This document shows positions 1-64,000 of a DNA stretch of 64,000 nucleotides, piece by piece. Source of the DNA: Porphyra umbilicalis (taxonomy: Eukaryota; Rhodophyta; Bangiophyceae; Bangiales; Bangiaceae). The stretch spans positions 310,001 to 374,000 of the forward strand of contig KV918787.1 in assembly GCA_002049455.2 (NCBI GenBank), in the 5' to 3' direction. The notes under the pieces were generated by a model. It worked only from the letters and a program-made list of their open reading frames with translations. It ran no database searches and had not been told where the DNA came from. Both the position numbers and the translations under genes were made by a program. How positions within the stretch are numbered: position 1 is the stretch's first letter; each line of letters begins with the position of its first letter.

Positions 1-1140
1 GGCCGCGGTCGCGGTCGCGCTGACGGGCAAGTTGGTGGCGACGATGGAGTCGTAGGTGGTGCTAGTCGTGGCGCTTATGATGGACGAGATGGTCAAGGTG
101 CCGCTCGAGGCGGCGGGCGCTGTGGGCCTGATGATCAAGTTGGTGGTCACGATGCAGTGGCAGGTGGTGCCGGCCGTATTGGCGACGGCGGCCGTCATGG
201 TGACGGTCCAGGTCAAGGCGGCGGTCGCGTCCGGGCTGACGGGCGCGTTGGCGGAGACGATCAAGTCGCCATTCGTGCTGGTCGTGGTGATGATGGCGGA
301 CGGTGTGTTGCACGTCAAGGTGCGGGCAGCGATTGCCGTCAGTCTGGTGGTCGCGTTGGTAGCCACGTTGATGAGGCAGGTGGCGCCGGTGGTAGTGGCG
401 ACGGTGGCCGTCGTGGTCACGGTTCAGCGCAAGGCGGCGGTCGCGGTCGCGCTGATGGTCTAGTTGGCAGAGACGATGGGGTCGCAGATGGTGCCGGTCG
501 TGGCGCTAACGGTGGACGAGATCGTCAAGGTGCCGGTCGAGGCGGCGGACGCCGTCGCCCTGATGGTCGAGTTGGTGGTCACGATGCAGTGGCAGGTGGC
601 GTCTGCCGTAATGGCGACGGTGGCCGAGTTGGACACATTCAAGAACAAGGTGGCAGACGCCGTCAGCCTGGTAGTCGAGTGGGGTATCATGACGATGTTG
701 ATGACGATGAGGTACCTGGTGGTGCAGCAGGACGTGATCGTGATGATCAATGCCAAGGCGGAGGTCTCCGTCGGCCCTACGAACGAGGCGGCGGTGACAA
801 TGAGGCCGCAGGTGAAGCTGGCCGTGGAGGTGATGGTGCACAAGGTAGTCAAGGTCATGGAAAAGGCGGCGGTCACGGTCGCCCCGATGATCGAGGTGGC
901 CGTGACGACGACGTTGCACGTGGTGCTCATCGTGGCGCTGATGCTGGACGGGGTGGTCAAGGTCAACGTCAAGGCGGCGCACACCGTCGGCCTGTTGGTG
1001 AAGGTGGCGATGTCGACGAGGTCGCTGACGACGGGGTCGCACGTGATGCTCGTCGTTGTGCTGATGCTGGACGGGATGGTCAAGGTCAACGTCAAGGCGA
1101 CGCACGCTGTCGGCCTGTTGGTGAAGGTGGCGGCCTGAGG
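1..1140 (+). repeat. degenerate in-frame minisatellite, Gly/Arg/Asp-rich
   Basis: Recurring blocks such as GACGGTGGCCGTCGTGG, GATGGTCGAGTTGGTGG and GGTCAAGGTGCC follow each other in degenerate order. Because block lengths are multiples of three, several frames on both strands stay open through the array. In the JmjC frame it encodes short Gly-Gly-Arg, Asp-Gly-Arg-Val-Gly and His-Asp units. The array continues past the left edge of the window. Confidence 0.7.
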
Positions 1141-3009
1141 GGTGGGCGGGTGGCGCACGGTGGTGCTGGAGGCAGTGGTGAAGGGGGTCTGCATGCACTG
1201 GCGCGGCTGCAACACGATGAGTCGGTGGTGGAGCCGCAGACTGCCGAGCACGGTGGCACGAAGTTCCACTCAATTCCTGTCACCTGCATAACCACCCTTC
1301 CGGACCTCGGACTGCTTGGCTTGATTCGATCGCAGACAGCGTCCATCCGTACATTTGGCGCACACGTGTTTCGAATAGTAGCACCCCGTATTCGACCTGT
1401 GTCATGCGCGGCGCCAAAGCGGAAAGTTGGCGTGAAAGTCCGGGTGCGGATTCAAACTTTCCCGCAGTACCCAACCATTGTCAGTGCGTCCTTCGGTGGT
1501 AGCACGCAGGCGCATCCTGGTGTGAATCGCGAAGGGCTACGAGATCAAATGCCGCCAGAAAGGGAGATGATGCTATCGAGTGCTGAGGTCAAGAAGAGGA
1601 TGCGCGAGAGCACAACCGCTCTTCGCGCCCGATACAAGGACTTTGGTGTTCCTCAGTTCCTTCAGAACGTCAATGATCCGAGGGTCACCTGGATGCGAGG
1701 TGTGACTGCAGGTGGGCGCGAGACCAGAGCCCTTGGTCCTGGAAAGCCCCAGCCAATAGAGGTGTGCTACGTCTCCGACATGACTCCAGCGAACGAAGAT
1801 GGGTGTGGCAGGAGCCTGGGCGATCGAGCCTGTACAGCCAAACCGGAGCCCTTTCCGCCGAATGAGCGCTTGCAGAACCCTCGTACTCTGAACCACCACA
1901 GCATGCTTGGTGCCTGTGCCACATACGAAGGCATCAACACTAGCTTTCTCTATATGGGAAGCGTTGGGTCTCACTTTAGTTGGCATGTAGAGGACCATCT
2001 GCTGCAGTCGACTTCCTACCTGCAGTCCGGGGCGAACAAGTTCTGGTTTTTTGTTGCGAGGTCTGAGGTTCCAAAAATGGTACGCGTCATAAGTGAACAC
2101 ATGGACCCTGTCGTTCTGGCAGCTGCAGGAGGTGACGTGTGGACGTTTCTAGCGGAGAAGGCAGTCTTGTGGCCTGCGTCGTTTTTCCTTGCGCACGGCG
2201 TTCGCGTCGGCTTCCACAAAATGGAAGTTGGCGACTTCGTCGTGACGGGCTACGGCGTTCCGCACAGCGGATTCAACGCGGGAACGAACGTAGCGTCTGC
2301 AGTGAACCTTGCGTGCACTGGCTGGCTTGCGCATGCTATTGAACATGAGGCCCGCTGGCGTGGAAAGATAGGGATGCTTATTCCATTCGAGAAGCTGCTC
2401 GTACTGAGCGCCCTGAAACTGGCTGCTGGAAAGTGGTGGTTTGGCGATGCGAAAGCCTATGAGGCGTGCGACCCAGCAGAGTTTCGACGGGACCTCCGAG
2501 TCATGACCTCCTTCTTGACCGAGTATCTAGACTGCATCCTTGCGTACATGAGAACCGATTCGCATCCAGCCTGGAAGGGAGAAAACGCAGTCGTCGTGGA
2601 CTTACAAGCGGCACCCCACGCTGTGAAGCAGTTTGTTACCGATAACGCGATCAAACCAGCCGGTCACGGGTTGGTGCTCCCCAACGAGAAGGATGGAGTC
2701 GTCACAGACTACTCTGTGGACGGTGCGGCGTGCCCTCATTGCGGAACTGTCGTCTGGATGTCCTTGGTCGTGTGCCCGGCATGCATTGACCAGCTAGGCG
2801 ACGGAGCTGGACCGAGTGCGCCGATCTGCTGCTGGCGGTGCGCGCCGACCAAGTACGACGATCTGCACTACCGGCCCGAGCAGGCCAGCGGGAAGGAGCC
2901 GCACCTCGTTGGATGTCACGCTCCTTTGGTGGTGCAGCGGCTATCCAATGGCCGCGTGTCCTCGCTAGTGGAGGAGCTGAAGACGATTGGGGACATGGGT
3001 AGTGACTAA
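1..3009 (+). CDS. JmjC-domain protein (Fe/2-oxoglutarate oxygenase, KDM4/5-like), 5' end outside window
   Basis: The frame is open from base 1, so the true start lies upstream; residues here are counted from base 1 (1002 codons to the stop). Residues 1 to about 380 are a low-complexity Gly/Arg/Asp repeat. A JmjC fold spans about 640-785. The Fe(II) triad is visible as H662-x-E664 and H755 (in PHSGFN), and K680 in ANKFWFF sits where KDM4 enzymes bind 2-oxoglutarate. The C-terminus carries a zinc-knuckle-like set, C911, C914, C925, C928, C943, C944, C947, C972 and H973, reminiscent of the C5HC2 finger of KDM5. Known members demethylate histone lysines; no JmjN, PHD or Tudor domain is visible here. 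The gene converges on the transposase at 3508-6495, which suggests it is cargo or a partner gene of a transposon. The JmjC call is strong; the substrate is unknown. Confidence 0.8.
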   Translation, partial: GRGRGRADGQVGGDDGVVGGASRGAYDGRDGQGAARGGGRCGPDDQVGGHDAVAGGAGRIGDGGRHGDGPGQGGGRVRADGRVGGDDQVAIRAGRGDDGGRCVARQGAGSDCRQSGGRVGSHVDEAGGAGGSGDGGRRGHGSAQGGGRGRADGLVGRDDGVADGAGRGANGGRDRQGAGRGGGRRRPDGRVGGHDAVAGGVCRNGDGGRVGHIQEQGGRRRQPGSRVGYHDDVDDDEVPGGAAGRDRDDQCQGGGLRRPYERGGGDNEAAGEAGRGGDGAQGSQGHGKGGGHGRPDDRGGRDDDVARGAHRGADAGRGGQGQRQGGAHRRPVGEGGDVDEVADDGVARDARRCADAGRDGQGQRQGDARCRPVGEGGGLRGGRVAHGGAGGSGEGGLHALARLQHDESVVEPQTAEHGGTKFHSIPVTCITTLPDLGLLGLIRSQTASIRTFGAHVFRIVAPRIRPVSCAAPKRKVGVKVRVRIQTFPQYPTIVSASFGGSTQAHPGVNREGLRDQMPPEREMMLSSAEVKKRMRESTTALRARYKDFGVPQFLQNVNDPRVTWMRGVTAGGRETRALGPGKPQPIEVCYVSDMTPANEDGCGRSLGDRACTAKPEPFPPNERLQNPRTLNHHSMLGACATYEGINTSFLYMGSVGSHFSWHVEDHLLQSTSYLQSGANKFWFFVARSEVPKMVRVISEHMDPVVLAAAGGDVWTFLAEKAVLWPASFFLAHGVRVGFHKMEVGDFVVTGYGVPHSGFNAGTNVASAVNLACTGWLAHAIEHEARWRGKIGMLIPFEKLLVLSALKLAAGKWWFGDAKAYEACDPAEFRRDLRVMTSFLTEYLDCILAYMRTDSHPAWKGENAVVVDLQAAPHAVKQFVTDNAIKPAGHGLVLPNEKDGVVTDYSVDGAACPHCGTVVWMSLVVCPACIDQLGDGAGPSAPICCWRCAPTKYDDLHYRPEQASGKEPHLVGCHAPLVVQRLSNGRVSSLVEELKTIGDMGSD

Positions 3010-3507
3010 GTCGACAACGTTCTTGCATTCTGTGGGTTTCGTACTTCTTTGTCTGTATGTGAGTTGAGTGGCAGTTTCGTGATGCTCACTGGGGCGCCTT
3101 CATCATGTGATGCCTCTCCTTTGATTCCTTTGTTCCGTCGATCAACGGGGCGCTGCACGCACCAACGTCGCGGACAGAAACTCCCGCGCCATCGTGCACA
3201 GGGATCTGGCATGGCTTGCGATAGATTATACAAGCCATGGCGTCGGCACAGGTCTGTACGAAGAGTGAGGTCCCTTCCAAGAGAGAGAAAAAGTAGTGGT
3301 TGCGAGCGACGACTGGCAAAGATGGCGAAATGATACTTCTCTTTTGGCTTTGAATCTTAACTGAAAATGTGAACAACTCTTCCTACGAAACTTCTCTGCT
3401 TGTCTCTTGCGACCGTATCAGCACGATAGGTCTATAAAAAGTCGTGCAATAACAGCCTTTTCTGGGCTACCGTCTCCGTGCTCCTCGCAAAACTCATGCA
3501 GCCTCCC
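3010..3507. other. convergent 3' region between JmjC gene and transposase
   Basis: About 500 bp separate the two convergent stops. The DNA is less GC-rich than the host genes and no conserved ORF is seen. It presumably holds both 3' untranslated regions; I see no clear polyadenylation signal. Confidence 0.5.
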
Positions 3508-6495
3508 TCAGCCGCTCTTAAAGTGGAAGCCCGACTTCTTTGTGAACAGTACCTTGTCCGCGCCGCAAGGGAGAACAAAAGCAGACTGCAGTACGCGCTC
3601 AGCTTGCACAAGTTCCACGCCGGACGTAGCGTCGAGTTGGACTACCGTAGGTTTCCCAACGATGCATAAGGCTGACGCAGGGGCTGTCCACCATTCACAT
3701 TCAAGGTACAGCTCTTCCGCAATTGTGCCAATCGCTCGGACGCGACCGAATTGTACTCTCTGCCCTCCTGTCGTGCTGGGGTCGTTCAATACGTCACATG
3801 CATCTTCTTCTTGGAGCACAGACACTGTCGACCCCTCTCGAATGAAAAATGATCGCTGTGGGTGCCTGGCTTTCCTCCAGAACTTGACGGGCGCGTTGGG
3901 TGTGTGACCCCGCCAGAAGTCTTCTGTCGAACCCAAAACCATACTCAAGGCTTCCCTGCCGCACCACCTTTGGCCAGTGGCGGATGCCAACCGCCTCTGC
4001 GGAGCGAGCCTGTGAAAAGAGACGGCCTTCAATGGATTACCGCCGAGGCCAAGCAGCCACGATTTCGGAATGCCGTACTCATCAGGCATGGACAGTGCCC
4101 TTGAGTACTGCTCTGTGTCTCTCCACCTTTGCATTGAATATTCCGCAGGGTTCCGATGGTTGCTCTGGCCGATCTCGCGCTTCGCCATCTGATGGAAGTT
4201 CTCAAAGATGAGCTCGCATATTGATGAGCCGAGCTGCACCAACGGTAGAGTACGATACAGCAACTCCAAAAGGCGATGAACGGCAGGCCGCTCCCACTTT
4301 CCGCTGAACGGTTGCAGGCGACGCAACTCAATCATCAGACTCTCGCCGAGACGTTGGAGCTCAACGACTGTTGGCCGTTCCCTCACGGCATGCTCTCCGT
4401 CAGAGCACAGAGTCGGCCTATAAAACAGAGCAGTAGCGAAATGTCGTAGGGCCTTCAGAGCGGTTACAGTAGCAACCGCATGTGCAGAAGTACTTGAGGT
4501 GTGCACACTGTACTCCAGGACCGTGGGACCCACGGTAAGCAGCACTGCGTAGTCGGACATAGAAAGAGTCGTGCCACCCATTTTTTCAGGCTCAAAGGAT
4601 GATAGGATCGTGTGTGTTGGAACATGTTTCGAACTGCGGCGCATTTCTGAAATGAATTTGTCACGCTGCGCGACAGAGAGTGCCTCGTACGCTTCCATCA
4701 GGAGGTTGGATGCAATGTTGTAGTACAAAAGGTGAGATGGTGCAACAATGACATGTTCGTGTATGTCAAACGTCCCAGGACCTCGGGCCTCAGTCAGTCG
4801 CATCATCAGGCTACCTGACTTGTCCGTAACTCCATTTAGCAGGAGTGCGTCTTTCATAGCTTCTGCAGACAACTGCGTAGATCTCTTCAGGGAAGACATG
4901 ATGGCAGCTGTTCGCTCTTGCACTCTGGAGTACCTTGTGTCTTTGACATCAAAGGAAACTGTGCTGCTCATCGCGCGATCCCTCCTCTCGCTCTTAGTCT
5001 TCGGATGGACAATGTCGCAGCTGGTGCAGTGCTCAGTTCCTGGAGCTCCTACAGAGTTGGAGAACTTGGCCGCCATAGGAAAATCAAACACGCCCAGGCA
5101 CAAGAAAACCCGAACCACGACGTTTTCCTTTGAGTGCGCGTCATACACGGCAACACCTTCCTTGCTCATTTGGAGCATGTCCTCGACGACACGCTTCAAG
5201 AGAGCTTCAGGGTTTGCCCCAGGTGGTAAGTAAAAGAGTGGCCGAACGGAGAACGCACGATCATGCAAGCTCAGAGACGTATACGCTCCGTAGTAGCCCT
5301 CTAAGCTCCCACGGCGTCGCTTGTACACGCTAAACTCATCCGCGTACAATGAAACGTACAGAGTGTGTGGGTCTTTCTCTGGCAGCTCGTCTTCGTTTTG
5401 CTCTGCAACTTGTGTCAGCTCAATCGGCTTTTCTGCCGTCAACAGCGTCCAAGAATCCTTTTCGCGCTCGGTAGAGCTGCGCACCGCATTGATAAACACA
5501 CCGCCTGACCTTGTGAATCGTAGCGTGCACCGGCGAGCATCCTTAAAGCACGAAGCCCACGGATCAGGAGGCTCAATCCCATGCATGACATCAAACAGCC
5601 CTAGTAAGTCCCCAACTCTGAGGGCGCTTGGTGGAGCATACGACGCCTCTGAGATCGAGACGTCTCCATCGGATGCAATCGCTGTGCTTTCCAATCGGGC
5701 CGGGAGCGTTGTGCTGCCATCCAAAAAGACAGAGACAATACACCCAATGCCGTACGTGTATCCGTCTCGGAAAAATCCGTTCTTGAAATTGAACCGAGCC
5801 GGGTCCCTCGCAGCTACTGTTTGAAAAAACTCTGTTGGGCGCTCAACGGTCCCTGCGCGCGCATCCCCTTCGCTGTGGAACAGAGCTGCTGTGACTGGGT
5901 CCTCAAAGTCCCTCTTGATGTGCACGGAAAAGGGAATGTAAGACACAGTAACGTCCGGCAGTTTGCGAAGAGCCTTCCCTTTGCCAACGGGTAACTGCCG
6001 CGTGGTCACTTCCCGTCTCAGAGGTATAGCGGTGTTCAGCATTTGCTTGCGCAACTGTTGTAAGCGCCATCTAGATGGCCACTTCTCTTTGGGGCTGAAT
6101 GAGTTCTCTGCCTCTCGCATAATGTCGTACTGCCGCAGCGTGACACGCGCTCGACCAAAGAGGTACCCAAAGCAGAGAAACTCCCGGCGAGACGCAAATT
6201 GCCCGACTGGTCGTTCCTCTTCACTGGAGATGTCTGTATCGTCAGAGGGGCATCCATCAGGCTCAGATTCTGAAGACGTGACTACATCTTGGTGGTCCTC
6301 TAGAGAGGGTGCTGGTGACGGCCTTCCTGACAGCAGGCCCAGGTTTTGCGTCACACCGCTATTTCCAGACTCCTCCATAGGCACTGCTCTCGAACCTGTC
6401 GTTGAGGTGGCCTGCTGCGACTGCATATGCATGAGGTCTCCATCGGAAAGATCGAAGTAGGCGGAGCCTCGAGGCCCCCGCCTGCGACGCTTCAT
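3508..6495 (-). CDS. tnp2-like DDE transposase (EnSpm/CACTA-Plavaka type)
   Basis: An uninterrupted 995-residue protein starts at the ATG ending at 6495 with a basic MKRRRRGPRG segment, a likely nuclear signal. The core resembles tnp2-type transposases. It has an LYADEFSVYKRRRG segment with candidate catalytic D386, then a VRPLFYLPPGA stretch, then a V..GVFDFPMAAKF segment with D471 followed by a CTSC pair, and a late CELIFENFHQMAKRE segment with E765. The C-terminus is a small domain of the kind that ends Plavaka-like transposases. Codon use is less GC-biased than in the host genes, consistent with a mobile gene. The frame is intact, so it may be recently active. The DDE assignment rests on motif spacing only, and the superfamily (CACTA, Plavaka or KDZ) is not settled. 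Confidence 0.65.
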   Translation of the reverse strand: MKRRRRGPRGSAYFDLSDGDLMHMQSQQATSTTGSRAVPMEESGNSGVTQNLGLLSGRPSPAPSLEDHQDVVTSSESEPDGCPSDDTDISSEEERPVGQFASRREFLCFGYLFGRARVTLRQYDIMREAENSFSPKEKWPSRWRLQQLRKQMLNTAIPLRREVTTRQLPVGKGKALRKLPDVTVSYIPFSVHIKRDFEDPVTAALFHSEGDARAGTVERPTEFFQTVAARDPARFNFKNGFFRDGYTYGIGCIVSVFLDGSTTLPARLESTAIASDGDVSISEASYAPPSALRVGDLLGLFDVMHGIEPPDPWASCFKDARRCTLRFTRSGGVFINAVRSSTEREKDSWTLLTAEKPIELTQVAEQNEDELPEKDPHTLYVSLYADEFSVYKRRRGSLEGYYGAYTSLSLHDRAFSVRPLFYLPPGANPEALLKRVVEDMLQMSKEGVAVYDAHSKENVVVRVFLCLGVFDFPMAAKFSNSVGAPGTEHCTSCDIVHPKTKSERRDRAMSSTVSFDVKDTRYSRVQERTAAIMSSLKRSTQLSAEAMKDALLLNGVTDKSGSLMMRLTEARGPGTFDIHEHVIVAPSHLLYYNIASNLLMEAYEALSVAQRDKFISEMRRSSKHVPTHTILSSFEPEKMGGTTLSMSDYAVLLTVGPTVLEYSVHTSSTSAHAVATVTALKALRHFATALFYRPTLCSDGEHAVRERPTVVELQRLGESLMIELRRLQPFSGKWERPAVHRLLELLYRTLPLVQLGSSICELIFENFHQMAKREIGQSNHRNPAEYSMQRWRDTEQYSRALSMPDEYGIPKSWLLGLGGNPLKAVSFHRLAPQRRLASATGQRWCGREALSMVLGSTEDFWRGHTPNAPVKFWRKARHPQRSFFIREGSTVSVLQEEDACDVLNDPSTTGGQRVQFGRVRAIGTIAEELYLECEWWTAPASALCIVGKPTVVQLDATSGVELVQAERVLQSAFVLPCGADKVLFTKKSGFHFKSG

Positions 6496-8801
6496 TGCCG
6501 GTTGGGGGCCAGAAACAGGGCAGCAAGCTGAGCTTCGAATTCACTCAATAGGGAGCTATGACGATGCGGGGAGACGCAAGCAGACTCGATTCGGATAAGA
6601 CCAGTCCAGGAACGATTCGAATCGCGCTTCTGTACCCAGTACGAGCAGCCCTTGACAGAAGACGTCCCCGGCACATCATCCGAGGTGTGGCATGGCAAGA
6701 GCGTAAAACCGCCCTGCCGCGTGTGCTCGATGCACACGAGGTTCTGATTCGTTAAACTCTACTGAATCCAGAAGCTGGCAGCATGCTTGAGCTCGCGAAC
6801 CGTCCATGCATCGTCCTACATGGCCGTGTGACGAACAATCCCAGAACTGGGACGAGTGTCGCCCTCAGAAACGACCGACGGAAGATCTCACAGATCATCC
6901 CAATGGTACTCTGCTGTTACGTTCTTCGTTTGATCCCACGGACTATCCACGGAGCAGTCCGCTTCTGATCCCAGGACATTGCGTAAGATCATCCCGAAGA
7001 AAATGACTGAAGTCGCCCTGAGAGAGTTCCAAGTAATTTCCGGAAGAAACAACGTGCGCCAATCTCACGACGATCCTGGCATCACATCCGGAGCATCTGT
7101 GGAAGAATTCGAGGGACTCCCTCCTACCGATCCTTCAATCGATGTGCGATAATTCGAAGGATCGTTCAAAGCTGTGTGCAGGATTGATTTGGATGCAAGA
7201 AACAGACAGACCTCTGGAAACCCCTGCGGACCATCTGAATCAAGCACCAGGATTAAATAAGGAAGAGGTCGCAAATCGCTGTGGATGAGGTCCATCGAGC
7301 GCCCATCGAACGCCCATCGAACAGCGGTTCCGATGGGCGTTTTCACGAGCTCCGCGCGGAGTTCCGGGCCGAACAGCCGATTGGCGGATGGTGCACGGCG
7401 TCTGCCGTGTCGACGGCTCACCGTGCTGTGGCCAATGGGACACCATTTTTCCTGTCACTCCTGGACAGAAGCACCAGAGACCGACAGCACAGTGACACTC
7501 CGAGAGAGGCTGTGAGAGGGCATGAGAACAACTGTTGCGCCGACGGGGACGAGCCGACCACAGTCTCCTGAAGATTTCATGAAATACAGGTGTCTCGTGA
7601 CTGGTCCACAAGGCACAAGGGGAGCCCACCGAAACAAACTCAACAATCGCACAAGAAACGAAGCTCAGAGGCCGCCATTTCTCCCGAGCACGTGCCGACA
7701 CGCGCAGGTGAGGAGCACCACGATTCCCTTGCATCAGATTGGGACGAGTCGGACAACTCCTGGGATCCTGGCGTGACATCGGCGTCACAAATCGGAATGG
7801 CTCGATGCAGCAACGGCCTTCCATCTGACATCACCCCTCCTGACCATTTGCTGCCAGACACGAGAGGCACATACCAATGTGACATTCTGAAATGAGCATT
7901 TCAGCCACACTTGAAGTATCGCAAGCAACCTATCTGATGCCGCCGCGGAAACGATTTATTTCATGCAACTGCGCTCCCGCAAAAAAACAGTTGCGATCGC
8001 TCGCAGGAGTTGTCCCAATCTGATGCATCAGATCCCCTTGCATGCAAGGGGATCGCGGTGCTGCTCACCTGCGCGAGTCAGAGCTGGTTAGCACGTGCCG
8101 GCGCGTGCCAGTCCACTTGGCGCTGTTCTCTTTGTCCGCGCCTTGCTTCGACGTTGAAACGAACCTCTCGTGTCATGGAGGCAGCATCGTTCTTGATTTG
8201 TGGCTGTGAAGGGCGTTGCGTGTCTCACTGGCCCCTATCAGAATGAGCGACCAGCAGTTTTCGTGACCCGTGGCATTTGCGGGTTCATGATTCGATAATC
8301 CTGTCACAATGTTCGCAATATTCATGTCAGTGTGTTCTTCATGAGCGTGCGAGGTTTTTGGAAGATCGGCTGTAGATCTGGACTCGCCGCAGTCCACTCA
8401 CCTATGGGCCAACTCGTCGGCTGTGTACGATGAAAACTCGGGGGGGTGCCCCAAACACCCCAAAAAGGCCGTGTTTCCAGGCCATATGAGAGGGTGCCTC
8501 ATTTGAGCCTCATTTGAGCCTCGGGAGCAGTAGAATAGACGCTAGTGTCTATTATATTGCTGTCTTCCCAATTTTGGCCGATCCATGAAGCCCGATGAAG
8601 CCCGGGCCCACCGGGCAAATCGCCCCGTCGGACACCCATCAGTTCCAACCAGACACCCGATTCGATGGCCACCGAACACCTCCCTCGATCCCTCGATGGG
8701 GATTCTACCGGAAGCTGACGATGCTAATGAAACGACACAACACAATACGCACACGACAAGACAAACGGCCGGCTGTCACTCCCGCCACCCCCGCCCCTAA
8801 C
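6496..8801. other. non-coding, hairpin-rich flank of the transposon
   Basis: No ORF here resembles a protein. The stretch contains short palindromes: GATTCGAATC near 6614; CGATCCTTC...GAAGGATCG across about 7128-7163; CGCCCATCGAAC repeated near 7310 and answered by TTCCGATGGGCG near 7325. A larger imperfect inverted repeat (7560-8250) and a 12-bp tandem duplication around 8497-8521 are also present. It may be subterminal transposon DNA. Confidence 0.45.
7560..8250. repeat. imperfect long inverted repeat
   Basis: The left arm around 7690-7761 (GCACGTGCCGACACGCGCAGG, then GGAGCACCACGATTCCC, TGCATCAGATTGGG, GGACAACTCCT) recurs as its reverse complement around 8000-8100 (AGGAGTTGTCC, CCCAATCTGATGCA, CACCTGCGCG). 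Weaker complementarity continues outward to about 7570 and 8215. The loop between the well-matched arms is about 240 bp. It could be a fold-back element or a subterminal region of the adjacent transposon. Confidence 0.55.
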
Positions 8802-10989
8802 TTAGGCGCGCGTGCCCGCGTTCCACCGCTCGACGACGCTCTTGTGGAACACCGCCTCCATCCACGCCGGCCGCGCGACGCCAAAGTGGTGGTACAAGAC
8901 CCGCTCCGCCGACCGCAGGGACGCTTCGGCCCAGCCGCGGTCCTCCCCCCATGCCTCATTGACGAGGTGCACGCCCGGTGCGGGCGCGGCAAAGGTGCGG
9001 AGCCAGTCCCGGCCCGGCGCACCCCGCGCGTAGGCGCTCAGCGCGTGGACGCCGACGTCCCACCACACGGCCGACGCGCACGCTTCCGGTTCGGGGATGA
9101 GCTCGGACGCGTTCATGCCCGACGCCGCCGCCACGTCCGCGTGCGACGCGCGGAGGGCGGTGAGGGTGGCGTCCCACAGCAGCCCCCGCCGCCCACCCGT
9201 GTCGTTGCGCGCCTCGGCGCGCGTGAACCGGTCGACGGCATTGTCGGGCGCGCCCGACAGGGGCGAAAAGGGCACCGCCGAAAATCCGTGGGACCAAATG
9301 GACTGCCGCACGCCCGTGGCGTCGCCGAGGACGTAGCTGACGAGCAGCGCACCGCGGCAGCCGGTCAGGCGCTCCGGGTCCTCACACGTGACGGAGCCGT
9401 CGTGGTAGCGGAGGGAGAAGAGCGGCGCCTCCATCCGCGCCCGCCCGCGCGTGCGGCCGAGTTTGGTGAGCCACCACGCGTCGGCCCACCAGCAGTATAT
9501 TTTGGAGGAGGGCGCCACGTAGACGGCGTCGAGGGCGGTGCGGAATTCGGCCGACGCGCCGGCAATCGGGAGGGAGGCGACGCCCCAGGCGGCCACGTCC
9601 GCCTTGCCCGCATTGACAATGACGCGGCGCACGGTGACGGAGCGCCCATTGGAAAACGAGACCGTGACGGCGGTCCCGTTCTGGCCCGACGGCCGCCCCA
9701 AAAAGATGGCGCGGTGGCCAAAGACCAGCCGCCCGCCGGCGGCCGTCACCGCCTCGGCGAGGCGGTCGAGGACCGTCGCCATGCCCGCCCGCCGGCCCGT
9801 CTCTGGGTCGACGGGGTTGACCATCCCCGTCGGCTCGTCGGCCGACGGAAACGTCCACCGCTCGAGCGCCACGTTCCGCAGCTGCACCCGCGCATAGTCT
9901 GACAGCGGGGTTTGATACCACTTGGCGTCGCCAACCGAGTTGCCCATGTCGAGCAGTGCCGCCAGCTCCTCCTCCGCATACCCACCGTCGCGCGCAATCT
10001 GCAGCACCGACACCTGCGTGTAGGGCGTGCCGCGGTAGCCCGTCGCGGACGTGCGGAGCGCCTCGAGGATTTCGTCAACGACGGCCATGGCAGCCGCATA
10101 GTCGCGCGCGCCGTCCAAGTCGGCCCAGCGGGCGGCGATTTCAGGCACCGCCGTGTCGGGGCCGATCAACCAATCCCGGGGGCTCCGCGGCCCCGTCGAC
10201 GCCGCGCGGCCGCCGGCCGACGCGTTGACGCCCCACCGCCCCGCGGGGGGGATGGCGTACGGGATCAAGCCGGGCGCCCACGTCGCGAGCTGCTCGTCAA
10301 CCGATACGTTGGGGGTGGAAAAGAAGGCGCGGCCACGGGCGGTGACGAGCACCCGGTCCTCGGCCCCGCACGTCTCGTCCCGCCCGAGGGGGTCCGTGTA
10401 GCAGGTGCTGGTGACGTTGAGGGGGCCGTCCGCGAGCATGCGCGTCAGTGCGTGGCGACGGCGGTGCCAGCGGTAGGCCCCTGCGGACGGTTAAGGTCAT
10501 CGGCATGAAAAAAACAGGCACAGAGGTACAGCAAGAACACAAAATTGATATAGGCACAGATGGCGAGGAGAAGGTCATTTCACTATGGGGTAAGCACTAT
10601 GCCGTCACGTTATGTCCCTACTTCACGCGGGCATCCCCTCTTGTCCAGCCCCCCCTCGTCGTTGCCTCACGCCACACACGCCACGTACCCATATCCACGG
10701 TGTACCCATCAAAGCCCTGCGGCAGCGCATCCGCGCCGCGCAGCGTGAGGATGCGGCCACCCGTGCGGGCCGACGCTTCAAAGATGCACACCTTGGGGGC
10801 CACCCCGCCGCCCCCCGAGCCGCCCGTCAAGAGCCGCCACGCGGTGTAGAGGCCGCCAATCCCCGCGCCAATCACCGCCACATCACAGTCAGAGGGGGTG
10901 GCAACGTCGGCAGCCGCCCCAACGGCTATGGTGGCGGCGGTCGCCGCGCACAGGAGGGCGGCGACCGAGGCAACGTGGCGCATCGGCAT
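8802..10989 (-). CDS. secreted FAD-dependent amine oxidase (L-amino-acid oxidase-like)
   Basis: There are two exons: 10989-10689 and 10480-8802. The intron (10481-10688) begins GTACGT, has CTTAAC as a branch site, and ends in CCGCAG; joining gives the family sequence VDMGAYRW. The product is 659 aa. Residues 1-27 form a signal peptide (MPMRHVASVAALL, then an Ala-rich core), so it is probably secreted or vacuolar. The dinucleotide-binding motif is G41-A-G43-I-G-G46 with E71 for the ribose and the amine-oxidase GGRI box at 77-80. The C-terminus has the usual NEAWGEDRGWAE element that closes the FAD site. Flavin amine oxidases make a keto acid or aldehyde, ammonia and H2O2. Amino-acid oxidation is a guess; a polyamine oxidase cannot be excluded. 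The upstream ATG at 10989 follows a TATA box by about 135 bp. Confidence 0.8.
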
Positions 10990-11124
10990 CGCCAACGGCA
11001 ACCGAGGGGCAAACAAACGGGGTCGGCGGGGGCTGACGACGACGGCACAGGGACAGAGTGCGACGGCAGGGACACGCACAGTTGTGCGCGGCCGTTTGGG
11101 GGTTGTCGGCCAGCGTGCGGGACG

Positions 11125-11131
11125 TTTTATA
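11125..11131 (-). promoter_or_regulatory. TATA box of the amine oxidase gene
   Basis: TATAAAA on the minus strand lies about 136 bp upstream of the ATG at 10989 in otherwise GC-rich DNA. Start-site position is inferred only. Confidence 0.5.
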
Positions 11132-11299
11132 GTCTGGCCGTCGAGCGGGCCCGGGCTTGATGATGATGGAAACGATGGCCTCGCAACGAGCGAGGCAGAA
11201 ACACTCGCGAAAGGCGGAAGGCTTTCCTCACGGCACTGCGGGCGAGCACCCTGACCATTGGGGGCCCCCAATGGAGGACATCGCGCGAGGACAACCACG

Positions 11300-12430
11300 G
11301 GCCAACGGCGTTGAGGTCATCCTAACTGGTACTGTACCTCGTGCCAGGCGCTTCACACCTGCTGGTCGTGGCAAGGCGGCGCCGCCCATCATCGGCCGAC
11401 CCGCTGCACCGCTCCAGTTATGCATGACACGTCACATTCATAACTGGGGGATTTTCCTTGGCCGAGGGCGCACGAGAACGCAGTACAGTCTTTCTCCATT
11501 CCTGTAGGTTCCTTCGCTACTGTACCCACCCCTGGATAAGAACGAAACAGCTTTGCACTGCCAGGAAGGGCGATTCTGCCGTCTTCTGCACGAAGAAAGA
11601 GGGCTACTTCGGTCCCGGTCGGGCGACGACAAGGGTGGACAGCACTGGAGAAAGACTGTAAATACAGTATTCAACTGTTTGCAGACGACCAAGTCACCAG
11701 AGGGCATCCCATTGGTCAGATCATGCAGATGTGGCAACGCACGCAGTCAGCAACAATCCAGCAACATGAACAGTTGACCAAGTGCGCCAGGGTGTCATAT
11801 AAGCGAATATTGACAGTAGAGGCTGGACAATAGGGAAGGCACATGTCACGCCACGTTGTGACATGTCATGACATTTCCTGTGTCACGCCCCACGGGGTCG
11901 ATTTCGCCGATGTCATGACACAGGAATTGTCATGACATGTCACCACGTGGCAGACGCCCACCCCCGATCCTGTGCCTAAAAAGGCATGCTGTGAATGCGA
12001 CCAAGCGCGCCGCATATGAGGAGGGTCCCTGATCCGCAAGAAGTCCTCAAAATCGATCCCTGCGGCGTTCAAAATCGCCGAGTATAGACCATAGGGATAC
12101 AGTGCCTCCTCGCATCTGTTCGCACTGTCAACATTTCATATGAGAGGTATTCGAGAAAGTAGCACCGTCAAAGACACGCCGCGAGAGGGAAGCACAGCCA
12201 GTACGTGGTCATAAAGTTGAAGTTGGCCCCTGGGTTTCGGTGATCTTGTTTACATTCTAGTTGTAACGCTGTATTTTCTAGACATAGGCGGCGCGCCGGG
12301 TGCTGTGTTTATTTGCCTTGCTGCCCATTGGTGTATACTGCTCGGGCCGGCCACAAACATGACGTTAGGGGGGGGAGAGAACCCATACGATTAGCGCGTC
12401 AGACGGGGTGGGTCCCAGGAACGGCGCACC
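11300..12430. other. intergenic, no gene seen
   Basis: Moderate-GC DNA with no conserved ORF. Its main structure is the 11851-11948 hairpin annotated separately. The rest shows nothing recognisable. Confidence 0.4.
11851..11948. repeat. long hairpin (inverted repeat, arms about 35 bp)
   Basis: The left arm reads GCCACGTTGTGACATGTCAT then GACATTTCCTGTGTCA. The right arm, around 11913-11948, is its near-perfect reverse complement (TGACACAGGAATTGTC then ATGACATGTCACCACGTGGC). Only a few mismatches separate them, and the loop is about 27 bp. The arms contain CACGTG and TGACATGTCA sub-palindromes. It could be a small fold-back element or a regulatory hairpin. Confidence 0.65.
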
Positions 12431-12439
12431 CGGCTAGGA

Positions 12440-12930
12440 TTGCCGCCCACCCCCCTCCCTCTTGCTCCCACCCGTCACCCTTGCACGCACCCATACCCCG
12501 CCGTCGACCACCTCTGCCGTCCCGCGCGCCGCCGGTGCGCACTGGGCACCCCATTCCCACCCCCCCATCTCGATTCTGCTGCCCGTCAACGACTGGGTCC
12601 CGATTGTGTGCACGCCCATCGTCCCCACCGCCACTAACGCGCTCGGCGCGCAGCTCGGAAGCAGCATTGGGGGGTGGCCCGAGCGGCATGGAGCCGTTCG
12701 AGGCCGCCCCACCCCGGGGCTTCCGCCTCAACCGCAAGGTGTACGTCAAGACCGTGCGTCACCTCGACGACATGCCCATGTACCTGCCCACCAATCGTGA
12801 CGGCGTCGCGTTTATCTACCGCTGCAATGAGGTCGCCCTTGTCATGCCTTTCCTCTTTTTTTTCTCTCCTTTATGTGCACGCTTGTTTTCTTGCTGTTTT
12901 CACCGCGGCAAGAAATCAGATTCTGCAACC
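12440..12930 (+). pseudogene. orphan coding-like segment, unrecognised
   Basis: Two adjacent frames look protein-like. One reads ILLPVNDWVPIVCTPIVPT near 12577-12640. The other reads MEPFEAAPPRGFRLNRKVY and onward near 12689-12830. They would need a one-base shift inside the run of Gs at 12669-12674, then meet a pyrimidine-rich stretch and the fold-back array at 12931. It may be an exon whose intron received the array, or a decayed remnant. I do not recognise the family. Confidence 0.25.
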
Positions 12931-15528
12931 TATGGTGCGTGTCCCAAAAATGAGACATGCGCGTTTTCTGAAGGACTGACACATCACTGCACGGGGGCAG
13001 GTGGGGTGGGGTACGAGAAAATTCTCGACTGGCCTCCATGGAAAGAGCCTCTCCCGACGCGTTCTTGGCTGACAACTCCTTAGTACCCGCCTGTGGGCCC
13101 TGTTCTGTGGACCTCTCAGATAGCCCCGATCTTGGAGCCAGTCTTTTTCAGGTTCTTGGGGTTACAGGTTTGCAACGCCAAAGCTCATGTGCTAACTGGA
13201 GCTTCTATGAGGGGTGTCCCAAATCGTGTTTTCTTCACAGGGGGCTACATGGGGGTCTTTTTCACGTTTTTATTGGTATGGTGCGTGTCCCAAAAATGAG
13301 ACATGCGCGTTTTCTGAAGGACTGACACATCACTGCACGGGGGCAGGTGGGGTGGGGTACGAGAAAATTCTCGACTGGCCTCCATGGAAAGAGCCTCTCC
13401 CGACGCGTTCTTGGCTGACAACTCCTTAGTACCCGCCTGTGGGCCCTGTTCTGTGGACCTCTCAGATAGCCCCGATCTTGGAGCCAGTCTTTTTCAGGTT
13501 CTTGGGGTTACAGGTTTGGACCGCCAAAGCTCATGTGCTAACTGGAGCTTCGATGAGGGGTGTCCCAAATCGTGTTTTCCTGACAGGGGGCTACATGGGG
13601 GTCTTTTTCACGTTTTTATTGGTATGGTGCGTGTCCCAAAAATGAGACATGCGCGTTTTCTGAGGAACTGACACATCACTGCACGGGGGCAGGTGGGGTG
13701 GGGTACGAGAAAATTCTCGACTGGCCTCCATGGAAAGAGCCTCTCCCGACGCGTTCTTGGCTGACAACTCCTTAGTACCCGCCTGTGGGCCCTGTTCTGT
13801 GGACCTCTCAGATAGCCCCGATCTTGGAGCCAGTCTTTTTCAGGTTCTTGGGGTTACAGGTTTGCAACGCCAAAGCTCATGTGCTAACTGGAGCTTCTAT
13901 GAGGGGTGTCCCAAATCGTGTTTTCTTCACAGGGGGCTACATGGGGGTCTTTTTCACGTTTTTATTGGTAAGGTCGTGACCTTTTCTTCGTACACGAACT
14001 GTCAACACATGCCTGCTCTAGTATCCGTGCATTTGATTGGGGCGCGTGATCGTCACCTGTCGAAGCTGCAATGAATGACACTTTCCCCCATGACACGTCA
14101 GGAGGTGCCGCCTCTGCTATCACTGTCAGGGGCCGTTCTGGAAGCACAGTGGGACCGAGTGGGTCACATTACATTATCGGACCGTTGCAGAAGGCCAGTG
14201 GGCCGAGAAAAAAAGAAAAAACCGCGATGTCTTATTTTTGGGACATGCACCATATGGTGCGCACCGTATGGTGCGTGTCCCAAAAATGAGACATCGCGGT
14301 TTTTTCTTTTTTTCTCGGCCCACTGGCCTACTGCAACGGTCCGATAATGTAATGTGACCCACTCGGTCCCACTGTGATTCCAGAACAGCCTCTGACAGTG
14401 TTAGCAGAGGCGGCACATCCTGACGTGTCATGGGGTAAAGTGTCATTCATTGCAACTTCGACAGGTGACGATCACGCGGCCCAATCAAATGCACAGATAC
14501 TAGAGCAGGCATGTGCAGACAACTTGTGCACGAAGAAAAGGGCACCACCTTATGGTGCGTGTCCCAAAAATGAGACATCGCGGTTTTTTCTTTTTTTCTC
14601 GGCCCACTGGCCTTCTGCAACGGTCCGATAATGTAATGTGACCCACTCGGTCCCACTGTGCTTCCAGAAAAGCACCTGACCGTGTTAGCAGAGGTGGCAC
14701 ATCCTGACGTGTCATGGGGGAAAGTGTCATTCATTGCAGCTTCGACAGGTGACGATCACGCGCCCCAATCAAATGCACGGATACTAGAGCAGGCATGTGT
14801 TGACAGTTCGTGTACGAAGAAAAGGGCACCACCTTACCAATAAAAACGTGAAAAAGACCCCCATGTAGCCCCCTGTGAGGAAAACACGATTTGGGACACC
14901 CCTCATCGAAGCTCCAGTTAGCACATGAGCTTTGGCGTTCCAAACCTGTAACCCCAAGAACCTGAAAAAGACTGGCTCCAAGATCGGGGCTATCTGAGAG
15001 GTCCACAGAACAGGGCCCACAGGCGGGTACTAAGGAGTTGTCAGCCAAGAACGCGTCGGGAGAGGCTCTTTCCATGGAGGCCAGTCGAGAATTTTCTCGT
15101 ACCCCACCCCACCTGCCCCCGTGCAGTGATGTGTCAGTTCCTCAGAAAACGCGCATGTCTCATTTTTGGGACACGCACCATACCAATAAAAACGTGAAAA
15201 AGACCCCCATGTAGCCCCCTGTCAGGAAAACACGATTTGGGACACCCCTCATCGAAGCTCCAGTTAGCACATGAGCTTTGGCGTTGCAAACCTGTAACCC
15301 CAAGAACCTGAAAAAGACTGGCTCCAAGATCGAAGTTAGCTGAGAGGTCCACAGAACAGGGCCCACAGGCAGGTACTAAGGAGTTGTCAGGCAAGAACGT
15401 CTCGGGAGAGGCTCTTTCCATGGAGGCCAGTTGAGAATTTTCTCGTACCCCACCCCGCCTGCCCCCGTGCAGTGATGTGTCAGTCTTCCAGAAAACGCGC
15501 ATGTCTCATTTTTGGGACACGCACCATA
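12931..15528. mobile_element. fold-back array with TA-jointed units (A-A-A-B / B'-B'-A'-A')
   Basis: Three direct 346-bp units (A) start at 12931, 13277 and 13623. One B unit of about 285 bp follows (13971-14254). After a 12-bp centre (14255-14266) come two inverted B units (14267-14550 and 14551-14834) and two inverted A units (14835-15180 and 15181-15526). Most units have TGGTGCGTGTCCC then AAAAATGAGACAT at one end, preceded by TA. The whole array begins TA-TGGTGCG and ends CGCACCA-TA, like Tc1/mariner-type ends at TA targets. Copies differ by only a few bases. All ORFs inside are repeats of the same non-coding units; no transposase is present. Confidence 0.75.
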
Positions 15529-16352
15529 TCTATCCATTATTTGTGCTTGATGAATTAAACGTCACGAAACTTAATCGCAGGGATAGGATCATCTCGCTGA
15601 ATCCTAACCTGCACATCTTTCGCGAAAACTATCCCTATGCAAGTAACCGAAAATCGCACTGTCGCGAGGTCGTTTGCAACGAGCGGATGCCTTGCCAGCC
15701 AAATTCAGATAAAAGGTGGGCTACTATGGTGCAGCAGCAGCGACACGGTGACACCGTGTGGAGACATCTGACAGAATTCGATGGACAGGGAAACATCACC
15801 TGAACACCGTGCCAACTCTACTGGACAGCCGCTCCACGGCGAGCTGGCGGAGGAGAACACCGCGGTCCTGGTTGGAAATACAGCTTTGACCCCCTCATCG
15901 TCATCACTTGAAGTCGGTGCCAACAATACACCGCCTCGTGCAAGATTCAATGTGAGCGGTGGAAGTTTACCGTGATCCCTCTTTGCTTGCGCACGTTGCA
16001 TGGAACGGGTCACTGCAGAGGTGCGAGCTGCCCGCCATCGCCGAGGCGACTGCGGGCACCCTCGACCGGTGGCTTGGCCGGTGGCGCCACAGGCGCCGCC
16101 ACCGCTCCTCCTTTTTGAGACGCCCAGCGCCGCCCCTGACCGACTGCCTTCCTCGCCACTGACACCCACGGCCACGGTGGCGCTGCTCCCACTGCTCGCT
16201 CCATCGCCGCGCTCTACCCGAAGGCGCGTCCCCCGTCTGGCGTCCCGGCACTGTTCCCACCCCCTCGTGTCCCCCCACTGCTCCCGCCCCCTTGTGTCCC
16301 CGCACTGCTCCCACCCCCTCGTATCCCCCCACTGCACCCACCCTCCCTGTCT
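15529..16352. other. intergenic upstream of the GST gene
   Basis: No conserved ORF. The left half is AT-richer; the right half becomes C-rich and contains a 27-bp minisatellite just before the GST start. Long open frames here are compositional. Confidence 0.4.
16250..16345. repeat. 27-bp minisatellite
   Basis: Units of the form ACTGCTCCCACCCCCTCGTG plus TCCCCCC start at 16250, 16277, 16304 and 16331, a regular 27-bp period with minor substitutions. It lies within 110 bp of the GST start codon. Confidence 0.75.
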
Positions 16353-17653
16353 ATGGGCTGCGTGACCGCACGCCGGGTGCTGCTGGCCTGGGCCCTCCCG
16401 TCGGGCGCGCCGTCCCTCTCTGCACGCGCCTCCCGTTGCGCGGTGGCCCGCGCGCCCGCCAGCCGTCCCGCGACGCTGCGTCGGTGCCGGCAGGCGGCGA
16501 CCATGGCAGCGTCGGGGGTGCCCAAGATTGACGCCTACGCCCTGGGCACGCCAAACGGTACATGACGGTGGGCACGGTGTGTGGGTGGTGCGGGGCTGGG
16601 GGGGCCGCTCGGTGCGACCGGTTGGTGCTGTGAGCCACACGCCCGCGGTGTGCGCGCCGCCGCCCAAGTCTGGCACACGGACCTAACTAACCGCTCTGAG
16701 CGCTCTCGAGGACTGCCTGCTGTTTGCTGAGATGGGCGGGCTGGACGCTGTGCGGCGGGGGCACCGGTCGTGCGCGTGCCTGTAGGCAAGAAGCTCACAA
16801 TTGCGCTGGAGGAGCTCGGCCTCCCCTACACCTTCCACAAGGTCACCTTTGACCACGTCAAGGACGATTGGTTCACGGCCATCTCCCCCAATGGCAAGAT
16901 CCCCGCGCTGGCCATCAACGCGCCCGCCGAGGGGGCGGCCGGCCGCCCCGAGTTGACGCTCATGGAGTCGGGCGCCATCATGACGTACCTCGGCAAACTC
17001 GGCGACGGCAAGCTGATGGGGGGGGGGGACTTGGCGGCAGAGGCCAAGATCCAGCAGTGGCTGTATTGGGTCAACGCGGGCGTCGGTGCGTTGGGGGGGT
17101 CCCGGCGTGCCCCACGTACCTTTTGTTTCAGCATTGTCGTCATGGCAATGTTGTCCTCTGCGTGTTGGGCTCGGTGCTGTGCTGTCGTAGCGTTGCTTGA
17201 GCTGGCACGGCCTGTTTCTGGGTTTTCTGCTCACATGGATGCTCTTTGTGCACAGTCTTTTGGACTTCTTTGTATCGCTTCATGTTGCCTGTTTCTGAAT
17301 TGATTGATCCCCTTTGCCCGGTACGGTTGTGTTGCGCTTCAGGCCCCATGTTTGGCCAAGCCGGCCACTTTCGCGGCCTCGACGACGGCCACCCCGCCAA
17401 GGAGTACGGCATGAAGCGCTACAAGGAAGAGGCCGCCCGCCTCATGTCCGTCTTGGACAAGCAGCTGGCCACGGCAGGCCCCTACATGGCCGGCGCGGAG
17501 CTGTCAATGGCCGACCTGGCGGGGTGGCCGTGGATTTCGGCTGGCGTCAAGATGGGGATGGTTGACGGGTCCGCCTTCCCGGCCATCACCAAGTGGGTCG
17601 ACCTGATCGGGGAGCGGGAGGGCGTCAAGAAGGGCCTTGCCGTCTTCGCGTAA
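16353..17653 (+). CDS. glutathione S-transferase, Nu class (YfcG/Ure2p-like)
   Basis: There are three exons: 16353-16557, 16786-17085 and 17343-17653. Intron 1 begins GTACAT and ends TGTAG; intron 2 begins GTGCGT and ends TTCAG. Splicing restores TPNGKKLTIALEELGLPY and WVNAGVGPMFGQAGHF, both diagnostic of the YfcG/YghU group. The thioredoxin-fold half includes NGKIPALA and the ESGAI glutathione-binding loop; the helical half follows FRGLDD and ends in a GVKKGLAVFA tail. The product is 271 aa from 16353. The first 50 residues are Arg/Ala/Ser-rich with no acids, like an organelle transit peptide. A start at 16503 would give a 221-aa cytosolic form. Family members act as disulfide reductases or GSH transferases. 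It converges on the gene ending at 18032. Confidence 0.85.
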
Positions 17654-18031
17654 GCGCTGCACGAGGGGTGTGGGCGTGGTTCTCTTTGTAAAGCCGCGGG
17701 GTATTGGAGGCTCGGGGTCGAGCGAAGCTCCTCGGCAGGGCCGCCCACCGAGGACCAGATCACACGCTCTTGGTGGGCAGTTAAGTGAGGCTCGCCGCTC
17801 GCCCGTCGCTTCTGCACGCCGTTTTAAAAAACTTCCGTATAATTGTACCGGAGTCCGTGTGTACTGCGAGTGTTATGGCACACAGTAGTACTTGACCGCT
17901 GCTGACCAATATGATAGAACGGCTGTGTTCGCGTTTGGGCTGCCCGAAATACGCTCGTCAAGAAGGATAGTAAGTTCCTCCGGAACTTGACAAAACTTCT
18001 GAACCTTGAACCCGAACGTGTCCGCGCCTTC
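17654..18031. other. convergent 3' region
   Basis: This 378-bp gap lies between two tail-to-tail genes and turns AT-rich around 17820-18000. No gene or repeat is seen. Confidence 0.4.
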
Positions 18032-19870
18032 CTATTCATCCGCTCTCTCATCACCCCCTTCCTCGTCTTTGCCATTGTCCCGCAATGGCACCGCCTCCTT
18101 GTCGTCTCGGCATTTCAACACGGCACCTACCCCCCCGCCACCCGGATCGGCCACCCCTGCCCCCTCGGCCGAAACACTAGCACCCGCCCCCTCATCTTTT
18201 CCGTCGTCTGTGCCGCCAGATTCCTCGTTTGCTCTGCTCCCCTCTCTCGAGGGACCCGCCTGATACCGTCGCCACCCCCGCCCGATTGGCGGTGCGGACT
18301 CTCCCCGCAAGCGGGCGCGCTTGCGCTCGTTGGAGCGGAACGCGGACTCGCGGTTTTTGAGGATGCGCTCCCGCGTCTTGGACGATTGGATTGTTGATAC
18401 GTTGTGGGTGGAGTGCAGCCGCTGGTTTGGCGGCGTTCCCGCTATGGCGGGGCGCACCGGCCTCGACCCTGTCGCAGACGCGGCCGCGACGCTGGCGGCA
18501 GGCGGGGGCAGCGTGCCCGCCCATCCGGCTGCACGGGGTGCCGCCGCCGCACCGTGTGCGCCGTGCCTGTCGGGTGACGATGGCGGCGAATTGAGGGAGA
18601 GGCCTTCCACGCGCCGGCGGCGCAGCGACAGCGGCGATGACGATCGGGCGCGGTGCGGGGCGCCTCCTACCTCCGCCCACGTCAACGTGGGCGGCGATCC
18701 ACTCGGCGTGCCGCCTTGCCTTTGGTGGGGCGGCAAACAGGGCGTCGGCGGCGAGCCAACCGGCGTGACGCCTGACGTGTGCGCCCATTCCGCACCCGCG
18801 GGGGGCGTGACGCTTAGGCGGCGCGGGTCCACACCCCCCTCCTGACTTGCGACGACCGTCAACAGCTGGCGGCGGAGGGCGGCCACTCCCTCCGGCGCCG
18901 TCGGCGCCACGGTCACAAAGGCCGCGGAGAGCACCGGCTCGTCCGGCCCCGACAGCGACGCGGCGCCATACCTGCCGACGAGACCGGCGAGGGCGGCGGC
19001 CATGGCGGTGGCGCCCTTGCCGGCGGCGCCGGCCGTCGTTGCCCACGCGTCGACGACGGGCGGAGACGTTGCCGCCTCCGAGGGGTACAGCTGCACGCCA
19101 ACGCGGCCGAGGACGCGCGCCGGCACGATTGGGGACCGAGGTGGTCGGAACGGTGGTGGCTGCGCCGCCGAGGTGGCGTCGACGGCGGAAGAGCCGCCGA
19201 CCCCCGCGGCGGCCACACCCCGCGACAGCGAAATCGCTTGCCAAACGGGGGTGGGGCCGAGCATCCCCCGACACGGGGCGATGGCAACGGCCGCGCCGTC
19301 TCCTCGGGCGCCGGCGAGGAGCAGTTCCCCCGCAAGCACGTCGTACGCAAACCGGCCGCTGGTCGGCAAGAAGTGAGTGCCGCCGTCGGCGTGGGAGCCC
19401 GCCCCGCACGGGCCCGCGCAATTGGTGGGCGTGGTGGCGGCGGCAATGCCGAACACCCACGCGGCGCACGTGACTGTCGGCAGCAGCAGGATGGAAGTAC
19501 AGAGGAGGGGTGGCGGCGGCGGCGGCGACGCGGCCACCGACGCCGCCACGTGCTCCGGGTGCACAACGACATCGACGCACAGGGCGGTGTCGAGGAGGGC
19601 GGGCGACACGGGTGGCAACGGTGGTGGCGGGTGCGCCACGGCCGCCGCAGGTGGGGTGGAGACACGCTCAGCGACCATCGGCGCGAGTGCTCGCGACGCG
19701 GCCGCGGCGTATGGCGCATAAGGGAGGTAGGGGGCGAGCCACTTGGTAGCAGCGGGCGAGCGCGCCAGCAACCCCAGCTCGTCGAGGCCCCGGACGCTAT
19801 CGGGGAGCAGCACCAGCATCGTGGGGGGGGGGCTGGGGTGATTATTCGCCACCGCTGGGCGCCCTGCCAT
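18032..19870 (-). CDS. hypothetical protein with a bZIP-like basic segment
   Basis: The frame is open for more than 2 kb. ATGs lie at 19870 (612 aa) and 19819 (MLVLLPDSVRGLDELG, 595 aa); the frame upstream of them has only non-ATG starts, so I use 19870. The N-terminal half is hydrophobic and Ala/Pro-rich with long strand-like stretches (TALCVDVVVHP, LAGELLLAGARGDGAAV, SAAFVTVAP). Near the C-terminus (bases about 18385-18310) is TRERILKNRESAFRSNERKR, which resembles a bZIP basic region, but no leucine heptads follow. The tail is acidic. I do not recognise the family. The basic segment suggests a nuclear or nucleic-acid role, but only weakly. It converges on the GST gene. Confidence 0.5.
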   Translation of the reverse strand: MAGRPAVANNHPSPPPTMLVLLPDSVRGLDELGLLARSPAATKWLAPYLPYAPYAAAASRALAPMVAERVSTPPAAAVAHPPPPLPPVSPALLDTALCVDVVVHPEHVAASVAASPPPPPPLLCTSILLLPTVTCAAWVFGIAAATTPTNCAGPCGAGSHADGGTHFLPTSGRFAYDVLAGELLLAGARGDGAAVAIAPCRGMLGPTPVWQAISLSRGVAAAGVGGSSAVDATSAAQPPPFRPPRSPIVPARVLGRVGVQLYPSEAATSPPVVDAWATTAGAAGKGATAMAAALAGLVGRYGAASLSGPDEPVLSAAFVTVAPTAPEGVAALRRQLLTVVASQEGGVDPRRLSVTPPAGAEWAHTSGVTPVGSPPTPCLPPHQRQGGTPSGSPPTLTWAEVGGAPHRARSSSPLSLRRRRVEGLSLNSPPSSPDRHGAHGAAAAPRAAGWAGTLPPPAASVAAASATGSRPVRPAIAGTPPNQRLHSTHNVSTIQSSKTRERILKNRESAFRSNERKRARLRGESAPPIGRGWRRYQAGPSREGSRANEESGGTDDGKDEGAGASVSAEGAGVADPGGGGVGAVLKCRDDKEAVPLRDNGKDEEGGDERADE

Positions 19871-22224
19871 CGGGCTGTGGTCGTCGTGCGGGTGGTAGGG
19901 CGTCGGTGCAGAGCCCGAGCGTGGGGGGGTGTCGCCACTCCGGCGACGAGTGCGGACGTTCCTTGAAGCGAGGGGGCGGGGCGCTCGGCACGCAGGGGCG
20001 ACAGGCCTGGTGGCGCGGCGGGATAGGGTCGACCCACCTTGGCTGCGAGGCCACAGGTACGGCGGCACGAGCAGCTCTTGTAGGGGTGTCGCTATGGATC
20101 TCTCGGGGCCATGGATGACTGGGAATGCGCCTCCACAGTGCGAGCGGCTCAGTCTAGGGGGCTCTGCCCCGCTCCATGACTGCGCCGCGCGCTTTGGCGT
20201 CGACGTGGGGGATTGGGGAAGGTCCCCCTTGCCTCGGTCTTGCCCCGCGGGTCAAAGAGCCACTCTCCAACGGTCTGGGCCGGAAACCGTGGCGTACTGA
20301 GGTGGGGACGCCCGAGATCGGATGGGGAGCCGGCGAAGTCCCGCCTCGTCCGCGTACGACCGCTGCTACGCACGCCCGGTACTGCCGAGCGCGGGCCATC
20401 CGGAAGTTCGAATGCCGTCAGACCCTCGCTGTGCTACAGCGCAACTGTGCGTCGTCACACGCCAACATCGATCCCGCCTGCGTAGGTCTCCTTCAGGTCG
20501 AGCGGTCGCCACCGCAGAATCAGGTCCGTAGTGAGTCAGGAAATTCAAGCCCAGGGGTGCCGTGCACAGCGGACGGCGAGGAGTGAACCCATGCTCCACG
20601 CGGCGCGCACCAGTGGTCCGCCGATGGGTCAGCCGGATCCGAAAAGGATGGATGACATGATATGGACGCGACGGGGGGAGAGCTGCGGGCTCAGCGTTGG
20701 CCAGACGGGGGGGCAATATGTGCCTCAACCGGCCTGGCGGGGTCACGATGCGAGGCAGTCGGAGACGGCTGCGGATACTGGGGGCTGGTCGAGTGGTGCC
20801 CCCCGGTCGACTGGGGGGTTACACGGGCCACCCGTCGGCGCATCAGGGAGCAAGAAGCAGCGCATCAGTGGCAGAGGCGGTGTGCGCTTGCGGAGCCATT
20901 CCACTGCGTTTGCGCGAAACCCACAGCGGGGGCGGACGCGCCTCTCTTGGCTGGCATTTGGGTCAGGCTCCTGCAGGGAGCACCCGTCCAGACCACCTGG
21001 ACCCCCAACTGTGCGCCTCGCTCGGGGCGCGACCGCCGGGGAGGCGCCCTGTGCCGCGCCGAGACCACCGCAGCAAAAAAAAACCTACGCGGCCTTCTCC
21101 GCCAACAACACACCAGATCGGGGGCTGCTTGCCCCCACCGAGCATCGAATACATGTACAGCGGGTCTGCCATGGCTCGACAGACAGACGCCTGCCACGCG
21201 TCGCAGGCCGACACGAATCTAATGCAGTGCAGGCCATCGATCACCAGTGCGCTGCCGCTCTCGCATACGAGACTCGATACGCATTCCTGTCTTGCACGGG
21301 CTGCAGAGGCCGGGCACGAAGCGTGACAGCACGTGGCGGTCGAGGCCGTCCTTTTCACAAAAACAGGCGAACAGGGTCGATCATCGGCCATCATGGATCA
21401 TGATGATGGCAGGCTCGCCTACCATCGTCTCGTTCGGACTATTATCCATCGCGAACCCACTTGCGATTGCAACTCGATGGAACCGTTCGATGGAGATAGA
21501 TGGGACCAGATGGTACCGTCGATGGAAAACCTCCGAGACTGTTGTGAACTTTTACAGCTGACGAACCCCGTTTTGGCGCGGTCTGCAGGGAGTTGATTCT
21601 GTCCTGAGTACAAATCAGGAATCCGAAATATAGGAAAGTACTTCCGTCGTACGTCCTCGTCGAGTTGTCCCGTTCGGTCGACATCACTTCGTCGCGCTCT
21701 CGGGTGGCAGGCTGTGCGCGCCGGAGAACGTAGCGCCTGACGGCTTGGGTTGTTGGTTCCGGAGCGTGCCTGATAACATCCTGTCGAGACGACCACTGTG
21801 CTTACGTTGGATTTTTTACGTGCTCGGAGTTCTGCGACCCTTACAAGGTCGACCTCTGAGTTCCACTGCATCAGCGAAACAGAAGTGATGTGAGACACCA
21901 AGTCAGATCCTGTCGGCGTGGACCCTTGTGAAGAAGACGGGTACAATATTGGTCGTGACGACGGTGAGATGGACAACTCCGCGGCAGACTTATATTGTAA
22001 GTTCCGTACAAGTGTTGACGAGACAAAGCTGCAGAGTACAGTAGTGGTCGACATGTCAGGTCAAAGAAGCCTGGACTTTCCAATAACACCCGAGTGTCTG
22101 TGTTCGGCTGATCACAAACGGATCAATGAAAGTTGACAGGACCACATCGTAATGTGGACTTCGATGGGTCCGTCGATGGGCAGAAAAATTCCCATCGAAG
22201 GCTTTTTTCGTTGGTGCGCGGCGC
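19871..22224. other. long non-coding stretch
   Basis: None of the ORFs here is protein-like. Upstream of the hypothetical gene it is GC-rich; from about 21.4 kb it is AT-richer. It contains TCGATGG motifs at about 21470-21530 and a perfect 10-bp inverted repeat CTTCGATGGG / CCCATCGAAG at 22159-22168 and 22191-22200, just left of the hAT element. It may include decayed mobile DNA. Confidence 0.35.
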
Positions 22225-22232
22225 AATCGCAG
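22225..22232. repeat. target-site duplication of hAT element, left copy
   Basis: AATCGCAG abuts the left TIR and is repeated exactly at 23143-23150. Confidence 0.85.
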
Positions 22233-23142
22233 TAGGGTTGTGCATCACGCCCCTTTTTGGGTGGCGGGGTGGGCGATGCACGCCTAATCACGCCCTTCTG
22301 CACGCCCCCAACATTGGCACGCCCCTCTTCACGCCCCTAATGTAGCCCCCATGTTTTGGCACTTACTTGATAAGCGATTCAAAGTACCCAATATTCTTGC
22401 AATTTGGATGGTTCAAAGGACCACAAAAATGCCAGAGAACATGAAGGAAACAGCTGCATGCGATACACTCTCTTGGCCTCTGCCACTCTGCGTCAAAGAT
22501 GCTTTGCAGCATCACGGGACGTCGGCTCGCCTAGCCTCCACCGGCCGCCCCACCGCCCGCTGTCCCACCCATCTCACCGCGCACAAAGCCAGAGCAGATG
22601 GTCATCAAATCATTCTCGGTCGTGGCCGCGGGGGCGTCCTCGTCGCCGGGACGACCTCCATCACTGCCGTCGGCCTGGCCGTTGCCGGCGCGCGATGCGT
22701 TGCATTCAACGTCCTCATTGGCGCCCGTGTCAAGGAGCCCCTCTGCGTCCTCCCTGGCTGATGACAGCAGGTGGCCGTTGCTGTGCCATTCCGCACAGAT
22801 GGCGTCCGCGCATCATGGCGTCGAGCACCTTGTTTGTGGGCGCACGACGGAAAAATGGTTCCAACTCCTCATAGCGTCGAGCAATTTGTTTGTGGACGCT
22901 CGGCGGAGCAGGAAGACACCGCGCCCTGAAAAAGCAACGAAGGTGGCACGGAACTGCACCGAAAAATATTCGGTGGACTGGCGCCCCAAGAGCGCATTTG
23001 AAATGATGTACTTTTTTATCAAGCACGCCCCAATCACGCCCCTAAAATTCTGGGCGTGCAGGGCGTGACACGCCCAAAACACGTGAAATTGCACGCCCCA
23101 GGCGTGCAATTTAGCACGCCCCGGGCGTGTTGCACAACCCTA
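22233..23142. mobile_element. non-autonomous hAT element (910 bp) with 8-bp target duplication
   Basis: The left end is TAGGGTTGTGCATCACGCCC and the right end is the near-exact reverse complement, GGGCGTGTTGCACAACCCTA. Both are flanked by AATCGCAG (22225-22232 and 23143-23150), an exact 8-bp target-site duplication. TIRs beginning TAGGG/CAGGG and 8-bp duplications are the hAT hallmark. CACGCCC/GGGCGTG motifs cluster in about 110 bp inside each end, as expected for subterminal transposase-binding repeats. The interior has no intact ORF and no recognisable hAT dimerisation domain, so it must be moved in trans. Confidence 0.85.
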
Positions 23143-23150
23143 AATCGCAG
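23143..23150. repeat. target-site duplication of hAT element, right copy
   Basis: AATCGCAG abuts the right TIR and matches 22225-22232. Confidence 0.85.
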
Positions 23151-23797
23151 TGTCGATTGGGCGCCGTAAATGGGCGTGTGCAGCGTCGGGGCGGTGCGGG
23201 AGTGGAGGCGGCGCCGCCTCCCAGCGTGCCCAATTCCAACAACTACCATTTCAAACGGGTGGTGCCGCCCCGCCGCTGCCCCACCCCCCAATGTTTGAAT
23301 TTTCAAGGCCCGCGCCCCGTCGCCCGCGCCGCGGCGGCCGGCGCGCGCCCCGCCCCGCGCGCGCCCGTTGCCGCCGCGGCCGCGGCCGCTCGGGCGCGCG
23401 GCGGGGCCGCCGCCCGGCGGCGAACCCCCCGATCCCCTGCGTTTGCGGCTCGCGCCCGCCGTTGCCGTCCCCCCCCCCCCGCGCCCCCCGCCGCCGGCAC
23501 CCGCCCGCCGTCTGGTCGCGGCCGACGCGCGGCGCCCCCGCCGCCGACGGCGCCACCCGGTCCACGCGCCGCGCGCCGCCCCCGCCGTCACGGCCGCCGG
23601 CGGCGGCGCCCCTCCCCCCGCCCCCGCCCCCGCCCGACGCCGCGCCGCGCCCCGACGACGACGCGCGCGCACACACACCCCACGTCCCCCGGTGCTGTTG
23701 CTGGCGCGACGGCGCGGCGCCGTCTGCGCTCCCCCCCCGCCCCCATCCCCCCCCCCCCACCCGTCCGCCGGCCCTCCGCCGGCGCGGACCCCCGCCC

Positions 23798-24274
23798 CAT
23801 GGCGGCACCGATGGCGTCGGGCCTGCCGCGCGCCCGCGCCGCCGCCACCGTCGGCGACGCGTGGGCCGCGTGGCCGCCCGCCGCCGCCGCCGCCGCCGCC
23901 GGCGGGCCGCCCGTCGACGCGCCCGCCGCCCCTCCGCCCCGCCGCCGCCGACTGGTCGTTTGTCGGCGGCGGCGGCGGCAGGGGGCCCCCCCCCTTACCG
24001 CGCCGCCCGAGGCGGCGGCCGCCACCCCTCCCCCCACCACCACCACCACCACCACCACCCCTTCACCGCCGCCGACGGGACCGACGCGGGCGGCAGCGGC
24101 TGCGGCGGTAGCGGCAGCACCGGCGGCGGCGGCTCCCCTCCCCCGCCGTCAAAGCCGCCTACTTTGCGCGCCCCGGCGTGAGCCTCGCGACCGAGATGGC
24201 GGCGGTGCTTGGCCCCCCCCCCCCCGGCACCCCCCCCCCCCCCCGACGGCGGCGCCGACGGTGCCGCCACGTCG

Positions 24275-24309
<35 letters not shown>

Positions 24310-27112
24310 GCCGGGGGCGGTGGCGGCGGCCAACGCGGCGGCCGTTGCCGGTGGCTTTGACCCGCTCAGCTACTTTGGCGGCCGCTCCTGCTTGTGGGGG
24401 GGCGGCGGCGGGCGCGCGCGCCACCCGGGGTGGCCCCCGACGCCCGTGCGGGGCGTGCGGGGGGGGCGGGCGGGGGGGGCGCCGCGGGCCCTCCCGCCGG
24501 CGGCGGCGGTGGTGGCGTGGGGGGGGGCTCCCCAGAGGGGGGGGGGGGGGGGCCCGGCGGAACCGTTTGGGGTGACGGCGTTGAGCCCGGCGGCGGCAGA
24601 CGCACCGGCGCGTGGGGCGGGCGGGGGCGGCGGGGGGGCGGACGCGTCGACGCCCGCGGCGGCGGCAGAGGGGCCCCGCGCCGCCGCCGCGGCGGCGGCG
24701 GTCGACGGCGCAGACGCCAACGGCGGCGGCGCGGGCGTGGACGACGCGTCGGTGGCGACGGCGCCCAGCGACGGCGCCGCCGACGCGCGCGCGCGTGTGC
24801 CGACGGTCGGCGCCCCCCCCCCCCCCCCCGACGGCGGCGCGTCCCCCCCGCCAGCCCCCTCACGGGCACCCCCCCCGCGCGGGACCGGCGCCCCCCCCCT
24901 CCCCCCCCCCGGCGCCTGCCTCCCCCCCCCCCCCCCCCCGTCGGCGTCGCCGCGGCCGCCGTCGCGCGCCGCCGACGGGGCGTCCCCCCCCCCCCTCCCC
25001 CACCGTCGTCCTCCTCGACACGCCCGCCGACGGGGGCGTGGCGGGCCTCCCCCCACCCCCTCCTCGTCGACGGGGAGGGGTGGCGGACGCGGGGCCCGTC
25101 GCGACGGGCGTCCGCGCCGCCTACACGGTGACGACGGGCGTCGTTGCGCCGGCCGCCACCCCCGTCGCCGCCGAGGTGGTGGCGGGGGGGGGGGGGGGGG
25201 GGGGCGCTCCCCGCCAAACTCCCCTGGGCCGACTGGGCCACCGACGCAGACGGCCGCGTGACGCTGCTCGTCGTTGCGGCGCCGGTCGTGGACGGCGCCG
25301 CGTCCGCGACGCTCGTCGTGACGGCCCGCGGCGGAGCGGCGGGGGACGGTGGGGGGGACCCCACGGGCTCCCGCGGTGCCCGCGCCGTCGCCGCGCCGCC
25401 GGTCGGGTGCCGCCTCGCGGCCGTGACGCTCCGCGCGACCGGCGTGCGGGCGGTGTGGGGCTTGACCGCCCACGGGGAGGCCAATGGCGGCGGCGGCGGC
25501 GGCGCCTCGTCCACCTCGGCGGCCTACCACACGCCCGGCGGGGCCGCCGCCGACGGGGGTGGGGGCGACGGGGACCCCCCCCCCCCCCACCCCCGAGCCG
25601 CCGTCCACCCCCGCCACGCGGTCGGCGCGATCGCGGTACGCGGCGGCGACCCCCCCCCCCCCCCCCCCCCCAGCGGCTCCCCCGCGGCGGCGCCCTCCCC
25701 CCCCGCACCGTGCGCCTCGCCTTTGACGCGTACGGCCGCCCCGCCGCCGCGTCGGTCACCAACGCGGGCGCCGTCGGGGTGCCCGTGGCCCTCGCCGCCG
25801 CGCCGTCGGGGGGGGGGGGGGGGCCCTCGTCCCCGAATGGGGCGACGGCGTGCGGCGGCTGCTGTGGCTCCCGCCGGGCGCGTCGCACACGTTTGGGGTC
25901 GCCTACACGGGCGCGCGGCCGCCGGTTGGGGGGGGGGGGGGGGGGGGAGGAGCCGGCCGGGCCCCCGCCGGGGGGGGTCCTCCACGCGCGGGTCGTCGCG
26001 ACGGTCGGGGGGGGGAGCCGCACCCTCGACGTGCGCCTCGTGACGCCGCTGCTGCCCGAGCCGCCGGGGGAGGAGGGGGGGGGGGGGTCCACGCGCACGG
26101 CACGGGGTGTGGGGGCGACGCGCACGACGCGGCCGCCGACGGCGCGCCGCCGTGCGGCGTGCCGCACGCGCCGGCGCGCGGCGCGCCGCCGTCGACCGCC
26201 TCGTCGCCCCTGCCGCCGTCGCCCGTCCCCCCAACGCCGACCCCCCCCCCCCGTCGCCGCCACCGGCGTCCCCCCCCCCCCCCCCCCCACCGCGTCGGCC
26301 GCCGCCCCCAGCCCTGCGGCCGCCCCAGCTCCGCCGCGGTGGCGGTCGAGCAGGTGCCCCCCCCCTCCCCCCCCTCCCCGTCGACGCCCCCCCCCCCCCC
26401 CCCCCCCCCACCCCGGCGTGCGCATTCCGCGGCGGCTCACCCCCGCCGCCGGCGGCGCCGTCACCCTCACCGACGCCCACCCGTCGGCGGCGTTTCCGGT
26501 CGCCAATGGGTCCCCGTCGGCGGCGGTGCGGGTGCGGTGCGCCCTCGACCCCGCGGGGGTGGCGCACCTCGCGGCCGGCCCCGAGGTGCTCCTCGGCCCC
26601 GGCGGCCGGTCCGCCGTGCGCCTCGTCCGCGCCGGCGGGGGGGCGGCGCGTCCGCCGCCGCGACGCTGACGCTCACGCCCGTGACGGAGGGGGGACACCC
26701 CACCGCCGCCCCGCCCGTGGTCATCCCCGTGGCGACGCCGGCCGGCCGCCCCGCCTTTTTCGAGTGCCCCCTCCTGACGTGGGGCCCCCCCGACGGCGGC
26801 GGTGGGGGCGCCGGCGGCGGCGCCGGCGGCGCCCGCAACAACGACACCCGCACCGCGACGCTCGTCAATACGGCCGACGCGGCGGTGACGCTGGCGGTCG
26901 TCGGCGACGCGCCCGGCTGGGCGTTTCCCCGCCGATCCGTGCGGCTGCCCGCCCGCCGCCGCGGGCGCCTGCCCGTCACGTGGGTGGGAGGGGGGGGGGG
27001 GGCGGGGGGGGGGGGGCGCCGCCGCAACCGTCCCGTGCGTCGTGACGCTCGAGGGGGGGAGGGGTGGGGCACCGAGTTGCGGTTGGAGCGGCGGCCGCGG
27101 CTGGGGGGGTGA
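23798..27112 (+). CDS. large protein with Ig/ASH-like beta domains, frame broken at C/G runs
   Basis: No single frame spans the region, but plus-strand segments in different frames read as protein and join at C or G runs. In order they include ADWSFVGGGGG, a poly-His tract (CAC repeat near 24035-24058), AAYFARPGVSLATEMAAVLG, GGFDPLSYFGGRSCLW, WADWATDADGRVTLLVVAAP, GVRAVWGLTAHGEANG, TVRLAFDAYGRPAAASVTN, RRLLWLPPGASHTFGVAY, TLTDAHPSAAFPVANG, and TATLVNTADAAVTLAVVGDA followed by a C-terminus ending RPRLGG. Alternating strand-like segments with N-T/N-x and proline turns recall ASH/MSP Ig folds (CEP192, HYDIN), but this is a structural guess. The ATG at 23798 is the first plausible start, downstream of the hAT element. 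Red algae lack centrioles, so a centrosomal role would be surprising. Confidence 0.35.
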
Positions 27113-27303
27113 GCACCCCACCCGCCCGCGTCCGCCGGGGTGGGCGGGGGAGGGCGGGGGGGGGGGGGGGGGCTCGCGTGCCGGCGCAACAAGTGGTGGG
27201 GGTGGGGGTAGGGGGGCGCCGGTTTCGCGGCCGCCCCCCCCCCCCAAAACACTTAACTTTTTGGGTTGTCCGCACCAGTGGGCCCTCCTCCCCCCCCCCG
27301 CGC

Positions 27304-28124
27304 TCACGCCACCGCCGCCCAGTCGACGCCGTCGTGGACGCCTTCGGCGTTGCGCGCGGCTTCCACGGCGTAAAAGACGCCGCGGGAGACGAGGGTGGTG
27401 TTGTCGGGGGTGTACCCCCCCGCCGCGCGCAGGCGGAGGAGGGTGCCAAACGCATAGTCGGGGACGGCGGCTTTGGCGGGGCCTTCCAGAAAGGCACGCC
27501 AGGCGGCCTTGCCGGCCGTCGACTTCATGGCGTCTTCGTGGACGACCGCCACGTCCGTGTCGGGGAAGGCGTTGCGAAAGGCGGCGTGGAGGGCGGCGTC
27601 GTTGCTGTACCGACGGCGAGCAACGCAAAGATGCCGAGGAGGCGACGGCGCATCGGGAAGCGGGGGGGTGTGGGTGTCGGCCGCAACCCAGTGACGCCAG
27701 CGGACAGAGAAGGCGGCAAAAAAAATAGTCTTGTCAGATTCCGCGCCGAGACACAACGCGGCTCACCGGGGTACGACGCCGGGACACCCTGCAGGCGCCC
27801 GTCCCAGCGCGCCGGCTGCAGCAAAGTGTTGCAACCGCGCACCAGCAGCCGCGCGGCACAGGGGCGGCGAGCAAGCCGAGACGGGCGCGCTCCACCCCCC
27901 CCCCGGTGCCGCCAATCAGCGCGGCACCCACACCCCAGTCAAACGGCCGAGGCCACCAACCGCACGTACGGAGTAAGTTTGACGTCCGCTGGTGAGGGCA
28001 GCGACGAGAGGAGGAGCATGTGGCGCTCGGCAAACGCAAACGCTTCGGCCGCCCAGTTGGCCTCGACCGCCGCGTCGTTGCCGTACTCCTCGTTGGCGGG
28101 GGGGGGGTCCGCCGTCGTCTTCAT
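27304..28124 (-). CDS. PBDC1: PBDC1 family protein (yeast Ypl225w/Chp1 homologue)
   Basis: There are two exons: 28124-27970 and 27604-27304. The intron (27605-27969) begins GTACGT and ends GGTACAG. Splicing joins PADVKLTP to NDAALHAAFRNAF with the same spacing as the animal protein. The product is 151 aa. Family hallmarks are EEYGNDAAVEANWA near the N-terminus, then FGTLLRLRAAGGYTPDNT and FYAVEAARNAEG. Yeast Ypl225w acts at the ribosome as a dedicated chaperone of nascent eEF1A; the same cytosolic role is inferred here. The protein ends soon after the conserved core and lacks the long acidic tail of the human form. A 7-base G run upstream (28110) does not disturb the frame. Confidence 0.85.
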
Positions 28125-29698
28125 GGCGCGCAGGTGGGGAGGGAGCGCAGTGCCACTTTCCGTGACGGGACGCACAGCGTTGCGCGGGGAAAGCGCAAGC
28201 GGCAGAGCCGGGTATGATACAGCGGGTCGCAGACGTGGCGCACGCGGGGCACGACGCGCGTGGCGCGGGGTGCCGCGTCGCTGCGGCAGACCACGCCGGC
28301 CGACCACTCGAAATTGTGAGTCACAGGAACCGTTTCTGTTGTGGAAGGATGCCACATCTCGGGGAGGACCTTGACAATTCGTGCACAGCGACCCAGATTT
28401 TGCAGCTGCGGTGCCACGCAAGCCGGTTGAACCGAGCACAGCCCCTTGCTGGATACAGTGAAAAAGAAGCCCCCCTGAGGCTGGTGCACGAGTGAAGAAA
28501 CTACTGCATCCAGCTCTGCCTGCGCTGCCGAGCGGGACACCCCTGTACAGGTCCACACGTACCGTCTGCACTGCAAGGCGACCACGGGCGCCCAGTGCTT
28601 CCCCGTTGCCATCCCAGGTGCCCTCTGCGGGCGCGCCACGGGTGGCCCCCGCAGCAGGCGTGCGAGATGGTTCCTTGCCGCCACGCTGGCTCCCGTGCCG
28701 TCGCGCGAGGCCACGCCTGGACGCACCGCCGGCCGGGGGTGGGGGGCGGCGCGTGCCGGCGCGCGCCTCGGCTGCGGCGGCCGCCAGCGCGCGGGCGGGG
28801 ATGGAGCCGCTTTCGGCGCCCGACGGGGGCCGCGCGGCCGCCCTGCCGCGCACGGTCGTGCCGCGGGCGCGCTCGCCGCCGCCCGTGCGCGGCCGGGGGG
28901 GGGGCGGGTGCGGGGGTAGCGGCGGCGGCGGGAGCGGGGTGGCCGGGGCGGCGGCGGCGGGGGGCGGGTGGGGTGGGGGCGGCGGCGGCGGCGGGGGCGG
29001 CGGGGGCGGGGGCGGCGGCGGCGGCCTGGGTGGGGGCGGCGGCGGGTGGGGCGGCGGCGGGGGCGGCGGCGGCGGCGGCGGCGGGGGCGGCGGGGGTGGG
29101 GGCGGCGGGTGCGGGGGCGGCGGCGTGGTCGGCGTGGCCGTGATGACGCTCACGGTTTTCACGCCCAGGCGAGGCGTGTGGGGGGATCCTGCGTCGCTGT
29201 GTAGCGGGGGAGGCAGGCATGGATTTTGGTCACGCACGGTCATGACCGCGCTGCAGTGTTTACTCGTGCACGCGTGCATCAGTGGATGGTAGGTAAGTAT
29301 CATGCTGCGCACGAGGCACTGTTGGGTGTCGTCGCAGGACCCGCCGGCGGGCCGAGGAGCGGGCCCGGTCGCGGCCGGGCGCGGCTCGGTGGCTGGGCGC
29401 GGAGAGCTGAGCGCGCGTCTCCGCACCAAAAAAACGGTACGTGATCGAGACTTCCAGATACTACATGGCCGCGCCGGACAACGAGAGACTCGACACGTCC
29501 AGACCAATATGGCAGCAACACAACAACAACAAAACGGCGACAGCAGGGCTTTGGCGCAGACAGGCGACAGCCCACGCAGCAAGAAAAAAAAAACAAAAGA
29601 AAAAAATAGCAACACAAACAGATTAAGAAGAAAAAAAAGAGGGTTGCAACCGGTGCGCTTCAGTATGAACACGGCGCCAATGCTTGCCGTCCACCCCC
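28125..29698. other. intergenic between PBDC1 and the DNA ligase gene
   Basis: Both flanking genes are on the minus strand. The stretch contains a GGC/GGGGGC microsatellite (28900-29130) that makes spurious Gly- or Pro-rich ORFs, and an A-rich tract at 29580-29640. No conserved protein is seen. Confidence 0.4.
28900..29130. repeat. GGC/GGGGGC microsatellite, G4-prone
   Basis: About 230 bp of almost pure G and C in units such as GGCGGC and GGGGGC on the plus strand. Closely spaced G runs would permit quadruplex formation; its complement encodes poly-Pro in any frame. Confidence 0.7.
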
Positions 29699-32600
29699 CT
29701 ACGGCCGGTTCACCGCCGACTGGCGGCTGTAAAACTCGGCGACCTGCGTCGCGTCCGTCGCCTCCTCGGGCTTCTTATCCTCCCGCACGCGGATCAGCCG
29801 CGGAAACCGCAGCGCAATCCCCTTGGCCGCGTCGACGAGCCCGACCGCCGCTTGGTGTTGGGGGCTGATGCTGAGGTCGGCGCACTTGACCTCCCACACC
29901 TGCGACGGCTCGAGCCACACGTCGGGGGTGACGAGCGGCCCCGTGCCGACGCGGTAGTAGGGCTTGGGTGCTGGCAGCAGCCGCCCCGCGTCCGGCTCTT
30001 GGTAGTAGGCTGCAAAGTCGGCAATCTGCGCCTCGGTGTAGCCCGTGCCGAGCTTGCAAATCGACTGGAGGCCCTCCGTCTCGGCGTCCCAGCAGGCGAG
30101 CAGGTACGCGCCGTAGGCGCCGGTGCGTTTGCCCTTGCCGTAAAAGGCGCCGATGGGCACCAAGTCGAGGGTGTCCCCAACCGACTCCATGTAGTCCTTC
30201 TTGAGCTTGAGCCAATTTTGGCTGCGGTTGGCGGGCTCGTACGTCGCGTTGGGGCCGTCGAGGGACTTGACCATGAGCCCCTCGCAGCCCGACGCGATCG
30301 ACTCGTTGAGCAGCGCCGCCATCTCGTCCGTGTCTTGGCCGTCGCCGCCCATGGCAAAGGAAAACACCCCGTCGACGGGGGTAAACACCTCGTGCAGCCG
30401 CCGCCGTCGTTCACGGAGGGGCAGGCGCACGAGCGACTCGCCATTGACGTACAGCAGGTCAAACGCAAAGAGGCACACCTGCACCTTGACGTCGGCGAGC
30501 GCCACGTCCTTGCGGGCGCGGCCTTGGAGCTCTTGAAACGCCCGCACGCGCTTGCGGTCGGGGTCCCACGCGACCGCCTCGGCGTCGAGCACAAAGGAGG
30601 CGCCCTCAAAGCCGGGCGCGAGCGCGCCCGGCAGGTTGGCCACAATATCCGGATACTTGGGCGTCGAGCACTCGGCGGAGCGGGAGTAAATGTGGAGCGA
30701 CCCGTCGGTCAGCCGGTGCACCTGCGCGCGCTCCCCATCGTACTTGTACTCGCAGGTGAAGGGGTGTTCGGAGAATTTGTCAAGCACCTCTGAGACGCCC
30801 TTGGTCGGCTTGGCGAGCATCGGCCCGACGGGGACGCCGGGGGTGAGCTTGCACCGCCGCAGCAGCCGCCCGTCAATGGCGCGGTACTCGCGGAGGGCGG
30901 CGACAATCTCCTCCCACAGGGGCAGCTCGTTGTACGCCCGACACAGCAACACAATCGCCTTTTTGATGCGCTCGTCCATGACCGCTTCCGCGCCCGCGGC
31001 GGTGCCGGCAGAGAGTTTGTTGACGCCGACGAGCACCATTTGCTTGCCGGCCGCCTTTTTGGCCTTGGCCGTCTTGGCGTCCGCCTTGCCCGCGTCGCCG
31101 CCCTTGGTCGGCTTGGGCGCCTGCTTCTTCTTGGGAGCCACCGGAGCCTCCTCCTCGTCCTCCCCGTCGGCCGCGCCCGCACCGCCCGCGTCCGCCCCAG
31201 AGCTCCCCTGCGTCGGCCCCTCCGTGTCCGAGGCCGCCTCGCCCCCCCCCCCGCCCCCCCCTCCCCCTCGTCCTCGCTGCCAACGACGGCGCCGGCCAAC
31301 GCGTCAACGGCCGCCGCCGCGGGCGCCTTGCCCGAGTGCGCCGCCTCCATCGCCAACACCGCCTCCGCGTCGTAGTCCACCCCCGGCGGCGGCGGCGGCG
31401 CGTCGCGCGTCACCGCCGCCGCCAGCGCCGACAGGACGGTGCGGATGGCGAGGTGGATGCGGAGCTTGCCCGACAGCGCCCGCACAATGTACTTGGCTTC
31501 GGCGCCCTTGGCGGCGGCGAGCAGCTTGTTGATGCGGAGCGCCTTGCCCGCCTGTGCGGCCTTGCCCCCCGCCCGCGCAATCGCCCGCAAGTCACGAAAG
31601 AGGCCCCGCACCGTCAGCCGCGGCGGCGCCATGAGCGTCCGCTGCGTCGACCGGGACGCCGCCGCCACGTCGCCCAAATCGCCCGACGCTTGCAGCGCCG
31701 ACCGGAGGGCGGGGAGGGACTTGCCCGTCGACGACGCGAGCGCTTTGAGGAGCGTCGCTTCGCCGACACCGATTTCCACGCCCTCGTGCGCGGGCGCGAG
31801 TTTGTTCACACACAGGTACAGCGCCGGCACGAGGTCCCCGGGCGTCGAGCCGCCAATGACGCGCAGCGCCGAGGCGAGGATGGCCGTAATTTGTAGGCGG
31901 CCCGTCAGCGCCTCAACGGCGGAAAAGACGTCGGCGAGGAAGGCGTAGGGGACGGGCGCGCCGGCCGCCCAGCGGACGGTGGAAAAGGACGCACAGTCGG
32001 CAAAGCGGTCGTCGAGGGTGCCCCCGCTGGCCGCCGCAGGCGACGGCGCCGTCGACGGGGTGCCCGACGAGGGGGTCGCAGACGCGGCGGCCGCGTCGGC
32101 AGAGGCCGTCATCCCAGCAGCGGGGGCGGGCGTGGGCGCATCCACCGCCATGTCGGCCTCGTCGGCCTTGTCGGCCTTGTCAGCAGGCGCGCCGTCGGGG
32201 GCACCGACGGGCTCTGCCGCAGGGGCGCGTGCCGCCCCCACCGCCGGTCCCTTGACGGCCACCGCCACCGCTTCCCCCTCCCCACCCGCCGTGGCGTCAC
32301 CGCCCTCACCCGCATCCGCAGCGGCTGCCACGGCAACGGCCACAACGGGAGCAGCAGCCGCCGCCTTGGCCGCCGCCGCCGCCGCCGACGACGACGCTGC
32401 CGCTGGTGCCGCCGCGGCCTGTGCCGCCCCCCCCCCTTGCCACCGACCTTGGCGGCGCCCCCGCCGGCCGCCGCTTTGGCCGCCCCCCCGCCCTTGCCAC
32501 CGACCTTGGCGGCGCCCCCGCCGGCGGCGGCCTTGCCAAACGGCAGCTTGGTCTGCGTCGCGCCGGCGCCCTTGGGGGCGCCCCCCCTCGCGCCGCCCTT

Positions 32601-33052
32601 TGCAAAAAAGGAGAGCGTCGGCTGCACGAGCCCCCCCGACGGGCCCGCCGGCGCCGTCACGCGCTTCTTCTTCTTGGCATCCCCGGCCGCGGGGCGGGGG
32701 CGCCCGGCCGACCGGGCCGCGGGCGCGGTGGGGGGGGGGGGGGGGGGGGGGCGGCACCCGACGTGGCCGCGCCGCCGCCGTCGGTCGCCACCGCCACGGG
32801 GGGGGTGGCGGGGGCGGCACGCCCGCCCTCCGCCCCGTCCTCCTTCTCCTCCTCTGCCCCCTCCTCCTCCTCCTCCCCCTCCTCCTCCTCCTCCCCGTCG
32901 CTCACCACCCGCGCGCGTTTGCGCGACGCCGCCCGCGGGGCGCCCGCCGCGGCGGCAACAACCGCCACCCCATCCTCGTCCTCCTCCGACGCCCCCGCCG
33001 GGGCGTCGGCCGAGGGGGGGAGGCCCTCCGCCACCGCACCCGACAATGTCAT
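29699..33052 (-). CDS. LIG1: ATP-dependent DNA ligase I
   Basis: The gene starts at the ATG at 33052 and ends at 29699. The N-terminus is disordered and rich in Ala/Gly/Glu, with SRKRARVV as a likely nuclear signal and QPTLSFFAKGG, which resembles a PCNA-binding PIP box. The DNA-binding domain begins around RFADCASFSTV and is clear through RAIARAGGKAAQAGKALRINKLLAA. The catalytic core has motif I KYDGER (adenylated Lys at 30743-30745), IIIa FVLDAEAVAWD, IV EGLMVKSLD and V NWLKLKKDY. The OB domain ends with WEVKCADLSISP and ALRFPRLIRVREDKKPEEAT. LIG1 seals Okazaki fragments and repair nicks using ATP. The frame changes at three C/G runs: 32730-32752, about 32430-32437 and 31242-31268. All lie in linkers, so these are probably run-length errors. 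Confidence 0.9.
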
Positions 33053-33898
33053 GGCGGGGGCAGTGGCCGACCAGCCGCGCACACAAGAGCGCGGCTCGGA
33101 GCGACGAGGGGTGGGGGAGGGCGGGGGGGGCGGGGGGGGAGACGAAAGTAGACAAACCCGCGCCGCCCACGGTTCGTCGGCAACGACCGGGCCGTCTGCG
33201 AACGACCCGCCCCCACCGACGCGAGGTGACAGCGCTTAAGACCACCGCGGTCCGACGAGCGGCGGTCGGCAGCCCGGGACGCCCCGCGGGGGTTCCTCCG
33301 TGCGGTCACGGGCAGGTAGCCACGACGCCGGCCACGGCGTCGCGCCGTCCTCCGCGTGGGGGGGCAGCGCCAGCCACGCACGCGCGGGGCCCCGCCGCGT
33401 CGCGTTGGGGGGCGCCGCGGCTCGCAGCCGCGCGGCGGGGCGACCGGCGGCCCGGTCCGCGGGGGCGGCGCCGCCGCGCGCCGGCGCGCCGCCCAAACGC
33501 TCGCAGCATCCGCCGTCGACGGGGCGCGGGGAGCCACCAGACCGGTGGCGCCAAAACGGGGGCTTGCAATTGCACCCGTCGGCCACGGGCGGTCGGCAAG
33601 TCGCCCAGTTGTCGGCGCGACTTGAGCACCCCCTTGATCCGCCGCGCGGCCGCCGCGGCGCCGGCCGCCGCGGCCGCGCGGCGGATGCGCCGCGGCGCCG
33701 GCCGCCGCGTCCACGCGCCCCCCGCCGCGGCGCGGGCGTGGCAGCCAGCGCCCCCCCCCCCCCCCACCGCCGCCGCCGCTGCCGCCGCCGACGCTGCCTG
33801 CCGGTGGGACCCCCCCCGCGCTCGATCGCCCCCCCCCCCCCTTGCCCGACCACGCCCGTCTCCCTCCCTCCCCCCACCCCCCCCCTCGGCGCCGCGGT
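33053..33898. other. divergent promoter region between LIG1 and translin
   Basis: About 850 bp of extremely GC-rich DNA separate the divergent starts at 33052 and 33899. Open frames are compositional. No TATA box is obvious. Part of it could encode an N-terminal extension of translin. Confidence 0.4.
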
Positions 33899-34734
33899 AT
33901 GGACGTCAAGCCCCCCCCCCCCCCCCCGGTGACCCCCCCCCCCCCCCCCCGGCGCTGCCGCCGACGACCACCCCCGCCGCCGCGCTGCTGCCGCCCCTCA
34001 CCGCCCACGCGGCCGCCGCCGCCGCCGCCGCCGTCTCTGCCGCCGCCGCGCGCGCGGCGCGGACCGCCGTCGACGCGGCGCTCCGCCCCGTCTCCCTCGC
34101 CCTCGCCGCCCTCCACACGGCGGCGGGGGCCGACGCGGCGGGCACCGCCGCCGCTGCCGCGGCGGGCCTCCCCGCCGTCGGCGCGGCACTCGCCGCCGCG
34201 CGGGCGGCGGGCGCGCCGCCGGGCGGGGGGGCGTCCGCGACGCCGTCGGGTGCGTGTTGCTCGTGGGCGTGGCGGGGGGGGGGGGGGGGGCTCGTCGACC
34301 TCCGTGCCGTGCGCGCCGCGCTCGGCGTGGACGCGGGGGTGGGGGGGGAGGGGGCTGCGTCTCCCGCCCCCGCCATTGGCGTTGGCGCCGCCGCCGCTGC
34401 TGCCGCCGCCGCCGCCGCCGCCGCTGCCGCCGCCGCCGCCGCCGACGTGCCGCCGCCCGTCGTCTCGTCAGACGACTACCTGTGGGCGGTGTGTGGGCTC
34501 GTGGGGGAGCTCGCGCGCCTCTGCGTCACGCGCGTGGCGGTGGGGGACGTGGCGTTTGTCGGCCGCGCGGCGGCGCTCGGCGGGGAGGTCGTCGGCATTA
34601 TGCGCGGGGTGGAGGTGGAGGGGGGGGGGGGGGACGCCCTCAAGCGCCGCATGGACGGCCTGCGGGGGGACGTGCAAAAGATGGAGGAGGTCGTCTACGA
34701 TTTGAGTATTCGGGGCATGATGCCGCGGGGGGGT
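33899..34734 (+). CDS. TSN: translin
   Basis: The C-terminal half is diagnostic: SSDDYLWAVCGLVGELARL, TRVAVGDVAFVGRAAALGG, LKRRMDGLRGDVQKMEEVV and YDLSIRGMMP match the helical bundle of translin. Translin is an octameric RNA/ssDNA-binding protein which, with TRAX, forms the C3PO ribonuclease. The N-terminus is an Ala-rich, poorly conserved helical region preceded by MDVK and a poly-Pro run. The ATG at 33899 is the best start. Runs of C or G at about 33910-33950, 34274-34290 and 34727-34731 shift the frame; as written the last shift removes the natural TGA at 34732 and extends the ORF by about 100 Gly/Arg-rich residues. No TRAX gene is seen in the window. Confidence 0.8.
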
Positions 34735-35005
34735 GAGGGGGGGAGGGAAGGGGGGGGGGTGGGGGGGGGGTGGGGGGGGGGGGGCGGCCGCGTGGTGCGG
34801 TGTGCGTGGTGTGCTTGCCGTCGCTTGTTGGCTGTGGTGGTGCGTGGTGTTGGGTGCGCAGAGGCGCGACGGGGGCGGGGGGGAGGGCGAGTGGTGGACG
34901 GTTTGAAACACGCACGACGGCCGCCGTGTCTTTGGTGCGGCGCCGCACGCGCTGCCGCGGCAGAGCCCCACGGTGCAGGTGCCGCGCATCGTCAATCCCT
35001 TTTAT

Positions 35006-35169
35006 CCCGAGATGACGCCGCCGCGCCGTGATCACGAGGACGACGCGCGCATGTGGCGGCCGCCATGCAGTCACGAAATCACTGTCACCCCGAGACGGCG
35101 CCGCCGCGTCATGATCACGAGGACGACGCGCGCACGTGGCGGCCGCCACGCAGTCACGAAATCATCATG
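35006..35169. repeat. 82-bp tandem duplication
   Basis: CCCGAGATGACGCCGCCGCG at 35006 recurs at 35088 (CCCGAGACGGCGCCGCCGCG), and similarity runs for the whole 82 bp, including GATCACGAGGACGACGCGCG and CAGTCACGAAATCA. It lies between the translin and YebC genes, which converge. The remaining intergenic DNA (34735-35259) has C and G runs and no gene. Confidence 0.8.
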
Positions 35170-35259
35170 CCACTCTGCCCGACTGGTAGTACGCTCCAGT
35201 CCCAACGCACCACACGGCCCCATGGGACTCCACCCCCCCCCCCCCCTCCCCCCCGCCCG

Positions 35260-36251
35260 TCACGCCATTGTCGTCCACACCGCGTCCACGTCGTCGAGGT
35301 CCTCGAGCGCCTCCACCCCCGCTCATTCGCCTCGCGGTCCGCGTCTGCCACCTCCATCCGCACGCGGGGCACCATTGCCAGCTCGGCGCGGACGACGCGA
35401 TAGCCCGCGTCGGCCATGGCCGCCTTGGTCGCCATCAGCTCCCCCCCCTCTGTCGTCAACACATAACGCCCGTCGCCGTCCCCGTCGGCCGCCCCCTCGT
35501 CTGGCGCCCAGTCGGCCCACTCGCACTCCTCCGCGCCCGCGTCGATCGCCGCCAGCAGCACCGCCTCGGCGGCCGCGTCGCCCGGCTCCCCCGCCACCTC
35601 CACAACGCCCTTGCGGTCAAAGTTAAAGGCGACGGACCCGACAGACGCGACCTTCATGCCCGCCTTGCCGACGGCTTGGCGAATATCCGCCGCCGCCCGG
35701 TTGGCATTGTCCGTCCACACGTCGACGAGGAGGCCGACGCCGCCGGCGCCATACACCTCAAAGGAGCTCGTCTTAAAGTCCGCCTGGTCCGTTGCGTTGG
35801 CCCGCTCAAAGGCGCGCTCAATGTTTTCCTTGGGGAAGTTGGCCGCCGCCGCCGCCGCGAGCGCGTCGGCGAGGGGGCGGTTCGCGACGGGGTCCGTCGA
35901 GCCGCCGGCCTTGATGGCCGCAATGAGGGTTTTGCCAATGCGCGCGTAGAGGCGGGTCTTGAGGCGGTTTTGGGCGTCTTTGCGGCCGGCAATTTTTTCC
36001 GAGCGGCGGCCCATCGTCGGGGGCGTGGCGGCGGGCGTCGTTGACGGGCGGGCGGGGGTTGAAGTAGGGGCGGGGGGGGAGGGGTACGCGAAAGGGGAGG
36101 AAGTGGGGGGGGGGGGGGGGGGGGGGGCGCACCGCCGCCGGCGGGGGGTGAGCGCGACGGCGGGGCGGGCGGCAGAGGGTGACAGACCGTGCGCGACGTG
36201 CGTCGGCGAGAGGAAGGCCGTCGACGGCGGGGGTGGCGCGAAGGCCACCAT
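35260..36251 (-). CDS. YebC/TACO1 family organellar translation factor
   Basis: The first about 75 residues from the ATG at 36251 (MVAFAPPPPSTAFLSP and onward) are Ser/Pro/Arg-rich with almost no acids, like a plastid or mitochondrial transit peptide. The conserved body begins MGRRSEKIAGRKDAQNRLKT. It continues with LIAAIKAGGSTDPVANRPLA, FPKENIERAFERA, EVYGAGGVGLLVDVWTDNAN and GMKVASVGSVAFNFDRKGVV, covering all three YebC domains. Its C-terminus ALEDLDDVDAVWTTMA is in another frame, one G short at about 35316-35320, with stop at 35260. A run of 20 G at 36107-36126 sits in the presequence. Human TACO1 promotes mitochondrial COX1 translation, and bacterial YebC-type proteins associate with ribosomes, reportedly at proline-rich stalls. 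It shares an upstream region with the organelle-targeted gene at 37036. Confidence 0.85.
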
Positions 36252-37035
36252 GTTGAACGATGGGGATACTACTGCGGCAGTGAGAGGGTTGGAAGCTTTG
36301 ACAGAGGGGAGACAGACGCGAGTACCACCACCCGGGTACCAGGTCGTCGGGTAGGCGGAGGAGGAAACAACCAGCCAGCCCTCGGGCACAGACGGCGCGG
36401 CGGCGGCCAAGGCAATCGAGCTCACGTCTGAAGCCAGCGGGAGGTCAAATGCTCATAAATACTGAAGATTTAAAACAGGATGTAGCATTCAGCAGCTTAA
36501 TGCTAAGAATTAGCATTGAACCATTTCAGTTGGGGAGGCTCAACTTGATCCACCCGAGCAAACCATCGAGTCGGCCGTCCATGCAAACCACACTGAGTGG
36601 CACACGGTGACGGATGCAAGTGAGCGTCCATCTGGATCCAATCCCCGCCGCAGATACTGTACGGCAGCGCGATCGCGTCGGTTCCTCCACGGTGCCCTCT
36701 GCCCGCGCTGCGTTTCGCTTGTGTCTGACGTGGCGCGCCCGCCCCAGCCTTGGCGGCATCAGAGGAGTAATTCGGTGGCGGTCCTCGGTCTGCGGGTTCG
36801 TCGACGCAGGCGGCGGGCGACAGGGATGAAGTGCCGGCCGCGGTCTGGCTGACGCTGTGGCGGTCTGGCAGACGCTTTTGAGGGCGGCGGTGGCGGTCGT
36901 GGTGGCGGTCGTGGTGGTGGTGACGGTGGCGGTGCGGCCTGCCAACGGTCGTCTCTGCGCGGCAAGCCGACCGACGCCACCGCGCGGTAGCCCAACCGTC
37001 TTGCCTTTTGTGCGTGGCCTCCTCCTTGCCCTTCA
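36252..37035. promoter_or_regulatory. divergent upstream region of the YebC gene and the membrane-DHAR gene
   Basis: The divergent starts are 785 bp apart. The left third is AT-rich (around 36440-36530) and carries a short hairpin, AATGCTA-agaat-TAGCATT, near 36499-36517. The right part has a GGT/GGC simple repeat around 36888-36940. No canonical TATA box was seen. Confidence 0.35.
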
Positions 37036-39802
37036 ATGAGCGCCTTTCTCGTGCCGTCGCTAGCATCTGGCGGCGCCGCCGTGCGCTGCCGGGCGGGGGG
37101 GCGGCTGGCAGGCCCGCCACCACCACCTCGTGCGTCGACGTCTGTCCTGGCGGTCGTCCCCCCCCGGGTCTTCCTACGCCCGCCGGGCAGCGTCGGTCGC
37201 CCGCGTGTCCGCCTGGCGTCTCCCCTGTCGGGGCCACCGCCGGCATTCGCTGGCGGGTGGCTCGTCCCCCCCGTGTGCGCCACTGGCGGCGGCGAAGACG
37301 TCAAGGACGTGATCAAAAAGGTGGCCGAGGAGTTGGCCGAGGAGAAGGTGGAGCGGCGCGCCGGGGCGGGTGCCAAGGCGCGCCCCGAGACAGACGCCAA
37401 GACGTCGAATGGGGAGGGCGGCGCCGATGGCGATGGCGGCAGCGGCGACGGCGACGGCGACGGTGGCGAGGGGGGGGGAGGGGATGACGGCAAGGACGGC
37501 GGCGATGGGGACGACGAAGGGGACGCGGAGGGCCACGACACGGCCAAGGAGCTGATTGACGTGCTCCCCGACGAGCAGCAAGAGGCGGTCAAGCGGGCGG
37601 TGGCCGATGAAAACGTGTCGCGGTTGGCCAAACTCACCTCCATCCTCAATGGGATGCTCTCCCGCACCCTCTCGACGATCCTCGCGACGATCCCCGCCCC
37701 CGTCCTCGTCAGCATCATTGGTGTCTTTACGACCTACATGGGCCACCGCTTCCAGCGCTACCAAGCCGCCGAGTCGGCCAAACGCAAAGCCGAGGAAGCG
37801 CGGCGGGACGCGCGCGCCAAGCAGGAGGCGGACATGGCCGAGTTTTACACGGAATTTACGGGCCCCCTCCTCCGCGCGACCGCCAAACTGCAGGAGCGCC
37901 TCCACTGCCTTGCGGCGATCAAAACCAAGGCGCTCGCGGCCGGGTCGGCGGTCGGCATCCCCCACCCGCCCGTCGTGTATGGGGGCTCCCCCGTGCCCGC
38001 CGACGAGTCGCGGGATCCGGCGCACCTCGCGTACCTCCTCGCCCGCTACTTTGGCGTCGTCGAGCGCCTCAAGGGCGGCTCCGCGGCGATGGACTTTGGG
38101 CGGCCCGCCGCGGACCGGATTTTCCTCAACTTGGTCGGCCGCGTGCAGGGCATCCTCTCCGCGTCGGACGGGGCGCTGACCAACTTGCAGCGCTCCGAGA
38201 TGGACTTTTCCGCGTCGACGGGGCGGGTGCCCGCGCCGGCGGGGCCCCTCCGCGTCGTCACGCACCACCAGAGCGTGGTGGGCGAGCTGATGCTCCGCTC
38301 CCACTGGTATGGGGACGGCGACAAGGCGGGCGGCGGCGGTGGCACGGTCGGCGGTAAGGGCGGCATCCACACCCAAGCGTCGGCGCTCATCTCGTACCGC
38401 GACTTTTGTCGGCTGCTCGACACGGAAGCGGAAATGCAACGGTGGGTGCGCCCGCTCATGGCCGAGGCGTGGCGCCTCATTCACAACATCGATCCGCCGC
38501 CGCCGCCGCCGCCGCGGCGGCACGCGGCCCTCGGCGCCCGCTTTTACGACCGCTCCGCCGCGGCGACGGGGGGGGCCCCCGCCCCCCCCCAGCGGCCGAC
38601 TTGCCCATCACCGACGCCCGCCTGCGGCGGCACCTCACCGCTGACGCGGCGCGCAGTGCCGGGGGCCCCGTGGAGCTCGCGCGCATCTACTTTTTGCAAA
38701 ACGCGCTCGTCGACTTGATCGACTTTTTGGACCCGGCGCCGACGTGCCGCTTCATCCCCGCCTACCGGCGCAAGCGGCTGCGGCTGGCGGGCGCGCCGAC
38801 GTCGGGGCAAACGCGCATGCCCGAATCCCTCCTCGACTTGTACCGGGAGCTCGCGGACGTGCACTCGGGGCACATCCCGCAGCGCCGCGACTCGCAGCGC
38901 CGCGGCGGCTCCAAAACCGTGGAAGTGTACGTCAAGGCGCCCGTGTGGCGGGCGCCGAGCCACGGGGCGGGCACGCAGGGGAAGGGGGGGGGGGGGGGGA
39001 GGCGCCTGCCGACGACGCAACGACCGTGACGGCGGCGGCCGCCGCCGCCGCCGCGGGCGGCGCCGACGGTGGCTCGGCGGCGCCGCCGGCGGGCCCGTCG
39101 CCCGCGGCGCGCCTCAGCTTGGCGCCCGCCGTCGACAAGGGCGTCATGGGGGACTGCCCCTTTTCCCAGCGCGTCGTCATGGCCCTCGAGGAAATGTGCG
39201 TCCCGTACGAGCTGCACAAGGTCAACACGCTCGTCAAGCCCCCCTGGTTCCACATCCTGACAGCAGAGGGCAAGGTGCCGCTGCTCTACCACGAAGGGCG
39301 CCTCATTGACGACAGCTCCCAAATCGTGTCCTACCTCCAACAGCGCTTCCCCAAGGCGCACGCCGTGCGCCGCCGCGCGCAGCTGCCGCTGCTCCTGTCC
39401 GAGGGGCAACTCACCGCCTTTGGCGGCGTCTTTCGCGAGTGGCTCACGGGCGCGCCGACGGTCGGCGCGCCCGAAGTCGAAGCCGAACTCGGCGTCGTCG
39501 AGGGCGTCCTCGCCCAAAACGCGGAACTCCGCAAGGGGCCCTTTTTGGGCGGCCGCCGCTTTTGTTGGGAGGACCTCGCGCTCGTGCCGCAGCTCTACCA
39601 CCTCGAGGTGGCGGGGGAGGCGTTTCGGGGGTGGGCCATCCCGCCCTCGTTGCCGCACACGCGCGCCTACTTGGCGGCGGCCAAGCGGGAGCAGAGTTTT
39701 GTCAAGAGCGCCCCGTCGGCGGCGAGCATCCATGCGGGGTACGGGCGGCTGGTGGAGGATGGGCCCGAGGTGGTGACGGATCTCCCAGACATTATCGAGT
39801 AG
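37036..39802 (+). CDS. membrane-anchored unknown domain fused to a DHAR-like GST
   Basis: The ATG at 37036 opens with a transit-like peptide (MSAFLVPSLASGGAAVRCRA), followed by an acidic Gly/Asp linker. A membrane segment covers about residues 212-235 (LSTILATIPAPVLVSIIGVF), and a charged helix with KRKAEEARRDARAKQE follows. A helical domain I cannot name comes next (FTGPLLRATAKLQERLHCLA, YLLARYFGVVERLK, RIFLNLVGRVQGIL, YRDFCRLLDTEAEMQRW, YFLQNALVDLIDFLD). The C-terminal 250 residues are a GST fold of the DHAR/CLIC type. Its CPFS redox motif has the catalytic Cys at 39155-39157, and GKVPLLYHEGRLIDDSSQIV is the glutathione site. DHARs reduce dehydroascorbate with glutathione. The frame moves at a C run (38576-38590) and at a G run (38983-38999). 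No plausible ATG precedes the GST part, which supports a single fused gene. Confidence 0.7.
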
Positions 39803-39989
39803 GAGGGTGGGGGGGGGGGGGGGGGGGGGAGGGGGCGGGGAGGCGCCTGGGTGGGGGACCGATGCACGTGCACAGACGACGAGACCTTCTTGTTGCGCCA
39901 CGTGCCCAGCGGGACGGTTGCTGCTGCGGGCGGGTGCACGCCGCAGCGGGCGACCGCCCCATGGCAGCCTCCAGAACCAACACCCCCCA

Positions 39990-40615
39990 TCACGAGCCCC
40001 CTCCCCCCCCCCCCCCCCCCCCTCCCGCCCCCAACAGCACCTCCACCGCCACCCCGAGCGCCCCCACCCGCACCAGGTGCGCGCGGAGCCCCGCGTTGGC
40101 GGCCGCCAACACCCGCGTCGCCGCCTCGGCCGCGGCCACCGCGGCGCGCTGCTTGGACCGACACTTTTCCACCGACGCGCGGTTGCGCACCCGCCGCTCC
40201 GCAGACGCGGCGCCGTCGCCGCGGAGCGGGGGGGGCGCGCACAGGTGACGCGGCGAGCCCCGGGGGGGGCGCCCCCCACCCGCTGCCGCGGGTGTGGTGA
40301 GGGGGGGGGGGAGGGGGGGGCGGTGGCGGCGGTGGCGGCGGCGGCAGCAGCGGCAGCAGCGGCAGCAGCGGCGGCGGCGGCGCCCCCCCCCGACCGTGGG
40401 CGCTTGCGTCGCGCGCCGCGCAGCGGCGGTGGGGCGCCGGCGGCGGCGGGGGTGGCCGACGGGGCGCCCCCGCCGCGCGCGCGCGCGGCGGGTGTGGCGG
40501 CGGGCGGCGCCGCGGGCGTCGGCTCGGACGCGGTCCCGCCCGTCAGCGACGGCGGCGGCGGCGGCGGCTCGTCGCAGTCGGCAAACAGCCCCTCCACGCA
40601 CAGCCACGCGTCCAT
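39990..40615 (-). CDS. bZIP transcription factor
   Basis: Bases 40200-40141 encode ERRVRNRASVEKCRSKQRAA, a bZIP basic region with the N-x7-R spacing (N...R in NRASVEKCR). Hydrophobic residues at roughly heptad spacing follow (V, L, L, V, L, V) before a Gly run and stop at 39990. The N-terminus begins MDAWLCVEGLFADCDEPPPP at the ATG at 40615, an acidic/hydrophobic start like an activation domain. A long Ala/Pro/Gly linker follows, with RRKRPRSGGG as a likely nuclear signal. The two parts are in different frames; the shift falls in the G/C runs of about 40262-40320. It would bind DNA as a dimer; targets are unknown. The gene converges on the DHAR fusion, with only about 190 bp between the stops. 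Confidence 0.6.
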
Positions 40616-41635
40616 GGCGGCGTCGCGGCGCGGGGGCGTCCACAGCGGCGGCGGCGCTGCCGCCCGGCGGGGGGGTGGGCGGCGGCGGCAGCGGCGGCGC
40701 CACGCCCGCGGCCGCGGCGCGGCCAAACGACCCGCCGCCCGCCGCCGCACCGCCCACGCGCGCGGGGGGGGCGCGCACGCCGGTGGCGTCGGGGGGAGAG
40801 GGGCGGCGGGGAAGACGGGGTGTCCCCCCTTTTTTGTTCTTTTTTTTTTTTTTTTCGTGTGCCCCGCCGCCGCGGGTGGGTGGGGGCGCGCCACCAGACG
40901 CCCACGCCGGCGGCGCGCCCCGCCGCCGCCGTCGGCGGGGCGCGCCGCCGCGCCGCCGCCCGCCCCGCCGGCGGCGCGTGGCGCGGCGCCGGGCGCCGCG
41001 CCGCCGGCGCGCCCCCGCCCGCGGCGCAACACAAGCGCCGGGCGGCGCGGGGAGCGCCGCGGCGCGCGCCGCCGCCATCGTGGCGGTCCGCGGTGGACGG
41101 CCGCGCCGGCGGGCGGGACTGGGAACGCACCGCGTGGCGCCGCGGCGGGGCCGACGGGGGACGCGCACCCCGCGCGCGGGCGTCAGGCCGGCCAGCGCAC
41201 CTTCATGAGCTGCGCCTCACAGGCAGTTGGGCATTTCATCTCTTCGATGATGGAAGCTATTACATAAGCAGTTTACTGTATTTGTTGCGCGTTCATTGGG
41301 TACGGTACAGCACTCATCCGACACGGATCGTGGTGGACCTCGGTGCGACCCAAACAGCACAACGAGGAGCAGGCGCGGGTCGTGTCGCCCCCAGCTGGGC
41401 CTGGCGACAACCGAGGCGTCGTCTCACTCTGCGCTGCCGTCCCGCCCGGCTGCTGGTGGCTCGCCATCTCGCACTTGTTTCAGAGTGGGCGGACGCTGAC
41501 GGCCTTTGGGTCTGCCGGCTTGGGCCCAACACGAGCACGTGAAAGAGCTGCTGCCGTCCTGGGTGGCCACCACCGGCCTGTCCCTGTGCGTCACCGCCAT
41601 CCACCGGCTCTCCCTGGCCACCCCGCCGGCCAGCC
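40616..41635. other. intergenic between the bZIP and D-amino-acid oxidase genes
   Basis: Divergent upstream region. It holds a 17-bp perfect GC palindrome, a T run at 40841-40855, and AT-richer DNA around 41210-41330. No conserved ORF is seen; part of it could be 5' coding sequence of the bZIP gene. Confidence 0.35.
40909..40949. repeat. perfect 17-bp GC inverted repeat
   Basis: GGCGGCGCGCCCCGCCG (40909-40925) and CGGCGGGGCGCGCCGCC (40933-40949) are exact reverse complements around a 7-bp loop. Confidence 0.8.
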
Positions 41636-42852
41636 ATGGCCACCGCCGCCGCCACCTGTGCGACCCCCCCCCCCCCCCCCCCCCAGGGGCCCCCCACGTC
41701 GTCGTCGTCGGCGCCGGTGTCATTGGCCTGACGACCGCCCTCGCGCTGGCGGCGACCGGCCGCCTCGCCGTCACGGTCGTCACGCGGGATACGGACGCGA
41801 CCGCCGCCGACGGGGAGCGGGTCTTCACGTCGGGCGGCTCTGGGGGCTTTTGGATGCCCTTCCACTGCGAGCCCGAGCACCTCGTCCGCGGGTGGGCGGC
41901 GGCGACGCTCGACGTCCTCGTCGCCGAGGCGCGGGCGCCAGACACGGGCGTCGGCGTGTACCCCGGGGTGCTCCTCCACCCGCCGCCGCCCGAAGCGGTG
42001 CCCCCACGCCCGTGGTGGGCGGCGCTCCCGGACTTGCACTTTGCGACGGTCGGGGCGGGGCACCCGCGGGTGCCGCGGCGCTACCCGGGCGGCTACTACT
42101 TTGAGTCGGCCATTGCCGACATGGACGTGTACTTGCCCGTGTTGCGTGGCCGCCTCGCCGCCGCGGGCGTGCGGGTGGTGGTGGTGGGGGCGGACCTGCG
42201 TGCAGGCGACGCGGCGTCGCTGCTGGCCGCCGCTCGGGCGGCGGTGGCTGCCGCGCCGGCGGGTAACGACGGCGGCAACGGCGACGGCGGCGGCGGCGGC
42301 GGCGACCCGCCGCCGCCGCCCCCCCCACCGCCCGCCATTGTCGTCAACTGCAGCGGCCTCGGGGCCGTCGCCCTCGTCGGCGACGACACGCTCATCCCCG
42401 CTCGGGGCGTCACGGTCGTCGTCGAGCCGACCACCCCCGTCGACGGCTTTGTGTCGGAATCCCCCACCGGCGACGGCCGCGAGTTGGCCTACATCCTCAA
42501 CCGCGGGCGGCACCGCCTCACCGTCGGCGGCACCTACCACGAGGGCGACTGGTCGCGGTCCGCGCCCGAGGAGGAGGTGGCGGCGCTGCTCGACCGCGCG
42601 GCGGCGGTCGTGCCGGCGGTGGCGGGCGCCAAGCGGCTCCGCCAGTGGGTCGGCCTCCGGCCGGTGCGCGCGGCGGGCATCCGCTTGGAAGCCGAGGCCG
42701 TGCCGCCGTCGGGCAGTCCCGGGGGGGCGCCGGCTGGGACGGTCGTGCACAACTACGGGCACGGGGGGGGGGGGGTGACGGTCTGCTGGGGGTGCGCCGC
42801 CGACGCGGTGCGGCTGGTGGAGGCGGCGGTGGCCGCGGGGAAGGCGGGGTGA
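41636..42852 (+). CDS. DAO: D-amino-acid oxidase
   Basis: The ATG at 41636 lies in an ideal context (CCAGCCATGG). A run of about 18 C at 41666-41684 sits between it and the conserved frame and must differ in length by one or two bases for the two to join. The body begins APHVVVVGAGVIGLTTALAL, the FAD-binding Rossmann motif. The active-site region includes PRRYPGGYYFESAIADMD, VNCSGLGAVALVGD and VGLRPVRAAGIRLEAE, where the second Arg binds the substrate carboxylate. The final HNYGHGGGGVTVCWGCA closes the flavin site and is diagnostic for DAAO. The enzyme oxidises D-amino acids to keto acids, ammonia and H2O2. The C-terminus is AAGKAG, without a peroxisomal SKL signal, so location is uncertain. 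Confidence 0.85.
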
Positions 42853-43096
42853 GGGCGCGGCGGCGGGGGCTTGCCAGCCGGTAGTAACTCAGATATGTGT
42901 ACACATTTACGTTTCATGCACGAAATCCTTGGGAGTCGTCCGATGCCATGGGCGTTTGGCGCGACCTCACCGCCAAGCAACACGCACACACAATGGCCGA
43001 TACGCAGGTAGAGGGAAGGGGCGTGACAGCGGCTTGGTTCAGCCGCTCGCAGCAATCACCAATCAACAAAAAGTTCAACACGACTTGCTCCGTGCC

Positions 43097-43951
43097 TCAT
43101 GCCATGGCCACTACTGGCGCCGCCGCCGGCACGGCCGCAACCGCCGCCGAAAAGACGCCGAGCTCCTGCAATATCGCCTGAACGAGTGACTCGACGACCG
43201 TCTTGTTCCGCTCGACGCTCGCGTGGAAGGCCTCCTCCGTCAGCTTGTCCCCGCCAACCCCATTCGCATAGTTATCCACCATGCACACGGCCGCGTACGG
43301 CAGAGCGGCCTCCTTACAGATCGTCGCCTCGTTGGCAGCGGTCATGCCGACAATGCCGACAATGCCCTCTGCGGCGCCAACGTTCTTTGCGAGCACCCGC
43401 ACCTCGGCGGGCGTCTCAAAGCGCGGGCCGGGCGTCTGCACGTAGACGCCCGTGTCCACCACCCGCACGGCGGCGTCGCGTCGCCTCGCCTCGTCTGCCC
43501 AGCCGCGCACGGCGTTGAGGATGCGATCCCGCAGGGGCACGTCCAGCCCCGGCACGATGTGCGCGCGCGCGTCGTCATGCAAGTACATGGGCGGACAGTA
43601 GAGCGCCGAATAGTCGTCGGGGATGACGAGCGTGCCTGGCGGGACCTCTTCGTTGAGGGAGCCAACGCAGCAGACGCCGAGGACGTGCGTGACGCCCAGT
43701 TGCAGCAGCGCCGCCACGTGCGCCCGGTGGTTGATGTCGTGCGGGGGGGTGTAGGCGCCGTTTGGTGTGGAGACGTGGCGCTGGAGGAACACCAGGGGGG
43801 ACGTTGTGGAAGTGAGCAGTGTCACCGTGCCGTAGGGGGTTGACGTCGGTTGGGGCGTTAGGCCACTAAAGAAGGTCGACTTCAGGAGCGATGTGCCGCC
43901 CATGACGGCGACCTTGAGCGGGCGCCCATCGGCGACGGTCGTCGTCGCCAT
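43097..43951 (-). CDS. purine nucleoside / methylthioadenosine phosphorylase family enzyme
   Basis: An intact 284-aa single-exon gene. The first ATG (43951) gives MATTTVADGRPLKVAVMGGT, ending in the phosphate-binding GGTSLLKS loop. FLQRHVSTPNGAYTPPHDIN, GVTHVLGVCCVGSLNEEVPP and VYVQTPGPRFETPAEVRVLA are standard trimeric PNP/MTAP motifs. The base-binding segment reads AAVCMVDNYANG, where MTAP normally has a TDYD-like pair, so the base preference (adenine versus hypoxanthine) is open. Such enzymes cleave methylthioadenosine, methylthioinosine or purine nucleosides with phosphate, feeding methionine or purine salvage. It is cytosolic by appearance. The 244-bp gap to the convergent DAO gene shows nothing. 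Confidence 0.85.
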   Translation of the reverse strand: MATTTVADGRPLKVAVMGGTSLLKSTFFSGLTPQPTSTPYGTVTLLTSTTSPLVFLQRHVSTPNGAYTPPHDINHRAHVAALLQLGVTHVLGVCCVGSLNEEVPPGTLVIPDDYSALYCPPMYLHDDARAHIVPGLDVPLRDRILNAVRGWADEARRRDAAVRVVDTGVYVQTPGPRFETPAEVRVLAKNVGAAEGIVGIVGMTAANEATICKEAALPYAAVCMVDNYANGVGGDKLTEEAFHASVERNKTVVESLVQAILQELGVFSAAVAAVPAAAPVVAMA

Positions 43952-44447
43952 GACGCAGGGGGGGACCGAAAGCGGTATCTCGGATCGCCACACGACCCAG
44001 GTCGAAAGAGAACAAGAAGAGGCATCAAAAGGGGGGTCTCTGCACTGCGCGGGAACAGCGCGAGCGCGGCCGTTGAGCAGGCGCGTTGCAGCGCATGCGT
44101 CAAGCCAGTGTCGTGCAACGATGCGCACTCCCAAGCGCAGTACTGTACTGTACTCTGCGTTGCCGCGACGATGCAAGTAGCTGTATCGTTGCGACTCATA
44201 ACGTGACCAATGTCCGTATTTCTTCTGTTGAATCACTGTCGCAAAACAGTCCACGTGGCGACGTGTGCCAATTCTGAGACCGCCAGGAGTCGTGGCATAG
44301 CACACTGCAGGAGAGCAAAGGACAAGAACCGGGCGTCGCACACATTGAAACCTGCTCCCGATCCAACCTGGGACGCTGAGTGGAGTGGACGAAAGAGACA
44401 AAAAAAAAAAAAAAATGGGGAAAAAACGGCGAGATGCACTTGTTGGC
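43952..44447. other. intergenic, upstream of phosphorylase gene
   Basis: Roughly 500 bp with AT-richer patches, a short AGTACTGTACTGTACT repeat near 44139-44154, and an A run at 44400-44415 just past the TRAPPC5 stop. No gene seen. Confidence 0.4.
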
Positions 44448-46087
44448 TCAACCCAAACGTCCCAACCGTCGCTCTCGAGCCATGACCTCTGGGTGGAACT
44501 TGATGAAGTAGATGGTGAGTGGGGGCGCACCCCCACTGCCGCCACCCGCACCGGAGGCTCCCGCGCCATTGGTGCTGGCCGTTGATGGTGCTGGCGGAGC
44601 GCTACTGTCCACATCACCTTTGGAGAAGGTGTTGACGTCCGCAGGCTGCGAGCAACCACGAGAGGGTAGGGGTAAGCCCAGGCAACAATACAATGAGGCA
44701 GGCCAATCAGCGCGGCCAAGAGCAAGGGAAGAAGGGAGACCATCGGAGCTCGAGGGTCAGAAACGGGAATGCAGCCGACTCAGGTCCAAGCCTGCAACAT
44801 AACCAGAAGCGATGCAAAAGGCAGGGCCACAAGAAACGAGCCAGGCCGCGGTCGCAGGCACGTACGAATCCGGATGCGAGTAAAACGCCGTGAATGACTC
44901 CTGCGATGAAGGCCGCACAGTTGAGGGAGCCGTAGTCTCTTGGCACCGACACATACTTGTTGACCAGCGGCTCCACGTCTTCAATGTAGTCTGCGGCATG
45001 GTCACCACCACATTCAGCGACATTGAGTCCATCCAGTGAAAGGAGCTTGACGGCAAGCAGCAAGAAACGTCAACGCAATGGAAATGAGCAGCGATCATGG
45101 AGCAGCGTAGAGCCAGTCCCGCAAGGGCACAACATACAAAATGTGACATAAACGGAGCAAACACTCGAGAACAGATGAGCGGCGTTAGAGAAAGAAAAAA
45201 GCGAGGCCCCACAATACATACACACAACCCACACAACTCAACGCACGCTGCGGTTACGAGCACAAAGCCCCCACCCCCCTCCGTACCCCCCCTGACCAAA
45301 GCAAACCATTGCCCAAGAAACGTACATTCATCCTCTGAGTCATTGACCTTCTTAAGCCCATCCGCTTGCTTGCCAAACAGGAACTTCCACACGCCCGACA
45401 CGACCAAATTCAAGACGCCCAGCACGCGCACCTCGCGCTTGCCAGCCCCGGCGGCGGCCTTGCCGCCGAGGACCCCCCCACTGCCGCCGAGCCCACCACT
45501 CCCCCCACCCCCCCACCCCCCGCGGGCCCACCCGCGTCTCGTACGGCCAGTAGCGTCAACGCGCGTTGCCCGACGCGCCCACCCACCACCGCTAGCCGCG
45601 CTTCCAACTCGGTCACGGATGTGACTCGGTTGCGGCTGTACTGCACGAGCTCTGAGAACAGTAGCGCGTACACGTCGCCGCTGGCGGTGATGCCCAGCGG
45701 CGCCAGCGACCGATCAACGATATTCACCCGCGTCGACGCTTTGGCCTTGACCTTACCGCCAATGACGCCGACGCCGCCGACGCCGCCAGCGCCTGCTCCC
45801 GACGGCGCGGGCGGCGGCGGCAGCGCCGACCGCAGCGCATCGAGAGAAGGCGACGCGTGGTGTTGGTGGCGGCTAGAGGTGGACGGGCCGCCCATCACAG
45901 ATGCGGAGGATGGGCCATCAGGATGGCCCGTCGACGACCGGGAACCGTGGCCGTGGTCCCCCCGGTGGTGTGCCAAGTGTGGATGGGGGGCCGGTGGGAG
46001 GGAGGGGAGGGAGTTGGGTGGCTGCGAGTTGCGTGATGGCATATCGCCGTCGACTCCAAGCCTCCGAGGGCGAAACTTATCTTGCAT
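44448..46087 (-). CDS. TRAPPC5: TRAPP complex subunit 5 (Bet3 family, Trs31)
   Basis: There are three exons: 46087-45326, 44990-44866 and 44645-44448. Both introns begin GTACGT (44991-45325 and 44646-44865) and end GCCGCAG and GCTCGCAG. Splicing yields EYYIEDVEPLVNKYVSV, then RDYGSLNCAAFIAGVIHGVL, and SGF-PADVNTF. Exon 1 carries the family start VNIVDRSLAPLG, FSELVQYSRNRVTSVTELEA, and VWKFLFGKQADGLKKVND. The last exon ends LTIYFIKFHPEVMARERRLG. TRAPPC5 is a core subunit of the Ypt1/Rab1 GEF that tethers ER-to-Golgi vesicles. Within exon 1 the frame shifts at C runs around 45474-45515. The N-terminus is about 100 residues longer than usual and Ser/Pro/His-rich; the ATGs at 46087 and 46042 are both possible. 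Confidence 0.85.
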
Positions 46088-47248
46088 TACAGGCCGAACA
46101 GGGGTGAGGCCAGCGCAAGCAGGTGCTGGCGACGCCCCGAGAGGCTGGCGTCGGCACAAGCAGGGACAGAGTGGCGATGGGTGCGGAGATCCCAACTCAA
46201 AGATGAAGACACGAACAATGGTAGGAAAGCAGGAAAGAAGAGCGGCGACGCAAGGTGGGACGGTCGACGTACGGAGTGACGCGATGGGGCGAGAAAAACG
46301 GTAACAAGCAGCCGAGCGACGGGGTAGTCGTCGCAACTGTCGGTCGAGTGGGTCCACGATGGTCTCTCTCGGGAACAAGGCAGCGTCGCCAGCGATTGTC
46401 CTTCGTACTTAAAGCATTATATACCACAAATCAAGATTTATCAAAAGTGAAACTTGCCTTTGTCGAAACTATCAGACTTAAGGCGGCGAATGGAGTAAAT
46501 GTAGATGACGCGCGGATAACTACGGAGCCACCCCTGACGTAAACTGGTATGATTGGCCTCTCCGACGAAGTCATGCTCTCCCCCCCCCGACCGTGCTCTG
46601 CAGCAACGTTGCTAGAGTGCGATCAGAGGCCAGTCCCACCCGCTACACCCGCTCTGGCCAGCCGCCCCCGCCGCCACGTCGTCACTCTGACCCGGTTCGC
46701 CAGTGCGCCTGACGGCGCCTGCCACCCACCTGGCCAGGTGCCGAAGCTCACCAGATCCCAGGCGAGGCTGACTCGAGACTCTCCACTCGCATCCAATGAC
46801 ACCACACCGTCGTCGTCAGCCCCCTTCCGACCGCTTCATAAGCAACCCATCCAAGTTCTCGCGAGGGGAACCGCCACGACGCAGCGGGGGCGTGGAAGAG
46901 GCCGCCTGCAGCTGACTCCAGGCGCGACGATCTGACAGGAAACCCGAGGTGGTGAAGTGGATCTGGCTGGGTCCTCGCTCAACCTGGTGTCATTCCCCAC
47001 CCGTTTCACAGCTCGGGCAGGTGACCCCGCCACCCATGATGATTGAGTCGGCGACATCCTTCAGTCAGAGCAGATCGCCCCGCGCTGCAAAACACAAGCC
47101 ACCTCCATGGTTGCTGAGAGGTTGCGCTGCAAGATTCTGAGAGGCTGGTGGGTCGGCGGTGAGGGGCGGAGGCGCTCGAAGCTCGAGCACAACTCCCGGG
47201 TGGGAGGATGGGTGGGGCATCGTGCCACCGCGGGGCGCAACCCGAGGC

Positions 47249-47312
47249 AACATGCGGTTTGGAGGCGCCACTTCTTGTGAAACATGCGGTTTGGAGGCGC
47301 CACTTCTTGTGA
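47249..47312. repeat. 32-bp tandem duplication
   Basis: AACATGCGGTTTGGAGGCGC plus CACTTCTTGTGA occurs twice, at 47249 and 47281. The shared sequence is essentially identical. Confidence 0.85.
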
Positions 47313-47998
47313 GTGGCACGTCACTCGCGAGGGGCGGCAACGGGGTGGTGTAACCGCTTGGCCTCGTGTCATTGGTGCGGTGTGCGGCGTGAAGGGCTTT
47401 GGCACCCACATTGGGCGAACAAGAGCACCACCTCTACAAGTGGCCATTGAATCCTCTGAAGTGCTTTCATAAGCAATGTATACCCACAAGTAAACAATTA
47501 CATTTTCGTCTTATCGCTCACGCCAACGAAAAGAAGGCAGTTGGCGGCAGCGACATCTCTCGCGGCACGCTGTGGGCCAATCAGATGAGCTCAGTCAGTG
47601 CGATGTCAACGCTTGAGCACTCATCGTCAACGCACATGCACGGATCACGAGATTCAACTGTTTCTTCATTAAACACTCGACGGCATTGGCACATCAACAT
47701 TTGATATTCTATCGATACTCTCCAATTGCGGTCTGCCAAACCATACTTTTTGGTATGGAGAGAACGATACGATGTCCGAGGTGCTTCAATCTGCACCAGC
47801 GACACTGGCCACCGGCCAGGCAAGCGGGGGGCACCGAGCAGCCAACGCACGCCGTAGCCTCCCTCCGAGCCCTTGCTCTCGACGGTCAGCCGCCCCACGC
47901 GGTGGCGGAACGGACCGGCCGCGCGACCCACCCGCCTGCTCGTCCGCACGAGCGCGCTCACAGGTGCGGGCGCGCAGGCTCGCGCGTGCCGTCGCGCG

Positions 47999-48004
47999 TA
48001 TAAG
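47999..48004 (+). promoter_or_regulatory. TATA box of the Cys-rich secreted protein gene
   Basis: TATAAG in GC-rich DNA (GCGCGTATAAGGCC) lies about 165 bp upstream of the ATG at 48165. Confidence 0.45.
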
Positions 48005-48164
48005 GCCGTCACCCGGGGACCTCTCACGGGACAGGTTTTCCAGACCCAAACCAACCCACTTTGCCAGGCCGCCTTCCTCCCCCTCGCCTCGTCCCCCGCG
48101 CCGTCCGGTCGACGGCGGAGCTGCTCCCCCTCCCCCCCCACCCCCCCCCCCTCTGCCTCCAGCC

Positions 48165-49253
48165 ATGTTTCGCTTCCGCCGTGGGGCGGCCGCCGTTGTG
48201 GTCGCCGCCGCCGCTGCTGTCGCCGGTGCGGCCGCCGGCACGTCGGCCGACGCTGCCCCCGCGACGGGCACGACCGCCGGCACGACCTCGAGGACATTTG
48301 CGGTCGCCAAGGCGACGCCGACGCCGTGCGTCGTCAAGTTTGATTGCTCTTTCAAAAAGCTGGTCGAATCGCAGTGCGAGAGCAAGTCGACCAAGGAAGT
48401 GGCGTGTGGCGCGCATGCGACCGTCCTGCAGGTCGGCAACCGCTGCTTCCTCCAGACGACCGTGACCACTGCGTGCACGACCGAGGTCGTGGAGAAGCGC
48501 AAGTGCGCCAAGCCGTGCCCGACGCCGACGCCGTGCCTGATCAAGCAGGACTGTTCTTTCTTCCAGACGGAGGCGTTTGACTGCTCAACGGCCGCCCTCG
48601 TGACCGTCAACTGCCCGCTGACGTCTGAGTTTTTTGACGACGCCGGCAACGCGCTCAAGATTTGCAAGAAGAAAGTCGTCACCAAGAAGACGTGTAACCG
48701 TGAGGTGCTGGTCAACAAGACGTGCCTCGTCAAGTGCCCGTTGCCGACGGCGACGCCCAAGCACAAGAAGATCGTCCATGGCAAGCCAGTCTTTGTCGTC
48801 ACGCCGTTTGAGACGCCAAAGCCGGCGTACAACTGGAGGCCAAAGGTCGTCTTCAATCTCTTTGACGCCCTGACAAAGACGGGCGGAGGTACGACGACCG
48901 GTGGCGGCACGTACACGGGCGGCGGCACGACCACGGGTGGCGGCACGACCACGGGTGGCGGCACGACCACGGGTGGCGGCACGACGACTGGCGGCGGCAC
49001 GACAAGCGGCGTCGACATTAGCATCCTTGCGGGCAATGGCGGCGCGGGGGGCAACGCCGGCAATGGCAACAATGGTGGTCCAGGCGGGCGCGGCGGCGAA
49101 GGCGGGTCTGTAACGCTCAACAATGCGCCACCGTCCGTGATAGCCGGCGGCGTTGCGGGCGGCAATGGCGGCGCGGGCGGCAATGGCGGCGACGATGGCG
49201 GCGGCGCGGGCGGCGGCGGCGGTGACGGTGGCTCGGTGTTGTTTGGCGGCTAG
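48165..49253 (+). CDS. secreted Cys-rich protein with Thr-Gly repeats and Gly-rich tail
   Basis: An intact 362-aa protein. Residues 1-30 are a signal peptide (MFRFRRGAAAVVVAAAAAVA and Ala-rich). A Cys-rich module occurs twice: TPTPCVVKFDCSF, then CESKSTKEVACG; and TPTPCLIKQDCSF, then CSTAALVTVNC, followed by KKTCNREVLVNKTCLVKC. A Thr/Gly stretch of TGGGTT hexapeptides follows (18-bp repeat), then GVDISILAGNGGAGGNAGNG and a Gly/Asn tail ending GGSVLFGG. No glycosidase or lectin domain is recognised. The architecture suggests a cell-wall or extracellular-matrix protein with disulfide-linked heads and a flexible glycosylatable stalk. The first ATG in frame after a TATA box was chosen. The alternate reading of the same DNA is not supported. 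Confidence 0.75.
   Translation: MFRFRRGAAAVVVAAAAAVAGAAAGTSADAAPATGTTAGTTSRTFAVAKATPTPCVVKFDCSFKKLVESQCESKSTKEVACGAHATVLQVGNRCFLQTTVTTACTTEVVEKRKCAKPCPTPTPCLIKQDCSFFQTEAFDCSTAALVTVNCPLTSEFFDDAGNALKICKKKVVTKKTCNREVLVNKTCLVKCPLPTATPKHKKIVHGKPVFVVTPFETPKPAYNWRPKVVFNLFDALTKTGGGTTTGGGTYTGGGTTTGGGTTTGGGTTTGGGTTTGGGTTSGVDISILAGNGGAGGNAGNGNNGGPGGRGGEGGSVTLNNAPPSVIAGGVAGGNGGAGGNGGDDGGGAGGGGGDGGSVLFGG
48886..49008 (+). repeat. 18-bp coding repeat (TGGGTT)
   Basis: Units such as GGCGGCACGACCACGGGT repeat about six times in frame within the Cys-rich gene; one unit has TACACG in place of ACCACG. Confidence 0.85.
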
Positions 49254-49813
49254 GCGGTGGCGACCACGTCGCTGGCCGAGGTCGCTCCGCCACGCGGGCG
49301 CAGGGTGGCGCTGACGGGGCTGACACCGTGTCGCCGGCCGCCGGGTTCCTGTTTTGGAAGGGGTGGCCGGGGGGGGAGGATGATTGTCAATGGGGTGTGC
49401 GCTGACGGCACACGTGTGGCTAACTCAAACGCCGCGAGCCCTGCTGTAGTATGTTAACTATACATATAGGGTTTAACTTGCATCTTCTTTTTTCGCTTCT
49501 ATATACGCTCGTCGCCACTGCACCGTCGTCCGACCGTCCGAGACGTTCGAGGCGCCCCCTTCACCGCCAGTTCTTCTGAAAGTGATTGTGGCCCCCATGC
49601 GGGCGACTCGTTGCAGATCTGTTCTGCAGGGCTTACATGTGCTTTTTCCAAGTGACAAGGTCGCGTGTCGCGCACACATCCGTCTCTCTCGCCCCTACTC
49701 CGCCGCCTTTGGTCGCCAGCCTCGCTCTGTGGTGCGCTATTCCGTTGAGGGCTAGTCTCTCGCGGTGCCCTCACGGCGCATTTGGTTCTGTGCTGATACT
49801 TGACGGCCACAAG
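49254..49813. other. intergenic, upstream of NAA20
   Basis: AT-rich around 49450-49505 with a CTATATACG element near 49498-49506, about 310 bp before the NAA20 ATG, a possible core promoter. No ORF of note. Confidence 0.35.
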
Positions 49814-50785
49814 ATGGCGACAACACGGCGCTTCCAGCCCAATGACCTTCTCCGCTTCAATGCCGTCAACGTGGACAATCTCACCGAGACCGTACGTTTC
49901 CCGACTTGGCTCTTCTTGGGTGTCCTTCTCTGTACGGGTGCATTCTAGTGATTGCTCTGCAGAGACCACATTGGGTTTTTACGTTTTGTGGGTGCGCAGC
50001 CTTTTTAACCACTCGATTCCCTCTTGCTCCTTCCTTGAGCCCATTCCTTCCGTCTCCTGCTGTCTTCATGCATGCCACGTCCCGTGCACTCTTCTGTTCC
50101 TGCACGAATAGTACAATCTGGGCTTCTATTACACCTACCTGGCCCAGCATCCAGACATCCAGGTCGTTGTGACATCCCCAGCTGACCAGGTTGTCGCGTA
50201 CAGTATGTTGTCGCCAGCACCGCACCATGGGTGACTCTTTCACTCGTAGCTGCTGCTCCTCGAGCATCTTTGTCTCGCTCATCCTGCTCAACAACTGACC
50301 ATCTAGTCGTACATACAAGCCTATCTCTTGTTGTTGATCGCCTGGTCGCATTCTTCCCTTTTGCTGTCACCCCAATGTGCTTCATCCCCAACCTACCTTC
50401 CTCGCCGTCTCGACCGGCAGTGTTGGCCAAAGTGGAAGGCCCCGTCCCCAACCACCATGGCCACCTGTCGGTGGTGACGGTTGCCCCCCCCCACCGGCGT
50501 CTCGGCTTGGCCGCCCGCCTCCTCGCGTCCCTCGAGTCGACGTGCGAGTCCCCCGCCGTCAAAGCCACCTTTGTCGACCTGTTTGTGCGCTCGGGTAACA
50601 CCGTTGCTATTGACATGTACCGCCGCTTTGGCTACAAGGTGTACCGCAAAATCCGCGGCTACTACACGGGGGGGGACGGCGGCGGCGACGCCTTTGACAT
50701 GCGCAAGGGGCTCTCGTGGGGGAAGCCGGTCGTCGAGATGGAGGGGGGGGACGTCCACGCCCGTGAAGTGTACCTATCGTTATGA
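49814..50785 (+). CDS. NAA20: NatB catalytic subunit NAA20 (N-alpha-acetyltransferase)
   Basis: There are three exons: 49814-49891, 50112-50202 and 50421-50785. The introns begin GTACGT and GTATGT and end AATAG and GGCAG. The product is 177 aa, the usual length. It starts MATTRRFQPNDLLRFNAVNV DNLTET, continues YNLGFYYTYLAQHP, VVAYMLAKVEG and GHLSVVTVAPPHRRLGLAAR. The RRLGLA element is the acetyl-CoA-binding R-x-x-G-x-A motif of GNAT enzymes. FVDLFVRSGNTVAIDMYRRF and AFDMRKGLS match NAA20 rather than NAA10. NatB acetylates nascent proteins beginning Met-Asp, Met-Glu, Met-Asn or Met-Gln at the ribosome together with NAA25. The reading frame is clean throughout. Confidence 0.92.
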
Positions 50786-51131
50786 CGAGGGCGCTGGGGG
50801 GGTGGTGGGGTGGCGCTCCTGTCAATGGTACGGGACACCGCCGCGCTCCCAGCGGCTTGTAAACGGGAGGAGGTTGGGTGCACCAGCAGAGTCCATTTGC
50901 AAAGCGGGACCTCGAACCGTGGCAGGCCCCGATCGACTACTGCATTGGGCCGGACCACCCGCAGCAGGTCTATTGATACAGGGTGGGTTACGCTCAACCA
51001 AGCGCATGAGGGCCGTCCCGTCAACCGTGTCCCCGCCCAGATGCCACAGCCACCCAGCAAACGCAACCGCCCTTCCGTACAAAAGGCACGGCAACGCGCG
51101 CACACGCCGCGCCGCGCGGCGTCACCCCGCT
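50786..51131. other. convergent intergenic region
   Basis: Lies between the NAA20 stop and the SLX4-like stop. No conserved ORF, repeat or RNA gene seen. Confidence 0.4.
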
Positions 51132-53406
51132 CAGTACTCAAAGTTCGAGCGCGCCAAAAACAGGCGCCCGCGCTCCGCCCGCTCCGCCGCGGCCGTCGAC
51201 GCTGCCGCCGCGGCGCCCCCCCCCCCCCGGCTGCCCCCCCCCCCCCCGTGCGGCCGCCACGGCGCTTCTTGTAGCTGACGCCGACCCCGTTGAGCCACCC
51301 CTCCGTCTTGGCGCGCCCCGTCGCGATGCCCGCCGCCGCAAACGCCGCCTCGACAGCGTCCACGTCGACCGTCTCGGCGGCGAGGACGCCGTCATAGAGC
51401 GCCGGCACCGCGCAGACGGCGGCGGCCATGGCGGCGGCCGTTGGCGGGGGACCCCGTTTGCCCCGCTTTTTGGCCCGCCCGCCGCCGTCGGGGGCGGGTG
51501 AGGCCGGGGGGGAGGCCGACGCCGAGACGCTCGGCCGGGGGGGAGGGGGGGGGGGGCGCGTCGACGGGGGGGGGACACGGACCGTGAGGGGGCGGGCGAC
51601 GGCGACCGCGAGAGGCCGCCGGGGGGGGGGAGCGCGGCGGCGGGGGGCGGGGGGGGAAACGAGGTCATACACCTCCCCGCCATCGTCATTGTCGTCGGCA
51701 GCGGCGGCGGCGGGGGATGGGGGCGTCTGCGGGGCGGGCGACATCCGCGGGTGCGACGCGGGCGCGTCGGCCGACAGGGACGGCCGCGGTGACCGCCGCC
51801 GACGCACGGGCGGCGTCGGGGACGGGGAGCGGGCGCGTGGCACCGCCGACGCTTCCCCCGACGAGGGCGACGCCCGCGCGGCGGCAGCGGCCGCGTCTGG
51901 TGAGGCGCCTGGGGAGGCCGCCGCCGGCGGTGACGGAGACGACGACGGCGAGGCGGGCGGCGGGGCAGCCCAAGCGGACACCTCCCCCCCCCCCGCGGGG
52001 GCGTCGCCCCCCCCCCCTCATCCACGTCCACCCAGTCAATGTCGTCGCCCCACGCCGGACACACGTCGTCGGCGGGCACCCCGTCGTCGGCGGGCACCCC
52101 GTCGTCGGCGGGCACCCCGTGGTCGGCGGGCACCCCGTCGTCGGCGGGGCCCGCCTCGGCCGCCACATACGGCGGGGAGGGTGTCACCACCGCCGCCGCC
52201 GGGGGCGGCCGCGGCGGCCCGACGGCCGGGCGCCCCACCCCCCCCCCACCGTCCCCATCGCCACGCTCGCGCGGCGCGTCGCCGCGCGGCTCGTCCGCAT
52301 GGCCCGCCGCCACGGCGCCGCCGCCGCCTTGCGACGCTGCCACCGGCAATGGCGGCAACGCCGCGGGACCGACGCACGGGGGGCGCGGCGGCGGTGCCGC
52401 CGCCGGGCTGCCGTCCAAGTCAATCACGTCGACGGGGGGTCGGCGGCGGCCGCGCAGCGTCGACGGTCCGGCGCCCCCCGCCATGGGCGGTCCGCCCCCA
52501 GACGGCGGCGGCGGCGGCGGCACCGACGCGCCCGCACCGGCCGCCGCGGCGGGGGTGTCACCACCGACCCCGGCGGCGCCGCCGTCCGCCGCCGGGACGC
52601 CCGCGGCGGCAGCCCCAATCACAGCGCCTGCGGCGGGCCCCGCGCCCCCGTCGGCCCCACCCCCAATCGCGTCCACGTCAATGACGCCGGCCGGGGCGCT
52701 CCCCGCGGGCGCCCGCGTCGGCGCCTCTGGCGGCGGCCAGCCGCCGACGCCGAGGTTGGTCGGCCCAAAGCCCCAGCCCTGCACCCCCCCTGGAGGGCGC
52801 TCCCACCAAACACGAGGACCGTGGGGTCGCCCCCCCCCCCCCCCCCCCGGTGCGCACCGGAAGCGGCAGCTGCAGCGGCAGCGGCAGCGGCAGCGGCAAC
52901 CTGCCCCCCCCCACAGTACAAGCACGCGTCGGCGCGCGCAATCGCCACGCGGCCGAGGAGCCCCTCCCGCACGCCCCGCACGTGGCGCAGGCGCGCCGAC
53001 GGGGCGGCGGCGAGGGCCGCCAAGCCCCACACCCCAACGCGGTCGAGGCCAGCCGCGGCGCGGCCGAGCGCGCGGCGCGCGAGAAAGGCGACGAGGGCGG
53101 CCGCGTCGGGGGTGGGGGGCCCCCGGGACGACGCGGCAGCGGCGCGGGCACGGGCGGTGCCGCCGCCACGGGCGCGGGCGGTGCCGCCGCCACGGGAGCG
53201 GGCGGTGCCGCCGCCGCGGGCGCGAGCGCCGCCGCCGCGGCCAGTGGAGGGGGGCGGGGGGGGGGGGCGCCGCCGGTGGCGGTGGCCGCCGCCGCCGCCG
53301 CAGCCTTGGACCGCGGCGGCCGCGGGCGGGCCACCCGCCCGCCCGCGGGGGCGGCAGCAGAGAGGGTGGCCTGCCGGGCGCGCCGCTGCCGCGGCGCCGA
53401 GGGCCC

Positions 53407-53461
<55 letters not shown>

Positions 53462-54267
53462 ACCCCCCGGGTGAGGCACGCGTGTGTGTGGGTGCCCCGA
53501 CCGGCGGGGGTGAGGCCCGTCAAGTCGCTATCGCAAATGGCGCAGGCAACGGGCGCGGGGGCGACGGCGGCGGCGGGGGAGGCAGGGCCGGGCGCAGCGA
53601 GGGGCGGCGAGGGCGGGGGGGCGGCGGCCGTACCAGGAGCAGATACGGGGGCGGGAGAGGAGCGAGGTGGGGAATGCGGGGGGGCGGGGGGGCAGCGGGG
53701 ACAGGGACAGGGGCGGGGAGGGTCGGCGAGGGCGGGGGGGCGGCGGGGTCCGCGACGGCTGGGACCGAGGCGGGGAAGGGTGGCGAGGGAGGGGGGTGGC
53801 GGAGGCGGCAGGGGCAGGGACGGCGGCGGGGAGCGCCGAGGAGGGCGGGGGTGAGGCGGCGTCGGTGAGTGCTGGGACCGAGGCGGGGAGGGGTGGTGAG
53901 GGAGGGGGGGTGCCGGGGGCGGCAGGGACGGGGACAGAGAGGAGCGGAGAGGGCGGGGGGGCGGCGGCGTCGGTGAGGGCTGGGACCGAGGCGGGGAGGG
54001 GTGGCGAAGGAGGGGGAGTGGCGAGGGCGGCAGGGGCAGGGATGGGGACGGGGAGGAGTGGCGAGGGCGGGGGGGCGGCGGGGGCGCCGAGGGGCGGCAA
54101 AGGCGGGGCGGCGGCGGCGGGGGCGGGGAGGAGAGGCGAAAGCGGGGGGATCCCCGCCGGGCCGCCTCCACTGCCGCCAGCGACGCCAGAAGACGGCGAC
54201 GCCGACACTGGGGGGAGAGACACCCGCCCGTGCCAGTCCGTACACACGGGGACGTGCGCGGCGGCAT
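51132..54267 (-). CDS. SLX4-like structure-specific nuclease scaffold (tentative)
   Basis: The ATG at 54267 (MPPRTSPCVRTGTGG) opens a long Pro/Ala-rich region, then a zinc finger at 53547-53472: CAICDSDLTGLTPAGRGTHT-HAC, spaced like a UBZ4 ubiquitin-binding finger. A helical piece, DAAALVAFLARRALGRAAAG with RGVREGLLGRVAIARADACL, follows. Acidic SUMO-interaction-like motifs come next (GVIDVDAIGG, VDVIDLDGS, DIDWVDVDEG). The C-terminal PALYDGVLAAETVDVDAVEA with GIATGRAKTEGWLNGVGVSY aligns by eye with the conserved C-terminal domain of SLX4, which binds SLX1. The end ERGRLFLARSNFEY is in a further frame with stop at 51132. Frames change at C/G runs around 53255, 52838-52849, 52003-52020 and 51220-51247. 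SLX4 scaffolds Holliday-junction and flap nucleases. UBZ4-plus-CCD order fits; both matches are weak alone. Confidence 0.4.
52064..52153 (-). repeat. 18-bp coding repeat (GVPADD)
   Basis: Five near-identical 18-bp units (CGTCGTCGGCGGGCACCC on the plus strand) start at 52064, 52082, 52100, 52118 and 52136. In the minus-strand frame they encode Gly-Val-Pro-Ala-Asp-Asp. Confidence 0.85.
53640..54160. repeat. about 110-bp minisatellite in the SLX4-like N-terminus
   Basis: The block GGGACCGAGGCGGGGAGGGG recurs at 53761, 53874 and 53982, with related sequence between. Because the period is not a fixed multiple of three, frame is not conserved from unit to unit. Confidence 0.65.
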
Positions 54268-54451
54268 GGCGGGACGTCAAGGGCCGTGGCGCGGATGGGG
54301 CAGGCGCCGATGACCACGACGGCGGGCGTCGGGTCGGGGCCCTGCCGACGCGGCGGGGGGGCGGGGCGAGCGCACGCGAACGTGCGAGGGGGTGGTGGGT
54401 CCACGACACAAAGCTGAAGCGGGACACGCCGGATGCAAGGGGTTGTTCTCA

Positions 54452-54509
54452 ATTGCAACAGAACTACGTTGTAGTTACCTAATAAGTCGACCAATTGCAT
54501 GATTTAAGG
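54452..54509 (+). repeat. 58-bp direct repeat, left copy
   Basis: Begins ATTGCAACAGAACTACGTTG and ends GCATGATTTAAGG. It is identical over 58 bp to 55763-55820. The left copy runs directly into TTAGGG repeats. Confidence 0.9.
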
Positions 54510-54561
54510 GTTAGGGTTAGGGTTATAACCCTAACCCTAACCCTAACCCTAACCCTAACCC
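54508..54561. repeat. head-to-head interstitial telomeric repeats
   Basis: Three GGGTTA units (54508-54525) abut six TAACCC units (54526-54561) in inverted orientation, with the junction reading GGGTTA-TAACCC. The array is perfect except at its edges. This is the orientation expected where two telomeres are joined end to end, and it identifies TTAGGG as the likely telomere repeat of this organism. Confidence 0.9.
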
Positions 54562-56640
54562 TGAAAGCGCGTACGCGAAAACACCCTGGCCTGGAGTTGT
54601 GCTGTGATCGAAGACAATCTATTTGGGTAAGTTCTGGAGCATTATTTAGACTTTATTTTTATGTCATTGCGGGCGTCCACGGGCAGGCGCGCGCCAGAGC
54701 CGTCCGCCCCGGAGCGCGCCGGCCCCCCACCCAGGCGACGCCGTGCTTGCGACAGTCCCAAGCCACGCACGGCTCGCCGACAGCCTCACCCTCCCCAGCC
54801 CACCGGCCTCACACCCACGTCCGCCTCCGCCGCCGCTACCGCGCAGTCCACCCGCCACCTGGGGCAAACGCCACGCCACTCCCGCCCCCTCGTCCATGAT
54901 GGCTAGGCTTGTTGCCAGTAGCAAGCCTATCGCAGCAGGGGGCGCGGGCGCAGGGTCCGCCGCCGCTGCCGTAGGGGCTGCCACCGGCTAGCCAGCGGCG
55001 TCTTCACCCCTCCCCCCCTCCAGCTCCACGGCCCCTCAACCCCTCCACAGCCCCCCGAACGTACCCCCCTGTCCGTTCTCCTCCCTCCACGACGTACCGC
55101 GCGGTCAGTTGCGCGACATCCCGCACGGCCGGATCCGCCACCGCGACACCACCACCCCCTCGCACGGGCCACACGCACGACGCCGCCCTCTCCTCGTCAC
55201 AGGTCCGCGCACAGCACCACGCGGGCAGCTGCGTCACGCCACTCGCGACTGCCCGCTTCAGTCACTGCGCGCCACGGTCACACCACATTCCACGACTCTC
55301 GGCTGTCCCCGATCTTGGCCCTCTCCTGCGCGTTCAAAATTTTGAAGAACAAAAACACCGTCCAGAGCATCTCAGGGGCATGTTTCACCAATTACGTCTT
55401 CAATTCCTCACCCGACGCGGTCATATGCAGCACGCATCCTCGTTTCCAGCTCGTCTGAAGCACAGACCCCCCGTTTCAAGCCATCTGAACGAGAAAAAAC
55501 CCCTCTTTCTACATGGTTGGACCTCACAAACGCCCAACGTACGGCCATCGTGCAAAAACACATGTGCGGATAGTGTGCAAGTTGACGCTTCTAACCATGT
55601 CGGACTCAACGTACGGCGACGTCCGCCCGAGCCGTACGAGGTCTCTCCGCGTGCACCCCGCTTTTTCGCAAGTACTCCGGCAACGTGCACTAGCTCGGGA
55701 AAAAATTAGAATGGGGGCCCCTATGCGCATGTTGGATAGTACCCTGTCCTAAAGGCCAGGGGATTGCAACAGAACTACGTTGTAGTTACCTAATAAGTCG
55801 ACCAATTGCATGATTTAAGGCTTTTGTTTGAGATCCGGGGAGCGGACGCACGAGTGCAACGAGTCGTCGGCTCGGGCGATTTCCCATTGGTTTGTGGCCG
55901 TGGCATTGCATCCCTGCGCTTGACCTCGACAAGCCGCGCGCTTTGCACGACCTTCCCCAAGCACGCGCACGCGTGGCCCACCTCGACGCTACTGTACCGC
56001 CGGCGCTCCGAGCCGACCCATGTCGTTGACTGCGCCCCGCCGCCTCCCACCATTTCACATTCGGGGAGACGGGCGGCAGTGCGTCGCTGAGCACCAACTC
56101 CGAGCACGATCAAGAGGAGACACGTCGGTGGGGAGCGCGACGATCCACGGCACGCCAGGCGATGCGGGGGGGGGGGGGGGTCGGTGCTAGCCGTCGCCTG
56201 AAGGCTTTCGCACAACTGAGCTGAGTGCAGACCGCTGTAATCACCTCCACAGCGTGGCCGCCCCCCTCGTGGCGGTGTTTGTGGACGAGACTGGGCGCGT
56301 CGAGGCCAGTGCCGATACGCACACGGGCCGCTCTGATCCGTTCCCCCGCATGGTGGACTTTCCCCACCACCAACACCAACGACACGCTTGTCACGTTATC
56401 AGAATCGCGAGGAGTGCTCTCCAGGTGACTTTGTTACCGCCATAGCACGGCCATGTGACTATGGCGTCCGCGTAACCCCGGCGTTCCCGCTGTGAGCGGG
56501 CGCGCCTGTTGGGCCTGTCCTCAATCTCCTTTTGAGCTCCGGCACGGTCTGAGGTGCTTGTGCAGGGCTTGAGCACGCTGGAATCAGGTGCTACTTTCCC
56601 AGTTGCCCAAACATCCCATGCCCTGCGGCTGTTTTCAACC
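54562..56640. other. subtelomere-like non-coding region
   Basis: GC-rich then mixed composition, no conserved ORF. The part to 55762 lies between the two 58-bp direct repeats. The part beyond shows no recognisable gene, although GRVEASADTHTGRSDPFPRM near 56298-56357 is mildly protein-like. Confidence 0.4.
55763..55820 (+). repeat. 58-bp direct repeat, right copy
   Basis: Exact copy of 54452-54509. Here it is followed by CTTTTGTTTG instead of telomeric repeats. Confidence 0.9.
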
Positions 56641-59369
56641 CATGGTCACGGGTGCTACGTAGGGCGCTGCAAGGGCGCCCCGAGTCGTCCTTGCGAGGAC
56701 CATCGGTTGCGCGCTGTCTGCGCGTCGGCCGACCGCAACGTCCAGTGTCCAGTGGCGTCGCGCACAACGCCGATGATCCGTGGCCGCCGCCTCACGCGTC
56801 GACCCCCGCCACCGCCGATTCGCCAGCACCTGGCGCTCCGGGCAGCCTCGAGACGCCCCGGCCGCTGATTGCGTGCGTCGGCCCCCGTCGTGGTGGCCCC
56901 GGCCGCGGGCGCCTGCGCATCCGCGGGTCCCGGTCCCGCCGCGCGCGCGGCGGCGTTGCCACGCTGGCGCCGATCCCCACTGTACGGGCGTGGCTGTGCC
57001 CCACACCCCCGCCGCCGTCGGCGTCGGGTGCCGGCCTGGTCGCTCGCGCGCCCGGCTCGGGCGCCGCGGCGGACGCCCGGTGCCGCTTTGCGCCAGGCGC
57101 TCGACCCTCTGGCCTCGCGGCGGGCGCCGTCGGCGTCGGGTGCCCGCCTGGTCGCTCGCGCGCCCGGCTCGGGCGCCGCGGCGGACGCCCGGCGCCGCTT
57201 TGCGCCAGGCGGTCGACCCTCTGGCCTCGCGGCGGGCGCCGTCGGCGTCGGGTGCCCGCCTGGTCGCTCGCGCGCCCGGCTCGGGCGTCGCGGCGGACGC
57301 CCGCCGCCTCTTCGCGCCAGGTGCTCGACCCCCCGGCCCTGCGGCGGGCGCCCGCTCCGCCGCGACCGGGCCCCGCTCGCAGCCCGGCGATCGCGCCGGT
57401 CGGTTGCGTGTGGCGCCCAGGGGGGGGGGGTGTACCCGCGCGCCTCCACCGAGGGGGTGACCCAACCGACGCGGGGGCCGCGGCCGCGGTCGTCGGTGGA
57501 GGGGGGCCGCCATGGGCGGGGGGGGGGGGGGGGGGGGGCGCCGTGCTGTAACCCCAGCGCACCAACCCCTGGGGTCGGGACCGCCCCGCGGGGGATTGCG
57601 ACGGGGGATTTGCCGCCCCGCGCTCGCGCGCGGCGGCAGCAGTGGCAGCGGCGGCGGCCGCGGCGGCGGCAGCTCAGTGGCGGCGTCGGCGGCGACGGCG
57701 CTCTCGCCCAGCCTGCTGGGCGCGGCTCCACAACAGACGGGGGTGGCGGGGGCCGCCGCCCCGCATCCGTGGATGGGGGGGGGGGAGCACCCGGAGCACG
57801 CGGGGCACTCGGCAGACACTGGTGCGCTCCCATTGTGGGGGGGGGGGGGGGGGGGACGGGCGAGGTGTGTGTGGGCGGGCAGGCGGTGGGCGGGCGGACT
57901 GGGCGTGGGCCGATGGACTGGGCTGGGTGGCCGGGCGGTCGGGCGGCGCGGCGGGCCGCGGCAGTGCGGGCGGCGGCGCGGCGGGGTGCGGCGGGGCGCG
58001 GCGGGGCGCGGCGGGGAGCGGCGGGGCGCGTCACGGCGCGGCCGGGCGCGGTCATGCGCGGTCGTGCGCGGCGGAGTGCGGTGGAGCGTGGCGGGTTGCC
58101 CGGCCTGTTGTAGGACCTGGGCTGGGCGCCCCGCTGTACCGAGCAAGGGGCACCGGGGGGCGCGGCGCGGTGGGGCGTGGCGGGGCGCGGCGGGGGGACC
58201 TGAGCGGGCGCGTCGCTGGGAGGGGCAGCGGGCCGCTGGGTGGGGGTGGGGGCGGCTGGGGGCGGCTGGGCGGATCACTGCCGGGAGGGCATGGGTGGGG
58301 AACGGCGTGGAGGACATGGGCCGGGCACGCCACGGAAGAGGGCTGGGGGGGTGGCTGGGCGGGGCTGGGGCTGGCCAGCCAATGGTGGGGGTGGCTGTGC
58401 GGCGCTGGGGGTGGCTGCGTGAGCCGCGGTGGGGCGTCCACCCCCCGGATCATCTACGCTGGCATTGGGCAGCGGCGGCGGCCGGCCGCACCCGCCAACC
58501 CCCGCGGCACGCCATGATGGCGGCGGCCGCGTGGTGGGGGCTCGCCGGGGCGCCCGCCGACCCCCCGTGGCGGCACGCCCGCGTGGCGCCGTGGCGGAGA
58601 TTGGGTGGACGCGGCGCCGCCTGCGGCGGCGGCGCCGCCAGCAGCGCCCACGGCGACGACCGCGTCCCACGCGTGCGCCGGGCTCCCGCGCGCGTGCGCG
58701 CGGGGCGCGCCGCCGTCGCCACCCGCCACGGCGCGCCCGCATGACACGCAGCGGCGTGGCGGCGCCGCTGGGAGCCCGTGACGACCGCCGAACGGGGGCG
58801 ACGCGGGCCCCATGTGGCCACCCCGGCGGCCGCTGGGCCCCTCCGCACGTCCACCCCGCGGATGCGTGTCGGCGCTCCCGGTCGGGGGGAGGATGGGGCG
58901 CGGTCGGATGAGGGGCCCGTGTCTGTCGCGGGGCGGCGGCCTGACGCGGAGCCGCCGTCTGACGCGCGGCGGCGGTCACGGGGGGGGGAGGGGCGGTCAG
59001 AGGGAGGGGCGGCACGCGCCGCCGCTGCGGAGCCGCGCTGGAGATTTCAGGCCGCTTGCCGGCACCCCGCGGGGTGCACCCGACGTTACGCGGCGGCCGT
59101 CGACACACGGGTGGCGGGCGTCGGCCGAGATGGCGGGCGGGGAATGAGGGGTGGGAGGCGGGCGGGGACGGCGCCCCGCCGCCACCCCGCCCCGCCGGCT
59201 GGGGGTGGTGTTCCCCCGCTGGTTTGTCGACGCCGCGCCGACCCGAGGGCGGCCCGTCGGTCGGTCGACGGAGCGCCGGGCGGGGGCGGTCCGCTGCGCG
59301 TCGACGCGACCCGCACAGCTGGAACGTGATGGGTGGCGGAGCCGCCGCCGCAGCCGCCGCCGCCCCCGC

Positions 59370-59401
<32 letters not shown>

Positions 59402-60111
59402 CGGGGGCGTGTCGCGTCTGCCCCACCCCCTGGGGTCGTACCCCACGCCCGCCCCGCATCCGCTGGGGTCGTGCCCCACGCGGCCCCCCGCGCGTGCCGG
59501 CGTCCCGCCCCGCGCCGCGCTCACGGGGGACCCCCCCCGGGGCGCCACCCAGACGGGGGCTACGCCCGCTTTGACGGCACGCCTCGGCGGCGGCGGCCTG
59601 GTTGGCCGCCCCGCGCCCCTCAAACCCCGTCAATGGTATGGGTGGCGCGCCGTGCGGGCGGATGCCGGCGGTGTCGTCACGCCCGCCGGCGGCGTCGGCG
59701 GCGGCCGCCGGCGGCGGATGCGGCGGCGCAGCCGCCGCGCACCGAGCCGCCGCCCCCCCAAGCCGCGCAGGCAATGGCGTGTACCCCGCCGACGGGCGGC
59801 GGGGGGAGCGGTCGGAGATGTGGCGCCGCCGCCGGCCGCGCGTGTGCGGTGGAGGGGCGGCCGCGGGGGCGGGCCGTCGGCGGCGGGCGGCGGCGACATC
59901 TCGGCGGCCGGCACTACATAAGCGGGCGCGGCCGGTGAGGGTTGTCATCTCCCACCCGCCCTCCCCATCTCGCAGCCAGTGCAGCCGTCGCAGCCCAATC
60001 GACACAATAGGTTCCCCCCTGTCGCCGGTCGCCCGTGCGCCGGTACAAGGTCGTCCACCCATATTCTCGTCCCGACCACCTCCCCGCCTTCCGCCCCCCA
60101 CGGCCGCAAGG
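56641..60111. other. low-complexity GC-rich stretch without a confident gene
   Basis: Long ORFs on both strands are compositional and encode Arg/Pro/Gly/Ala strings that change character with frame. It contains the 112-bp minisatellite, a GGGGCGCGGC-type repeat at 57950-58200, G runs up to 18 bases, and two CTGGGGTCGTRCCCCACG hairpins near 59430 and 59470. A run-broken gene could be hidden here but none is recognised. The final 200 bp are the promoter side of the carbonic anhydrase. Confidence 0.4.
57017..57352. repeat. 112-bp minisatellite, three copies
   Basis: GTCGGCGTCGGGTGCCCGCC begins units at 57017, 57129 and 57241, an exact 112-bp period with few substitutions. The period is not divisible by three, so successive copies rotate through the reading frames. 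Confidence 0.85.
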
Positions 60112-60939
60112 ATGGCGCCAATGACGACGCGCGTCGGCCAGCTGCTCGCCGCCGCCGCCGTGGCCGCGACGGTGCTCGCGACGGCGGTGTCTCCCGTCGC
60201 CGCTGCCGCCGAAGGCACACGGTGGACCTACTATGGCAAGACCGGCCCCGCCTTTTGGGGCAGCCTCGACAAGGACTGGCGGACGTGCGACACGGGGAGG
60301 AAGCAGACGCCCATCGACCTCATCCCGACCAAGAGCGTGCAGCGGCGGAACTTGGCGTCGGTCTCTGCCCAGTTCACGGGCTCCTTCCTGCCCGTCGGCG
60401 TGCAAAACGGCTTCAAGTACGACTGCGTGTCGGACCTGTGCGGCAGAGCATCGTGGGCGGGCGTCAACTACAAGTTTGTCCAGTTCCACATGCACGTCTC
60501 CTCAGAGCACACGCTCAACGGGCAGGTGCTGCCCGCCGAGATCCACCTGGTGCACGCGTCGGATGATGGCAAGCTCCTCGTCGTCGGCGTCATGCTCACG
60601 GTTGGGGCGCCTAACCCGCTCCTCCGCAAGATGCTCGCGGCGGTCGAGAAGACGGTGACGGGGAGCGACCCCAAGAAGTTTTCGCGCGTGCCCATCTCCC
60701 GCGCCGAGTGGGCGACGCTCGTGCCGGCGGGCCGCGGCTTTTGCAACTACAGCGGCTCCCTCACGACGCCGCCCTGCTCCGAGGGCGTCACGTGGATCCT
60801 CTCCCGCCGCGTCGTCACGGCGAGCATCTCGCAGCTGGCGCGCCTCGCGCGGGCGCTGCTCGACTCGGACTCAGTCGTGCTGACGGAACGGCCGGTGCAG
60901 CCGCTCAACGGCCGCCGGGTCGTGTGCTACGGCGAGTAA
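60112..60939 (+). CDS. secreted alpha-type carbonic anhydrase
   Basis: An intact single-exon gene of 275 aa from the ATG at 60112. A signal peptide occupies about residues 1-36 (MAPMTTRVGQLLAAAAVAAT and onward). The mature start includes WTYYGKTGPAFWGSLDKDW and QTPIDL, the usual N-terminal CA signature. Zinc ligands are H126 and H128 in FVQFHMHVSSEHTLNG and H145 in LPAEIHLVH; the EHT before the third ligand is also conserved. FCNYSGSLTTPPCSEGVTW holds the Thr of the proton-relay site. Conserved Cys residues could form the usual disulfide. The enzyme interconverts CO2 and bicarbonate, probably in the periplasm or wall, supporting inorganic carbon uptake. No GPI signal or C-terminal hydrophobic tail is seen. 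Confidence 0.93.
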   Translation: MAPMTTRVGQLLAAAAVAATVLATAVSPVAAAAEGTRWTYYGKTGPAFWGSLDKDWRTCDTGRKQTPIDLIPTKSVQRRNLASVSAQFTGSFLPVGVQNGFKYDCVSDLCGRASWAGVNYKFVQFHMHVSSEHTLNGQVLPAEIHLVHASDDGKLLVVGVMLTVGAPNPLLRKMLAAVEKTVTGSDPKKFSRVPISRAEWATLVPAGRGFCNYSGSLTTPPCSEGVTWILSRRVVTASISQLARLARALLDSDSVVLTERPVQPLNGRRVVCYGE

Positions 60940-63900
60940 AGCGGCGCACGCCGCGGCGTGGGGGTCGGGGTGGGGTGGGGGTTGGGGTCGTGGGACTTGC
61001 TTGGTGGGGCGTGGTCGGTGCCGGCCAGCCCGTCGGCCATTCGGCTGCACTACCAGCGGGTTGACTGGTATTTTTCCGAGAGGGTAGCACATAACGTGAC
61101 TCTATTTCTTTTTGGTCCTTCCTCATCCATGCGGAGCCCCACCTCAGCTCCCCGACAATCTACAGTATATCTCATCTTATTAGTCCTATGGAAAAACGGC
61201 TCTGGTTTCGGCGCATGTACATCAATCGAACCCAAACTGTAGAAGTATCAGAGGGTGGCCCTCAGGTCCTCAGAAGAAAAAACGGAGCACGAAGCGCAGC
61301 ACATCCCACCCGTTGATGCCCACTTCCGCATTCGTATCGATCAGGGGCATCCGATCCGCCCGATTCTCGACAGCACCCGATTTATGACTGACCAAATCGG
61401 GAGGAATGCAAGGACAGGGAGGCTACGTTTTCAGCCTCTTGAGCGAGATCTCGTGATGCCTCACGGATAAGGAGCAAGGACGGTGACAGCTGACCAAAGG
61501 AAGAGATTTCACGGTGAACAAGTATCTGAGAAGCGTCAGCAATATCAACTTACTGGCAGCGGCCTCCGATTAATGTGCACAGGTGGACGCCCACCGGCGT
61601 CGGCGGCATGCTGCCCTGGCTGTCGGCGCCGGCTGCCACCGCCCCCGCACGCGCGCCGTCTGAGCGCCGTGCCGCCTCCGTCCCCTGCCCCCCCCCCCCC
61701 CCACCCGCCCACGCTCGGGCCCTTCTGGCGGTGGGCCGGCGCGGTTGGTCCGTGCGGGCTGTAGGGTCGGCAACGGGGCGGTGGATGTAGGCGCGTTGGC
61801 GGATACGGTTGCGATCGCAGCGCCGGCGCCGGCAGCGGCGGGTGCAGCCGTAGCGCTGACGCCGCTTGCCACAGCGGGTGCGGCGCACGCGACCACGTCG
61901 GCGGTTGGAGCACGCCCGTCGCCGGCGGCGTCAGCCGCCGCGCTGATCTGCAGTGCGGCGCTCGTCGCCGCCGGCGCGACGCTCGTCACCGCCGACGCAA
62001 AGCAACTGCTCCCCCAACCCCCCCCCCCCCCCCCCCGCCCCCCCCCCGCATAGCGCTCGCCGGCGGCGCCGCTGGTTTTCTGGAGAGAAGAGTCCGCTCC
62101 GGCCATCGGTGCAGTGGCTCACACGCGCTGCACCACGACGGCGACCGCGGGAGGCACGACAGCGACGGAGGGGGAAGGGTGGGGGGGGTAGGTGTGCGAT
62201 GGCGCTTGAGCCACGCAGAGAGGCTTTCGAGGGCATTCCTGGCTTTCATTTGGGAGTGCCCATGCACAGGCGCTCATTGGCTGCTGACGAAGCGCGCGAC
62301 TCGATGGACGGCCGGATCTCGTGAGATCGAATCTTGAAAGGCGCGCAAGAGATCGCACTTCTGGATGAGCGAACTTTGTAGTAGCCTCCCAATGTCAGGG
62401 GATCGCTGCAACAAAATGCTTACGCTTCTTCTCGACATACTCTGTACGGACGTCAACCTTCGGTCAGTGGAATATGGGGCGCCGCGCAGAATAGTGCATT
62501 CGAATGCACGAGGTATGTGAACATGGGACAAATGCGAGAAACGGTGCTGTGACCTCGTGCGGCTCGCCCAGTGTGCCGGAAGGACTGAAAACGAAGCGTC
62601 TGAGCCGTATCTTTCCGACATAGGTGTGCCGTTGAAGGGCTTCCTACAGAAGAATGCGTACCATTTCTTGCAGTAAAAAGTTTTGGGGGGTCTCTATCCC
62701 TTGTGTGAAGACTGCTTGTCATTTGCGGTCGTAGCGGCGGAGTTCTGGTCTCTCCAAAAAAAAAGTGCGGTTCTCAGAGGACTAATAGAGCGAGACAGAC
62801 TTTAGGGCTCTCCACACCGACGGGCGAGCGCCCGGCGGTCGGCGGCGCGGACAAGAACCCGCGCACTGCCGTCAGCTCCTCGCCTTGGCGGTGGCCCGTG
62901 GCGACACAACGGGGAGTTCGAGCAAATGCCATAGAAGACATGTCGTCATCCACCACCCCAACTGGGCCCCGTGGGGGCGGCGTGGGAGCCCTCCCTACCC
63001 ACACGAAAGCGGGGTGATCACGGACGCCCCGCCGCCGCCATGACAAATCGGCCGCCCGCCCTCGACCCGTTCCATGAGGCCTGCCACTGGGGCGCGTTCT
63101 CTCTCGGCCTCAAGCCATCGGCCGTGCTCCTACCCTGTCGACCGCGGCCCTGCCGCGGCGGCAGGCCGGCGGACGGACGCCCACCACCTCGTCTTCACGC
63201 TGCTGCCGCCGTGGAGTCGGGGGCAGGGAAGAAAACACGGACACACAAAGACAAACTCCTAACAGCATGGATGCGCGACCGCCGAAGTCCTTGCGCCAGT
63301 GCACTCTGTGCTCACGAGCCGCAACTCTCGCGTGTCAAGCGACAGTCTCTTGGTCAGAGGCACTGTGCAGGCGAAAGCGCCCGACGTCGAGGTCAGATCA
63401 AGTTTATCAGAGTGCCATTTTGCCATCGACGGCCAAGGGCATCTCTATCGAGAAGTCATTTTGCCATATCCTGTGCCATATTGCTATCCTTCGTGCCAAA
63501 TCTGAGCAGGATGGCCAGAAGGATAGCTATAGCCATCCTTTGTGCCAAAGACGTGGACCAATAGAACGACGAGCAACAGCGTCTCTCGAACGCGCCAGTT
63601 CGGAATTGTTGTGGCTACCTTGCCACAGGCCCTCTGCGCGCGGACTTCGAACCATGCAAGGCGATCATCAGTGCTGGAAGGTGCTTTGCGAGTCATCCAA
63701 GAGGTATGGGCCTCCAGAAGGGGGTGAGCAGCTGGGTTTGCATATACAGCACTAGAATTGACCGGTAGAGATGCTCATAGCTAAAAAATAAGGCCAGATG
63801 GCGATAGCACAATGGCCCACGGATAGACTTGCTCGGCCCGCGTTTATGGCCAGATCCGCATGGTGTCAAAAAAGATCCCGCATGGGCCAGCTTTGCATGG

Positions 63901-64000
63901 GGACCAACGAAGACGAGCAGTGGCGTCGCCAAGTGTCCCACCCAGAGAAGCGCCTTCCGCCCCTCACCCAGAGTAGACACTTCAACAGAGGACTCGGTGC
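60940..64000. other. 3-kb region with no recognisable gene
   Basis: From about 61.05 kb GC falls. A perfect 8-bp inverted repeat CCCGATTT / AAATCGGG lies at 61376-61383 and 61394-61401. A GC-rich island at 61570-62200 has an Ala-rich minus-strand frame without family features. Around 63410-63560, TTTTGCCAT and GCCATCCTT motifs recur in both orientations. Likely decayed mobile or intergenic DNA. Confidence 0.35.

Follow-up and report, generated by a model that had tools for sequence, protein, structure and literature searches.

The first 7.3 kb of the 64,000-nucleotide stretch analyzed here (the window; Porphyra umbilicalis contig KV918787.1, positions 310,001 to 374,000) form the right-hand part of an EnSpm/CACTA-like DNA transposon, in which a gene for a JmjC oxygenase faces a tnp2-type transposase gene. 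We consider it probable that this is a cut-and-paste transposon of the EnSpm/CACTA-like (CMC) type with a lasting, co-evolving, captured JmjC oxygenase that counters silencing by histone demethylation.

The complete element is 17.6 kb long (17,629 bp), extends from window position -10345 (C27:299655) to 7283 (C27:317283), and includes a nested insertion of ∼2 kb near its left end. Sibling comparison assigned positions 1 to 7283 of the window to it. Most of the element lies to the left of the window, and the span of 1 to 6495 proposed in the initial annotation had to be revised at both ends. The right boundary at 7283 is an end common to L039, L040, L041, and L043, beyond which the flanks are unrelated; the left end was located by comparing siblings and by a genome-wide pattern search. 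The ends read CACTG... on the left and ...CGCTGTG on the right, with CAC...GTG (5'-CA...TG-3') termini (CACTGTGTG... left, ...ATCGCTGTG right). A genome-wide search for the right terminus, AATAAGGAAGAGGTCGCAAATCGCTGTG (positions 7256 to 7283), returned 28 places when as many as 3 mismatches were allowed, including 18 exact matches; the reversed-pattern control returned 0. Of 13 terminal bases, 8 match, which makes a candidate inverted repeat, short and imperfect, and TAAATAAGGAAG is present at both ends in the same orientation as a direct subterminal repeat. Exact 2-bp target duplications were found in 9 of the 11 elements compared; no matching duplication was found in C114 or in the window's own copy, C27. 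Aligned copies, which the initial annotation had suggested as a source of termini and target duplications, thus yielded both. A palindromic target preference was considered and dropped: the flanks of C15 match in 23 of 30, those of the other ten elements in 10 to 13 of 30.

A GC content lower than that of the host genes and repeat-rich surroundings had been noted from the sequence; GC is 0.565 over 1 to 7283 and 0.646 over 8001 to 12000. Tandem Repeats Finder, run on the window and L045, detected 108-bp (36-aa) repeats coding for a Gly/Arg/Asp-rich stretch over most of positions 1 to 1132 (plus strand). The repeat is also Gly/Arg/Asp-rich by composition in the C15 sibling, whose DNA is 99.2% identical across the window part of the element. 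The transposase and a third gene, ORF3, are encoded on one strand and the JmjC protein on the opposite strand; the JmjC and transposase genes lie tail to tail, as described before, with 498 bp separating their stops.

The window holds the C-terminal part of the JmjC gene (positions 1 to 3009, plus strand), whose frame extends to the left. Within the window this frame appears intact; an in-frame stop at window position -626 and further in-frame stops upstream show that this copy is interrupted. Two siblings have open JmjC frames, of 2,390 (C15) and 2,570 codons. The profile test proposed in the initial annotation identified the JmjC domain (Pfam PF02373, positions 1945 to 2307, plus strand) in the window's protein with an E value of 2.3e-16 and 60.7 bits (cutoff, 24 bits). 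All four residues of the reported HxE...H triad and 2-oxoglutarate (2OG) lysine of the Fe(II)/2OG site were located (H, 1984 to 1986; E, 1990 to 1992; K, 2038 to 2040; H, 2263 to 2265; plus strand). In an alignment of 31 copies, which included decayed copies and excluded the truncated L026 and L028, they were retained in 31, 29, 28, and 31 copies, respectively. The closest relatives with solved structures are Arabidopsis JMJ13, KDM5, and KDM4, a set that includes H3K4, H3K9/K36, and H3K27 demethylases. The captured enzyme is best explained as a JmjC oxygenase that depends on 2-oxoglutarate, is of JMJ13/KDM5/KDM4 type, and has putative demethylase activity. The JmjN domain is a feature of the KDM4 and KDM5 groups. 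By eye a JmjN domain seemed likely upstream of JmjC; a Pfam search at E values up to 10 did not support it, and a divergent version is possible. Since JmjN is not detectable, we do not claim membership in KDM4 or KDM5 proper. Pfam searches for TET/JBP families likewise gave no match (E up to 1 for the window's protein, up to 10 for a longer stretch).

C-terminal of the JmjC domain lies a Cys/His-rich ribbon (positions 2731 to 2919, plus strand) with Cys and His residues invariant in alignments and nothing above the cutoff in a Pfam scan. Its Cys part is shared with a single-copy host gene on contig C344, and this gene, with the same layout of JmjC domain and Cys ribbon, is the likeliest source of the element's JmjC gene, as judged by this resemblance. 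The N-terminal region has no fold recognizable by Pfam or by profile comparison with solved structures, and with a dN/dS of 0.48 (one pair) it is loosely constrained. An Ulp1-like domain suspected there by eye found no Pfam support, and a two-sequence profile searched against solved structures gave a best E value of 0.91. AlphaFold2 run on the single window sequence was uninformative (pLDDT, 30).

The transposase, reported as an intact tnp2-like protein, is indeed encoded in one uninterrupted frame of 995 aa (positions 3508 to 6495, minus strand). Its match to the tnp2 family (Pfam PF02992) is marginal (E value of 6e-7; 29.3 bits versus a cutoff of 28.6), and some sibling transposases score just below this cutoff; comparison with solved structures gave no match. 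D386, D471, and E761/E765 are candidate catalytic residues, assigned by pattern rather than by structure. Between D471 and E761/E765, a C(2)C motif (C490-x2-C493; CTSC at 490 to 493) is present in all five aligned transposases. A candidate H(3)H motif (H624-x3-H628; HVP[TK]H at 624 to 628) is present in four of the five; in the C212 relative, Y replaces its first H. ORF3, the third conserved gene, is situated near the element's left end and belongs to no recognized family; a weak Pfam match to CC142_N (17.7 bits) fell below the cutoff of 27 and is not believed.

Dozens of copies in several subfamilies are distributed over dozens of contigs of the genome. The window's JmjC matches 91 genomic segments, and the possibility that it is a single-copy gene, which would have spoken against a mobile origin, did not hold. 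Relatives of the transposase occupy 48 segments, 46 of which have a convergent JmjC gene beside them. Among tnp2 profile matches of the element's lineage (A), JmjC is convergent within 6 kb in 61 of 69. The initial annotation had asked whether the JmjC gene is always in the convergent position; this was the case for the great majority, with 8 of the 69 lineage A matches as exceptions. In contrast, none of the 67 matches of the other tnp2 lineage (B) has any JmjC gene within 15 kb. Seen from the JmjC side, all of the 30 best matching loci (L009 to L038) have a convergent transposase within 1.5 kb, as do L004 to L006, from subfamilies ∼32 to 36% identical in JmjC; within the same distance, none was found at L001 to L003. 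At the Pfam threshold, 45 of 106 JmjC matches lack a transposase, some of which have one by other tests. In viral contigs, 87 stretches matched a pattern, and none encoded relatives. Ten light-harvesting segments in the genome mark the host as a photosynthetic eukaryote.

JmjC and transposase distances are closely correlated across 33 elements (Mantel r = 0.97; 0 of 9,999 permutations) and also when each subfamily is represented by one copy (n = 7; r = 0.966; 28 of 9,999 permutations). Only copies whose compared stretch contains no stops entered the dN/dS calculation. For pairs of diverged intact copies (dS above 0.3), the ratio was 0.11 to 0.18 for JmjC, 0.12 to 0.17 for the transposase (three pairs), and 0.08 for ORF3 (one pair); purifying selection acts on all three genes. 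Pairs of young copies, with few changes, scattered from 0.135 to 1.82, which is compatible with decay after insertion. Convergent pairing, termini, target duplications, co-divergence, and purifying selection together support the earlier view that the two genes are parts of a single mobile element.

As far as sequence can tell, anti-silencing by histone demethylation would be the best explanation for this association. The JmjC protein would be recruited to element chromatin, a step that the N-terminal region, or else the Gly/Arg/Asp-rich stretch, may mediate; this targeting is a guess, because the N-terminal region has no recognizable fold and is only loosely constrained. The enzyme would then strip a repressive histone methyl mark from element chromatin, allowing expression of the transposase and keeping the element ends accessible. 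Element lineages losing the enzyme would be silenced and become extinct, which would explain why the JmjC-transposase pair stays together.

Co-divergence would also be expected of a transposition cofactor that hydroxylates or binds the transposase, the ORF3 protein, or another nonhistone protein, or that acts structurally at the ends. Some JmjC proteins hydroxylate other targets, accessory proteins of plant CACTA elements act structurally at ends, and the long Gly/Arg/Asp-rich stretch could bind nucleic acid. However, the relatives of solved structure that come nearest are histone demethylases, and it is ORF3 rather than JmjC that resembles a small accessory gene. A purely structural role is unlikely because selection has preserved the complete Fe(II)/2OG site, and we regard a cofactor function as a whole as unlikely. 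Alternatively, the enzyme would act not on the element's own chromatin but on that of the host, broadly or at target sites, opening insertion sites or host genes. A diffusible enzyme need not work in cis, and the copies are scattered over many contigs; nothing argues directly against this idea, which we nevertheless judge quite improbable, and an insertion preference, gauged by flank palindromy alone, was seen in only 1 of 11 elements.

That the gene is passive cargo of no benefit to the element is very improbable, even though transposons do capture host fragments and the C344 gene offers a host counterpart of the same layout. Across several subfamilies, JmjC shows purifying selection comparable to that of the transposase, its catalytic residues persist in 28 to 31 of 31 copies, and the pairing is old, with JmjC diverged to ∼36% and the transposase to ∼44% identity. 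Chance adjacency, or tandem expansion of a host JmjC family, is ruled out by copies on dozens of contigs with common termini, unrelated flanks, and 2-bp duplications, and by the lineage-specific pairing.

If the JmjC enzyme removes a repressive mark, the transposon would possess a weapon that counters silencing directly on histones, and its copies would provide a natural, sequence-diverse enzyme set for asking which histone mark silences transposons in this lineage. More tentatively, and with somewhat more doubt than confidence, we propose an EnSpm-like clade in which a histone demethylase has become an obligatory, co-evolving part of transposition, each lineage having its own eraser, such that an element-host contest over histone rather than DNA methylation drives diversification in this alga. 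Because pairing is lineage specific within one genome (61/69 versus 0/67), this arms-race idea is directly testable. For annotation, most of the 105 JmjC profile matches in the genome need not be host histone demethylases.

Our literature searches listed no transposon in which an enzyme of JmjC type is a conserved component. The anti-silencing protein of Vandal elements, VANC, is not known as an oxygenase. Transposon-borne DNA methylation erasers (TET/JBP), anti-silencing factors, and SET writers have already been described (PMC12730594); "jumonji" is absent from the main text of that article. Plant Vandal (MuDR) elements encode a protein against their own silencing (PMC12730594), a likeness that is only proposed here; the Vandal protein is sequence specific, and the superfamily differs. 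HarbingerS and MuDR elements of Phytophthora carry SET histone methyltransferases (PMC12730594), also enzymes of a histone lysine methylation type, but writers instead of a putative eraser, in other superfamilies and hosts. With Arabidopsis JMJ13, KDM5, and KDM4, the element's protein shares the JmjC domain, HxE...H, and the 2OG lysine; it differs in its lack of a detectable JmjN and in its location on a mobile element. Like EnSpm/CACTA (CMC) elements, which have terminal inverted repeats and target duplications of 2 to 5 bp, this one has CAC...GTG ends, short duplications, and a tnp2 transposase with C(2)C after the second D. In CMC transposases, C(2)C and H(3-4)H motifs lie between the second D and last E (PMC12730594). 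Here, the duplications are 2 bp, compared with 3 bp in fungal EnSpm families (PMC12730594), JmjC is carried, and ORF3 is of no recognized family. The nearest described relatives are fungal DNA transposons (Zisupton, Kyakuja, Dileera, EnSpm, Plavaka, Helitron, and others) encoding TET/JBP dioxygenases (PMC12730594). Both are multicopy DNA transposons, EnSpm included, with complete termini and a 2-oxoglutarate/Fe(II) dioxygenase, which in fungi is believed to erase an epigenetic mark of silencing. The fungal enzymes act on 5-methylcytosine, whereas the enzyme here is a JmjC protein, of histone demethylase type by sequence, with a long repeat-bearing N-terminal part, in a photosynthetic eukaryote and accompanied by a third gene.

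At the left end of the window, the C-terminal part of a JmjC gene (plus strand, frame to 3009) lay opposite an intact tnp2-type transposase of 995 aa (minus strand, 3508-6495), the two forming a convergent pair. The JmjC assignment of the initial annotation was borne out by profile PF02373 (E = 2.3e-16), and the motif residues it had named were correct (H at 1984-1986, E at 1990-1992, K at 2038-2040, and H at 2263-2265). The match of the transposase to PF02992 was barely above the cut-off (E = 6e-7). The pair had also been described as lower in GC than the host genes, and GC was 0.565 over positions 1-7283 versus 0.646 over 8001-12000. Elsewhere in the window, four segments (24001-27000, 32001-34000, 52001-54000, and 57001-60000) reached ∼80 to 86% GC, far above the value of the element. 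The JmjC frame of this copy was interrupted by in-frame stops at window position -626 and further upstream.

We searched the genome (83.8 Mb, 665 contigs; the window covers 310001-374000 of contig C27), with all counts being lower bounds from this one genome. The JmjC gene was not single-copy: its protein had at least 91 matching segments (88 of 153 first-look candidates scored), 32 of which were fetched with some flank, few elements being covered end to end. At least 48 segments matched the transposase (46 of 307 candidates scored), and 46 of them had, no more than 5 kb downstream, a JmjC gene on the opposite strand. The tnp2 profile gave at least 136 matches (150 of 176 candidates scored), which fell into lineage A (69 matches to the later part of the profile) and lineage B (67 matches to its earlier part). 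A convergent JmjC gene within 6 kb accompanied 61 lineage A matches, whereas none of the 67 lineage B matches, our internal control for the pairing, had any JmjC gene within 15 kb. The initial annotation had proposed testing whether a JmjC gene is always in the convergent position; this held for most copies but not for all, the exceptions being 2 transposase segments (C503:33202 and C95:16909) and 8 lineage A matches. Lineage B itself (e.g., C181:127777-128094 and C208:18087-18416) contained many open frames of 900 to 1,050 codons. Viewed from the JmjC side, a transposase C-terminus was convergent within 1.5 kb at all 30 loci L009 to L038, a biased sample since these were the 30 best JmjC matches, and likewise at L004 to L006. 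No convergent transposase C-terminus was found within 1.5 kb, or within ∼4 kb downstream, at L001 to L003. No transposase at the Pfam threshold stood beside 45 of 106 JmjC matches, several of which had one by tblastn or protein search.

Alignment of copies, as the initial annotation had proposed, defined both termini. The right end at window position 7283 was common to three sibling copies (L039, L040, and L041) and to L043 of another subfamily, with unrelated flanks beyond; similarity of L042 and L044 to the window broke off sooner, at 5876 and 6498. Comparison with the sibling on contig C15 placed the left end (CACTGTGTGTTGG...) at C27:299655 (window -10345). The copy at the window spans 17,629 bp, and the C15 sibling spans 15,206 bp. 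In the former, a nested insertion of ∼2 kb with AGCGAAGCTTC-like ends (C27 ∼299717-301709; window ∼-10283 to -8291), partly similar (718 bp, 87%) to the left flank of the C15 copy, splits the first 60-odd bases from the element body. A genome-wide search that allowed up to 3 mismatches gave 30 occurrences of the left end and 28 of the right, and reversed-pattern controls for both gave 0 matches. Among 11 elements with both ends in correct order around a JmjC gene, 9 had an exact 2-bp target duplication; no matching duplication was found at C114 or at the copy on C27. Two wider end pairs, on C254 (49 kb apart) and C124 (37 kb), were excluded; the C254 pair enclosed another copy and had flanks reading CA and CA. 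The imperfect terminal inverted repeats were short, agreeing at 8 of 13 terminal bases, and TAAATAAGGAAG was present at both ends in the same orientation as a direct subterminal repeat. The C15 copy (C15:467327 and 482532; L039 and L046) was inserted at the center of a palindrome, ATAACGAGAACGCACTG|TG|TACAGTGCGTTCTCGTTAT, which had no counterpart at the other ten copies compared. Directly past the right end in the window, positions 7292-7380 held a tandem array with an 11-bp unit (CCATCGAACGC) together with CGCCCATCG copied in inverse orientation, which may represent a further small repeat element.

Between these ends, the element carries the JmjC gene, the transposase, and a third gene, ORF3. 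The JmjC frame remained uninterrupted over 2,390 codons in the C15 sibling and over 2,570 codons in the element on C16, whose JmjC was ∼62% identical. Both frames encode, in this order, an N-terminal region conserved between them (31% identity over 322 aa, E = 1e-37), a repetitive stretch of ∼1,100 residues, the JmjC domain, and, last, a Cys/His ribbon. The repetitive stretch was rich in Gly, Asp, Arg, and Ala, and appeared dissimilar in sequence between C15 and C16; its tandem arrays were measured on C27 alone and judged by eye in C16. ORF3, a 254-aa exon near the left end on the strand opposite to JmjC (L046:5153-5914, plus strand; window -7289 to -6528), was 72% identical between C15 and C16, had one in-frame stop in the C27 copy, and matched no known family above the cut-off. 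It had 151 matching segments in the genome and, against a selection of 93 of these, lay upstream and divergent within 20 kb of 50 of 63 JmjC copies tested.

JmjC and transposase have diverged together. Their pairwise protein distances, taken for the transposase from its last 211 residues, were correlated with an r of 0.970 over 33 elements (none of 9,999 permutations as high) and 0.966 over 7 subfamily representatives (28 of 9,999). Even in the C212 subfamily, with JmjC 36% and full-length transposase 44.5% identical to those of the window, the convergent order was kept. The genes are under selection: among diverged copies, dN/dS was 0.11 to 0.18 for JmjC (NG86; dS > 0.3; 9 pairs), 0.12 to 0.17 for the transposase (3 pairs), 0.48 for the N-terminal region of the JmjC gene (1 pair), and lowest, at 0.08, for ORF3 (1 pair). 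These ratios are approximate, since dS exceeded 1 in many pairs and the comparison was confined to copies with no stop in the stretch compared. Young copies (12 pairs, dS ≤ 0.10), with few changes, gave JmjC values of 0.135 to 1.82. The Fe(II)/2OG residues were kept in 31 (H), 29 (E), 28 (K), and 31 (H) of 31 aligned copies, a set that takes in decayed copies but omits two truncated ones.

Three JmjC genes, on C263, C30, and C344, had no nearby transposase and lay in DNA of 72 to 80% GC, versus 57 to 58% in two element stretches. A tree of 12 JmjC domains, small and without an outside root, set these host genes apart from the elements (support, 0.986), a split compatible with one capture. The likeliest source is the single-copy C344 gene (C344:4298-5998, L071; ∼80% GC DNA), which shares with the elements the JmjC domain and the Cys ribbon after it. 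Its protein (567-aa query) found itself once and 76 other matches at 25 to 39% identity, none of which started before residue 254.

The evidence is best explained by a cut-and-paste EnSpm/CACTA-like element with a putative JmjC enzyme that would take a repressive histone methyl mark off the element's own chromatin. The results above demonstrate the element, the genes it contains, their pairing, and the selection on them; we infer the activity, mark, targeting, and benefit to the element. The nearest solved structures were Arabidopsis JMJ13, KDM5, and KDM4, which between them have H3K27, H3K4, and H3K9/K36 as substrates, a spread that points to no single mark.

Among the matches listed from the open-access literature, which leaves most subscription papers outside, no title or abstract opening named a JmjC-bearing transposon, and priority is not established; the passages covered of a paper on red algal transcription factors (PMC8304369) likewise held no statement on one. 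Vandal elements with self-anti-silencing, and HarbingerS and MuDR elements with SET methyltransferases, are both mentioned in the Introduction of PMC12730594. The closest precedent is the fungal transposons with TET/JBP dioxygenases, which also include EnSpm families but carry a TET/JBP enzyme where the element of the alga carries a JmjC one (PMC12730594).
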